Below, piece by piece: positions 1 through 40,590 of a DNA stretch of 40,590 nt. Each line of letters begins with the position of its first letter. Position 1 is the first letter of the stretch. Position numbers and translations under genes: made by a program. The notes under the pieces are model-generated. The model did no database searches. It saw only the letters and a program-made list of their open reading frames with translations, and had not been told where the DNA came from. Source of the stretch: Candidatus Kuenenia stuttgartensis (GTDB lineage Bacteria > Planctomycetota > Phycisphaerae > Sedimentisphaerales > CAMDDF01); NCBI GenBank assembly GCA_945890885.1, contig CAMDDF010000006.1, positions 1 through 40,590 on the forward strand. The letters run 5' to 3'.

Positions 1-44
1 TGGTCGTCGTTAAACGCCACAATAACAATTTTTCAGGAGGCTCT

Positions 45-1106
45 ATGGTAAAGTATATCGGTTTTGACATTGATTGCAATAAGGTAGTTGCATGCGTAGT
101 GCAGCAGTCAAGAAACGATTATTTCGAGACATTCGGCAGCGACATTGATTCGATGCAGAAGTTTCTGAAAAAGCAAAAAAGCCCCGGCATCGAAATCCGG
201 CTTGCTTTTGAGATAAGCGGTCAGGCGGGCTTTATCTACGATTCTCTAATTGGCAGTGTCGATGTGATAAAAGTTGCCAATCCTTATAAGACTACCTGGA
301 TATACCGAACATCCAAAAAGACAGACTCTCTTGATGCAAGAAAGCTTGCGGTATTGATGAGCATAGACGAACTGCCTGAAGTTTATATGCCGTCTAAGGA
401 AGTCAGGCAGTGGCGGAGTCTGATAAATCACCGCAAGAAGCTAGTCGATAATGCCTGTCAGACAAAGAATCGCATCAGAGCTATTATCAAATCTCAGGGA
501 TTGAATAAAGGTTTTTATAAGGGCAGCCTGTGGACAAAGACCAATCGTCTATGGCTTAAGAGTTTATTTGAGAATAACGATTCATTCGAGCTATGGCGAT
601 TGGAATTAAGCAATTACATAGTAAGCCTTGAGGCTCTTGAAAAGCAGATATCCGGTACGACGGAATATCTTGACGGTTATCTTGCAAAACAGCCCGGCGC
701 AGTTTTACTGATGAGTATTCCCGGAGTAGGTCCAAGGACAGCAGAGGCGATACTTGCTTATACAGACAATATAGAGCGTTTCAGCAATTATAAGAAGTAT
801 TGCAGCTATTTCGGATTGACGCCTAAACTTGACCAGAGCGGTATGACAAGAAGAGTCGGGCATATAAGCAAACAGGGCCCATCCGTTGTTCGATGGGTAT
901 TGTGCGAGAGCAGCTGGAAGGTTGTGCGGTATGTTCCTGCGATGAAGGCTTTTTACGAGCGTGTTATGTCCGGCCAGAAGTCGAGGAAGAAGATAGCGAT
1001 AGTTGCCGTTTGCAGGAAGATGGTAAGCGTAATGCGTGCGATGCTGATAAGCGGCGAGCTGTTTAATGAGTCTATGATAAATGAAGAAATGCTGAAGTCG
1101 GCTTAG
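45..1106 (+). mobile_element. IS110/IS1111-family transposase (intact ORF)
   Basis: 353 aa; N-terminal GFDID DEDD-type start, KTDSLDARKLA, C-terminal IPGVGPRTAEAILAYTDNIERFSNYKKYCSYFGLTPKLDQSG...GHISKQGPSVVRWVL typical of the Transposase_20 domain; SD aggagg before ATG. Confidence 0.93.
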
Positions 1107-1578
1107 AAAAACAGGAAAGTTTTTTGCAGGTGAAATTATGGTCAGCATCCCGGTCGTAGTGTAATGTGGGTTCCTGAAAATCGGAAGATCACGCCGCGGA
1201 GAATGGGAGCTTTGGCCGTCGTATTTATCTTAATGTGCCGCTTAATGATGGTGAGCACGAATAGGAGTTTGGGAATTATCCTGCAAAAAGATTTTATCGT
1301 ATTTTTTGTCCTTGCCCCTGTTTTTTTGAGAACGGGCTGCGGACAAAAATACTCGGTTGTCCGGCTTGAAGAGAAAAATAAGGAAAATATAAAAATGAAT
1401 AAAACTTAAAAAACTAAAATTTACCACTTGACCGGCTCATGTTCATAGGATTACGCAGATTTCGAGGATTTTTTTGTTTAATAATAGATGAGGAAAGATT
1501 ATAATTCTGCAAAGTTGGGTGTTTGATGGGTAGGAATTATGTATAAGGGCTGCCTCGGGCAGAGAAAGGGAACATGCG

Positions 1579-2337
1579 ATGTATTGTCCAAAATGCGGTA
1601 AAGAAAATTTTGAGGGAGCGGATTTATGTCTGCATTGCAGTTGGGTGCTAAACGGTATTTCGGCAACTGAGGTTCGGCCTGATGCAAAAACCAGCGGGTT
1701 TGCGATAACGGCTCTTGTTCTGGCTATTTTAAGTTTGTTCACTTGCGGCTTACTGATTTTGCCTGCATTGATTTTCGGTATCATTGCGATGGTCAAAATT
1801 GAAAAAAGCGGCGGAAAATTAAAAGGTAAAGGCTTTGCGATTACCGGGCTGGTAACTCCGGCAATTATATTCCCGATGGCTATGATGCTGGGAATTTTGA
1901 TGCCTGCGATAGGAAAGACAAGGCAACTGGCACAAAGAATACATTGCCAGGCGAATGTTAAGGGTTTAGGCTGTGCAATGCAGGTTTATGCAAATGACTA
2001 TAATGAAAAATATCCGGCATCTTTGCAGTGGTGTGATTTGCTGATTAAATATGAAGATGTTCAAAAAGCCCAATTCAATTGTGCAGCTGCTGAGAAAGGT
2101 ACTTGCAATTATGCCATGAACAAAAATATTGAAAAATTTGGTGTGGCATCGCCGGCTCAGATGGTTTTGCTGTTTGAAAGCAAGCCGGGATGGAATCAGG
2201 CCGGCGGGCTTGAATTGCTAACGACAGATAATCATTGCGGTGAAGGATGCAATATTTTATTTAATGATGGCCATACAGAATTCGTCAAAAGAGCTGATTT
2301 GAATAATTTGTTGTGGACAGTCGAAGAGAAAAAATAG
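1579..2337 (+). CDS. DUF4190-like membrane protein with H-X9-DG pseudopilin-like C-terminus
   Basis: Zinc-ribbon N-terminus (CPKCGKENFEGADLCLHC), GFAITALVLAILSLFTCGLLILPALIFGIIAMVKI repeat typical of DUF4190, C-terminal ILFNDGHTEFVK. Confidence 0.75.
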   Translation: MYCPKCGKENFEGADLCLHCSWVLNGISATEVRPDAKTSGFAITALVLAILSLFTCGLLILPALIFGIIAMVKIEKSGGKLKGKGFAITGLVTPAIIFPMAMMLGILMPAIGKTRQLAQRIHCQANVKGLGCAMQVYANDYNEKYPASLQWCDLLIKYEDVQKAQFNCAAAEKGTCNYAMNKNIEKFGVASPAQMVLLFESKPGWNQAGGLELLTTDNHCGEGCNILFNDGHTEFVKRADLNNLLWTVEEKK

Positions 2338-2348
2338 AAGGGGAAATT

Positions 2349-3002
2349 ATGAACAAATATTTTAATTATACAGATGTGTTAGGCTACGGCTGGCGTGTGA
2401 TGGGTAGAAATATAGGATTTTTCATTGGGCTTGGATTTTTGTATTTCGGAATTGTTGTGGTTTTGTCGATTCCGGAAATGATTCTTCAGCATATGAAAAA
2501 CAAAGAGCCTTCCCTTATAGTTGCGATGGTATTGGTAATGATATTAAGGTGCATCGTCCAAACCGTTCTGGTGATAGGCATATTCAAGATTGCACTTTCA
2601 TTTTGTGATGGTGTCAAGCCTTCTATCGGTAAGCTTTTTGACGGCTTTGATTGTTTCTGGCGATTTATTGGAACATGGTTTCTTTATAGCTTGATAGTTC
2701 TGGGTGGTGTTTTACTGCTGATTGTGCCGGGGGTAATCTGGTCGATTAAATTTGGAAAATGCTGGTATTTCGTGATTGATAAAGGTATGGGGCCTGTTGA
2801 GGCATTAAAGGCCAGTAGCAGAATAACATCGGGAGTCAAATGGGATCTGTTAGGATTCAGTATAATGTGTATGCTAATAAATTATCTTGGAATTCTTTGC
2901 CTGGTTATTGGGATTTTTGCAACGTATCCAATGATTCTTGTTGCCGGTGCGCTTGTATATCGGCAGTTGGCTGCGCAGACGGCATTACTCGAAACGGTAT
3001 AG
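2349..3002 (+). CDS. Multi-pass membrane protein, function unknown
   Basis: Several hydrophobic segments; ATG at 2349 preceded by a purine-rich RBS (agaaggggaaatt); immediately downstream of the preceding CDS. Confidence 0.65.
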   Translation: MNKYFNYTDVLGYGWRVMGRNIGFFIGLGFLYFGIVVVLSIPEMILQHMKNKEPSLIVAMVLVMILRCIVQTVLVIGIFKIALSFCDGVKPSIGKLFDGFDCFWRFIGTWFLYSLIVLGGVLLLIVPGVIWSIKFGKCWYFVIDKGMGPVEALKASSRITSGVKWDLLGFSIMCMLINYLGILCLVIGIFATYPMILVAGALVYRQLAAQTALLETV

Positions 3003-3100
3003 AAAAATTGAATTGTCATTCGCCCATTCGGGAGGTGTGAAAAGGGATTCAAAAGAGAGATCCCTCGTCGCTACGCTCGCTCGGGATGACAACGGCGTAT

Positions 3101-3130
3101 TATCCGGTCGCTTCCACGACTCGGCTTCAA
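3101..3130. repeat. Dispersed intergenic repeat R1 (tatccggtcgcttccRcgactcggctt), copy 1
   Basis: Near-identical to 4288..4317 and 9224..9253. Confidence 0.8.
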
Positions 3131-3173
3131 TATGGAATTGAAAATTTTACAGCATACCCGTTGGAGGACAATT

Positions 3174-3854
3174 ATGAGAAAGTCGATGTTGTTTTTGTTG
3201 TCGCTGGTCATTGGCAATTTGCTTCTTTCAATATGTTATGCTCATCAGCCTCGGATTGTGTATAAGACGCAAATATCTCAGGCGAATCCAATTATTGTAA
3301 CAAAGCCTGAGATTTCGCAGGCGTTCTATGCGGAGCTAAAAGGGCAGCCTGAATACTACTCTATCGGTTCCGATAAGGAATTTAATCTGTATGTCAGGAT
3401 TTTGTCGCCTAAAATGACAGGCGCGAAAAAGGATTTCTCCGTTGAGATTATCAAGGACGCAAATGCGATTGCTATGCTCGACGGTTTGGGTTCTGCGTGG
3501 ACGGAGTTTTATGAGCCGTTTGTCGGAGATGATTACTGGCAGGGGCCCGAATTTGAAAAACATCAGCCTGGGGGCGAATATATCATTAAAGTTTCCAGCC
3601 CGGATAACAGAGGAAAATATGTTCTTGTTGTCGGGCGGGCAGAGGCATTTCCGCTGAATGAATCGCTGAAGCTCTTTGTTTCTCTGCCGCAGCTAAAACA
3701 CTATTTCGGCAAGTCAGGTTTTACCGCATTTTTGAATCTGGTCGGTTTTTTTTGGCTCACATTGATAATTATTCTATCGCTTATGATTTTTGGGGTAGTC
3801 TGGGTAGTCAAAAAATTTAAGAAGAAAAGGCAATACGCAAAGTTTTTGCCATAG
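3174..3854 (+). CDS. Secreted/periplasmic protein with C-terminal TM anchor, function unknown
   Basis: ATG at 3174 with SD ggagg; signal peptide MRKSMLFLLSLVIGNLLLSICYA; C-terminal TM followed by KKFKKKRQ. Confidence 0.65.
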   Translation: MRKSMLFLLSLVIGNLLLSICYAHQPRIVYKTQISQANPIIVTKPEISQAFYAELKGQPEYYSIGSDKEFNLYVRILSPKMTGAKKDFSVEIIKDANAIAMLDGLGSAWTEFYEPFVGDDYWQGPEFEKHQPGGEYIIKVSSPDNRGKYVLVVGRAEAFPLNESLKLFVSLPQLKHYFGKSGFTAFLNLVGFFWLTLIIILSLMIFGVVWVVKKFKKKRQYAKFLP

Positions 3855-3881
3855 ATGGACACTGATTAACACAGATTTTAA

Positions 3882-3921
3882 AAGAAGTCAGAAACTGGAT
3901 ACCCGCCTGCGCGGGTATGAC
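3882..3921. repeat. Short REP-like palindromic repeat (ggatacccgcctgcgcgggtatgacag)
   Basis: tacccgcctgcgcgggta palindrome in intergenic DNA; this type of element gives the spurious HTRAGGYPV translation. Confidence 0.6.
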
Positions 3922-3990
3922 AGTGGTGAAGGATTGCGTTTAATGTAAGTATTCGACCCCATTGGGGTCTAGAGGTGTGACGGATTATTT

Positions 3991-4013
3991 TACCCCCAGT
4001 TGCACTGGGGGCT
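3991..4013. repeat. Intergenic G/C hairpin repeat (acccccNNNNNNgggggcta), copy 1
   Basis: tacccccagttgcactgggggcta; same layout at 4103 and 9258. Confidence 0.65.
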
Positions 4014-4102
4014 ATCGTTATTAAACGCCTTCGGAGTTTTGGAATTCCTATCAGAAAAAGACAGCGTGTGCAAACAAGTTGCACACCCGAACTACAATAA
4101 TA

Positions 4103-4130
4103 AACCCCCGAATGAATCGGGGGGCTAACG
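4103..4130. repeat. Intergenic hairpin repeat R3 (aacccccgaatgaatcggggggctaacg)
   Basis: Near-identical to 9258..9287; inverted-repeat core. Confidence 0.75.
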
Positions 4131-4252
4131 AGTATCAATGGTCGTTAGTTTTGAGTTTTTAGCCGAGGAAATAACCACCCCTGCCTTTGGCCACCCCTCC
4201 TTGGCAGGAGGGGAGCTTAATTATCCGTCGCTTGCGCTTTCGGCTACTGTTG

Positions 4253-4281
4253 TATCGTGTCGCTCGCGCTCCACGCTTTCA
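4253..4281. repeat. Intergenic repeat R2 (tatcgtgtcgctYgcgctccacgctttca)
   Basis: One mismatch to 9318..9346. Confidence 0.8.
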
Positions 4282-4287
4282 TTGTAC

Positions 4288-4317
4288 TATCCGGTCGCTT
4301 CCGCGACTCGGCTTTAA
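4288..4317. repeat. Dispersed intergenic repeat R1, copy 2
   Basis: tatccggtcgcttccgcgactcggctt, see 3101 and 9224. Confidence 0.8.
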
Positions 4318-4426
4318 TAATAGGGTTTTCGCGGTTGTAAATAATGGCAAGTAAGTGGTTGCGATATTTTGTGGGTAGGGTTAAAATGGCGGTGTCCCTT
4401 TTTATTGTTCAATATATGGGCCGAAA

Positions 4427-6859
4427 ATGAAAGAATTGCCAAACGACCCTATACAATTTGCCGCACTTGTTGCCCATCAGCTTAAAGGGCCCATCGCGGC
4501 GGTGAGCAGTCTTTTGCAGACTGTGCTGGGGGAATTGGCTGGCCCAATCACGCCGAAACAGCGGGAAATCCTCGAAAAAGCAATTAGCAGATGCGATGAA
4601 TCTTTGGCGGCGGCGCAAAGGCTGTTGACGATTTCAAAGGCGATTAACAATCCTGAGGCTTTTCAGGGCAGGGCGGATTTAGTTCCGATCATCAGAGAGG
4701 CGATGGAAAGATATGCCCAGCTTTTCAAGAATCAGCATATCGAAATTAAAGCGGATTTTAATTTGCAAAGCGCGATGGCTGTGGGAAATGGTGCGGCATT
4801 GTCCGAGGTTGTCGAGGCATTGTTGAATAACGCGGCGAAATATACGCCGGATCATGGGGTTGTAGAAATAAAGGTCGGCAGCGAGGATGATAAATTTAAG
4901 ATAACCGTTGCGGATTCGGGGATAGGGATACCGCAGGCGGATATGCATAAACTTTTTCAGCCGTTTTACAGGTCGGCTTCTGCGCGGGAGTCGTCGAGGC
5001 CGGGGACGGGGCTTGGGCTTTATTATGTGAAAGCTATCGCGGAGGCTTGCGGCGGAAGTGTTTCTGTCGGCAAGGCGAAAATCGGCGGAGCGGAATTTGT
5101 TATTGAGCTGCCAGCTGCCAAAGATGAAGTTTCGGCAAGCGGCGAATTGATAAAAGGAGAATCTAAAATGCCAGGACTTAAGGTGGTAATAATCGGAGGC
5201 GTCGCGGCAGGGCCGAAAGTGGCTGCGAAGATAATGCGGCTTATGCCGGACGCAGATGTAACGATAGTCGAAAAGGGCAAGCTGCTCTCTTACGCTGGCT
5301 GCGGATTTCCGTATTATATTTCCGGCGTGGTGAAAAATCAGAGCGAGCTTATGAGTTCGTCGGTCGGCGTTGTAAGAGACCCGATATTTTTTCAGAAGGT
5401 TAAAAATATTCACATAATGAATCAGACTGAAGCGATTGAAATTGACAGGAAGGATAAAAAAGTAAAGGTTGTTGATTTGACCAAAAGAGCGGAGTCGTGG
5501 CTTGAATATGATAAGCTTGTTATCGCTACCGGTTCATTGCCGATAATTCCGAAATGTCAGGGGCTGGAGCTTGATAATATATTTACGCTTCACGGGCCAA
5601 GCGATGCCGAGGGCATCAAAGCGGCTGTTGAGCTTACGAAGGCAAAGGATGTTGTAATTGTCGGCGGTGGTTTGATCGGGATTGAAATGACAGAGGCGCT
5701 GACAAAGCGAGGCTGTCGTGTGAGCATCGTCGAAAAGAAAAATCAGATACTGCCGATGCTGGATTTTGAAATGGCAAAGCTGTTCGAAAATCATCTTGAG
5801 TCGCAGGGTGTTAAAGTTTTTACCGATTCGGAGGTGCTGTCGTTTGAAAGCAATGGCGACAAAAAACAAGTGAACTCGGTGGTATGTACCGCAGGCGATG
5901 TTCCTGCTGATATTGTGATTATCGCGGCTGGCATTAAGGCGAATACGCTGCTTGCGGAAAAGGCGGGGCTGGAAATCGGTTCGCTTGGTGCGATAAAAGT
6001 TAATATGAAGATGCAGACAAGCGATGCGGATATTTACGCCGCGGGCGATTGCGTGGAAAGTACGGATATGATTACAAGCAAGCCTTGTTATATTCCGCTG
6101 GGTTCGACGGCGAATAAGCAGGGCAGAATCGTCGCGGTAAATATCTGCGGCGGAAGTGATACTTTTCCAGGTGTGCTTGGTACTGTCGGGTTCAAAGTTT
6201 TTGAATTTTCGATGGGCAGAACCGGCCTATCTGAATCCGGTGCAAAATCGCTGGGTTATGATGCGGTTAGCGTGCTTGCTCCTGGGCCGGATATGGAGCA
6301 TTTTGTGCCGGGTGCTAAATTGCTGATGCTGAAAATAATCGCAGATCGCAAAACCGGCAGGCTGCTTGGTGCTCAGGCAATGGGGCCCGGCGAAGCGATT
6401 AAAAGGATAGATGTCGCGTCGATGGCGATAATGAACAATATGACGGTTTATCAGCTTGCAAATGCGGATTTGTGTTATGCCCCGCCGTTTTCGCCGGTGA
6501 TTGATAATATTATGACCGCGGCCAACATCGCGATAAACAAAATCGAGGGGTATATGGACGGCATCAGCCCGCTTGAGTTTAAGGAAAATCTCGATGCCGG
6601 CGAGGATGTGTATATTCTGGATGTGCGGACTCCGGCTGAATTTGACCGGGTCAGGCTAGCTGGGGCGAATTTGATACCGCTGGCATCGCTGCGAGGCCGA
6701 ATCAATGAAATTCCGAAGGATAGGCCGATAATAACCCTCTGCAATGTTTCTCTTCGCGGATATGAGGCGGCGATTATTCTGAAATCGGCTGGATTTGAGA
6801 ATGTCAAAGTTCTCGATGGCGGGCTTGATATGTACCCTTTTGAAAAGATTTATGTATAA
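4427..6859 (+). CDS. Fusion: histidine kinase (HisKA+HATPase_c), CoA-disulfide reductase/NADH oxidase-like flavoprotein, rhodanese domain
   Basis: H-box AHQLKGPI; HATPase motifs NNAAKYTP, DSGIGIP, GTGLGLYYVK; FAD/NAD motifs VVIIGGVAAGPKVAAKIMR, SYAGCGFPYYISG, VVIVGGGLIGIEMTEAL, IYAAGDC; C-terminal rhodanese ILDVRTPAEFDRVRLAGANLIPL...ITLCNVSLRGYEAA. Confidence 0.88.
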   Translation: MKELPNDPIQFAALVAHQLKGPIAAVSSLLQTVLGELAGPITPKQREILEKAISRCDESLAAAQRLLTISKAINNPEAFQGRADLVPIIREAMERYAQLFKNQHIEIKADFNLQSAMAVGNGAALSEVVEALLNNAAKYTPDHGVVEIKVGSEDDKFKITVADSGIGIPQADMHKLFQPFYRSASARESSRPGTGLGLYYVKAIAEACGGSVSVGKAKIGGAEFVIELPAAKDEVSASGELIKGESKMPGLKVVIIGGVAAGPKVAAKIMRLMPDADVTIVEKGKLLSYAGCGFPYYISGVVKNQSELMSSSVGVVRDPIFFQKVKNIHIMNQTEAIEIDRKDKKVKVVDLTKRAESWLEYDKLVIATGSLPIIPKCQGLELDNIFTLHGPSDAEGIKAAVELTKAKDVVIVGGGLIGIEMTEALTKRGCRVSIVEKKNQILPMLDFEMAKLFENHLESQGVKVFTDSEVLSFESNGDKKQVNSVVCTAGDVPADIVIIAAGIKANTLLAEKAGLEIGSLGAIKVNMKMQTSDADIYAAGDCVESTDMITSKPCYIPLGSTANKQGRIVAVNICGGSDTFPGVLGTVGFKVFEFSMGRTGLSESGAKSLGYDAVSVLAPGPDMEHFVPGAKLLMLKIIADRKTGRLLGAQAMGPGEAIKRIDVASMAIMNNMTVYQLANADLCYAPPFSPVIDNIMTAANIAINKIEGYMDGISPLEFKENLDAGEDVYILDVRTPAEFDRVRLAGANLIPLASLRGRINEIPKDRPIITLCNVSLRGYEAAIILKSAGFENVKVLDGGLDMYPFEKIYV

Positions 6860-6931
6860 TAGGGCAATCGGCTTGAAGTTTTGCCGGCACATTATTATAA
6901 TACCGCTCGAAAATGAAATTAAGGAAAGCGT

Positions 6932-7183
6932 ATGTGTTTAGCGGTTCCAGCTCGAATAGTACAGATTACCGGCGATGACGCGATTGTTGATGCGATGGGC
7001 AATCAGTGGCCTGTCAGGATAACGCTTTGTCCCGGCGTTGTGTGCGGCCAGCTGGTGTTGATTCACGCAGGATTTGCAATTGCTGCGATTGATGAGGAAC
7101 GGGCGCGGGAGATTTGGCCCTTGATTGCGGAGATTGACGAATTCAATGAAGAACAAACGCACAACTATAAGGGTAATGTGTAA
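6932..7183 (+). CDS. hypC: Hydrogenase maturation chaperone HypC/HybG
   Basis: Starts MCLAVPARIV with the conserved N-terminal Cys; 83 aa; coupled to hypD. Confidence 0.93.
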   Translation: MCLAVPARIVQITGDDAIVDAMGNQWPVRITLCPGVVCGQLVLIHAGFAIAAIDEERAREIWPLIAEIDEFNEEQTHNYKGNV

Positions 7184-8247
7184 TGCTTAGAAGAATCCGG
7201 CTGGCACAGCTAATGATGGATAAAGCTTGCAGGAAATTCGGCAGGCCGATTCGGATAATGGAGATTTGCGGTACTCATACCGTAAGTATTTTTCGCAACG
7301 CAATACGGGAATCTATTCCGCCGATGCTGAAAATTCTTTCTGGGCCGGGCTGCTCTGTGTGCGTGACGGATACTGGGTTGCTAGAACAGATATTTTCGAT
7401 TGCACAAAGGAAAGATGTTATACTTGCTACTCGCGGGGATTTGCTAAGTGTTCCGGTTGATTCGGGCCGTCAAAAACTTATGGAAATTCCTAGCACCATA
7501 GCTGTAACGAGCATACTTGAAGCTATTGAGCTTGCGAAAATTCATCAGAATAAGACGGTTGTTTTCGCGGCAATTGGTTTTGGAATATGTGTGCCTGGAA
7601 CGGCGGTAGCTATTGAGCAGGCTCAGCGGGAAGGGGTGGATAATTTTTGCATTATTTCGGGGCTGAAAGAGATTGTTCCAGCAATGAAGGCGCTCCTTAC
7701 TGAAAAGAATCATCAGATAGATGCGTTTCTTTGCTGCGGGAATATGTCGGCGATAAGCGGTTATGATATTTATAATCCGATTATGAATGAGTTCAATGTG
7801 CCGTGTCTGCCGACGGGGTTTGAGCCTATGCAGCTTATCGAGGGTATCGCTGAGATATGCAGGCAGCTTATCGAAGGCAAGGCATCGCAGTGTTATGATT
7901 TTGCGGTGTCTCTGACCGCAGAGGGAAATAAGATCGCTCAAAAATATACGGCGGACTATTTCGATGTCGTTGATGATTATTGGCGCGGCTTCGGCAAGAT
8001 CGAGAAATCGGCATTGAGGCTCAAAGATAAATATGATAAATTTGATGCGCATAAGCGATTCGGAATCAAAAGAACGACGACGGAAGATGTTTCGGGCTGT
8101 CGCTGCGGCGAAGTGATATGCGGTATTATTGAGCCAAGGCAGTGCGATATGTATGGCAAAGAATGTACTCGCCAAAACCCGCTTGGCCCATGTATGGCAT
8201 CATCTGAAGGGGCCTGCCGAACGTGGCAGAAATATTCGAGGAAGTAA
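7183..8247 (+). CDS. hypD: Hydrogenase maturation protein HypD
   Basis: IMEICGTHTVSIFRNAIRE, LSGPGCSVCVTD, LPTGFEPMQLIEGI, C-terminal Cys-rich GCRCGEVICGIIEP...YGKECTRQNPLGPCMASSEGAC. Confidence 0.96.
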   Translation: MLRRIRLAQLMMDKACRKFGRPIRIMEICGTHTVSIFRNAIRESIPPMLKILSGPGCSVCVTDTGLLEQIFSIAQRKDVILATRGDLLSVPVDSGRQKLMEIPSTIAVTSILEAIELAKIHQNKTVVFAAIGFGICVPGTAVAIEQAQREGVDNFCIISGLKEIVPAMKALLTEKNHQIDAFLCCGNMSAISGYDIYNPIMNEFNVPCLPTGFEPMQLIEGIAEICRQLIEGKASQCYDFAVSLTAEGNKIAQKYTADYFDVVDDYWRGFGKIEKSALRLKDKYDKFDAHKRFGIKRTTTEDVSGCRCGEVICGIIEPRQCDMYGKECTRQNPLGPCMASSEGACRTWQKYSRK

Positions 8248-8342
8248 GATATTCAAGTTTTTAGTCTTTAGTGTTGAGTTGAAAGGTGGGCCATACAACT
8301 ATAACTTGGGGGCTTGATTTGAATTGAAAATAGGAGTTAATA

Positions 8343-9183
8343 ATGAAAAAGATTTTGGTTGATTTGGGGTTTTGGCTATTACTGGTGGTTTTAGTCTTTG
8401 TATCGGTGTCTGTGGCAGAAAGTGTTGATAGTAATACTGCCTCAGATGTGAATGATTCACATGGGATACTTTTAGGGAAAGAAAGCGATCCCCTTTATAC
8501 TTGGATGAATTCTCGCTCGGCAATTAAAGACACTTTGATTGCTGGCTTAGCTATGGGTGCTAAGGTTGAAGATGGAAATGTAAGTTATGATAAAATCGCG
8601 ACAGAGTGTATAGCTACCTCACGCCGAGTTAAATCTTATGAGAGTCGGTTTTTTTCTGAAGGATTTTACATCTGAAAAGGTGAAAGGCAAAGATTATGTA
8701 ATGATTGAATGGTATGTAGAATATGAAAAGCCCAACAAATTTTTGATCGAACAGATAGCATGGGCGGAAGGAGTAGCGGATAGATGGATAACTTGCGGTA
8801 AAAAGCATTTTTTTCAGATTGGAGGATGGCTTGAAGATCCGGATGGTGGCTGGAGAAATGAAATAAATAAGTTTTTGACCTTGGAAAAATATATAAATAT
8901 CATGAAGGCTAATGTCGTTGAGTCGGCTGAAAAGTATCGCAATAGAGAGATGGAGCTTTTTGTTTTAAGGTATACTCCAAAGGACATGAAGGCTTTTATG
9001 GATGTCAAAAACTCAGACAATATGAATTATCAGGTGGAACTATGGTTTGACAAAGAATTTATGATTGTGGCGGCATCAGTTAGGATAAAAGATGGCCAGA
9101 AGACGGACATAGAATACAGGCAATTATTTGCGGGCTATAATCGTAAATTTGATATCAAGGAACCAGAAGATGTTATTCAGTAA
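8343..9183 (+). pseudogene. Secreted protein of unknown function, interrupted by a frameshift at an oligo-T run
   Basis: ORF 8343..8675 (signal peptide) and ORF 8638..9183 overlap in different frames at ggtttttttctg (about 8648-8656); no clear independent RBS for the second half. Confidence 0.6.
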
Positions 9184-9223
9184 AAGTAATAATTAATGCC
9201 GTTGTGCATGATGGGAGTTTGTT

Positions 9224-9253
9224 TATCCGGTCGCTTCCGCGACTCGGCTTCTA
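9224..9253. repeat. Dispersed intergenic repeat R1, copy 3
   Basis: tatccggtcgcttccgcgactcggctt. Confidence 0.8.
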
Positions 9254-9257
9254 TTAC

Positions 9258-9287
9258 AACCCCCGCGAATGAATCGGGGGACTAACG
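9258..9287. repeat. Intergenic hairpin repeat R3, copy 2
   Basis: aacccccgcgaatgaatcgggggactaacg. Confidence 0.75.
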
Positions 9288-9317
9288 GCAATCGAATGTG
9301 GTTTGGAAAATTAATGT

Positions 9318-9346
9318 TATCGTGTCGCTTGCGCTCCACGCTTTCA
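9318..9346. repeat. Intergenic repeat R2, copy 2
   Basis: tatcgtgtcgcttgcgctccacgctttca. Confidence 0.8.
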
Positions 9347-9347
9347 G

Positions 9348-10007
9348 TTAAAGTTTTCTGACGAGGCCAAGGACGATGGCTTCTATTCGGCAATTGTCCG
9401 TATAAATAGGCTGATAGTCCTTGTTTGCAGGCTGAAGGCGGGCGCAATTCTTTTCCTTATAAAATCGCTTGAGGGTCGCGTTATTTTCATCCACGATTAT
9501 CACGGCAAGCTGGCCATTGTTGGCGGTGGCAGATTTTTTGCAGATAACGTAATCGCCATTGCGGATGTCTTCCTCTATCATACTGTTGCCTGCCACCTGC
9601 AAAGCGAAAATATCATCGCTACAGCCGAACTGCGTTTTCAGTGACAATGTGTTATTCGACTGGATGGCCTCGATGGGCGAACCTGCGGCAACTCTTCCGA
9701 CGAGCGGGATATGGTCATCTATATATTCGACGGTATCCTGCTGGGGCTGGACTTTTTGCTTAAGCAGCGAAGATGCTAAGGCCGTTAGCTTCAAACAGCG
9801 TGCCCTGCCTGTCGAAGCTTTTAACAGGTCTTGTTCGCGAAGGGCGGCGATGTGCTCGAATACGGTGCTGCGGCTTATATTTAATGTTGCTGCCACATCC
9901 GCCATCGTCGCTGAACAGCGTTTGCTGGTCGTGTGTTCCGAAATTGCACATAGCACCTGAAGCTGACGCGGCGAAATATTTATTTTGTCCGGCTGACTTT
10001 TCATCAT
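9348..10007 (-). CDS. lexA: LexA-family SOS repressor (winged HTH + S24 peptidase)
   Basis: ISPRQLQVLCAI...ATMADVAATLNISRSTVFEHIAALREQDLL; cleavage-site-like VGRVAAGSPIEA; catalytic-Ser region LQVAGNSMIEEDIRNGDYVI; Lys region NNGQLAVIIVDENNATLKRFYKE. Confidence 0.9.
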   Translation of the reverse strand: MMKSQPDKINISPRQLQVLCAISEHTTSKRCSATMADVAATLNISRSTVFEHIAALREQDLLKASTGRARCLKLTALASSLLKQKVQPQQDTVEYIDDHIPLVGRVAAGSPIEAIQSNNTLSLKTQFGCSDDIFALQVAGNSMIEEDIRNGDYVICKKSATANNGQLAVIIVDENNATLKRFYKEKNCARLQPANKDYQPIYTDNCRIEAIVLGLVRKL

Positions 10008-10009
10008 TC

Positions 10010-10233
10010 AATCCCTCGTGAGAGAATTTTGTCTGGATTTGATCGCTGCCTGTTTGCTCGGTAAGGCCCGCCATTTCGGCGATAATGTCGAGCAGTTTGC
10101 CGATGGGGCCGGACGATGCGGCTGTTACGGGCCTTTGGTTTGGAATCGGCCAGGTGTCCTGAAATTCTCCGCCAGGGCCAAATACGCAAATCGGAGCGAA
10201 GTTGACGCGGTTTTCTATCCTCTTTTTACTCAT
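10010..10233 (-). CDS. Small conserved-looking ORF upstream of and overlapping lexA (full ORF 9760..10233)
   Basis: MSKKRIENRVNFAPICVFGPGGEFQDTWPIPNQRP...; same strand as lexA, between the operator-like site and lexA; the true 3' end is uncertain. Confidence 0.45.
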
Positions 10234-10292
10234 TTTTCATCCTTTCCATTATTGCTACGAGTTTGATATCGTCAAGTCAGTACGATTTACCC

Positions 10293-10307
10293 GAACAAAA
10301 ACCGAAC
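10293..10307 (-). promoter_or_regulatory. Putative LexA operator (GTTC-N7-GTTC on minus strand)
   Basis: gaacaaaaaccgaac on plus strand, 60 bp upstream of the small ORF / lexA transcription unit. Confidence 0.6.
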
Positions 10308-10389
10308 AAATTTACGAAATTTGCAATAATTTTTGAATTGATGGGGAATCGAAATCCAAATTGGCCGAATATGGGACGTAGGTATGAAA

Positions 10390-11130
10390 TTATTCGTCTT
10401 TTTTCTGGCCCGCGACAGCAAGGACAAGGGCATATACCCGCTGGGCACCTGCGTCTTTGAGAATTCTGGAGCATTCATTCAGGGTTGCTCCGGTGGTTTT
10501 GATGTCGTCGACAAGACATATCCTTTTACCGGAAAAATCGTGGTTTTTTCGCAGGGCAAAAGCACCCTCGACATTTTTCTTTCGCTTGGTGGGGGTTAGC
10601 GAAAATTGCGCACGGGTGTTTTTTATGCGTACAAGGTCGGTGTTGATTTTTGATGTTATGCCGTCAAGAACTGAGGCGATGATGTGTGCCTGATTGTAGC
10701 CTCGGATGAAACGTTTTTTCCAATGAAGCGGCACGGGAACGAGATAGTCTATTTCGTTGAAAAATTCGCTGCCCTGCATTGCGGCATTGGTGAGAAAGCG
10801 TAGCTGATTTTTTAGTTGAGTCTGGCCGTTTTTGAATTCGAGAATAATTTTTCTGAAGGCGTTGTCATAGGTTCCGGCTCTTGCGATTGAATCGAAAACG
10901 ATTTCCTCGTTCTGGCATTGGGCGCATCTGCCGTTGATAACTGAATAAGCGGAAGTGTCTCTGCCGCAGCGTCTGCAATAATATCCAGCGGTTGATGAGA
11001 GCAGTTGGCTCCAGCAGTCATCGCAGAGTTTATTGTTTGCTTCGGGTATTCGCTGCGAACAGCTCGAACAAATCGCAGGCCAAAGAAGCTGATTGAATCC
11101 TGAGATTAAAAATTTAACTACTCTCTTCAT
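10390..11130 (-). CDS. comF: ComF-family phosphoribosyltransferase
   Basis: Zn-finger CSSCSQRIPEANNKLCDDCW / YYCRRCGRD; VPVPLHWKKRFIRGYNQAHIIA; PRTase loop ICLVDDIKTTGATLNECSRILKDAGA. Confidence 0.92.
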   Translation of the reverse strand: MKRVVKFLISGFNQLLWPAICSSCSQRIPEANNKLCDDCWSQLLSSTAGYYCRRCGRDTSAYSVINGRCAQCQNEEIVFDSIARAGTYDNAFRKIILEFKNGQTQLKNQLRFLTNAAMQGSEFFNEIDYLVPVPLHWKKRFIRGYNQAHIIASVLDGITSKINTDLVRIKNTRAQFSLTPTKRKKNVEGAFALRKNHDFSGKRICLVDDIKTTGATLNECSRILKDAGAQRVYALVLAVAGQKKDE

Positions 11131-11166
11131 GCCCTAATTATAGCAAATCAAACATTCAAAACAATT

Positions 11167-12021
11167 CTATTTTAAATCATACGCAGAGTTATCTGGTGAA
11201 AGAAAACCTATTTTAATTTTTGCAGTTTTATTATATGAATCAATATCTGCTTTCACTCGATCAATAGACCCGCCGGTAATAAGATTGTAAGAATCTGTAT
11301 AAAATTCACTTTTAGAGGTCGCATGGCCATCTACCCAGGCAACATTTGTTTGATTATTATGTCTATACCCCTGTGTGCCTGCGGTCTTAAGACTTAATTC
11401 ATTGTCTCCATCCCAAATGAATGGGCTTCTCATCATTTTATTTGCCCCAGCAGAATAGTGTCCGTCTCCAAACAAGGCACATGTGCCGGGACTGCGTACC
11501 TGATTAATCTTGGCAGACATTACAATTTTATAAAAGCTTGGCCATAAAGGATGACTGATGACCTGGCCTGTGTAATTTAGTGTTGTATTTTCGCCCTGAC
11601 CATGCCCGATATAGCTGGTGTTGTAGTTGTAGCCTGTATAAGTTTGAGTGGCTGACCAGTTGTTACTGCCTTTGTATGAGGGGCATTGGTTAACTTTGTC
11701 GATCGTCTCGCCTTGCCAAAGAAGGCCAGGCTCTATCTTATTGCTGACGTTATCAACTACATAATCCCATCCATATGATTTCTTGTCATCAAACCATTGT
11801 GAAATAGGAAAATGTTGGTCATTGCTATTGACATAAGTATTAGCGGCAATTGTCATTTGTCTCATATTTGACAGGCAATAAACTCTTTTTGCCTGTTCTC
11901 TTACCTTGTTTAAAGAAGGCATTAACACTGCAAGCAATGTTGATGTTATAGAAACAACAACCAAAAGCTCAACAAGAGTAAAACCCATTCCATTTTTAGT
12001 ATGTTTATTAATTACAATCAT
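11167..12021 (-). CDS. Type II secretion-type pseudopilin (H-X9-DG family)
   Basis: Prepilin N-terminus MGFTLVELLVVVSITSTLLAVLMPSLNKVREQAKRVYCLSNMRQ; C-terminal NVAWVDGHATSKSEF. Confidence 0.9.
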   Translation of the reverse strand: MIVINKHTKNGMGFTLVELLVVVSITSTLLAVLMPSLNKVREQAKRVYCLSNMRQMTIAANTYVNSNDQHFPISQWFDDKKSYGWDYVVDNVSNKIEPGLLWQGETIDKVNQCPSYKGSNNWSATQTYTGYNYNTSYIGHGQGENTTLNYTGQVISHPLWPSFYKIVMSAKINQVRSPGTCALFGDGHYSAGANKMMRSPFIWDGDNELSLKTAGTQGYRHNNQTNVAWVDGHATSKSEFYTDSYNLITGGSIDRVKADIDSYNKTAKIKIGFLSPDNSAYDLK

Positions 12022-12973
12022 AAGTGCATTTAAGCCAATTTTGCGACATCAACGCAAAGTCTATGAGGTTTACTGAACAATCGTTATTAATATCTCCTAC
12101 CGGATAGGGATGTGTTGGATCCCCGCATGCGGCCACATCCGAAACAGCATCAATCTGCCCACCATAATCATGCCCGTCAAATTTCACATATTGAATCCAG
12201 CGATAACCACTGTCTGAATCAATCGCCAATGAATCATACCCCGCCAAATTTTCAAGATCATAACTTGTTCCACCGGCAGAACCATCATATAAATTGATTC
12301 CATAAGCTACTGAATGTGAAGCAAAATCAGACACCGTTAAATTTGGGTCCAATGGTCTTGTAAAATCCATTTCTTCATCGCTCCATCCGTTTTCCGTAGC
12401 GCTATAAAGTTCTTGGTCCCACCGATAAGCCTGTGTAGGAAATAAATAATCAGAAAATGGCCCTGAGTCAAAAGCATACCATGTCTGGCCATCCTGACTA
12501 ACAGAAACCTTTATTTCCCCAGCTGAAGATGACTTCAAATCACTTATGGTAAATTGGCCCATATTTGCATTGTCATCAATATAGACACCGCTGCCTGTAA
12601 AAAAGGAATTTCCAAATACAATAAAATCTTTACCATAAAGATTTCCCGGATAATCAACAACCTTATGATCAAATTTCACAACAATGTATTCACCGGGATT
12701 AATTGTCGTTATGACTTTTTTATTTTCCAAATCAATATTGTATGCTGCTTCTACAAGTTTAACCCTAAAGTTATTCAAGCCCCATGCCCCAGGCATATTT
12801 TTGCAATTGGTTGCAGGTTTACCCAAAACAGAACATGGGTCATTATATGGCGCAGATCCAAAATCTCCATTACAACTAATTAGTTCTATAGCGAAGTCGC
12901 TATACTCTTGTTCTGCAAAAGAATTTGCCGAAAAAAGTATGATTAATATCAATAATAAATTTAATGTTTTCAT
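12008..12973 (-). CDS. Secreted surface protein with dockerin-like C-terminal tail
   Basis: Signal peptide MKTLNLLLILIILFSANSFA; GKDFIVFGNSFF...EIKVSVSQDGQTWYAF; C-terminal VGDINNDCSVNLIDFALMSQNWLKC; end overlaps the pseudopilin start by 14 nt. Confidence 0.75.
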   Translation of the reverse strand: MKTLNLLLILIILFSANSFAEQEYSDFAIELISCNGDFGSAPYNDPCSVLGKPATNCKNMPGAWGLNNFRVKLVEAAYNIDLENKKVITTINPGEYIVVKFDHKVVDYPGNLYGKDFIVFGNSFFTGSGVYIDDNANMGQFTISDLKSSSAGEIKVSVSQDGQTWYAFDSGPFSDYLFPTQAYRWDQELYSATENGWSDEEMDFTRPLDPNLTVSDFASHSVAYGINLYDGSAGGTSYDLENLAGYDSLAIDSDSGYRWIQYVKFDGHDYGGQIDAVSDVAACGDPTHPYPVGDINNDCSVNLIDFALMSQNWLKCTYDCN

Positions 12974-13033
12974 GACTACCTTTTAAAAATAGATGCTCCC
13001 AGATGATTACCCGGGAGCATTTGAAAGCATGAT

Positions 13034-13555
13034 TTATTTACGTTTTCGCAGGAAAAATCCACCAAGCCCTAAAAACGCAACCGTTAAAGGCTCAGGAGTA
13101 GAGAAAACAGTATATTCCCATGTGTCCCAATCGCCGTCAGCAAGAATTCTATCGGAAGCTCCACTTCCTGAATATGCCCATGTTTTTCCATCTGTGGATG
13201 AATAATAAGCCCAGTAGCTTTGAATACCGCCGGTGACCCACTGAGATGAAATGTCCTGATCATCGTAAGCAATTCGGCCAATCATGCCCCATTGGTCATA
13301 GCCGTATTCAAATGTAGTTTCATTGACAAGTGCATCGAGCATGTCAATTCCTTTAACATTCTGTGCAGCATCAAATTTATAGCCGAAGAAATATTCGTCG
13401 CCGGAAACTGACAGGTCAAAGTCAACCACTACATAAGCAGTATCGTTGCCGTTGCCTGCCCATTGAGAGATTGTTATATCTTCCAGAACATATGCGTTTG
13501 AAACTGCAACTGTTACTAAAACTACTGCCAAACTAACTAAACTTTTAAACTTCAT
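13034..13555 (-). CDS. PEP-CTERM sorting-domain secreted protein
   Basis: Signal peptide; C-terminal TPEPLTVAFLGLGGFFLRKRK; body contains YWAYYSSTDGKTWAYSGSGASDRILADGDWDTWEYT. Confidence 0.85.
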   Translation of the reverse strand: MKFKSLVSLAVVLVTVAVSNAYVLEDITISQWAGNGNDTAYVVVDFDLSVSGDEYFFGYKFDAAQNVKGIDMLDALVNETTFEYGYDQWGMIGRIAYDDQDISSQWVTGGIQSYWAYYSSTDGKTWAYSGSGASDRILADGDWDTWEYTVFSTPEPLTVAFLGLGGFFLRKRK

Positions 13556-13763
13556 TTCTACTTCTCCATTTTTGTTGTTTTTAAATTTGTTTTTCCTTTT
13601 TCGGCTTTATCGCCGCGGCCGAGGGCAAATCAGTCTCAGCCGCGACGAATTACTAATTTTTATAAAGCCTAACTACAGTGAAAGTGTGTGTGTCAAAAAT
13701 CAATAAGCTATTTCGATATTTCATACTCCTTCATTTCAGGCCCGTTTCGCGCAGGTGGTTAAT

Positions 13764-13805
13764 AAAATAAAAAAAGCCGCCATCCTCGCGAAGAGAATGA
13801 CGGCT
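13764..13805 (-). terminator. Intrinsic terminator, likely the riboswitch expression platform
   Basis: Minus strand AGCCGTCATTCTC TTCGC GAGGATGGCGGCT TTTTTTAT, between riboswitch and PEP-CTERM gene. Confidence 0.85.
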
Positions 13806-13889
13806 CTAAAAATCTTCTATACCCACACCTGACCCCAAAAAAAGAGAAGGTGCGCATAAAAAATGAGCTATGTCCTTTACGCGAGAACA

Positions 13890-14075
13890 GCACAAATGCT
13901 TATCAATCACAGGCAGGTTTTCTGACTCACATCCTACCAGAAGAAAGCCTTCCCGTTCGTATCGAACAGTGGCACAAAAATCCTCTGGATTCTCAGCGTT
14001 GGCTGAGTCGGACGCTCACAGCGGCGCGACCGTCGCGGAATTTAACCGCGTTCCCATTTACTGTATTTCTTCACA
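13890..14075 (-). ncRNA. Cobalamin (AdoCbl-type) riboswitch
   Basis: Minus strand contains the conserved core: GGGAACGCGGUUAAAUUCCGCGACGGUCGCGCCGCUGUGAGC ... GCCACUG ... CGGGAAGGC ... AGGAUGUGAGUCAGAAAACCUGCC. Confidence 0.93.
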
Positions 14076-14118
14076 GAAACCTGTAATTAAAAAATTCAAT
14101 TATCAAAGAACGTATCGG

Positions 14119-14147
14119 ATATTAGCTTATCGGGCAGGATTTGTCAA
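14119..14147 (-). promoter_or_regulatory. Sigma70-like promoter for the riboswitch transcript
   Basis: Minus strand TTGACA-N17-TAATAT between the carB stop and the riboswitch. Confidence 0.75.
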
Positions 14148-14194
14148 AGAGATTTAATGTAAATATCCTGCTGTTTATACGGACAAAAATGCTC

Positions 14195-15790
14195 TTACTT
14201 TCCTATCTCAGCGGCGTATTCCTGGATGGTTTTAACCGTAAACGAATGATTCTTGAGCCTGTCGATTGCGTGTGCGACAGCGACAGCACCGGGAACAGTT
14301 GTTACGATAGGAATATTTCTTGCCCAGGCGGTAGAACGAATTTTGACCTCATCCTTTCGAGGATTTTTGCCGCTCGGGGTGTTTATTATCAGATGGATTT
14401 CTTCATTGATTATCATATCGGCGACATTGGGCTGGCCGTGAGTAATCTTTTTGAGGAGAATATTTTTTATACCGGCATCGTCAAGCCACTTGCTTGTGCC
14501 GAATGTTGCGTAAATTGTAAAACCAAGCTCGGAAAGTTTCTTTGCGACTTTAACCATTGCCAGCGTTTTGTTTGCGGAACTTATGCTGATAAAGACATTG
14601 CCTTCCTTGGGAAGTTTTTGGCCTGCGCCGAGCTGGGCTTTTGCAAATGCAACGCCGAAGTCGTCGGAGATGCCCATAACTTCGCCGGTGCTTTTCATTT
14701 CCGGGCTAAGCTGGGTATCGATGCCTTCAAATCTTGCAAATGGAAAGACAGCTTCTTTGACAGAGATATGCTTTGGAATAATTTCTTCGGTATAGTTAAG
14801 CTCTTTCAGCGTTTTTCCAAGAATCACCTGCGTTGCGACTTTTGCAAGGCTCCTGCCGATGGCTTTACTTACAAACGGCACGGTTCGTGATGCTCTGGGG
14901 TTTACCTCAAGGATGTAAACTTCGCCAAGGCGTACGGCAAACTGGATATTGAGCAGGCCCTTGACCTTCAGAGCAAACGCAATCCGCTTTGTTTGTTCGC
15001 GAATCTGGTTGGTGATTTTTTTATCGAGTACCTGGGTTGGTATAACACAAGCGGAATCGCCGGAATGAACGCCCGCTTCTTCGATGTGTTCCATTACCGC
15101 GCCGATAACGCAGTCTGTTCCGTCGCAGATAGCATCAACGTCAACTTCGACAGCGTCTTCGAGGAATTTGTCAATGAGTACCGGCCTTTCAGGTGAGACG
15201 AATACAGCCTTGGTCATATATTCTTCAAGCTCTTCGTCGCTATATACAATTTCCATTGCTCTGCCGCCAAGTACATAGCTTGGCCTGACGAGAACGGGGT
15301 AGCCGATACGAGTTGCGATTTTTTGTACGGTTGGGTAATCATAGCCTGTATCGTTGTCTGGCTGTTTGATATTGAGTTTGGTGATTAGCTGTTTGAAGCG
15401 TTCGCGGTCTTCGGCGATGTCGATGGAATCGCTGCTTGTGCCGAGCAGTTTAACGCCAGCTTTTTCGAGAGATACCGAAAGATTCAGCGGGGTTTGGCCG
15501 CCGAACTGGACGATGGTGCCTATCGGATTTTCAACTTCGATGATATTTAGTACATCTTCGGAGGTCATCGGCTCAAAATAAAGCCTTGTCGAGATGTCGT
15601 AGTCAGTGCTGACGGTTTCCGGATTGCAATTGACCATTATCGCTTCGTAGCCCATTTCTTTGGCCGCAAGAGCAGCGTGGACGCAGCAATAGTCAAATTC
15701 GATGCCTTGGCCGATGCGGTTTGGGCCGCCGCCGAGGATTACAACCCTGCCTTTGGATTCCTTTTTTGTGTTATCTTTGTCTGATGCCAT
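14195..15790 (-). CDS. carB: Carbamoyl-phosphate synthase large chain, C-terminal half (second ATP-grasp + MGS domain), stand-alone
   Basis: VVILGGGPNRIGQGIEFDYCCVHAALAAKEMGYEAIMVNCNPETVSTDYD; YVLGGRAMEIVY; EVNPRASRTVPFVSKAIG; MGS domain GFTIYATFGTSKWLDDAGI...INTPSGKNPRKDEVKIR. Confidence 0.93.
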   Translation of the reverse strand: MASDKDNTKKESKGRVVILGGGPNRIGQGIEFDYCCVHAALAAKEMGYEAIMVNCNPETVSTDYDISTRLYFEPMTSEDVLNIIEVENPIGTIVQFGGQTPLNLSVSLEKAGVKLLGTSSDSIDIAEDRERFKQLITKLNIKQPDNDTGYDYPTVQKIATRIGYPVLVRPSYVLGGRAMEIVYSDEELEEYMTKAVFVSPERPVLIDKFLEDAVEVDVDAICDGTDCVIGAVMEHIEEAGVHSGDSACVIPTQVLDKKITNQIREQTKRIAFALKVKGLLNIQFAVRLGEVYILEVNPRASRTVPFVSKAIGRSLAKVATQVILGKTLKELNYTEEIIPKHISVKEAVFPFARFEGIDTQLSPEMKSTGEVMGISDDFGVAFAKAQLGAGQKLPKEGNVFISISSANKTLAMVKVAKKLSELGFTIYATFGTSKWLDDAGIKNILLKKITHGQPNVADMIINEEIHLIINTPSGKNPRKDEVKIRSTAWARNIPIVTTVPGAVAVAHAIDRLKNHSFTVKTIQEYAAEIGK

Positions 15791-16043
15791 CTATGTATTT
15801 TCCTGAATGGTATAATAAACTCAGCGATATATACCAAATTGGGCTGTAAAAGCAAAGTAAAAAGTCGAAAAAGCGGCTACTATTGCTCAAATGCTCAAAC
15901 TATTCATTTTGTTGCTTATTAATATACTCTTACTTTCCAACTCTGTTTTTGTTTTAGGGTTGAGGCAGCAGCTTGTTCTTGGTGAGGTTCAGCGGCGACA
16001 TTGGTCTATCGTCAGCATCTTGTTTTGCTAAAATTTTACCTAT

Positions 16044-16074
16044 AAAAAAATCCTCCATCAAACCGATAGAGGAT
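16044..16074 (-). terminator. Intrinsic terminator downstream of tRNA-Glu
   Basis: Minus strand ATCCTCTATCGGTTTGATGGAGGAT followed by TTTTTTTATA. Confidence 0.8.
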
Positions 16075-16142
16075 TATATGCAACTATTATCTACTTTATC
16101 TAACTATTTGTCTAACAATGCTATATTTTGCAGTAAAAAATA

Positions 16143-16215
16143 TAGCCCCAAGGGGAATCGAACCCCTGTCGCCGAGTTGAAAACCCGGTGTCCTAGGCCT
16201 CTAGACGATGGGGCC
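16143..16215 (-). tRNA. tRNA-Glu(TTC)
   Basis: Minus strand GGCCCCATCGTCTAGAGGCCTAGGACACCGGGTTTTCAACTCGGCGACAGGGGTTCGATTCCCCTTGGGGCTA; anticodon loop TTTTCAA. Confidence 0.93.
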
Positions 16216-16237
16216 AGCTCCGGCAAGCCGGAAATAA

Positions 16238-16408
16238 TTAATCCATAGAAATAGCTTCAACGGGGCATTCGTCAACACAAATGCCGCAATCAACGCATGC
16301 ATCTGAAACAAAAGCTTTGCCGTCTTTCATTTTAATAGCTTCACTTGGGCAGGCTTCTACACAAGATTCACATCCGGTACAGGTCTTTTTATCAACTTTA
16401 GCTGGCAT
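16238..16408 (-). CDS. Small 2[4Fe-4S] ferredoxin (56 aa; absent from the supplied ORF track)
   Basis: MPAKVDKKTCTGCESCVEACPSEAIKMKDGKAFVSDACVDCGICVDECPVEAISMD; two CxxCxxCxxxCP motifs; SD aggaa upstream. Confidence 0.93.
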   Translation of the reverse strand: MPAKVDKKTCTGCESCVEACPSEAIKMKDGKAFVSDACVDCGICVDECPVEAISMD

Positions 16409-16510
16409 TTTAATTCCTTTCTAAACAACATACAGACTTTCTTTAAGATCGGCGATAATACTAAAATTCAACTTATCTTACAAGAATTTTTTTGAAATGT
16501 TTTGAAAATT

Positions 16511-18823
16511 TTAATTTTTTTGATTCGATTCCACTTTTGCCCCCAATGCAATGGCCATATTCCTAACAAGACTATGCGAATCGTTAATTGCTACCCAGTC
16601 CAGCACTTTCTGGAATTTTGCACCCTGAGAATTTGCCAGAAGCTGAATAGCCATCATTCTTACGGGCCATTTCTCGTCTTGAATCATTTCGCCCAGGACA
16701 CCTGCCAGTTCGTTGTCAATCGGAACAAACTGAATTGCTACCATAACCTGAAATTTTATGCTCCAGTCATCATTTCTAAGGGCCTTTTTCAAGCCAGACT
16801 TAAGCAACGGTTCATCGACATAAAGCACCCTGTACAGAGGTTCTTCAAATCTAGCCATTGCTGCCTGCTCAGCCAAAAGGCCGCTGAAGAGTTTAACTGA
16901 ACGGAGAATCTGGCCCTGCTGACCTTCGTTAATTGCTTTTAATCTGCCTTGAAGATATTTGTCACTTAGTATAACAGGTTCTCTTGTGATCGTTGTCCGG
17001 GCCGGCTCCAGAGCAGCTATGGCGTTTCTTATCGTGCCGTCTTCATTTGTGACAGGGTCGATATACGCATCTATGGTGAGTTCAAAACCTGCCTGCGGAT
17101 AGCTCAGTAGAATTTCCCGAATCACGTTGGTGTTCAACTTTAGCGGAATCGCCAGAGTTCCCTGTGCCTTAATCGGTACAGACGGACGTATCCGAATTTT
17201 TAAAAGTTCAGGAACAGTAACATTTAAATCGCCTTTGGTTTTGACGCTTACAAGTATATTGCCCTTAAATATGCTCTCAGGATTTATCGGTATCGGCTGC
17301 TGACTTAGGTTGGTAACAATCAAAGTTGCCTTGAGATCGCTGTCGAAGCTGAATTTGTTGCCATCGGTTTTGATACTGAGTTTCAGCATTTTTTCCGGTG
17401 CGATAAATTTTTCAATTATATTTTTACCGAAATAGTTTTGCAGTTGCGATATTGCCTCAGCAGGATTAGCAGGCGATATATACGCTGAGCCTTGTTCTTC
17501 GATGAGTTTTAAGGCTTGCTGGGCTTCGATACCTGCCCGGTCAAGAGCGATACACTTTTTCAAATCTTCAATGGCTTGCGGTTTTTGTTCTTTCGCAAGA
17601 TTGATCTTTGCTTGCGCTAAGAGCTTTATCTGGCTATCCGGCAAGTCTTTCAAATATCCCGGAGCCAAATCATATTCTCCGTTGACCGCCAAGGCATAGC
17701 CGAATATTGCAAGTACATCCTGCGAGTTAGGCTCATCAGAATACGCCTTATTAGCCCATGCCAACGCATTTTCGGAGTCATTTTTGCCAAAGCAGTAGAA
17801 CCACGCAAGCATAGCTTTGTCGAACTTATCCTGTTTCTGCAAATCCAGTGCGTTAGCTTCTGCCTCGTCGAGTGTTTTTTGATACAGGACTTTGTCTCCC
17901 ATTTTTTGTGCGGCATCCGCGGCAATCACCTCAAGGATTATATTGAAATCCTCTTGCAGTCTTACTCTTGCGGCAATTTGAAGGCACTGCGACAGATTCC
18001 CTTCGGAGCGCAAAGCAGATAATGCCCAAGGGATATAAATCGACGCTGGCAATGGTGCCTGCGGATTCATATAGCTGTATAAATCGGCACAATATTCCCA
18101 GCCAGCATAAGCGGCATTATAAAGCTCCATTCCGTAAAGATAATTTGCAAAATTTGTCGCCGCATTTGTATCCAGCGGATTATTTTGCAGCATAAATCTG
18201 AAATGTGATGCAGCAGTGACATCGCTTACCGAGTCTGGTGAAAGCTCAATAAATTTTGTAAAAGCCAACCTGTTGTATGGATTACGAGAATATGCAGAAT
18301 TGAAAAGCTCGAGAGCTTCTGTTGTTTTTGCCTGTTCAATGTATAACAAACCAAGCTCGGTGGCTATTTCCGAAAAGAAAACCGGATTTCGTGATGCGAT
18401 ACTATTTGCAATAAGCCCCATAGCGGCTTCACGTTCTTCCCGCGTGTTTTGCTGATTAACAACGTATTTTGTTCCCTCAAAAGCCGCTATTAAATCGGAA
18501 TCCGCCCTGAGATATTTCTGGAGCGAAAGTATCACTGCTTGTGTGTAATCTTTTTCGGGAGTTTTTGTTGCCAGCGTTATAATTTCAGGGAATACATATT
18601 CGGCCCTGTTATCAAGCTCATGGACGGAATTCAGCATTACCATCGCCTGATCCCTTTGCGATTGATTTGCTCCTGGCCAAGTATAAAGCTCATGGGCAAT
18701 CTCAAAGAGTATCCCAGCGTTAAGTTGCGAACTTAATTTCTGATCAGCCTGCGACTGTGAAAAACATGGAGCCGACATCGCAAGAATCACACAACAAAAG
18801 ATTAGTACAATTTTCTGCATCAA
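16511..18823 (-). CDS. Secreted TPR-repeat protein with C-terminal HEAT-like repeats
   Basis: Signal peptide; TPR-like helices (YIEQAKTTEALELFNSAYSRNPYNRLAF; ALAVNGEYDLAPGYL); C-terminal EMIQDEKWPVRMMAIQLLANSQG / VRNMAIALG. Confidence 0.7.
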   Translation of the reverse strand: MMQKIVLIFCCVILAMSAPCFSQSQADQKLSSQLNAGILFEIAHELYTWPGANQSQRDQAMVMLNSVHELDNRAEYVFPEIITLATKTPEKDYTQAVILSLQKYLRADSDLIAAFEGTKYVVNQQNTREEREAAMGLIANSIASRNPVFFSEIATELGLLYIEQAKTTEALELFNSAYSRNPYNRLAFTKFIELSPDSVSDVTAASHFRFMLQNNPLDTNAATNFANYLYGMELYNAAYAGWEYCADLYSYMNPQAPLPASIYIPWALSALRSEGNLSQCLQIAARVRLQEDFNIILEVIAADAAQKMGDKVLYQKTLDEAEANALDLQKQDKFDKAMLAWFYCFGKNDSENALAWANKAYSDEPNSQDVLAIFGYALAVNGEYDLAPGYLKDLPDSQIKLLAQAKINLAKEQKPQAIEDLKKCIALDRAGIEAQQALKLIEEQGSAYISPANPAEAISQLQNYFGKNIIEKFIAPEKMLKLSIKTDGNKFSFDSDLKATLIVTNLSQQPIPINPESIFKGNILVSVKTKGDLNVTVPELLKIRIRPSVPIKAQGTLAIPLKLNTNVIREILLSYPQAGFELTIDAYIDPVTNEDGTIRNAIAALEPARTTITREPVILSDKYLQGRLKAINEGQQGQILRSVKLFSGLLAEQAAMARFEEPLYRVLYVDEPLLKSGLKKALRNDDWSIKFQVMVAIQFVPIDNELAGVLGEMIQDEKWPVRMMAIQLLANSQGAKFQKVLDWVAINDSHSLVRNMAIALGAKVESNQKN

Positions 18824-18910
18824 ACAGCCTTTTACTCAAATCTTCCCAAAGCGAAACAAAAACAACGCTGGGGCAGATTATATAACCTAAGTATATTATA
18901 AGTCAAGAAC

Positions 18911-20506
18911 TTAACCTCTGCTGGTTGGTTTTAAGCGTATCATATCCGTCAGCTCGCGTATTTTCATTACATATGCCAGTACTATATAAACGGCAGAGCT
19001 TATCAGCAGAACAATTATCAGCTTTATTACGTCGTTCAAGAAGCCCGGCTGCATTCCAGAGAGCATTTTCATAACTGCAATTGCAGAAACAGCCATAATC
19101 CCTCCAGCCACTGAAGTCTTAACTAGCACTAACACAAGCCCTTCAAGTACCTTATGGCCGAATTTACGCCTTAGCACAAGGGTAAGTATCACAACCTGAA
19201 GATACGAACAAATTGCTGTCGAAAGAGCAAGACCTGCGGTTCCCATTACCCATATAAGCGTAAGATTCAGCACGAGATTGGTGCAAACCGCGATAATCGC
19301 CGATTTGGCTGGCATAGACGAATCCTGCATCGAATAAAATGCACGGGTCAGTATCTGCTGAGAAAAATATCCGCAAAGGCCAATCGAATACATTGACAGC
19401 GTAAAAGATGTAAGATGCGTCGAATTGGCATCAAATTTCCCGTGCTGAAAAAGTACAGAAATAATCAAATTCGATGCAACCATCAATCCGATAGTTGCGG
19501 GCATTGCGATAGCTATGGCACCTTTTATCCCGCGTGCTACAGTTTTTCGCAGCGTTTCGTAATCTCCTATTGCGGCACTTGCACTCAATACCGGAAAGAT
19601 AGCGGTTGCGAGCGATATTCCGAGTACCCCCAGCGGGAACTGGTAGAGTCGTTGAGCATAACTAAGATGTGTTACCGACCCGCTTTGGAGCGGATATGCA
19701 ATTTTAGCTGACAGAAATATGAAAAATTCCCCTTTTTCCGGCGAGCTTGAAAATATTTTGGCAATAATGCTGCCAGCAAGAGTGTTGATCTGTGTCATTG
19801 CCATACCGAGAATCATCGGCCCCATCATCAGCATCATTTTTTTTAACGCATCTGAATGAATATCCCAGCCGAGCCTGGGGGCAATACCGAGATTTTTCAG
19901 CGGCGAGACCTGCATCGTGTATTGCGTGATTCCCGAAAGCAGAGTTGCCGCCGCAACAATATACAACTGTGTCGAAGGGGGAATGTTCAGCAGCTTGCCC
20001 GCAATAACGGTAGCCGTGATGGTATAAATGTTCCAGACGATTGGAGCGGCAGCGGGGGCCGCGAAATGGCCATGAACATTCAATATCCCTGATAATATTG
20101 CTGTTACGCAAATCATTACCATATAGGGAAGCATCAGTGAGCTAAGGCCCATTATCAGCCTTGTTTCGCTGCGTTCCGTGAAAAGGCTGCATGTACCCAT
20201 AATCAGCCAGCCCGCCAGAACCATAAGTACCAAAATAGCGGCTATGACGGAAACAGCGGTATCGGCAAACTTTTTAGCGGCGATGGGGTCGCGCGTCAGT
20301 TCCTGTTTGTAAACGGGTATAAAAGAGGCGCTTGCGGCTCCTTCGCCGAAGAGTCTTCGGGACAGATTGGGAATCATAAAGGCTATGTTCCATGCGTCCG
20401 AGATTTCGCCGGCACCGAAAAAAAATGCAAATGAAGAATCCCTGACCATACCGAGAATTCGGCTGGCAAAGGTGATTATTGCCATTTGTTTAAAGCCTCT
20501 GAACAT
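18911..20506 (-). CDS. murJ: Lipid II flippase MurJ (MviN)
   Basis: ITFASRILGMVRDSSFAFFFGAGEISDAWNIAFMIPNLSRRLFGEGAASASFIPVY. Confidence 0.95.
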   Translation of the reverse strand: MFRGFKQMAIITFASRILGMVRDSSFAFFFGAGEISDAWNIAFMIPNLSRRLFGEGAASASFIPVYKQELTRDPIAAKKFADTAVSVIAAILVLMVLAGWLIMGTCSLFTERSETRLIMGLSSLMLPYMVMICVTAILSGILNVHGHFAAPAAAPIVWNIYTITATVIAGKLLNIPPSTQLYIVAAATLLSGITQYTMQVSPLKNLGIAPRLGWDIHSDALKKMMLMMGPMILGMAMTQINTLAGSIIAKIFSSSPEKGEFFIFLSAKIAYPLQSGSVTHLSYAQRLYQFPLGVLGISLATAIFPVLSASAAIGDYETLRKTVARGIKGAIAIAMPATIGLMVASNLIISVLFQHGKFDANSTHLTSFTLSMYSIGLCGYFSQQILTRAFYSMQDSSMPAKSAIIAVCTNLVLNLTLIWVMGTAGLALSTAICSYLQVVILTLVLRRKFGHKVLEGLVLVLVKTSVAGGIMAVSAIAVMKMLSGMQPGFLNDVIKLIIVLLISSAVYIVLAYVMKIRELTDMIRLKPTSRG

Positions 20507-20512
20507 CGTTGT

Positions 20513-21067
20513 TTAATCCCTGTATTTTGGCAGTTTATCTATAATGTCTTTTAGCAGCGGGGCGTTTTTGTCCTTTTCGGAAAGTATCGGCTCTTTTACG
20601 GGCCAATCGATCCCGATTTGCGGATCATCCCATCTTACTGATACTTCGTCATGCTTACTGTAAAAATTATCACATTTGTACTCGAATTCAGCAGTATCGC
20701 TAAGCACATAAAAGCCGTGCAGAAAACCTTGCGGAATAAATAGCTGTCGAAAGTTATCATCCGAAAGCTCTGCTGAAACCCATTTGCCGAATGTGGGCGA
20801 GCCTTTTCTTACATCAACCGCAACATCAAGGACCGCACCCTTGACGACCCTTACAAGTTTTGCCTGAGAATTAGGATTCTGGGAATGCAGGCCCCGCAAT
20901 ATGCCTTTTTCCGATTTTGAGTAATTATCCTGCACGAAATTTGCATTGATGCCGTTTTCCTTGTATATTTTCTGATTGTAAGATTCCAGAAAAAAGCCGC
21001 GATGGTCCTTGTAAATATCAGGCTCAACGATAATTACATCGGGAATAGCTGTCTTTATGAATTTCAT
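20513..21067 (-). CDS. rfbC: dTDP-4-dehydrorhamnose 3,5-epimerase
   Basis: DHRGFFLESYNQKIY, FVQDNYSKSEKGILRGLHSQ, VVKGAVLDVAVDVRKGSPTFGKW, FIPQGFLHGFYVLSD. Confidence 0.94.
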   Translation of the reverse strand: MKFIKTAIPDVIIVEPDIYKDHRGFFLESYNQKIYKENGINANFVQDNYSKSEKGILRGLHSQNPNSQAKLVRVVKGAVLDVAVDVRKGSPTFGKWVSAELSDDNFRQLFIPQGFLHGFYVLSDTAEFEYKCDNFYSKHDEVSVRWDDPQIGIDWPVKEPILSEKDKNAPLLKDIIDKLPKYRD

Positions 21068-21408
21068 ATTTTTGGATCCTAAATAATGCCTAATGCGGTA
21101 AATTTCCTATACTATTTCGGGTTTTTATACTGAAATCAAACAAAATTTGGCTGATTTAAGTTTATTCTACGTACACTAATATAAATGATTCGTCAAGTCG
21201 AGTCTTATTAGACTGAGTGTCGTATTTGCCAAATAACGCTATTTTTAGTATTAAAACAGCATTTTTTTGGTCATTTTTTTTGTGCGCACTATACCTACGC
21301 ATTCCCGAAGTTGTTGTGAGGTGAGAGTGTTATGTCAAGAGCCGGTATTCTTCTCTGGGGAGTGGTAATTGGCTTTCTGAGGGTTTATGAAAGATTTGTG
21401 GAGTTTGG

Positions 21409-23214
21409 TTGTCTTTGAAATTTGATAATAGTTTGATATATAAGGTTCAGCAAGCCAACGACATAGTAGATGTCATATCCGAGCATTTGCGCCTTGACAG
21501 AAAAGGCAAGGAATTCGTCGGTTTATGTCCATTTCATGAAGACCGCAAGCCAAGCCTTTATGTGAACCCTGAAAAGCAGATTTTCAAATGTTTTGCGTGC
21601 AGTGCAGGTGGCGATGTTATCAAATTCACCCAGATGCGCGAAAATCTGACCTTTCCCGAAGCTATTGAAAGACTTGCAAAAAGAGCAAACATAGATTTTA
21701 AGCCGGTACAGCATTCGACCAGCCCAAAGGCTCCCTCCGCTATCGACCCAAAGCAGCTTGAAAAAATAAATCTCTGGGCGGCAAGGTTTTTCCGGTCAAA
21801 TCTTGAGGATACCCAGAAAGGCCAGCAAGCGAGAGACTATCTTGCAAAAAGACAGATATCCCCGGAGAGCATAAAAATCTGGGGCATTGGCGCAGCCATT
21901 GACAGTTGGGATAACCTTACAGGCCAAGCCAAACAGGCCGGCATATCGGAAAAACATCTTCTGGCGGCAGGGCTCGCTGTGGAAAAACCCTCCAGCCAAA
22001 GCTGTTATGATAAATTCCGAAATCGCCTGATGTTCCCGATAATCGACACCACCGGCAGAGTTATTGGCTTTGGCGGGCGAACTCTTGGCGACGACCCTGC
22101 AAAATATATGAATTCCCCAACGACGGAATTGTTCGATAAGAGCAATTGCCTTTATGGGCTTAATCAGGCAAGACACGAAATCGTAAGCTCCTCAACAGCG
22201 GTAGTCGTCGAAGGATACACCGATGTTATAATGGCTCACCAGTTCGGATGTAAAACTGTCGTTGCAACGCTTGGAACCAGTTTCACGCAGGGACACGCCA
22301 GGCTGCTTAGAAGATTTGCAAAAAAGATCGTTCTGATTTTTGACAGCGATGTGGCAGGCTCTGAGGCGGCAAACCGCGCTCTTGAAGTATGCCTCAGGCA
22401 AAAAATAGATATCAAAATCGCATCCGTTCCGCAAGGAAAAGACCCGTGCGATTTTCTTCTGGCTCAGGGAACTGACGCATTTAAGGCCGTTATAGATTCG
22501 GCGGTCGATGTGCTTGAATATAAATGGCAGAAAACAAAATCGGCCATCGATAATACCGATAATATGACTGACAGCAAAAAAGCGGTTGAAAGTTTCCTTG
22601 ATTCGATAGCAGCAGGCATATCGGGTGGAAATGTTGACCAGCTAAGTGCAAACCTCATTATCGGCAGATTAAGCAAAATCACCGGCATTGAAACATCGGT
22701 TTTGAAAGAACAGCTCAAAGGCCGTACAGCAAAAATAACGGTTAACGACGGCTATAATGTCGAAAACAGCAGAGTCGTCAGCAGGAGTTTCGGCCGTGGG
22801 CATGGACATTACGAAAAAGCCCAGCGGGAAGTAATAGAGGTTTTATTGAACAGGCCGGAACTTTTTGAGGATATAAAAGAAAAAATCTCATTGAAAATGT
22901 TCACCGAGCCGATATTGAATGAAATCGCCTCGGCATTGTTCGATGTAGTCTCTGCTGACACAGATTGCGTCCTTGCAAAGACCCTTGCAAGGTTTGAATC
23001 CGCAGATACAGCACAACTTGTTGTAGAAATGGAAACGGACGGCCAGAAAAGTGAAAATTATCAGCAGCGCCTCGATGATTGTATGGAAGTTCTTACAAAA
23101 CATCAGATAGCCGCCAAACCGCTGCCAGTTGAGCAGATGAACGATGAGCAACTGCGACATTTTACAAAAAAAGCAGCAACGCCCAATATGCGAAATGCAG
23201 GGCTTAGAATATAA
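21409..23214 (+). CDS. dnaG: DNA primase DnaG (TTG start)
   Basis: CHC2 zinc finger CPFHEDRKPSLYVNPEKQIFKCFACSAGGD; TOPRIM VVEGYTDVIMAHQFG, LIFDSDVAG. Confidence 0.97.
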   Translation: MSLKFDNSLIYKVQQANDIVDVISEHLRLDRKGKEFVGLCPFHEDRKPSLYVNPEKQIFKCFACSAGGDVIKFTQMRENLTFPEAIERLAKRANIDFKPVQHSTSPKAPSAIDPKQLEKINLWAARFFRSNLEDTQKGQQARDYLAKRQISPESIKIWGIGAAIDSWDNLTGQAKQAGISEKHLLAAGLAVEKPSSQSCYDKFRNRLMFPIIDTTGRVIGFGGRTLGDDPAKYMNSPTTELFDKSNCLYGLNQARHEIVSSSTAVVVEGYTDVIMAHQFGCKTVVATLGTSFTQGHARLLRRFAKKIVLIFDSDVAGSEAANRALEVCLRQKIDIKIASVPQGKDPCDFLLAQGTDAFKAVIDSAVDVLEYKWQKTKSAIDNTDNMTDSKKAVESFLDSIAAGISGGNVDQLSANLIIGRLSKITGIETSVLKEQLKGRTAKITVNDGYNVENSRVVSRSFGRGHGHYEKAQREVIEVLLNRPELFEDIKEKISLKMFTEPILNEIASALFDVVSADTDCVLAKTLARFESADTAQLVVEMETDGQKSENYQQRLDDCMEVLTKHQIAAKPLPVEQMNDEQLRHFTKKAATPNMRNAGLRI

Positions 23215-23247
23215 ATATCAGTTATTAAATTGACAGGAAAAAGTTAA

Positions 23248-25047
23248 GTGGCAAAGAAGAATTCAAGCGATAAAAATAAAGTAGAACCGATTGAAGAAGA
23301 ATTAACTCCGCCAGAAGTTCCAGATCAGGGAGAAAAACCGGAAGGTGAATCCAGGGCAGCTATTGACCTTGTTGAAACGAAGATGAAAAATCTTATCGAA
23401 CGAGGCAAAAAGAAGGGCTACCTTACTTACGAAGAGATGAACGAGGAACTGCCTGACGAAGCGGTTACTCCAAGCAGGCTTGATAATCTGCTTATGACTC
23501 TTGACGAGGCAGGGGTAAGCCTTATCGACGAAACCGAACTTTCAAAACGTAAAACCGAAGATGATGAGGATTTCGAAGAAGAGGACGTAGAGGAATTCGA
23601 AGACGTTGAAGAAGAAATTGCCGAAGAAGAAGATTTGCTGATTGAGCAGGAATTCGAATCCGAAGGCAAAAGAATAGATGACCCCGTAAGGATGTATCTT
23701 ACGCAGATGGGCGAGATTCCTCTGCTTAACCGCGATGAGGAAATTTCGCTGGCAAGAAAGATAGAGCTTACGAGAATGGCATTTAGACGCAGGGTTCTTG
23801 AGAGCGACTATTGTGCCGCCAGCGCTGTTGAAATTCTTCAGCAGGTGCACGATGGTTTGCTGCCGTTTGACAGAACGATGAAAATGAGTACCAGCGAAAA
23901 CCTGATTCGTTCAGTTGTCAAAAAACGTCTGCCTGAAAATTTACGGACAATAAACAAGCTGCTGGCAATAAATGCCAAACTGTTCAATGAATCTATCGAT
24001 GTTACCGATAAAAACAAAATCAAGATTACTCTAAAACAAATTCGCAGGAACAGAAGAAAAATTGCTACACTGCTTGAAGAGCTTAGTCTTCGTACGAGCA
24101 GGATTCAGCCTCTGATGAAAAAAATCCAGGCTATGCGTAACAAACTGAAACAGCTTCAGCAGGTTATAGACGCAGGTATTGGCGACGAATATACAGAGGA
24201 AGATATTCAGGCGATGAGACAGGAAATGGAAGGCCTGATTCAGTTGCTCCTTGAAACGCCAAAACAACTTGATAAGCGTATAAGGGCGGTCGAAGCGGTC
24301 TTCAGCGAGTATGAGGACGCAAAGAAAAATCTTTCGAGCGGAAATCTTCGTCTTGTTGTTTCGATAGCTAAAAAATACCGCAACAGAGGACTTAGCTTCC
24401 TTGATATTATTCAGGAAGGCAACACGGGCCTGATGCGTGCCGTTGATAAATATGAATACCGCAGAGGATATAAATTCAGCACATATGCTACGTGGTGGAT
24501 TCGCCAAGCCATTACCCGTGCTATTGCAGACCACGCAAGAACGATTCGTATCCCTGTTCATATGATTGAAACAATGAGCAAACTTCGTACGGTCAGCAAG
24601 AATCTGCTTCAAAAACTCGGACGCGAACCAACAATCGAAGAAATAGCTACCGAAGTCGGTATGAGCGTAAGCGAGGCAAGGCGTGTGCTGAAAATTTCTA
24701 AGCATCCTATCAGCCTTGACAGGCCTATCGGCGAAAGCGAAGACAGCTACTTCGGAGATTTTATCGAAGATGAATCCGCTGATTCTCCAGTCAAATCCGC
24801 TACGCAGGAAATGCTCAAGGACAGAATTGAAAATATTCTCAATACTCTTACATACCGTGAGCGTGAAATTATTAAACTGCGGTACGGTATCGGCGATGGA
24901 TATACTTATACGCTTGAAGAGGTCGGCAGAATTTTCAAGGTCACGCGTGAACGTGTAAGACAGGTTGAGGCAAAGGCCATCAGAAAATTGCAACATCCTG
25001 TGCGTTCAAGAAAACTTGAAGGGTTCCTTGACCACAGCCATAACTAA
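23248..25047 (+). CDS. rpoD: Primary sigma factor RpoD (GTG start)
   Basis: [123 protein letters not shown]. Confidence 0.98.
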
Positions 25048-25072
25048 TTTTCAAAATTGTGTTCGACTTGTT

Positions 25073-25101
25073 AACCCGTCGATTTATTCGGCGGGTTTTT
25101 T
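25073..25101 (+). terminator. Intrinsic terminator of dnaG-rpoD
   Basis: aacccgtcg atttatt cggcgggtt ttttt. Confidence 0.85.
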
Positions 25102-25117
25102 ATTGGTATTTGCCGGG

Positions 25118-25846
25118 CTATTGATTCCTGAACAAAAACGCAAATACGGCAAGCAGTGCGATTATCGAAAAAACCGTTACGCTTAGCGAAACCACGAACA
25201 GCCAGGTAAACCGTCTATTCTGTCTTGAAACGAGGTATTTCATATATCTATCGCTTACCGCGAAGGTCTTGTTCATCTGGGCGAGCATCTCGGTCTGGGC
25301 CTTGGTAGAATTGTCGAGATGTTCCATTGAAGTCTTGAATTTATTAAATGTCTCGACAAACTGAATGTCCGTCTCCGCAGAGGCTGAAAGCTGATGATTT
25401 ATATTTTCCAGAACATCGGTCTGCCGGACTGCTTCACGGGGAATACTTTCTATCACCCGGATAAACTCCAGCTCTTTCTGCTGAGAATCTTTTAATTCAT
25501 TCAAAAGAGCCTTCACTGTCAATGACTGATTTCTGACCGCGTCAGGCAGAGTCTCAATAATGTCGGGCAGATGCTCGATGCGGGACATCAGCTGCTCGTT
25601 TTGATCAACGTGCTTTGACAGGTTTTCGTTTATTCCTGTCAGCTGAGTCAGAAGTTCTGCAAGACCCTGCTGAATCACCTCAAGCGAACGCTGGCTCGAA
25701 GGCTGAGATACTTGTTTAGCCAATACCTTGTCAGTCTCTTTGGCCCTTCCGACAACATCATCCAGCGATGGAATCGACAGCGAACCGTTTTTGAATTTCA
25801 GATTAAACTTTTCAATCATTTTTGAAAAAATATCTTTAATGGTCAT
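25118..25846 (-). CDS. Coiled-coil protein with C-terminal TM helix, function unknown
   Basis: ATG at 25846 behind GGAGG; long coiled coil; C-terminal TM LFVVSLSVTVFSIIALLAVFAFLF. Confidence 0.65.
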   Translation of the reverse strand: MTIKDIFSKMIEKFNLKFKNGSLSIPSLDDVVGRAKETDKVLAKQVSQPSSQRSLEVIQQGLAELLTQLTGINENLSKHVDQNEQLMSRIEHLPDIIETLPDAVRNQSLTVKALLNELKDSQQKELEFIRVIESIPREAVRQTDVLENINHQLSASAETDIQFVETFNKFKTSMEHLDNSTKAQTEMLAQMNKTFAVSDRYMKYLVSRQNRRFTWLFVVSLSVTVFSIIALLAVFAFLFRNQ

Positions 25847-25955
25847 TTTGACCTCCATATCTAAATTATCTTTGAATATTAGAAAGGCATAGCACTTTAA
25901 TTTCAAGCATTTTTCTGATATAGTTTAGCTATCTGTGAAAAGTGAAAGGTGCAAA

Positions 25956-26897
25956 ATGAAGCTTTTAAGTTATAAAATTAAAAAAACCGGCAGTAATTCT
26001 TTCGGAATTTTGACTAACAACGGAATTGCGGATATACCCGCCAATTGGCCCGAGAAAAATTGTCCGCAATGTTTGAAAGACCTACTGAAACAGGATGATG
26101 TTTGTCCTGATAACCTTCAAGAAACCGTCTCACTTGCCAAAGATTTTATCAATCTTGACGATGTAAAATTACTGCCACCCATTGCAAATCCAGGCAAAAT
26201 CCTCGCTCTGGCGGGTAATTATTCCGAGCATATCAAAGAGTGCGGCCTGTCGCTTGGCCTTTCGGATGCCCCACGCGGCGATACTGTGCCTCGGCCGTTT
26301 ATTATGCCGACAAATGTTTTAGCTGGTGCCAATGATGAAATTCAATGGCCGGTTTACAGCGAACAGATTGATTACGAGGCGGAACTTACGATAATTATCG
26401 GCAAGACCGCAAAATGCGTAAGCCCGGCCGATGCAAAGGATTATATCGCTGGATTCTGCGTTTGTAATGACGTTTCCGCTAGGAGCATTACCTTTAAAGC
26501 AGGCAGAACGGAAAGGCCCTGGGATAATTTTTACGACTGGCTAAACGGCAAATGGGCAGATGGTTTCCTTCCGATTGGCCCGTGGATTACCACCGCTGAC
26601 GAAATAAAGGATGTGCAAAATCTTCAAATAGAATTAAAAGTCAATAGCCAAACCCGCCAAAAGTCGAATACCTCAATGATGATTTACCCTGCAAATGAAA
26701 TCGTAAGTTTTCTAAGCCATATTATGACGCTTGAGCCGGGCGATATCATCTGCACCGGCACTCCCGCTGGAGTGGGCCACGCTACGGGAAATTACCTCAA
26801 AGCAGGCGACGTTATCGAATGCCAAATCGAGACCCTTGGCAAATTGATGAATAAAATGGGCCCGAGACCGGAAAAATTCTACAAACCGCTCGAATAA
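25956..26897 (+). CDS. Fumarylacetoacetate hydrolase (FAH) family protein
   Basis: ILALAGNYSEHIKE, IDYEAELTIIIGKTAKCVSPADAKDYIAGFCVCNDVSAR, LEPGDIICTGTPAGVG. Confidence 0.92.
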   Translation: MKLLSYKIKKTGSNSFGILTNNGIADIPANWPEKNCPQCLKDLLKQDDVCPDNLQETVSLAKDFINLDDVKLLPPIANPGKILALAGNYSEHIKECGLSLGLSDAPRGDTVPRPFIMPTNVLAGANDEIQWPVYSEQIDYEAELTIIIGKTAKCVSPADAKDYIAGFCVCNDVSARSITFKAGRTERPWDNFYDWLNGKWADGFLPIGPWITTADEIKDVQNLQIELKVNSQTRQKSNTSMMIYPANEIVSFLSHIMTLEPGDIICTGTPAGVGHATGNYLKAGDVIECQIETLGKLMNKMGPRPEKFYKPLE

Positions 26898-27007
26898 TCG
26901 CTTTTACTGCCAGCATTAAAATAAAAATGATGCGATATAATAATGGTTTTCAATGAGAGATAATTTTGCTTTACAAATCATCTGATTTCCTTTTAACTGT
27001 TTGCTAT

Positions 27008-27094
27008 GGAGAGATGCCGGAGTGGCTTATCGAGCCGGTTTCGAAAACCGGTGTGCTCGTAAGGGCACCGCGGGTTCGAATCCCGCTCTCTCCG
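27008..27094 (+). tRNA. tRNA-Ser(CGA)
   Basis: ggagagatgccggagtggcttatcgagccggtttcgaaaaccggtgtgctcgtaagggcaccgcgggttcgaatcccgctctctccg; anticodon loop TTCGAAA, long variable arm. Confidence 0.95.
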
Positions 27095-27445
27095 TTATAT
27101 ATCAATGACTTACGTTCGTTTTTTACCCATAAAGTCTATCAAAGAGTCTATAAAAAAACAGTTGTAAGTCTTTATTTTAATACAATTTAAAAAAAATTGG
27201 TTTTAATGCAATATACAAAAATTTTTGTTATTCAAAAAAACCGTCAAAAAGCCCATTTCATAGCCATTACTAAGAGGCAGGGGGCTACTCACAAATCCAT
27301 GCCGGAGCCGTTCTAAGCAAACTACAGAGCATCCATCATAACAGTATTACGATCCCACATAAAATTATCTTCATTTAACCGATAATCGGCAAAACGAAAG
27401 TGTTTCGTGGGGGTAGTCGGGTAGTCATGTAGTCTTGCGCCATGA

Positions 27446-27509
27446 TGGCTCATAATGAGCCAAGGGGGGCAGGTGTGTTCTGACCTTTTATCAGTTAGTG
27501 ATAAAAGGT
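27446..27509. repeat. Two palindromes near the left edge of the accessory block
   Basis: TGGCTCA-TAA-TGAGCCA (27446..27462) and ACCTTTTATCA-GTTAG-TGATAAAAGGT (27483..27509). Confidence 0.7.
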
Positions 27510-27737
27510 TAAAAACTATAAACTATGCAAAATCGCACCTCGTGCGTATTTGCATTAAGCTGAGACCGAATACTATTTTCTATCGTGATTCCTCCGCCCA
27601 TACCACAAAGGATTTTAGGGAGTCACAGGCTAAAATATTAGTATCCTAAGGAAACCGGCAAAACAGCTAGTGAGCCAAGAGTGGGCAAGGTTATTTAATT
27701 CAAAGGGCTACAATCCAGCCAATCACAACTTTAAATA

Positions 27738-28331
27738 TTACTTTCTAAAACCACTTCTTTGCTGTTTGCTGTCCCAAAAATATTCAAATATGTCAATATC
27801 TGTCTCGACTCCTCTATTGTATTTCATTTGGTATTCATCAACCATATTGAGAACTTCTAGATCGTCGAACTCGGCTTCACAGTTGCTGCAGTAATATTCG
27901 ACGCTTCGTACATCCGAATAGTGGTCATAGATATCTTGATCTACGGGCTCATAGCCCCCAGAGCCAAAAGAAATTCCGAATAGCACACTGCCTACCTCAT
28001 ATTGGCCCATTACTCTGGAATGTTCCTCGCATACTGGGCATTGGATTTTCATGAGATTAGGAGGGTCAGGTTCGTAATTTGAACTTTTGATTGTCTCAAT
28101 TGCATTACTCACCAAATCGTCTATATAGATTTTACACTCTTGTCCTGCCTGAAATATAACCTCCTGAAGCGTGCTCTCTGTGATCCGCTCATCGTTGTAT
28201 CTACAGTAAATGGAAGATGAGTCCAAAAGGTCTTTTGAGTTTATTTTAAGGTCATCATCAGGTGATTGAAGCAATCTACCCATTTTGGCCTTCACCATTT
28301 CTTTGATTTTTTCTTTATTTATCAATGTCAT
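27738..28331 (-). CDS. Hypothetical protein with zinc-ribbon-like CPVC...CSNC
   Basis: QCPVCEEHSRV...EYYCSNCEAEFDD; 197 aa; same strand as the adjacent hypothetical ORF. Confidence 0.6.
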   Translation of the reverse strand: MTLINKEKIKEMVKAKMGRLLQSPDDDLKINSKDLLDSSSIYCRYNDERITESTLQEVIFQAGQECKIYIDDLVSNAIETIKSSNYEPDPPNLMKIQCPVCEEHSRVMGQYEVGSVLFGISFGSGGYEPVDQDIYDHYSDVRSVEYYCSNCEAEFDDLEVLNMVDEYQMKYNRGVETDIDIFEYFWDSKQQRSGFRK

Positions 28332-28340
28332 TTGCTACTC

Positions 28341-28670
28341 CTAATTCTTTTTAATTTTAATTAATTTTCTGATATTTTCGTTTTCGTCGCCGTCCATAAA
28401 CAAGATTTCATTTTTTAGGTGGTCTATAAACCCTAAAAGTGTTGCTTGTTCTTCACTGGCCTCTTCTGTACCGTGACTTTCATTAAATTCATCGCAAAGA
28501 TGCCGTATAAAAAGTTGTGCAAACTCAGTAGTGTCATTCCCAAAAATCATTTTATCAACTCTCAACTGACCGTATAAAAAATCTTGATAAAAATCTAAAT
28601 TTGTAGGACACTCTTTAATGCTTTTTCTGTACTGGTTGCTGTTAAATGTGATTGTTTTAATTCTTGTCAT
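28341..28670 (-). CDS. Hypothetical protein (acidic C-terminus)
   Basis: 109 aa ORF 9 nt upstream of 27738..28331; RBS-like aggag upstream (minus strand). Confidence 0.55.
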   Translation of the reverse strand: MTRIKTITFNSNQYRKSIKECPTNLDFYQDFLYGQLRVDKMIFGNDTTEFAQLFIRHLCDEFNESHGTEEASEEQATLLGFIDHLKNEILFMDGDENENIRKLIKIKKN

Positions 28671-29053
28671 TTTTACATCTCCTAATAAATTAATTTTTAC
28701 TATTTTTACTTATATTTAGCAGCGACGCGCTGCCTCACAATTATTTATCGACGGAAATAGAGCCCAACTTTGGGTCTAATAGGCATTTTTATCGGTCTTT
28801 TCTTAAATTTTTAAATATTTCGGATTTTATCTTCATTTTCGGGATTCTGCCCCTGGCGTCTGCCAAGGGCAAAAAAAGGAGTCTGACGATTAGTAGGTAG
28901 ACCTGTAGACTGTTAAAAATGGCTTGATTGACAGCCACAAATACCTACTAAACTACTACATTCCATCAACTGTAAGGGCTACTGTTTAATATGGCATGCA
29001 TTAGTGAGTATGTGCTGTCTGTAAGAGATGCACTGCTACGACTAAAACAACTA

Positions 29054-29073
29054 ACTATCAGTTACCTGATAGT
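29054..29073. repeat. Inverted repeat ACTATCAG-TTAC-CTGATAGT
   Basis: Perfect 8-bp arms in a long noncoding AT-rich stretch. Confidence 0.7.
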
Positions 29074-29490
29074 ACTGTATCCCAACGAGGAATACAAATT
29101 CGATTAAACATTAAACTCTTGTTTAACATTACTATCAGGATTATACTCTATAATCTTTCACTTTTCAAGGAAAAAATAAATTTTCGATTATTCTTCCATC
29201 GATCTTTCACTTTCATGAGCTTTAGCTAACTTGCCTTTTAGGACGACTACAGCTAATTCTAAGGCATTATAGCAAAATCATTGAAAATAAAATGCACCAC
29301 GATTGATTCTAATCGTCGATCTTTCCTTAGCCCGACCTAAATACCCCACCCCCAAAAAAAAGATTATTAATTGTATCGAACAAGTAAAAGCAATGATGCC
29401 CCATATGGCCCGCCAAGGCTAAAAGGGGCATCGTTATGAAATTTTCAAAGAACCACAATCCATGCTAATTCTGTATATTGCTGTTGCCGC

Positions 29491-29694
29491 TTATGCTGAT
29501 ACTTTTATGGCCTGCAGTTGTTCCGCAGTATCTTTGACCCTTTGTTCCGCGGTTGAATAGGCGGCCTTATCCATTTCAATACCTATGCAGCGTAATCCCA
29601 GTCCGCACTGAAGACCAGCTATCCATAAGGTTCCAGATCCCATCATGGGATCCTGAAGAACACCATCTTTTGGACAAAAAGCCTGACTGTATAA
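29491..29694 (-). pseudogene. C-terminal remnant of a DNA (N6-adenine/N4-cytosine) methyltransferase
   Basis: Minus strand translation ...AFCPKDGVLQDPMMGSGTLWIAGLQCGLGLRCIGIEMDKAAYSTAEQRVKDTAEQLQAIKVSA*; motif I-like DPMMGSGT; in-frame stop immediately upstream. Confidence 0.8.
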
Positions 29695-29798
29695 TCACCA
29701 ATTTCTTTCAAAAAACAAATCCGAATCTTTCACTTTATAGATTTGTTGTTTGTAACTTATTTTATGACATATAGTTAAGTATAATTTGCACTACCCCC

Positions 29799-29827
29799 TT
29801 GAAAAAAAGTATTTTTTCTGGTATAAT
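29799..29827 (+). promoter_or_regulatory. Sigma70-like promoter upstream of the ParB-like gene leader
   Basis: TTGAAA-N17-TATAAT. Confidence 0.75.
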
Positions 29828-30003
29828 AATTTCAGTTATTGGCAGGTTGAATTAACATATCAGCCATTAACGAATAATAATGAAGTAAAAATTTAGACTG
29901 GTGGATTGTCTTTTGACTTTCTGAATGTAACTACATAACGGTGTATGCTTGTTGTGTGAAAGGTTGCCAGTCCCTTTTACGCGGCTGGTGTATATGAATC
30001 TAA

Positions 30004-30036
30004 AAGCCTGTTCGCGTGTGCGAGCAGGCTTTTTTT
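30004..30036 (+). terminator. Intrinsic terminator in the leader of the ParB-like gene
   Basis: aagcctgttcgc gtgt gcgagcaggctt tttttt. Confidence 0.85.
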
Positions 30037-30068
30037 GTTAATGTAGTTAAATTTGAAAGGGCGTAAAG

Positions 30069-31061
30069 ATGCTAAGAATTCAAGATTTAAAGGCAGATGC
30101 GAAATATAAGGATATATTTTCAATTACTCAGGCTGAGTATAATGCAACGGAATTGCTGGCAATTAACGACGGTGAAATCTTTCAGCCGTTATTTGTATGG
30201 AAGGGCCAAAGTATCCTGGTTTATGGGTATCATTATTGGGAGATACTCAAGGCGCACCCGGAACTAAATTACACTGTGCGGGAAGTTGAGTTCCAGGACT
30301 GGCAGGAAGCAAAGGTATGGGCTATTGAGCATTATATAGCTCAACCAGAGACTCGGCTATGGCAGAAACTGGAGGCAGCTGTCCAGTGTGAGTCATATTG
30401 GCTCTTAAAAGAAGATGCCAAAAAAGCCCATGGCAATAGGCCTGAGTCCCCTTCACTCAGTGAAGGTAACTCGGACCAGAGCAAAGAAGTTAATGCCATA
30501 ATTGCCCAAAAAGTCGGATGTAGCGCAACTTATGTGTATAATTTCAAAAAGATTCTATCTTCCGGCACAACAGATATTATCAAACTGTGCCGCAAGGGGG
30601 AACTGTCCATAAGTGCCGCATATGCGCGACTATTTCTTCCCAAAAAACCGAAAATAGCCAAACCCGGGCTTCAAACCCCGATAGAATTGAAAATTGACAG
30701 CAGGGATATTTTTGAGGATTGTGAGAAGAATACCGATATCGGCAAGAAAAACACCAATCGTCATAATGGTATTCCCGTTGATCCGATGCCGATTGCTCAG
30801 CAGATAAAGGCGGCCAATGTCCCAGATGGTGCTATCTGGGTAACCCTCCACAAAAAAGATGGCCAGATGCAGGTGGTTAAAAAGACCTTTGACGAAATCA
30901 CAGGTATTGTTCATATGACGGTCAACAGTTACCAGTGCAAAGTGGTCTCAGCAGACAATGACATAATTGTTATAGAAGCAGACCATATTAATGGCGGCAC
31001 TCGTGAACTGCGCCAAAAAGATGATTCTGATTTTGAAAATAACTCGCGTAGGGCTTCTTAG
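30069..31061 (+). CDS. ParB/N-like nuclease-domain protein
   Basis: IFQPLFVWKGQSILVYGYHYWEILKAHPELNYTVREVEFQDWQEAKVWAIEHYIAQ resembles a ParB N-terminal domain; HTH-like NAIIAQKVGCSATYVYNFKKIL. Confidence 0.7.
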   Translation: MLRIQDLKADAKYKDIFSITQAEYNATELLAINDGEIFQPLFVWKGQSILVYGYHYWEILKAHPELNYTVREVEFQDWQEAKVWAIEHYIAQPETRLWQKLEAAVQCESYWLLKEDAKKAHGNRPESPSLSEGNSDQSKEVNAIIAQKVGCSATYVYNFKKILSSGTTDIIKLCRKGELSISAAYARLFLPKKPKIAKPGLQTPIELKIDSRDIFEDCEKNTDIGKKNTNRHNGIPVDPMPIAQQIKAANVPDGAIWVTLHKKDGQMQVVKKTFDEITGIVHMTVNSYQCKVVSADNDIIVIEADHINGGTRELRQKDDSDFENNSRRAS

Positions 31062-31075
31062 GAGGGGAATAAACT

Positions 31076-32410
31076 ATGGAATTTACAATTAATACAAAAA
31101 TGTTCATTAAATATGTCACACCAGCGGCAGATATTGCACTAAAGAATGCCAATAAATATCACTGTTGTTTTGGGATGATCAAAATAACTGCATACCCTAA
31201 GGTTCTTATGATAGAGGCTTATGGTGGGACCGCAAGTATTACTGTTAAAGTCAGGCAGTCTGATGGGTACAAACATGGCAGAACAGGTGAGGTTTGTATA
31301 TTAGCCAAAGAATTAATCGATACATTGAAATCCCTTGAGTCTTTCGATGATTTACTAGTATGTGTCAAAGACGGTAAACTGAAGCTATTACCGGAGTCAG
31401 ATATCTATAACTATAACAAAATCCAAATTCAAACCAATAGTGTGGTATTGCCAGAATCATCTGAAGAATACGACCATGAACTGACAGTAGATAGAGAGCA
31501 TTTTATCAAAGGGTTAAAGCAAATTCAATATGCACCTGCTTCTGATGAAAGACTGTTCTCATATATGTGTATTGTATTTGAATCTGCAGGCAACTCACTG
31601 AAATTTACCGCAGGCTCCGGTGCTCGTTTTACTGCTGTGGAATATATTGGTAACAATAAAATGTTATCATCCAAAGATATAAAAATGATCTTCCCGAAAA
31701 CAAATATATCAAATGTACTCAGAATCTTTGAAAAAAACACCAGCTTAATGTTAAAAATTAAAGAATCAGATGGCGACATAACGAATAATATACATGCGCA
31801 GCAAGTTATTGAGAGTGACAATATAATCGTACGGATATATGGTGCAGAATATTTCACACAATATCCTAATTTAAGCAATATAATGAGTCATAACTATACT
31901 TATCAGATACCGACTAAAGTCCAGGACTGGAAATATGTCGCTGCTGCAATCACTGCCAGTAGGCATTCTTTATCAGAACCACTGCATAATATAAAGGTTA
32001 TGATAGATTTACAGCATGGCAATTTAGATGTTCAGGTTAATTCGCTAATGAGTATAAATAGAAGAGTTCAATTTGAGCTTGAAACATGCATTGCCGACAT
32101 TTCAAATAAAAAGAGCTACAAACCTTGGTTCTGCTGCGATGCAAATCATATCGTTGAGATGGTTAAAAAAAATAAAACACAGAACACGGTTATATTTAAT
32201 TTTGAAGATCAGGCAAAGCTTGACCCTATTGATGCCGATAATCCCCAAAAAAGGAAGCCTGTTTTGCTCAAATTTCCTAACCAGTTGCATAAAGATGGCG
32301 TTACCGAAAAGTCTTTCGTGCTATTTTCTATATCATTAAAATGGGACGATAAATATCTGTCTATAGATCACGATGGTGTTGTGAGCCGTTTTGAGATTTT
32401 AGACTTATAA
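31076..32410 (+). CDS. DNA polymerase III beta-subunit (sliding clamp)-like protein
   Basis: MIKITAYPKVLMIEAYGGTASITVKV; SYMCIVFESAGNSLKFTAGSGARFTAVEYIG; GAEYFTQYPNLSNIM; three-domain DnaN-like periodicity. Confidence 0.72.
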   Translation: MEFTINTKMFIKYVTPAADIALKNANKYHCCFGMIKITAYPKVLMIEAYGGTASITVKVRQSDGYKHGRTGEVCILAKELIDTLKSLESFDDLLVCVKDGKLKLLPESDIYNYNKIQIQTNSVVLPESSEEYDHELTVDREHFIKGLKQIQYAPASDERLFSYMCIVFESAGNSLKFTAGSGARFTAVEYIGNNKMLSSKDIKMIFPKTNISNVLRIFEKNTSLMLKIKESDGDITNNIHAQQVIESDNIIVRIYGAEYFTQYPNLSNIMSHNYTYQIPTKVQDWKYVAAAITASRHSLSEPLHNIKVMIDLQHGNLDVQVNSLMSINRRVQFELETCIADISNKKSYKPWFCCDANHIVEMVKKNKTQNTVIFNFEDQAKLDPIDADNPQKRKPVLLKFPNQLHKDGVTEKSFVLFSISLKWDDKYLSIDHDGVVSRFEILDL

Positions 32411-32604
32411 ATTGAAAAATAGTTAAAATATTTTCAAAAAAATCATGAAATTCGTGTTCTGGATTAAAGTTTTTTTGATTTGATTTCGATTAGTAATAAG
32501 CTGGTTAAATAACGTTGTTTGATTGGCTATGACGTAATAGTAATTTTGAGGTAATAGTTAGAATCTGTCGATAAAAATAAAATGGTCGAATTATTTCGAT
32601 TTAT

Positions 32605-32650
32605 TAGCTCAGTGTTATCGTACGACAGGATGATACTGGGCTATTTTTTT
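32605..32650 (+). terminator. Intrinsic terminator-like hairpin upstream of the 32663 ORF
   Basis: tagctcagtgttatc...gatgatactgggcta ttttttt. Confidence 0.7.
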
Positions 32651-32662
32651 AGGAGAATAGTT

Positions 32663-33055
32663 ATGTATGATTCGGAAAAATATGGATTTGTGTGTAGTGA
32701 GTGCGGAGGTCATAAGCTGGGGCATCAGCAGTATGTTAAATGTGTGATCCCAGTGATAATCTACGAAGATAGCCTAATGGGATTTGGACAGTCGGAAATT
32801 GACGAAACTGACTATATCAATGTCGATAATGGTTATATTTGTATGGATTGCAAAAAATTTGTCACACACTGCGGTAGTATGGTGCAAATTGAAGATCTGC
32901 TTGACTACCTGAGAATGGACACTGAAGCTCTCCGGCAAGAGGAAAAAGGCTACGAAGCTTATTTAAAAGCTCAGGCCTCCGCACAATCGCAGATAGAAAA
33001 GGAGCAGGCGTCCTATTACCGAGAAATAGATTTGGCCGATGAGATGGATAATTAA
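32663..33055 (+). CDS. Hypothetical zinc-ribbon protein
   Basis: ATG at 32663 with aggag; MYDSEKYGFVCSECGGHKLG...GYICMDCKKFVTHCG. Confidence 0.6.
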   Translation: MYDSEKYGFVCSECGGHKLGHQQYVKCVIPVIIYEDSLMGFGQSEIDETDYINVDNGYICMDCKKFVTHCGSMVQIEDLLDYLRMDTEALRQEEKGYEAYLKAQASAQSQIEKEQASYYREIDLADEMDN

Positions 33056-33066
33056 ACAAGTATTAT

Positions 33067-33103
33067 TTCGATATAAAAAAGGAAATTTAGGATTTATATC
33101 GAA
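33067..33103. repeat. Inverted repeat TTCGATATAAA-N15-TTTATATCGAA
   Basis: Perfect 11-bp arms directly downstream of the zinc-ribbon ORF. Confidence 0.7.
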
Positions 33104-33220
33104 TGTATAAATAACAGAGTTCAGGGTCTGTATTAAATTTGTGATCAGGGACAAGATAGCAGTATAAATAAAAAATTATAAATTACAAAATAAAAATTGA
33201 TGTAGTAAATATCTTGTCTA

Positions 33221-33258
33221 AGCCCCCAAGCAGCCTGAACTGCTTAGGGGCTATTTTT
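33221..33258 (+). terminator. Intrinsic terminator
   Basis: agcccccaagcag cctgaa ctgcttaggggct attttta. Confidence 0.8.
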
Positions 33259-33410
33259 ATGTTATTTGACAAGTAAAAATGAAGAAATGTGGTGAAAAAT
33301 AAAAAAATTTAATAAATTTTAACAAAATTGAAATTTTTTTGTCACAAAACAGGTTTAATGCAGCACTATATATATAGAACTAGTTATTCCTGGTTTAGTA
33401 GTTGAGTAAT

Positions 33411-33444
33411 AAAAATGTTTTTGCTTAAGCAAAAAAACATTTTT
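33411..33444. repeat. Long hairpin aaaaatgtttttgc-ttaa-gcaaaaaaacattttt
   Basis: Near-perfect inverted repeat in the intergenic region before the sigma-like gene. Confidence 0.75.
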
Positions 33445-33491
33445 ACTTATATATGTAAAGTTAGTAGTTAGAATATTCCTAATATAGTTGT

Positions 33492-33525
33492 GTTGAGGAA
33501 AAACCTTCTAAAGGTTTTCCTCAAC
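33492..33525. repeat. Long hairpin gttgaggaaaaacctt-cta-aaggttttcctcaac
   Basis: Near-perfect 15-bp arms with one bulged A. Confidence 0.8.
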
Positions 33526-33625
33526 AACTACAACCGAGTATTCACTGGTTGAGTAGTTAAATGGTAGTCTGTCCCCACCTTTTCTTCATTTTTGAAAACT
33601 TTATTATAAATTTGGAGATTCAGGA

Positions 33626-34195
33626 ATGACGGTGACAGATTATTTATATGTTTATACATATTTTATTCAGGATAGGCTTGATGGCCTGGTTACTAAATAT
33701 TGTTACAAATACAAAATTTACGGTAACCGCCAGTTAAATATCTGGGAAGAGGTAAGATCTGATATAGGGATAACTTTTTGCTATAAATGCAAATACTCCC
33801 TGGATATACCTATAAAGGTAAATTTTATTACTTATCTGACTGTTTCACTTTCTAAACAGGTTAAATACAGCATTATTAAGCAAATCAAGTATTACAAAAT
33901 TTGTAAAAAAGATTCCGCCTATCACCTGCATAAGTTCGGCAAGTCTACTAACGGCAATATAATAGATTTACGTATAAAAGATCCTGCCGACGAATTATTC
34001 CGCCTCAGTTATAGAGATTTTAATTTCTCGGCTTTAAATGGGACTGAAAAGAGAATAATCAAATTATATTTTTGCTGGAACAAAAAAATCAGTGAAATAT
34101 CTAAACTCCTGAATATCACTGAAAGCGCGGTCAGGCAATCTAAAAAAAGAGCACTTATAAAGCTAAAAAAATCTAATATGCATTTGTTGAATTAA
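33626..34195 (+). CDS. Sigma-70-like factor / region-4 HTH protein
   Basis: C-terminal LNGTEKRIIKLYFCWNKKISEISKLLNITESAVRQSKKRALIKLKKS. Confidence 0.65.
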   Translation: MTVTDYLYVYTYFIQDRLDGLVTKYCYKYKIYGNRQLNIWEEVRSDIGITFCYKCKYSLDIPIKVNFITYLTVSLSKQVKYSIIKQIKYYKICKKDSAYHLHKFGKSTNGNIIDLRIKDPADELFRLSYRDFNFSALNGTEKRIIKLYFCWNKKISEISKLLNITESAVRQSKKRALIKLKKSNMHLLN

Positions 34196-34239
34196 TCTTT
34201 TTTTAAAAATATTTCGATTAGTTATTAGGAGTAAAAACG

Positions 34240-34335
34240 GTGAAAAAAATATTAAACATTTACAGAGAGCAATTCATATGGCAGTTTCTCACCGTCCTGC
34301 TGTTGAGTTGCTTTTTGTTTTATGGAGGATATTAA
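34240..34335 (+). CDS. Putative 31-aa hydrophobic microprotein coupled to the helicase gene
   Basis: SD aggag + GTG; MKKILNIYREQFIWQFLTVLLLSCFLFYGGY*; TAATG stop/start overlap with 34335 ATG. Confidence 0.5.
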   Translation: MKKILNIYREQFIWQFLTVLLLSCFLFYGGY

Positions 34336-35774
34336 TGACAGGATTAAAAAATGACAGACTTCAAAAAGAACAAAAGTTGATTGGGCTATTATTAGCCCAT
34401 AAGGATCTTGTAGAGAAATTTATCAATAGTGCCGTTAAAATCAAAGATTTTGACAAAGACCATCAGCCTATTCTTACAGCTATTATAGAAGCATATGAAC
34501 AGGGGTATTTGCTGACACGACAGGGATATAAAGACAAAAACAAGAATAACCCTGTTCCAAAAGATCGGATTAGATTTGAACTGGCATATAATAGCTGCTG
34601 CGTCAACAGGAGAACAGATATCAATCTGTTTCCAGTTTTGCTTGATGGTATAAAAGAAGAAAGCTTAAAGAATAATTTCAATAACGATCTTTTAAAATTT
34701 TCGGCAAAATTGAAAAAAGGAGATCGTCAAAAGGCTATTGTAGAGTTTTATGAAGATTTAGGCAATATAGTTGCTGATATTGAAACTGATACTGAAGATA
34801 AAGTCCAGTATGAAGAAACAACTAATATAGGCGGCAGGTTTGCACAGTATGTTTCTGATGTCCTTGCTGGGGTAATCAAGCCAAAACCAAAGATATTATG
34901 CGGCATCTCCGAAATTGATGAAACTATCATTACAGGTTTCCTGCCTGGAACCTTGACTCTTATATGTGCTGAGACAAGGGGATTTAAGTCATGGATGCTG
35001 TTAAATATAGCATTAAGTGCCTGGAAAAACGGCCTTAATGTTGCATATGTTACAGTTGAAATGGATCAGGAGTCAGTTTTTAAACGAAAACTATCCATAG
35101 AAACTGGTATCCAGCATTCCCGATTATACGATGAGCAAAACATTTCTGCCGATGAACTTGTGAAAATTCAACAAACAGTGGCTTTATGGAATGGTATGGA
35201 AAGCAAGTTCAGGGTTCTGGATTTAGTCGGAAGCATTGCTACCGTAAGCAATATTCGCAGGCTGATTAAGAAGGATATTGATACCTTTAGGCCAGATATT
35301 GTTGTCGTTGACTATATATCAATTATGGCCGCAGAAGTTGAACGACAGAATCGTTATGATTTAGTGATCGGTGATAATGCCAAAGCTTTCAGGGCTATGG
35401 GCAAGCAGTTAGGTTGCGCTGTTATCACTGCCGCTCAGCAGAAAAGAGAATCTTTTGTAAAAAGGAAAAAAGATGCTATGGACTTTGGCCCTGAAGATAT
35501 AAGCGGCTCTCAGGAGCTTGCTAACGACTGTGACAATATCTTTTACCAGAGAATCTTACCGGATAGTCCAAATGAGCTGGCATTTAAGGTCGTAAAGGTG
35601 AGGAATGGGAAATATACATTTCCAAACGGAGAAACTACCGCAAAGTTCGACATTATCACAGGTACTGGCAAGATCGTCAGCCAGTCATGCAGTTATTATG
35701 GTGATTCGGTCGCGGAGAAGGACGAAGAGCCTATGTTTAATGAAGACAAATTTGAATTTGGATCAGCATTTTAA
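34335..35774 (+). CDS. DnaB-like replicative helicase (phage/plasmid type)
   Basis: N-terminal DnaB-like QKEQKLIGLLLAHKDLVEKF; GISEIDETIITGFLPGTLTLICAETRGFKSWMLLNIA; VAYVTVEMDQESVFKRKLS; DIVVVDYISIMAA; GSQELANDCDNIF. Confidence 0.85.
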   Translation: MTGLKNDRLQKEQKLIGLLLAHKDLVEKFINSAVKIKDFDKDHQPILTAIIEAYEQGYLLTRQGYKDKNKNNPVPKDRIRFELAYNSCCVNRRTDINLFPVLLDGIKEESLKNNFNNDLLKFSAKLKKGDRQKAIVEFYEDLGNIVADIETDTEDKVQYEETTNIGGRFAQYVSDVLAGVIKPKPKILCGISEIDETIITGFLPGTLTLICAETRGFKSWMLLNIALSAWKNGLNVAYVTVEMDQESVFKRKLSIETGIQHSRLYDEQNISADELVKIQQTVALWNGMESKFRVLDLVGSIATVSNIRRLIKKDIDTFRPDIVVVDYISIMAAEVERQNRYDLVIGDNAKAFRAMGKQLGCAVITAAQQKRESFVKRKKDAMDFGPEDISGSQELANDCDNIFYQRILPDSPNELAFKVVKVRNGKYTFPNGETTAKFDIITGTGKIVSQSCSYYGDSVAEKDEEPMFNEDKFEFGSAF

Positions 35775-35804
35775 AAATTATTTTAATATAAGGAGTAAAT
35801 ATTT

Positions 35805-36368
35805 ATGGCAAACAGTAGATGGCAAAAAAAGTATTACGGCAGAAAAAAAATTGACAATTGGTTTTTGAAAGTAAAACCAGGTTGTAAACTCAAAGTCAGA
35901 CTAGTAGGTGATGCAGTCCGATTAGTCAGGATATTCACCAGAGATAGCAGATGTATTAATATCGATAGTGAAGAAACAGCCAACAAGCTAAAAGAAAAAT
36001 ATCCTGATAAAGTCGAAAATATTTCGGTTAAATATGCCTGCTGGTGTTTTGACAGACATGGTGGCAAAATGAAAATCCTTGAGATGCCCGTTTCTGTGTT
36101 CAGTGCTATTAGCAATAGGATGGTATCGACTGGCAAAAAAATATCTGATATCGAAGAAGGCTGTGACTGGAAAATCAGCACCAATGGTGCAAAAGGGATT
36201 GATGTCAGGTATGAAGTCACTTATCTCAAGGAAAGCTGTTTAACGGCAATAGAACAAAACATGGTCGCGGATCGGAAAACAGACAAAAAGATGCAATACG
36301 ATTTGACTGAAATGTTCCCATGCTTTGGGTTTTGGGAAGCCGAGTGGCAGTTGAGAGATGATGAATGA
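35805..36368 (+). CDS. gp32-like ssDNA-binding protein candidate, paralogue A
   Basis: KPGCKLKVRLVGDAVRLVRIFTRDSRCINIDSEETANKLKEKYP...YACWCFDR; strongly similar to 36445..37008. Confidence 0.55.
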   Translation: MANSRWQKKYYGRKKIDNWFLKVKPGCKLKVRLVGDAVRLVRIFTRDSRCINIDSEETANKLKEKYPDKVENISVKYACWCFDRHGGKMKILEMPVSVFSAISNRMVSTGKKISDIEEGCDWKISTNGAKGIDVRYEVTYLKESCLTAIEQNMVADRKTDKKMQYDLTEMFPCFGFWEAEWQLRDDE

Positions 36369-36444
36369 TAACGGCAGTTTTGAATAAAATGTTGATATTA
36401 ATGTAGGTAAATAAATAAATTAATTTTTTTAAAAAGGAGTATTT

Positions 36445-37008
36445 ATGGAAAATTCTAGTTGGTCTTTCACGACCCAAAAAAGTGAAAAAAGTAGTTTAAA
36501 CAATGTCTTTAAGCCAACACCTGATTGTAAATTAAAAGTCAGGATGGTAGGAAATCCTGTCAAGTTGATCAAGGTTTTCAGCAATGATAAAAAATGTGCT
36601 ATCCTTGATACTGAAGATACAGGTAAGAAGTTAAAGGCTAAATATCCGAAAGAGTTAAACGATGTAGTCGTCAGATTTGCATGCTGGTGTTTTGACCGCA
36701 ACGATGACAATGCCCTGAAAATTCTTGACATGCCGTTTTCAGTAGCCAATTCCATTGGCAACCGGCAGTTGCTAGTCGGCAAGAAAGTTGGTGGTATTAC
36801 AGAGGGCGGTGACTGGTCTATCATTACAAATGGCAAAAAAGGCAAGGACGTAAGATACGAGGCCGTCTATTTAGATGAAACACCACTGACCGATGCCGAA
36901 AAAAAGATGGTCGAAGATAAGAAATCCGATGAAGAGGGTCAATTTGACCTGAGTAAGTACTACAAAACTCACAACTTCGTAGAAGCTGAGAAATTGCTGT
37001 TTAACTAA
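36445..37008 (+). CDS. gp32-like ssDNA-binding protein candidate, paralogue B
   Basis: TPDCKLKVRMVGNPVKLIKVFSNDKKCAILDTEDTGKKLKAKYP...FACWCFDRNDDNALKILDMPFSV. Confidence 0.55.
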   Translation: MENSSWSFTTQKSEKSSLNNVFKPTPDCKLKVRMVGNPVKLIKVFSNDKKCAILDTEDTGKKLKAKYPKELNDVVVRFACWCFDRNDDNALKILDMPFSVANSIGNRQLLVGKKVGGITEGGDWSIITNGKKGKDVRYEAVYLDETPLTDAEKKMVEDKKSDEEGQFDLSKYYKTHNFVEAEKLLFN

Positions 37009-37026
37009 CGATGGCAAATCACCTGG

Positions 37027-37060
37027 AGCCATGATTTGTCGTAACGACAATTGTGGCTCT
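37027..37060. repeat. Hairpin gagccatgatttgtcgt/acgacaattgtggctc at the right edge of the accessory block
   Basis: Extended inverted repeat with small mismatches. Confidence 0.65.
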
Positions 37061-37082
37061 TGGTGGTTAGTCTATAAGTATC

Positions 37083-37099
37083 AATAGTTGATGTTATTT
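37083..37099. repeat. 17-bp direct repeat aatagttgatgttattt, left copy
   Basis: Identical to 40062..40078. Confidence 0.75.
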
Positions 37100-37137
37100 G
37101 ATCCATAATAACATTAATACCTTTGATACCATAGATA

Positions 37138-39846
37138 TCAGAATTGAGCCAATCCCGCACCTTCGACCACAATACATGGAATAATTAGAGGTGCTAATTT
37201 ATTAGGCTTGTAATAATCTTTAATCAAAGCCTTGGTAAGCGATTGAATAGCAGTTTTTTTCGCAAGAATCATTATACAGCCACCAAGGCCTGCACCTGCA
37301 ATTTGAGCGCCTGCAACTCCATCAACGGCACAGACAATATCAACCATTCTATCAATTTCTTCGGTGCTGCAGGCATAACTGCCAGGCTGCATATACAATT
37401 GGCCTTTTATCACTCTTTGCGGGTCTTCGCTGGCGAGGTCAGACATAAGTGTATTGAGATAATCGTCGGTGTATGGATCTTCCATTTGGCAATATTTCCC
37501 ATCTTTAAGGATGCTAATCCTATCGCCGTTATGGCTGACTTTCATTAGAGTTCCAAAACTTTCTATCTGTTCATTTTCAAGCAATTCGATGCATATTCGG
37601 CTTCTGCATATTTCTGAAACGCCAAAGATCATCACTCCTCTGACATTATATTTTCCAGGATCTGAATGTGTCGCAAAGTTTTTTTCAACTATTGATTCAC
37701 ATATGGCTGGCAATAAAGATTTAAAGTCCTTACGAGTCATATACTGCGGAATTTTTTTCATCATTTCGTAAAATTCGCTTATAGATATTCCGAGCTTATT
37801 AGGCTCAAGGTCTCTGACATACTGAACCTTGTCTCGTAATTCAGGGCAGCGATGCTTTAAAAGCTCCAAGCCGAGATTATAGCTTGTTATTTTCTGATTA
37901 AAAGTATCCTTTGCACCGCCACTTTTTTTGGCTTGTATATGGCTGTTGGCAAGTATAACCTGATAATCTTTTGGAGCGTCGATAATCCTGTTTACCGAAA
38001 ATGGATAATAACTTACGTTAGCGATTTTGCCTCGCTGTCCCAGATATATCGCCGCATGGTCTCCTGCACCTCCACGGGAACCTACAAACCATTCGCCCTG
38101 GCCGCAAAGATCGATAAATTGCTGGCTTGTAAGCTCAAAATTATTCAGAGCAATAGCAGCCTGAAGTGTGGCGACAACAAGCGTTGAGCTGCTGCTAAGA
38201 CCTGCTGCAATTGGCACATTCCCTGAAATCGCAAGATTAAGCCCTCGAACTCTGACATCGTGATATTGATGCTGAAGTCTCAGCATTGCCGCTTTGATGT
38301 AATTGCCCCACTGGCCTGCTGTTGTTATCAGGATGTTCGTTACCCAGTTGCTGTTGACAAAATTTTCCCAGTCACTCCATCCAAAATTGCCTATCATCTC
38401 GGATATATTAAATTCGAGCTGCTTAAAATTATGGGGATCAAGATTTACCGCGACGACATTATCATCATTTCGTATTCCAGCAACAGCAAAAGTTTCCCTG
38501 TCAATTGCAAGAAAATTATTAAAGCCACCGCGATGATCGACGTGCCTGCCCATTAGATTTATTCTTCCAGGTGCACGGATAATGCATACTTTCTGCTCAA
38601 CGCCGAATTTTTTACCATAACAGACAAGCAATTTACGCAGATCATTACATTTTTCCATGTGCAGACTTGGATTTTCGCCATAGATTTTTGTCATCCAGCG
38701 ATTCAGAGATGATGAATGATTTTTTATTTTTTTAAGCCAGTTATCAACAGTGTCGTACTGGTTTGTTTTGAGCTGAGGTTTTGCAGGCACTTTTGTGATT
38801 TTGTTTTTGTCCTGACGTTTTTTCCGAAGATAATCCTGAATAATAAGCAGTTCATCAGGAGAATTAAATCCCTGTATCCATTCGGTATTTTCAATATCAA
38901 CGGTTCTTATTTTATATATTGAATCGCCTTCTACGTTCTTAATCTTTGCCAGATGTCTGACGACATCGGTAAGATAATATTCGTTCTGGGCATTGTCATT
39001 TGTTATTTTGGCAACGCCAGTATAAAAAGCATCAGATTTAAAAAGATACAGGCTTGGGTTAACGCCTTTACATCGTTTTTCAATCTCATTCGATGTATAA
39101 AATTTACCCTGAATTTCCATGTTATATTGTTTGAGTTTTAAAACTTCTTTAATGTCTTTAATGCTTATCAGTTTTCTATTAGACAGTTGAAACAGTTCGG
39201 GTAGAATAATTTTCTGCTTTTCCTGGCGATGAATATGTTGATTCATAAGATGCTTCAAAGATTCCGGTGTGATTTTCTTGCCCGCTTTAATCTCTACATT
39301 TAAAATATCAGCTATTGTCTGTTTTTTAAGTTCGCTAACTTCGATAATATCAATGACCTGGCCTGTGTGGTCGAGAAAAATTCTTCCACCGGAATTTCTT
39401 GTTGTCTTGGTCTTTGGAATTGAAGCAAACGCCAAGTCTGCCTGTTTTTTTATAAATTCGGTTGTAAGTAAGTCAATTGTTTGAGTTTCCAGAAATTTAT
39501 CACCGAGTGTTACAAGGACATTGCCATCAAAACCTGTATTTTGTAGTGCGTTTGCGGCAATTCTTGCCGCCTGACCAGTTCCTTGCGGCTGGTGTTGGTA
39601 GACATAAAAAATATCGGGATCATCTCTGCCGAGACTTTTCATAACTACCTCAGCACGTGAGCCGACTACAACAATAAATTTTATAAATTTTTTTGATTTA
39701 AACGTCTGAATAGTGCGGTTTATTGCAGGGATGCCATCAATATCAAAACAAACCTTGGGCAAATTTTCGTTACCCATTCGTGTACCTTTTCCCGCAGCAA
39801 GAATAACCACAACTGTACGGTCAGCGATTGAGTTCGATTGAATCAT
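37138..39846 (-). CDS. Bifunctional sugar nucleotidyltransferase - GHMP (galactokinase-like) kinase
   Basis: N-terminal VVVILAAGKGTRMGNENLPKVCFDIDGIPAINRTIQTF; C-terminal IIRAPGRINLMGRHVDHRGG, NVPIAAGLSSSSTLVVATLQAA, GAGLGGCIMILAKK. Confidence 0.88.
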   Translation of the reverse strand: MIQSNSIADRTVVVILAAGKGTRMGNENLPKVCFDIDGIPAINRTIQTFKSKKFIKFIVVVGSRAEVVMKSLGRDDPDIFYVYQHQPQGTGQAARIAANALQNTGFDGNVLVTLGDKFLETQTIDLLTTEFIKKQADLAFASIPKTKTTRNSGGRIFLDHTGQVIDIIEVSELKKQTIADILNVEIKAGKKITPESLKHLMNQHIHRQEKQKIILPELFQLSNRKLISIKDIKEVLKLKQYNMEIQGKFYTSNEIEKRCKGVNPSLYLFKSDAFYTGVAKITNDNAQNEYYLTDVVRHLAKIKNVEGDSIYKIRTVDIENTEWIQGFNSPDELLIIQDYLRKKRQDKNKITKVPAKPQLKTNQYDTVDNWLKKIKNHSSSLNRWMTKIYGENPSLHMEKCNDLRKLLVCYGKKFGVEQKVCIIRAPGRINLMGRHVDHRGGFNNFLAIDRETFAVAGIRNDDNVVAVNLDPHNFKQLEFNISEMIGNFGWSDWENFVNSNWVTNILITTAGQWGNYIKAAMLRLQHQYHDVRVRGLNLAISGNVPIAAGLSSSSTLVVATLQAAIALNNFELTSQQFIDLCGQGEWFVGSRGGAGDHAAIYLGQRGKIANVSYYPFSVNRIIDAPKDYQVILANSHIQAKKSGGAKDTFNQKITSYNLGLELLKHRCPELRDKVQYVRDLEPNKLGISISEFYEMMKKIPQYMTRKDFKSLLPAICESIVEKNFATHSDPGKYNVRGVMIFGVSEICRSRICIELLENEQIESFGTLMKVSHNGDRISILKDGKYCQMEDPYTDDYLNTLMSDLASEDPQRVIKGQLYMQPGSYACSTEEIDRMVDIVCAVDGVAGAQIAGAGLGGCIMILAKKTAIQSLTKALIKDYYKPNKLAPLIIPCIVVEGAGLAQF

Positions 39847-40061
39847 TTAAACGGATTTCCCATATAACATTGTATATTCTGCTCAAGTATACCGCTGAAC
39901 CTCTCTTTCAATAGAATACCAAACCTATCGTTAAAAATCAAGATTTTTAAATTCATTTGAGGTTTCTTTAGCCAGAATAGTCTTTAGAACACTAATTTGA
40001 CGGCTTATTACCGTGTTTTTGACGTACCTCACCGTAGGACTGCCTTAGTTCCAAAGTGCCT

Positions 40062-40078
40062 AATAGTTGATGTTATTT
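40062..40078. repeat. 17-bp direct repeat aatagttgatgttattt, right copy
   Basis: Identical to 37083..37099. Confidence 0.75.
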
Positions 40079-40316
40079 CATTCTATTTTGAATGATAGTG
40101 CTGTAGCGGATAAGTTGGCAGGATTTTGATAGTTTTTCAATCTGGGACAATTCTGGAGAGTTCTTGGGGTATATAGTGTGATATGAGATATGCTCCGATG
40201 GTTTTATTCTATGTAAGTGCCTTTTTATGCTGAAAAACTGATTTTACTATAAATATGTTGTATTATCCACAGAATTTACTATGCCATGATTGCTCTACTG
40301 TTTAGTATTTTTCGTA

Positions 40317-40345
40317 TTGACATTCCGAATATTCAAGTTTATAAT
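40317..40345 (+). promoter_or_regulatory. Consensus sigma70 promoter (TTGACA-N17-TATAAT)
   Basis: ttgaca ttccgaatattcaagtt tataat; ATG starts 7 nt after the -10 hexamer. Confidence 0.8.
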
Positions 40346-40351
40346 TCTGGC

Positions 40352-40590
40352 ATGATAAGCAGGAAATACTATCTTGAGCAGGTGTCGACCGCATTACGCC
40401 GGTCACCAATTACGGCGTTGTTAGGGCCGCGACAATGCGGGAAAACCACATTAGCCAAAGCTATTGCTGAAAAAATGCAGGGCACTTATTTTGACTTGGA
40501 AAGTTCTGTAGATGTTCGTCGCCTGCAGAACCCCGAAATGGTATTCGCTGATTTGCAAGGATTGGTTATTCTTGATGAAATACAGACTCT
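40352..40590 (+). CDS. AAA+ ATPase (AAA_14/DUF4143 family), truncated by window end
   Basis: MISRKYYLEQVSTALRRSPITALLGPRQCGKTTLAKAIAEKMQGTYFDLESSVDVRRLQNPEMVFADLQGLVIILDEIQT; Walker A GPRQCGKTT, Walker B LVIILDEIQ. Confidence 0.9.
   Translation, partial: MISRKYYLEQVSTALRRSPITALLGPRQCGKTTLAKAIAEKMQGTYFDLESSVDVRRLQNPEMVFADLQGLVILDEIQT

Follow-up and report, generated by a model that had tools for sequence, protein, structure and literature searches.

A three-gene operon on the minus strand of a 40,590-nt window, the whole stretch of DNA analysed here, probably encodes a cobalamin-repressed module that captures cobamides outside the cytoplasm and feeds them to BtuFCD, as judged from sequence comparisons and predicted structures. 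Homologues of the three genes travel with B12 riboswitches and B12 transport genes over several phyla; the trio is thus very probably an undescribed B12-catching system. The window belongs to an uncultured Planctomycetota genome of 2.14 Mb that is 95.6% complete. The operon runs from a promoter through a cobalamin aptamer and an intrinsic terminator to the genes P1, P2 and P3, with the following features:

14119..14147, minus strand: sigma-70-like promoter, TTGACA-N17-TAATAT (consensus match only)
13895..14099, minus strand: cobalamin riboswitch aptamer, RF00174 (cmscan 92.4 bits, E 8e-22)
13774..13806, minus strand: intrinsic terminator with T run, the likely expression platform (14-bp stem, -22.2 kcal/mol)
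13034..13555, minus strand: P1, secreted PEP-CTERM protein, 173 aa (AF2 pLDDT 82; family alignment A2)
13037..13102, minus strand: PEP-CTERM sorting signal of P1, residues 152-173 (PF07589, 16.7 bits, cut-off 20.7)
12008..12973, minus strand: P2, secreted beta-rich protein, 321 aa (AF2 pLDDT 88.9; alignments A1 and A4)
12032..12097, minus strand: dockerin-like C-terminal tail of P2, residues 293-314 (PF00404, 18.5 bits, cut-off 22.9)
11167..12021, minus strand: P3, pseudopilin of the DUF1559/H-X9-DG type, 284 aa (PF07596, 23.9 bits, cut-off 23.3)
11923..11985, minus strand: type IV prepilin N-terminal signal of P3, residues 13-33 (PF07963, 18.3 bits)
11326..11361, minus strand: H-X9-DG motif of P3, HNNQTNVAWVDG, residues 221-232 (TIGR04294, 17.6 bits, cut-off 19)

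The three genes lie where the original prediction had placed them, P2 and P3 overlapping by 14 nt (12008-12021). Upstream of the operon is the C-terminal half of carB and downstream is comF; as had been noted, no gene for B12 transport or synthesis is recognised adjoining the operon within the window, and none of the BtuB-BtuFCD uptake genes is encoded with it there.

The promoter is an exact match to the pattern that had been read from the sequence, and the proposed cobalamin riboswitch is borne out by a covariance-model match that spans the full RF00174 model (1-189) and scores 92.4 bits, where the gathering score is 31.5; this aptamer is the sole RF00174 match in the genome. The terminator consists of a 14-bp stem without mismatch, a loop of 5 and a T run, the energy given above being that of the hairpin alone; the original prediction was right about its presence and slightly off about its ends, which had been put at 13764..13805 and are computed at 13806-13774. 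Of 32 homologous leaders, 27 have an intrinsic terminator no more than 400 nt beyond the aptamer; mononucleotide shuffles would give 0.45. A search of the leader for an antiterminator returned no pairing of at least 7 bases with the 5' arm of the terminator. Going by this conserved anatomy and by known cobalamin riboswitches, high intracellular cobalamin would make the riboswitch let the downstream terminator halt transcription, while at low intracellular cobalamin P1, P2 and P3 would be produced.

P1 has a predicted fold that resembles the beta domain of transcobalamin. Its AF2 model follows the order strand-strand-helix-extra hairpin-strands, a beta-grasp whose helix is followed by an inserted beta-hairpin, and in a blind comparison of this model with 350,542 PDB chains, ranks 1-15, 17 and 19 are all occupied by transcobalamin, intrinsic factor or haptocorrin. 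The two places in between, 16 and 18, belong to the Ruminococcus protein 3u7z, which we take to be a DUF4430 domain. The top matches have E-values of 1.9e-4 to 2e-2, with a TM-score (TMt) of 0.59 against the isolated beta domain. At the level of sequence, the P1 family profile matches no B12 protein in the PDB, none of 18 family members matches DUF4430 (PF14478) at E<=1, and neither P1 nor its family members match DUF4465 (PF14717); assignment to either family by sequence was thus rejected, and P1 is called transcobalamin-like by fold and not filed as DUF4430. The designation of P1 as a PEP-CTERM protein holds for the family, 14 of whose 18 members match PF07589 at E<=1, and falls below threshold for the tail of P1 itself; the genome contains two exosortase matches. 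Alignment A2 has 6 invariant columns. A weak match of P1 to the SCO2322 family (19.8 bits, cut-off 85) was also observed.

The P2 model has a single PDB fold match at E<=1e-3, namely BtuG1 of B. theta (8blw_B, E 2.4e-5), and the match at the level of this chain has a low TM-score (TMq 0.30 by query length). At such a score, a shared fold of P2 and BtuG1 is likely and homology of P2 to BtuH no more than putative. Profiles built from the 27 sequences of A1 and from the 40 sequences of A4, drawn from several phyla, retrieve no BtuH or BtuG chain from the PDB at E<=10, so that a tie to BtuH at the level of sequence was rejected; the putative link draws on the fold and on an analogy of gene fusions. 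Neither P2 nor its relatives match DUF4465 (PF14717), and a match of P2 to cloacin immunity protein (E 0.015) was dismissed as chance. The dockerin-like tail ascribed to P2 stands as a family trait, since 14 of 27 members match PEP-CTERM or dockerin families at E<=1, and is sub-threshold in P2 itself. The A1 alignment contains 8 invariant columns.

That P3 is a pseudopilin, as had been proposed, is confirmed by the PF07596 match over its cut-off, the prepilin signal GFTLVELL and an H-X9-DG pattern that is exact in the translation despite the sub-threshold TIGR04294 score. In the PDB, the P3 family profile matches only the N-terminal helices of pilins. Conservation within the trio is highest in P3, with 39 invariant columns in an alignment (A3) of 25 divergent sequences. 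The orthologue is single-copy in the genome (347 bits versus 85 for the next pilin), and its group shares a long, conserved stretch of its own at the C-terminal end (GFLSxDN). Clearly, a dedicated pseudopilin belongs to the B12 operon system.

The association of the riboswitch with the trio is more than chance. The 298 genomes searched come from a class that is apparently Phycisphaerae, to which we also assign Mucisphaera calidilacus; 274 of them contain RF00174 and 151 contain P2 homologues, some of these matching via the dockerin tail only. In all 35 co-located riboswitch/P2 pairs among the matches listed, this locus included, the riboswitch is upstream on the same strand, at 247-2279 nt from the P2 match. 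Among the best 20 P2 matches, picked regardless of the riboswitch, 17 have one, and the remaining three begin no more than 80 nt from the end of a contig. In most genomes of the same order, the homologues come as P1, P2, P3, and P3 directly follows P2 in relatives, often overlapping it; several lineages have a P1-P2 fusion. The synteny check thus finds riboswitch linkage kept far beyond the genus: a P2-profile scan of species genomes reached Verrucomicrobiota, Kiritimatiellae, Armatimonadota, Desulfobacterota and others, with a cobalamin riboswitch in 19 of the 24 loci scanned. This count includes two Armatimonadota loci with AdoCbl-II (RF01689) in place of RF00174, so that these genes are under two classes of riboswitch. 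Some loci differ in gene order (P3-P2-P1 in L140 and L132, P2-P3-P1 in L171), the Desulfobacterota loci inspected have P1 and P2 without P3, and L117 and L160 have no riboswitch although there is room for one upstream.

Genes for B12 transport and synthesis adjoin the trio in several relatives. The closest relative found (L107, whose P2 is 56% identical) has the run riboswitch-P1-P2-P3-cobT-cobS-cobC-btuF-btuD, followed by ORFs of 333, 184 and 162 aa that by eye look BtuC-like, CobO-like and CobU-like, respectively. Locus L081 reads riboswitch-P1-P2-P3-btuF-btuD-btuC, and L128 of Verrucomicrobiota reads riboswitch-P1P2 fusion-P3-btuF-btuD-...-cbiR-cobU-cobT-cobS. Beta-propeller (PQQ_2) genes flank or fuse to P2 in several other loci, and genes for DUF4465, which binds B12 (PMC13398666), are present in the Desulfobacterota loci L121 and L136. 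Together with the fold matches to B12 proteins, these gene runs make cobalamin capture well supported computationally.

Neither a TonB receptor nor an ECF transporter (ECF_trnsprt, PF12822) was detected in the genome itself, nor was a FecCD (BtuC-family) permease, which leaves the inner-membrane step unseen; B12-binding-domain proteins are present, two of them over cut-off. A FecCD permease occurs in 229 of 230 near-complete genomes of the class; as this genome is the sole exception, a loss of BtuC is not claimed, and the absence may well be, and likely is, an assembly gap. TonB receptors are found in only 98 of the same 230 genomes. The idea that the operon replaces BtuB was rejected, as carrying P2 does not go with a shortage of TonB receptors: 44 of 82 such genomes have a receptor, and the Fisher test (p 0.018) points the opposite way. 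The claim is thus confined to the occurrence of the operon in genomes without TonB receptors, none being detected in 33 of 71 near-complete P2-bearing genomes, among them that of L081 with its P1-P2-P3-btuFDC run.

By the proposed mechanism, P1, anchored through its PEP-CTERM signal, and the BtuH-like P2, with its dockerin or PEP-CTERM tail, would both bind cobamide in the envelope, as fold and gene context suggest. From what is known of such signals, P1 would be processed by an exosortase and P3 by a prepilin peptidase. P3 may then work with secretin and pilin machinery, either exporting and displaying P1 and P2 or forming a pseudopilus that carries both. Captured B12 would finally be handed to BtuF-BtuCD, whose genes are co-located with the trio in some relatives.

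These alternatives for P3 are two versions of the capture reading. In one, to which slightly less than an even chance is given, P1 and P2 capture B12, P3 serves as no more than a minor pseudopilin of type II secretion, specific for these substrates, that exports or sorts them, and no pseudopilus carries B12. The DUF1559 type with H-X9-DG, the position of the gene directly after P2 and a genome with 7 secretin matches and 14 pilin-like proteins besides P3 fit such a role. However, 39 invariant columns versus 8 in P2 and 6 in P1 exceed what would be expected of a mere export helper, and when four further pilin genes of the genome were looked at, just one had a dockerin-like protein beside it. 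In the other version, which is rather unlikely, the trio would form a cobamide-specific pseudopilus, with P3 polymerising into or capping a secretin-gated filament that carries both candidate B12 binders. Such a filament would pull B12 across the outer membrane and pass it to BtuF, with no need of BtuB or TonB.

Several observations count against capture in either version: the TM-scores of P1 and P2 are modest, neither protein matches a B12 protein of the PDB by sequence, no BtuC-family permease was detected in this genome, L117 and L160 are riboswitch-less, the Desulfobacterota loci do without P3 and no antiterminator partner was found in the leader. Pseudopilins, dockerins and PEP-CTERM proteins are moreover typical of surface structures, two Desulfobacterota loci (L121 and L122) pair a c-di-GMP-I with a cobalamin riboswitch and two further loci show c-di-GMP-I, all of which would suit a surface or biofilm programme, such as adhesion or attachment to B12 producers, that responds to B12 status by proteins that do not bind B12. 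This is nevertheless improbable, given that P1 and P2 both retrieve B12-binding proteins in blind fold comparison, that the gene runs of L107, L081 or L128 include btuF/btuD and cobT/cobS/cobU and that DUF4465 occurs in related loci. The trio might also be downstream passengers of a riboswitch that mainly serves something else, such as an old btu operon now lost, with the linkage merely inherited; comF being the next gene and no B12 transporter following the operon in this genome would agree with that. Yet the linkage spans no fewer than four phyla and persists through changes of gene order, fusions and a second riboswitch class, which passive inheritance does not explain, and the passenger scenario is strongly disfavoured, with very little probability left to it. 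The original proposal that these envelope proteins capture cobalamin is thus well supported computationally, by conserved linkage, by the btu and cob runs in relatives and by the blind folds of P1 and P2; its further suggestion of a pseudopilus-like assembly is still hypothetical.

What is understood of cobamide acquisition comes mainly from Enterobacteria and Bacteroides, where it proceeds via BtuB. The regulon described here, defined by its riboswitch, spans Planctomycetota, Verrucomicrobiota, Kiritimatiellae, Armatimonadota and Desulfobacterota and appears to combine a BtuH-like protein with a bacterial equivalent of the beta domain of animal transcobalamin and, except in Desulfobacterota, with a dedicated pseudopilin; it offers a candidate B12 function for proteins that Pfam and NCBIfam recognise only via their sorting tails. 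As it is found in near-complete genomes without a detected TonB receptor, the crossing of the outer membrane by B12 becomes directly testable. If the pseudopilus version is true, it would be a TonB-independent B12 route over the outer membrane, used in several phyla and categorically new. In the open-access literature searched, a cobalamin riboswitch with pilin or PEP-CTERM genes is nowhere described as a B12 system.

Riboswitch-controlled B12 binders as such are already known from Bacteroides; the open-access literature searched showed no instance of a transcobalamin-like PEP-CTERM protein together with a BtuH-like protein and a dedicated pseudopilin over several phyla. The cobamide uptake loci of Bacteroides thetaiotaomicron, with their surface lipoproteins BtuB/BtuG/BtuH/BtuJ/BtuK (PMC8941943, PMC10404256, PMC12751083), likewise combine cobalamin-riboswitch control with several extracytoplasmic binding proteins per operon, which are here predicted. 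The best PDB fold match of P2 is BtuG1, whose C-terminal part is a BtuH domain, and in several loci P2 is fused to or beside beta-propellers, as is BtuH in BT_1490 (PMC8941943). In contrast, P1 and P2 bear PEP-CTERM or dockerin tails in place of lipoprotein signals, the operon includes a pseudopilin and no BtuB, many of its genomes have no detected TonB receptor, and a P1-type protein is not among the Bacteroides proteins in those parts of the cited literature that were consulted.

In terms of fold, P1 agrees with a 2007 prediction, in the sections consulted of PMC1796856, of B12 scavenging by bacterial members of the transcobalamin-like clade of the SLBB beta-grasp superfamily (DUF4430), planctomycetes being noted among them; its model shares the strand order and has transcobalamin, intrinsic factor and haptocorrin as best PDB matches. 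P1 differs in being unmatched by DUF4430 sequence, in lacking the alpha/alpha toroid and in its PEP-CTERM anchor, as well as in its tie to a riboswitch and a pseudopilin, of which those sections make no mention. DUF4465/BtuJ proteins are secreted B12 binders from riboswitch loci, and the member from the planctomycete Mucisphaera calidilacus binds B12 (PMC13398666); the Desulfobacterota loci L121 and L136, related to the present one, contain DUF4465 genes, whereas P1 and P2 are both unmatched by this family. Finally, P3 resembles the minor pseudopilins of type II secretion and type IV pili in its prepilin signal, DUF1559 type and H-X9-DG motif, and stands apart from them as one orthologue group with a conserved GFLSxDN C-terminal part under the control of a cobalamin riboswitch.

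The surroundings of the operon are conserved, since comF follows it directly in the window (10390-11130, minus strand) and a comF-like gene also comes after it in many genomes of the same order (loci L063, L078 and L090, for example). Upstream of the operon, the large subunit of carbamoyl phosphate synthase is represented by an ORF at 14195-15790 (minus strand) for its C-terminal half, covering profile positions 543-1057; because this half constitutes an ORF of its own and no N-terminal half adjoins it in the window, carB appears to be split. Elsewhere in the window, an unusual fusion protein of 810 aa (4427-6859, plus strand) brings a histidine-kinase-type ATPase domain together with pyridine nucleotide-disulphide oxidoreductase and rhodanese domains.

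The regulatory elements accompanying homologues of the operon genes vary between lineages. Ahead of the pair formed by the pseudopilin P3 and the secreted protein P2, two Armatimonadota genomes carry an AdoCbl-II riboswitch (RF01689) in place of the cobalamin riboswitch RF00174:

L147:6069-6144, AdoCbl-II riboswitch RF01689
L148:6063-6138, AdoCbl-II riboswitch RF01689

Two Desulfobacterota loci (L121:3240-4194 and L122:4092-4508) have neighbouring c-di-GMP-I and cobalamin riboswitches upstream of homologues of P2 and the PEP-CTERM protein P1, and the c-di-GMP-I riboswitch is likewise seen at L136 and L124. For one leader to sense vitamin status as well as a surface-lifestyle signal would be unusual. 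Two or three cobalamin riboswitch matches per locus precede P1/P2/P3 genes at L121:2079-3935 and L127:492-982. On a contig titled Thermacetogenium sp. UBA4966, locus L119 contains a P2 homologue along with two cobalamin riboswitches and a cell-wall protein of the CWB2 type that matches DUF4430 weakly; this is possibly a variant suited to cells without an outer membrane.

Follow-up and report, generated by a model that had tools for sequence, protein, structure and literature searches.

The window analysed here, by which we mean the whole stretch of 40,590 nucleotides, carries on its minus strand a gene cassette that follows a cobalamin (B12) riboswitch. The cassette is a conserved one: it comprises the riboswitch, a first gene (slot 1, here encoding P0001), a second gene (slot 2, here encoding P0002) and a gene for a DUF1559 pseudopilin-like protein, to which a ComF-like gene is added in several genomes. 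The ComF-like gene is probably not part of the cassette's function. The features referred to below, listed from upstream to downstream, are the following.

14119 to 14147, minus strand: promoter-like sequence TTGACA-17-TAATAT just upstream of the riboswitch, from a consensus scan (10/12 matches)
13895 to 14099, minus strand: cobalamin (B12) riboswitch aptamer, RF00174 (92.4 bits against a gathering threshold of 31.5, E 8e-22)
13773 to 13807, minus strand: predicted intrinsic terminator within the expression platform of the riboswitch, a 15-bp stem followed by a T run (folding at -23.6 kcal/mol, z-score -4.3)
13034 to 13555, minus strand: slot-1 protein P0001, 173 aa, with a predicted signal peptide, transcobalamin-beta-like domain and PEP-CTERM tail
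13103 to 13468, minus strand: predicted transcobalamin-beta-like domain of P0001, residues 30-151, a beta-grasp with hairpin insert (AlphaFold, PDB fold search, hhalign to DUF4430 proteins)
13109 to 13219, minus strand: best-conserved stretch of P0001 by column conservation, residues 113-149 (strand 4, then the ascending connector and strand 5)
13037 to 13102, minus strand: putative PEP-CTERM sorting tail of P0001, residues 152-173 (PF07589 at 16.7 bits, family-wide PF07589 matches, exosortase genes)
12993 to 13020, minus strand: hairpin with a short T run between the slot-1 and slot-2 genes, from a consensus scan; candidate partial terminator
12008 to 12973, minus strand: slot-2 protein P0002, 321 aa, a predicted secreted jelly-roll with a dockerin-type C-terminus; regular neighbour of slot 1, and fused to it elsewhere
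11167 to 12021, minus strand: third cassette gene, coding for a pseudopilin-like protein of DUF1559 type (PF07596 at cut-off, prepilin N-terminus) and overlapping the slot-2 gene by 14 nt
10390 to 11130, minus strand: ComF-like phosphoribosyltransferase, next gene, recognised by eye from the sequence; same order in several relatives

The open reading frame of P0001 was confirmed, with its start codon at 13555 and its stop codon at 13036-13034 on the minus strand. The protein consists of the signal, the domain and the tail alone; the N-terminal alpha/alpha-toroid that precedes the beta domain in transcobalamin and intrinsic factor is absent.

Other features of the window were recorded as observations in their own right. 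By eye, an 810-aa ORF of the plus strand (4427-6859) appears to join a sensor histidine kinase to an NADH oxidase resembling CoA-disulfide reductase and to a rhodanese domain, an unusual fusion; a 902-aa ORF of the minus strand (37138-39846) appears to join a nucleotidyltransferase to a galactokinase-like GHMP kinase; and an IS110-type transposase-like ORF stands at the window edge (45-1106, plus strand). The region 27008-37008 begins with a tRNA (27008-27094), which is followed by genes that look by eye like ParB, a DnaN clamp, a sigma factor and a DnaB helicase, and it holds two ORFs, similar to each other, that resemble ssDNA-binding proteins (35805-36368 and 36445-37008, also by eye). This region is perhaps an integrated phage-like element. 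About 11 kb from the cassette, at 25118-26897, a coiled-coil membrane protein is encoded beside a fumarylacetoacetate-hydrolase-like gene, and relatives of this gene pair flank the riboswitch cassette elsewhere (for example at L005, L008, L010, L013, L023 and L024).

A preliminary description of P0001, made from the sequence alone, had placed the gene behind a B12 riboswitch, and this placement is borne out. The RF00174 match at 14099-13895 lies on the same strand as the gene and is of full length, covering all 189 positions of the model (1-189); the 2.14 Mb assembly has no other. Promoter-like consensus matches are no commoner than in shuffled sequence and are weak evidence by themselves, and terminator-like sites in the region are likewise not enriched over shuffles. 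The riboswitch terminator is supported by more than the scan, because its folding z-score is low and because it is conserved: a hairpin and T run occupy the corresponding place in 25 of the 25 aptamer-gene spacers of relatives that were examined. From its sequence, the platform reads naturally as a transcriptional B12-off switch.

Relatives were gathered from 161 genomes of the host's order, which is probably Sedimentisphaerales, and the common domain is visible across the 26 of them aligned together (alignment A1). A profile of the family yields 54 domain-level matches among 159 genomes of the order. For 47 of these, RF00174 lies upstream on the strand of the gene, at a distance of 124-471 nt, and two more were linked in earlier scans; the remainder are three at contig ends and two exceptions without a riboswitch. 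Among assessable copies, then, 49/51 sit 124-505 nt behind a cobalamin riboswitch. A scan of named genomes with a narrowed alignment gave 18 loci, all of them in planctomycete MAGs, of Sedimentisphaerales / Phycisphaerae. Two tandem matches to the domain profile occur in each of three ORFs (L168:513-2492, L183:2706-3395 and L181:518-1264), with two clear full copies in the first and partial ones elsewhere.

The preliminary description also called P0001 a PEP-CTERM protein. By inspection, the C-terminus TPEPLTVAFLGLGGFFLRKRK has a PEP motif, a hydrophobic helix and a basic end (TPEP...KRK), whereas its scores fall under the cut-offs of both Pfam (16.7 vs 20.7 bits) and NCBIfam (13.4 vs 16 bits). 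At the level of the family, 23 of 26 members match PF07589 (scan to E <= 1; best 2e-7), and the host genome has two exosortase (EpsH) genes (E 4e-58 and 1e-55). Judged by these tail features and by the exosortase in the same genome, the P0001 family is predicted to be one of PEP-CTERM proteins, that is, of exosortase substrates; the designation thus stands for the family, while the tail of P0001 on its own stays below the models' thresholds.

Since PEP-CTERM proteins are abundant in these genomes, and tail-only PEP-CTERM matches are numerous across the order, one could suppose that P0001 is an ordinary surface protein of this kind, with an unrelated function and a riboswitch that is adjacent by accident. 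We regard this as highly improbable. The linkage found in 49 of 51 copies argues against it, as do the specific fold match and the fact that the slot is otherwise held, in most cassettes, by DUF4465, both of which are described below.

The segment singled out in the preliminary description, SYWAYYSSTDGKTWAYSGSGASDRILADGDWDTWEYT, corresponds to residues 113-149 of P0001 (13219-13109), and it is here that the top conserved columns fall: W115, Y117, W126, G132, R136, G141, D144 and W146. The motif is not a product of chance, because W115, W126, G132, R136, G141, D144 and W146 are each retained in at least 24 of the 26 relatives of the order.

An AlphaFold model of P0001, built from alignment A1, has a mean pLDDT of 86.6. 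Its predicted core consists of strands at residues 38-45 and 54-61, a helix at 69-79, and strands at 100-103, 112-120 and 142-151. Two further strands of the model (83-86 and 92-97), between the helix and strand 3, were assigned by us to the hairpin insert of the transcobalamin-like clade, whose topology has been defined as S1-S2-helix-hairpin insert-S3-S4-S5 (PMC1796856). Two conserved glycines, one after strand 2 and one before strand 3, have been described for the clade (PMC1796856); in the P0001 family, by a mapping to those positions that is our own, 18-20 of the 26 members have a glycine after strand 2 (columns 63 and 69) and 18 have one at column 99, so that it is invariant at neither place.

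When the model is searched against the PDB, ranks 1-19 are taken exclusively by transcobalamin, intrinsic factor, haptocorrin and the DUF4430-type structure 3u7z, with match probabilities of 0.99-1.00, after which the probability drops to 0.16 at rank 20. The Foldseek E-values are modest, from 3e-3 (best) to 5e-2. TM-scores by query length are 0.40-0.47, for a query that includes signal and tail, and TMt is 0.62-0.67 against isolated beta domains. Among the matches is 5np4 (TMt 0.67), a structure of the human transcobalamin beta domain on its own, with cyanocobalamin bound. Sequence identity to the matched chains is only about 9-17%, and sequence searches of the PDB with the family profile returned chance matches and PEP-CTERM-like tails only. 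The comparison of structures, which the preliminary description had proposed as a check on its reading, turned up these relatives, and no unrelated fold among its first 19 ranks.

In the conserved stretch, the solved intrinsic factor and transcobalamin chains read TYWQFLSGVTPLNEGVADY and EFWQLL...TPLLQGIADY, and P0001 reads SYWAYYSSTDGKTWAYSGSGASDR, in an unscored side-by-side reading. The connector carries a GxAD-type motif in the solved chains (GIADY, GVADY), where P0001 has GASDR. The region from strand 4 through the connector to strand 5 touches B12 in transcobalamin (PMC1796856). The conserved residues cannot prove a binding site, because the contacts of the transcobalamin hairpin are made mostly through backbone atoms (PMC1796856).

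The relation to DUF4430 (PF14478), which the preliminary description had suggested, requires a distinction between kinship and membership. PF14478 matches neither P0001 (at E <= 10) nor any of its 26 relatives (at E <= 1; curated score 23.8 bits), and a search of the host genome with the same model gave no match. On the other hand, hhalign of the family against ten planctomycete PF14478 proteins gives 94.7% (E 5.8e-8, 96 columns). Once signal and tail are removed and the DUF4430 set is widened to 18 domains, the probability comes to 70% and the score to 31.8, where the best of 100 column shuffles reaches 17.4 and the reversed alignment 9.8. Thus DUF4430 proteins (3u7z of Ruminococcus gnavus and the planctomycete L032-L051) are like the P0001 family in profile and in fold, but PF14478 recognises them and not the P0001 family. 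On the modelled fold and the profiles, P0001 is best termed 'related to DUF4430', and not a 'DUF4430 protein': it is of the same clade and lies outside the Pfam model. The broader suggestion of a transcobalamin/intrinsic-factor-like (DUF4430-like) beta domain is upheld, by the first 19 ranks of the fold search and by the significant profile-profile match to PF14478 proteins of the same phylum.

From model and profiles together, we hold it almost certain that the P0001 domain belongs to the transcobalamin-like clade of the SLBB superfamily, and the best explanation for the family is that it forms a divergent branch of that known clade. A different identity was considered and set aside: NF040672, the SCO2322 family, matches residues 114-152 of P0001 at 19.8 bits (E 8e-4), far below its cut-off of 85 bits, and is matched by 3 of 26 members only. 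It remains a lead; in Streptomyces, SCO2322 presumably has an ECF transporter nearby. Apparent B12 loci are the setting of some planctomycete DUF4430 genes as well, as judged by eye from a TonB-receptor-like neighbour in L036. In L046 (minus strand), a single ORF of 433 aa appears by eye to combine a planctomycete DUF4430 domain with a periplasmic binding protein of BtuF-like type.

Behind many cobalamin riboswitches of the order without a transcobalamin-like domain, slot 1 is held by PEP-CTERM proteins of another family, DUF4465. We counted the occupants of the slots with profiles built for this analysis over 135 distinct loci, which are an ad hoc set and not a random sample. Slot 1 is a transcobalamin-like domain in 52 of these loci, DUF4465 in 46, and both in none. 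The slot-2 partner is present in 50/52 of the former and 42/46 of the latter, and the pseudopilin in 45/52 and 29/46, respectively, some loci being cut short. The identity of DUF4465 was checked with Pfam at one locus (E 4e-54); PF14717, its Pfam model, matches neither P0001 nor any of the 26 relatives. The slot-2 proteins behind the two kinds of slot 1 are homologous (hhalign 99.4%, E 2e-21). In-frame fusions to slot 2 occur with both kinds as well: the transcobalamin-like domain is fused in 11 ORFs, in one of them as two copies, and DUF4465 in 13.

A further planctomycete bears on the function of this second family, namely Mucisphaera calidilacus. Tight binding of B12 is established for the DUF4465 proteins of Bacteroides (PMC12751083), and binding has been reported for eight diverse members, one of them from that species (PMC13398666). 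DUF4465 (PF14717; BtuJ of Bacteroides) shares with the P0001 family the slot, the riboswitch, the partner family and secretion, and in this order the PEP-CTERM tail, whereas its fold, an augmented beta-jelly-roll (PMC12751083), is unrelated to that of P0001. In our analysis, the strongest functional argument for a role of P0001 in B12 capture is that a proven binder can fill the same locus, under the same regulation and beside the same partner.

The remaining riboswitch loci have either propeller-like proteins in slot 1 or unrelated genes that appear, by eye, to be B12-related (anaerobic ribonucleotide reductase, BtuF, TonB receptor, cobinamide salvage). Propeller-like slot-1 proteins were seen at L075, L076, L100 and L143, with a PEP-CTERM tail where the end is visible; one was checked with Pfam and gave a weak PQQ_2 match only. 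At L101, L106 and L148, the first gene after the riboswitch encodes a PQQ-like propeller that is about 510 aa long and has a dockerin-type end, and the pseudopilin gene is directly next. At L142:653-1396 (minus strand of the locus), slot 1 is apparently a copy of the slot-2 fold with a PEP-CTERM tail, and the second protein is propeller-like. It is possible that propellers are a third exchangeable fold of slot 1, reminiscent of BtuG.

The slot-2 protein P0002 was modelled from 18 relatives (pLDDT 87.2). A single PDB match falls below E 0.001, and it is also the best: 8blw_B (E 2.6e-5, probability 1.00), from a B. theta entry annotated 'BtuB1 with lipoprotein BtuG1'; the rmsd of 14.8 is high, and the aligned region of the chain was not displayed. 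The next matches are mostly jelly rolls of the CBM32 type. BtuG1 also carries a BtuH domain (PMC10404256), but the BtuH2 structure 7BIZ is not among the best 50 fold matches of P0002. Sequence searches against the PDB matched no BtuH or BtuG chain and found nothing useful beyond dockerin ends, so that an assignment of slot 2 to BtuH by sequence was rejected; kinship with BtuH is a lead only, suggested by the model. A dockerin motif is found in 12 of 18 slot-2 members (E <= 1; best 2e-7), and a plasmid search for slot-2 relatives found none. The BtuG and BtuH surface lipoproteins of Bacteroides are likewise riboswitch-controlled accessory proteins for B12 at the cell surface, and the model of P0002 finds its best match in 8blw_B. 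P0002 differs from them in having a dockerin-type tail instead of lipidation, and in a host genome without a TonB plug domain match.

These properties of slot 2 raise the question of which protein does the binding. The slot-1 domain could be transcobalamin-like in fold and yet not hold B12 itself, serving as the surface anchor or dock of a slot-2 protein that is the true binder. Slot 2 is found behind either kind of slot 1, its model leads to a chain of the BtuB1-BtuG1 complex, the two slots are fused in places, and it is slot 1 that bears the PEP-CTERM tail, an anchoring signal; all of this is what such a division of labour would look like. Nevertheless we think it unlikely, because the family that otherwise fills slot 1, DUF4465, has been proven to bind B12 tightly (PMC12751083, PMC13398666), and because there is a structure of the transcobalamin beta domain alone in complex with cyanocobalamin (5np4). 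Moreover, the fusions keep the domain ahead of slot 2, in one case in two copies, although the slot-1 tail is there no longer C-terminal, so that carrying the tail is not the domain's sole purpose.

It is important, also, to consider the ligand itself. The domain might bind a related compound and not finished cobalamin: cobinamide, a precursor or breakdown product of B12, or another tetrapyrrole. Precursors were thought possible by the authors who described the clade (PMC1796856), the host genome has a cobalt-type CbiMQO ECF system, and what seem by eye to be cobinamide salvage genes lie behind a like riboswitch in L090, L099 and L105. Family-wide control by a cobalamin riboswitch and the exchange with DUF4465 point, rather, to cobamides, and we consider a related ligand quite improbable.

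Taking the evidence together, we think it likely that P0001 is an exosortase-sorted, surface-directed protein for the capture of B12 (cobamide), built on a beta domain of the transcobalamin/intrinsic factor clade. That it binds B12 is what we infer, and the inference is strengthened by the riboswitch linkage throughout the family and by the exchange with DUF4465. When B12 is scarce, the riboswitch would let RNA polymerase past the terminator, and the slot-1 catcher, its slot-2 partner and the pseudopilin-like protein would be made; when B12 is ample, transcription would stop early. The catcher would be exported by means of its signal peptide and then delivered to the exosortase by its PEP-CTERM tail. 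Cobamide would be held by the face rich in aromatic residues that lies about strands 3-4 and the connector leading to strand 5, probably jointly with the slot-2 protein, and the catcher would then pass it to an importer.

The C-terminal beta domain of transcobalamin, intrinsic factor and haptocorrin is like P0001 in predicted fold, strand order, hairpin insert, secretion and cobalamin context. In transcobalamin, the beta domain works together with an alpha/alpha-toroid, whereas P0001 is bacterial, is predicted to be sorted by a PEP-CTERM tail, and has as its partner what is modelled as a jelly-roll in place of a toroid. One may speculate, although we would sooner doubt than assert it, that the proteins of slots 1 and 2 are the two halves of a B12 clamp, in analogy to the pair of domains in transcobalamin. 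The slot-1 half of this clamp could then be freely replaced by unrelated B12-binding folds (DUF4465, possibly propellers); exosortase- or dockerin-type ends would keep the clamp at the surface, and it would feed an importer other than BtuB/BtuCD in genomes like the host's.

The host genome (95.6% completeness) contains no match to a TonB plug domain and none to a FecCD/BtuC-type permease. Of 159 genomes of the order, 92 have TonB plug domains, so that the order as a whole does not lack them; their absence from the host may be real or may reflect a gap in the MAG. A corrinoid protein (PF02310/PF02607) and another protein with a B12-binding domain are encoded in the genome, both above cut-off. 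The ECF system was considered as an importer of B12 and rejected, since CbiQ sits with CbiM and CbiO in a cobalt-type set that offers no evidence for B12 import.

Bacterial relatives of the transcobalamin beta domain, planctomycete ones included, were predicted to be B12 scavengers in 2007 (PMC1796856), as a prediction and not a demonstration. In the open-access literature, we found no experimental test of this prediction for a bacterial member, and no description of the form reported here, which would be exosortase-sorted, is riboswitch-controlled and shares its slot.

Near-universal riboswitch control and one-for-one exchange with a B12-binding fold provide strong independent support for the 2007 prediction. 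If P0001 acts as we propose, exosortase-sorted surface proteins would be added to the known strategies of B12 capture, with a conserved partner family now named. The host, moreover, exposes a gap: it has corrinoid-dependent machinery and the cassette, yet no detectable TonB receptor or BtuC-type permease.
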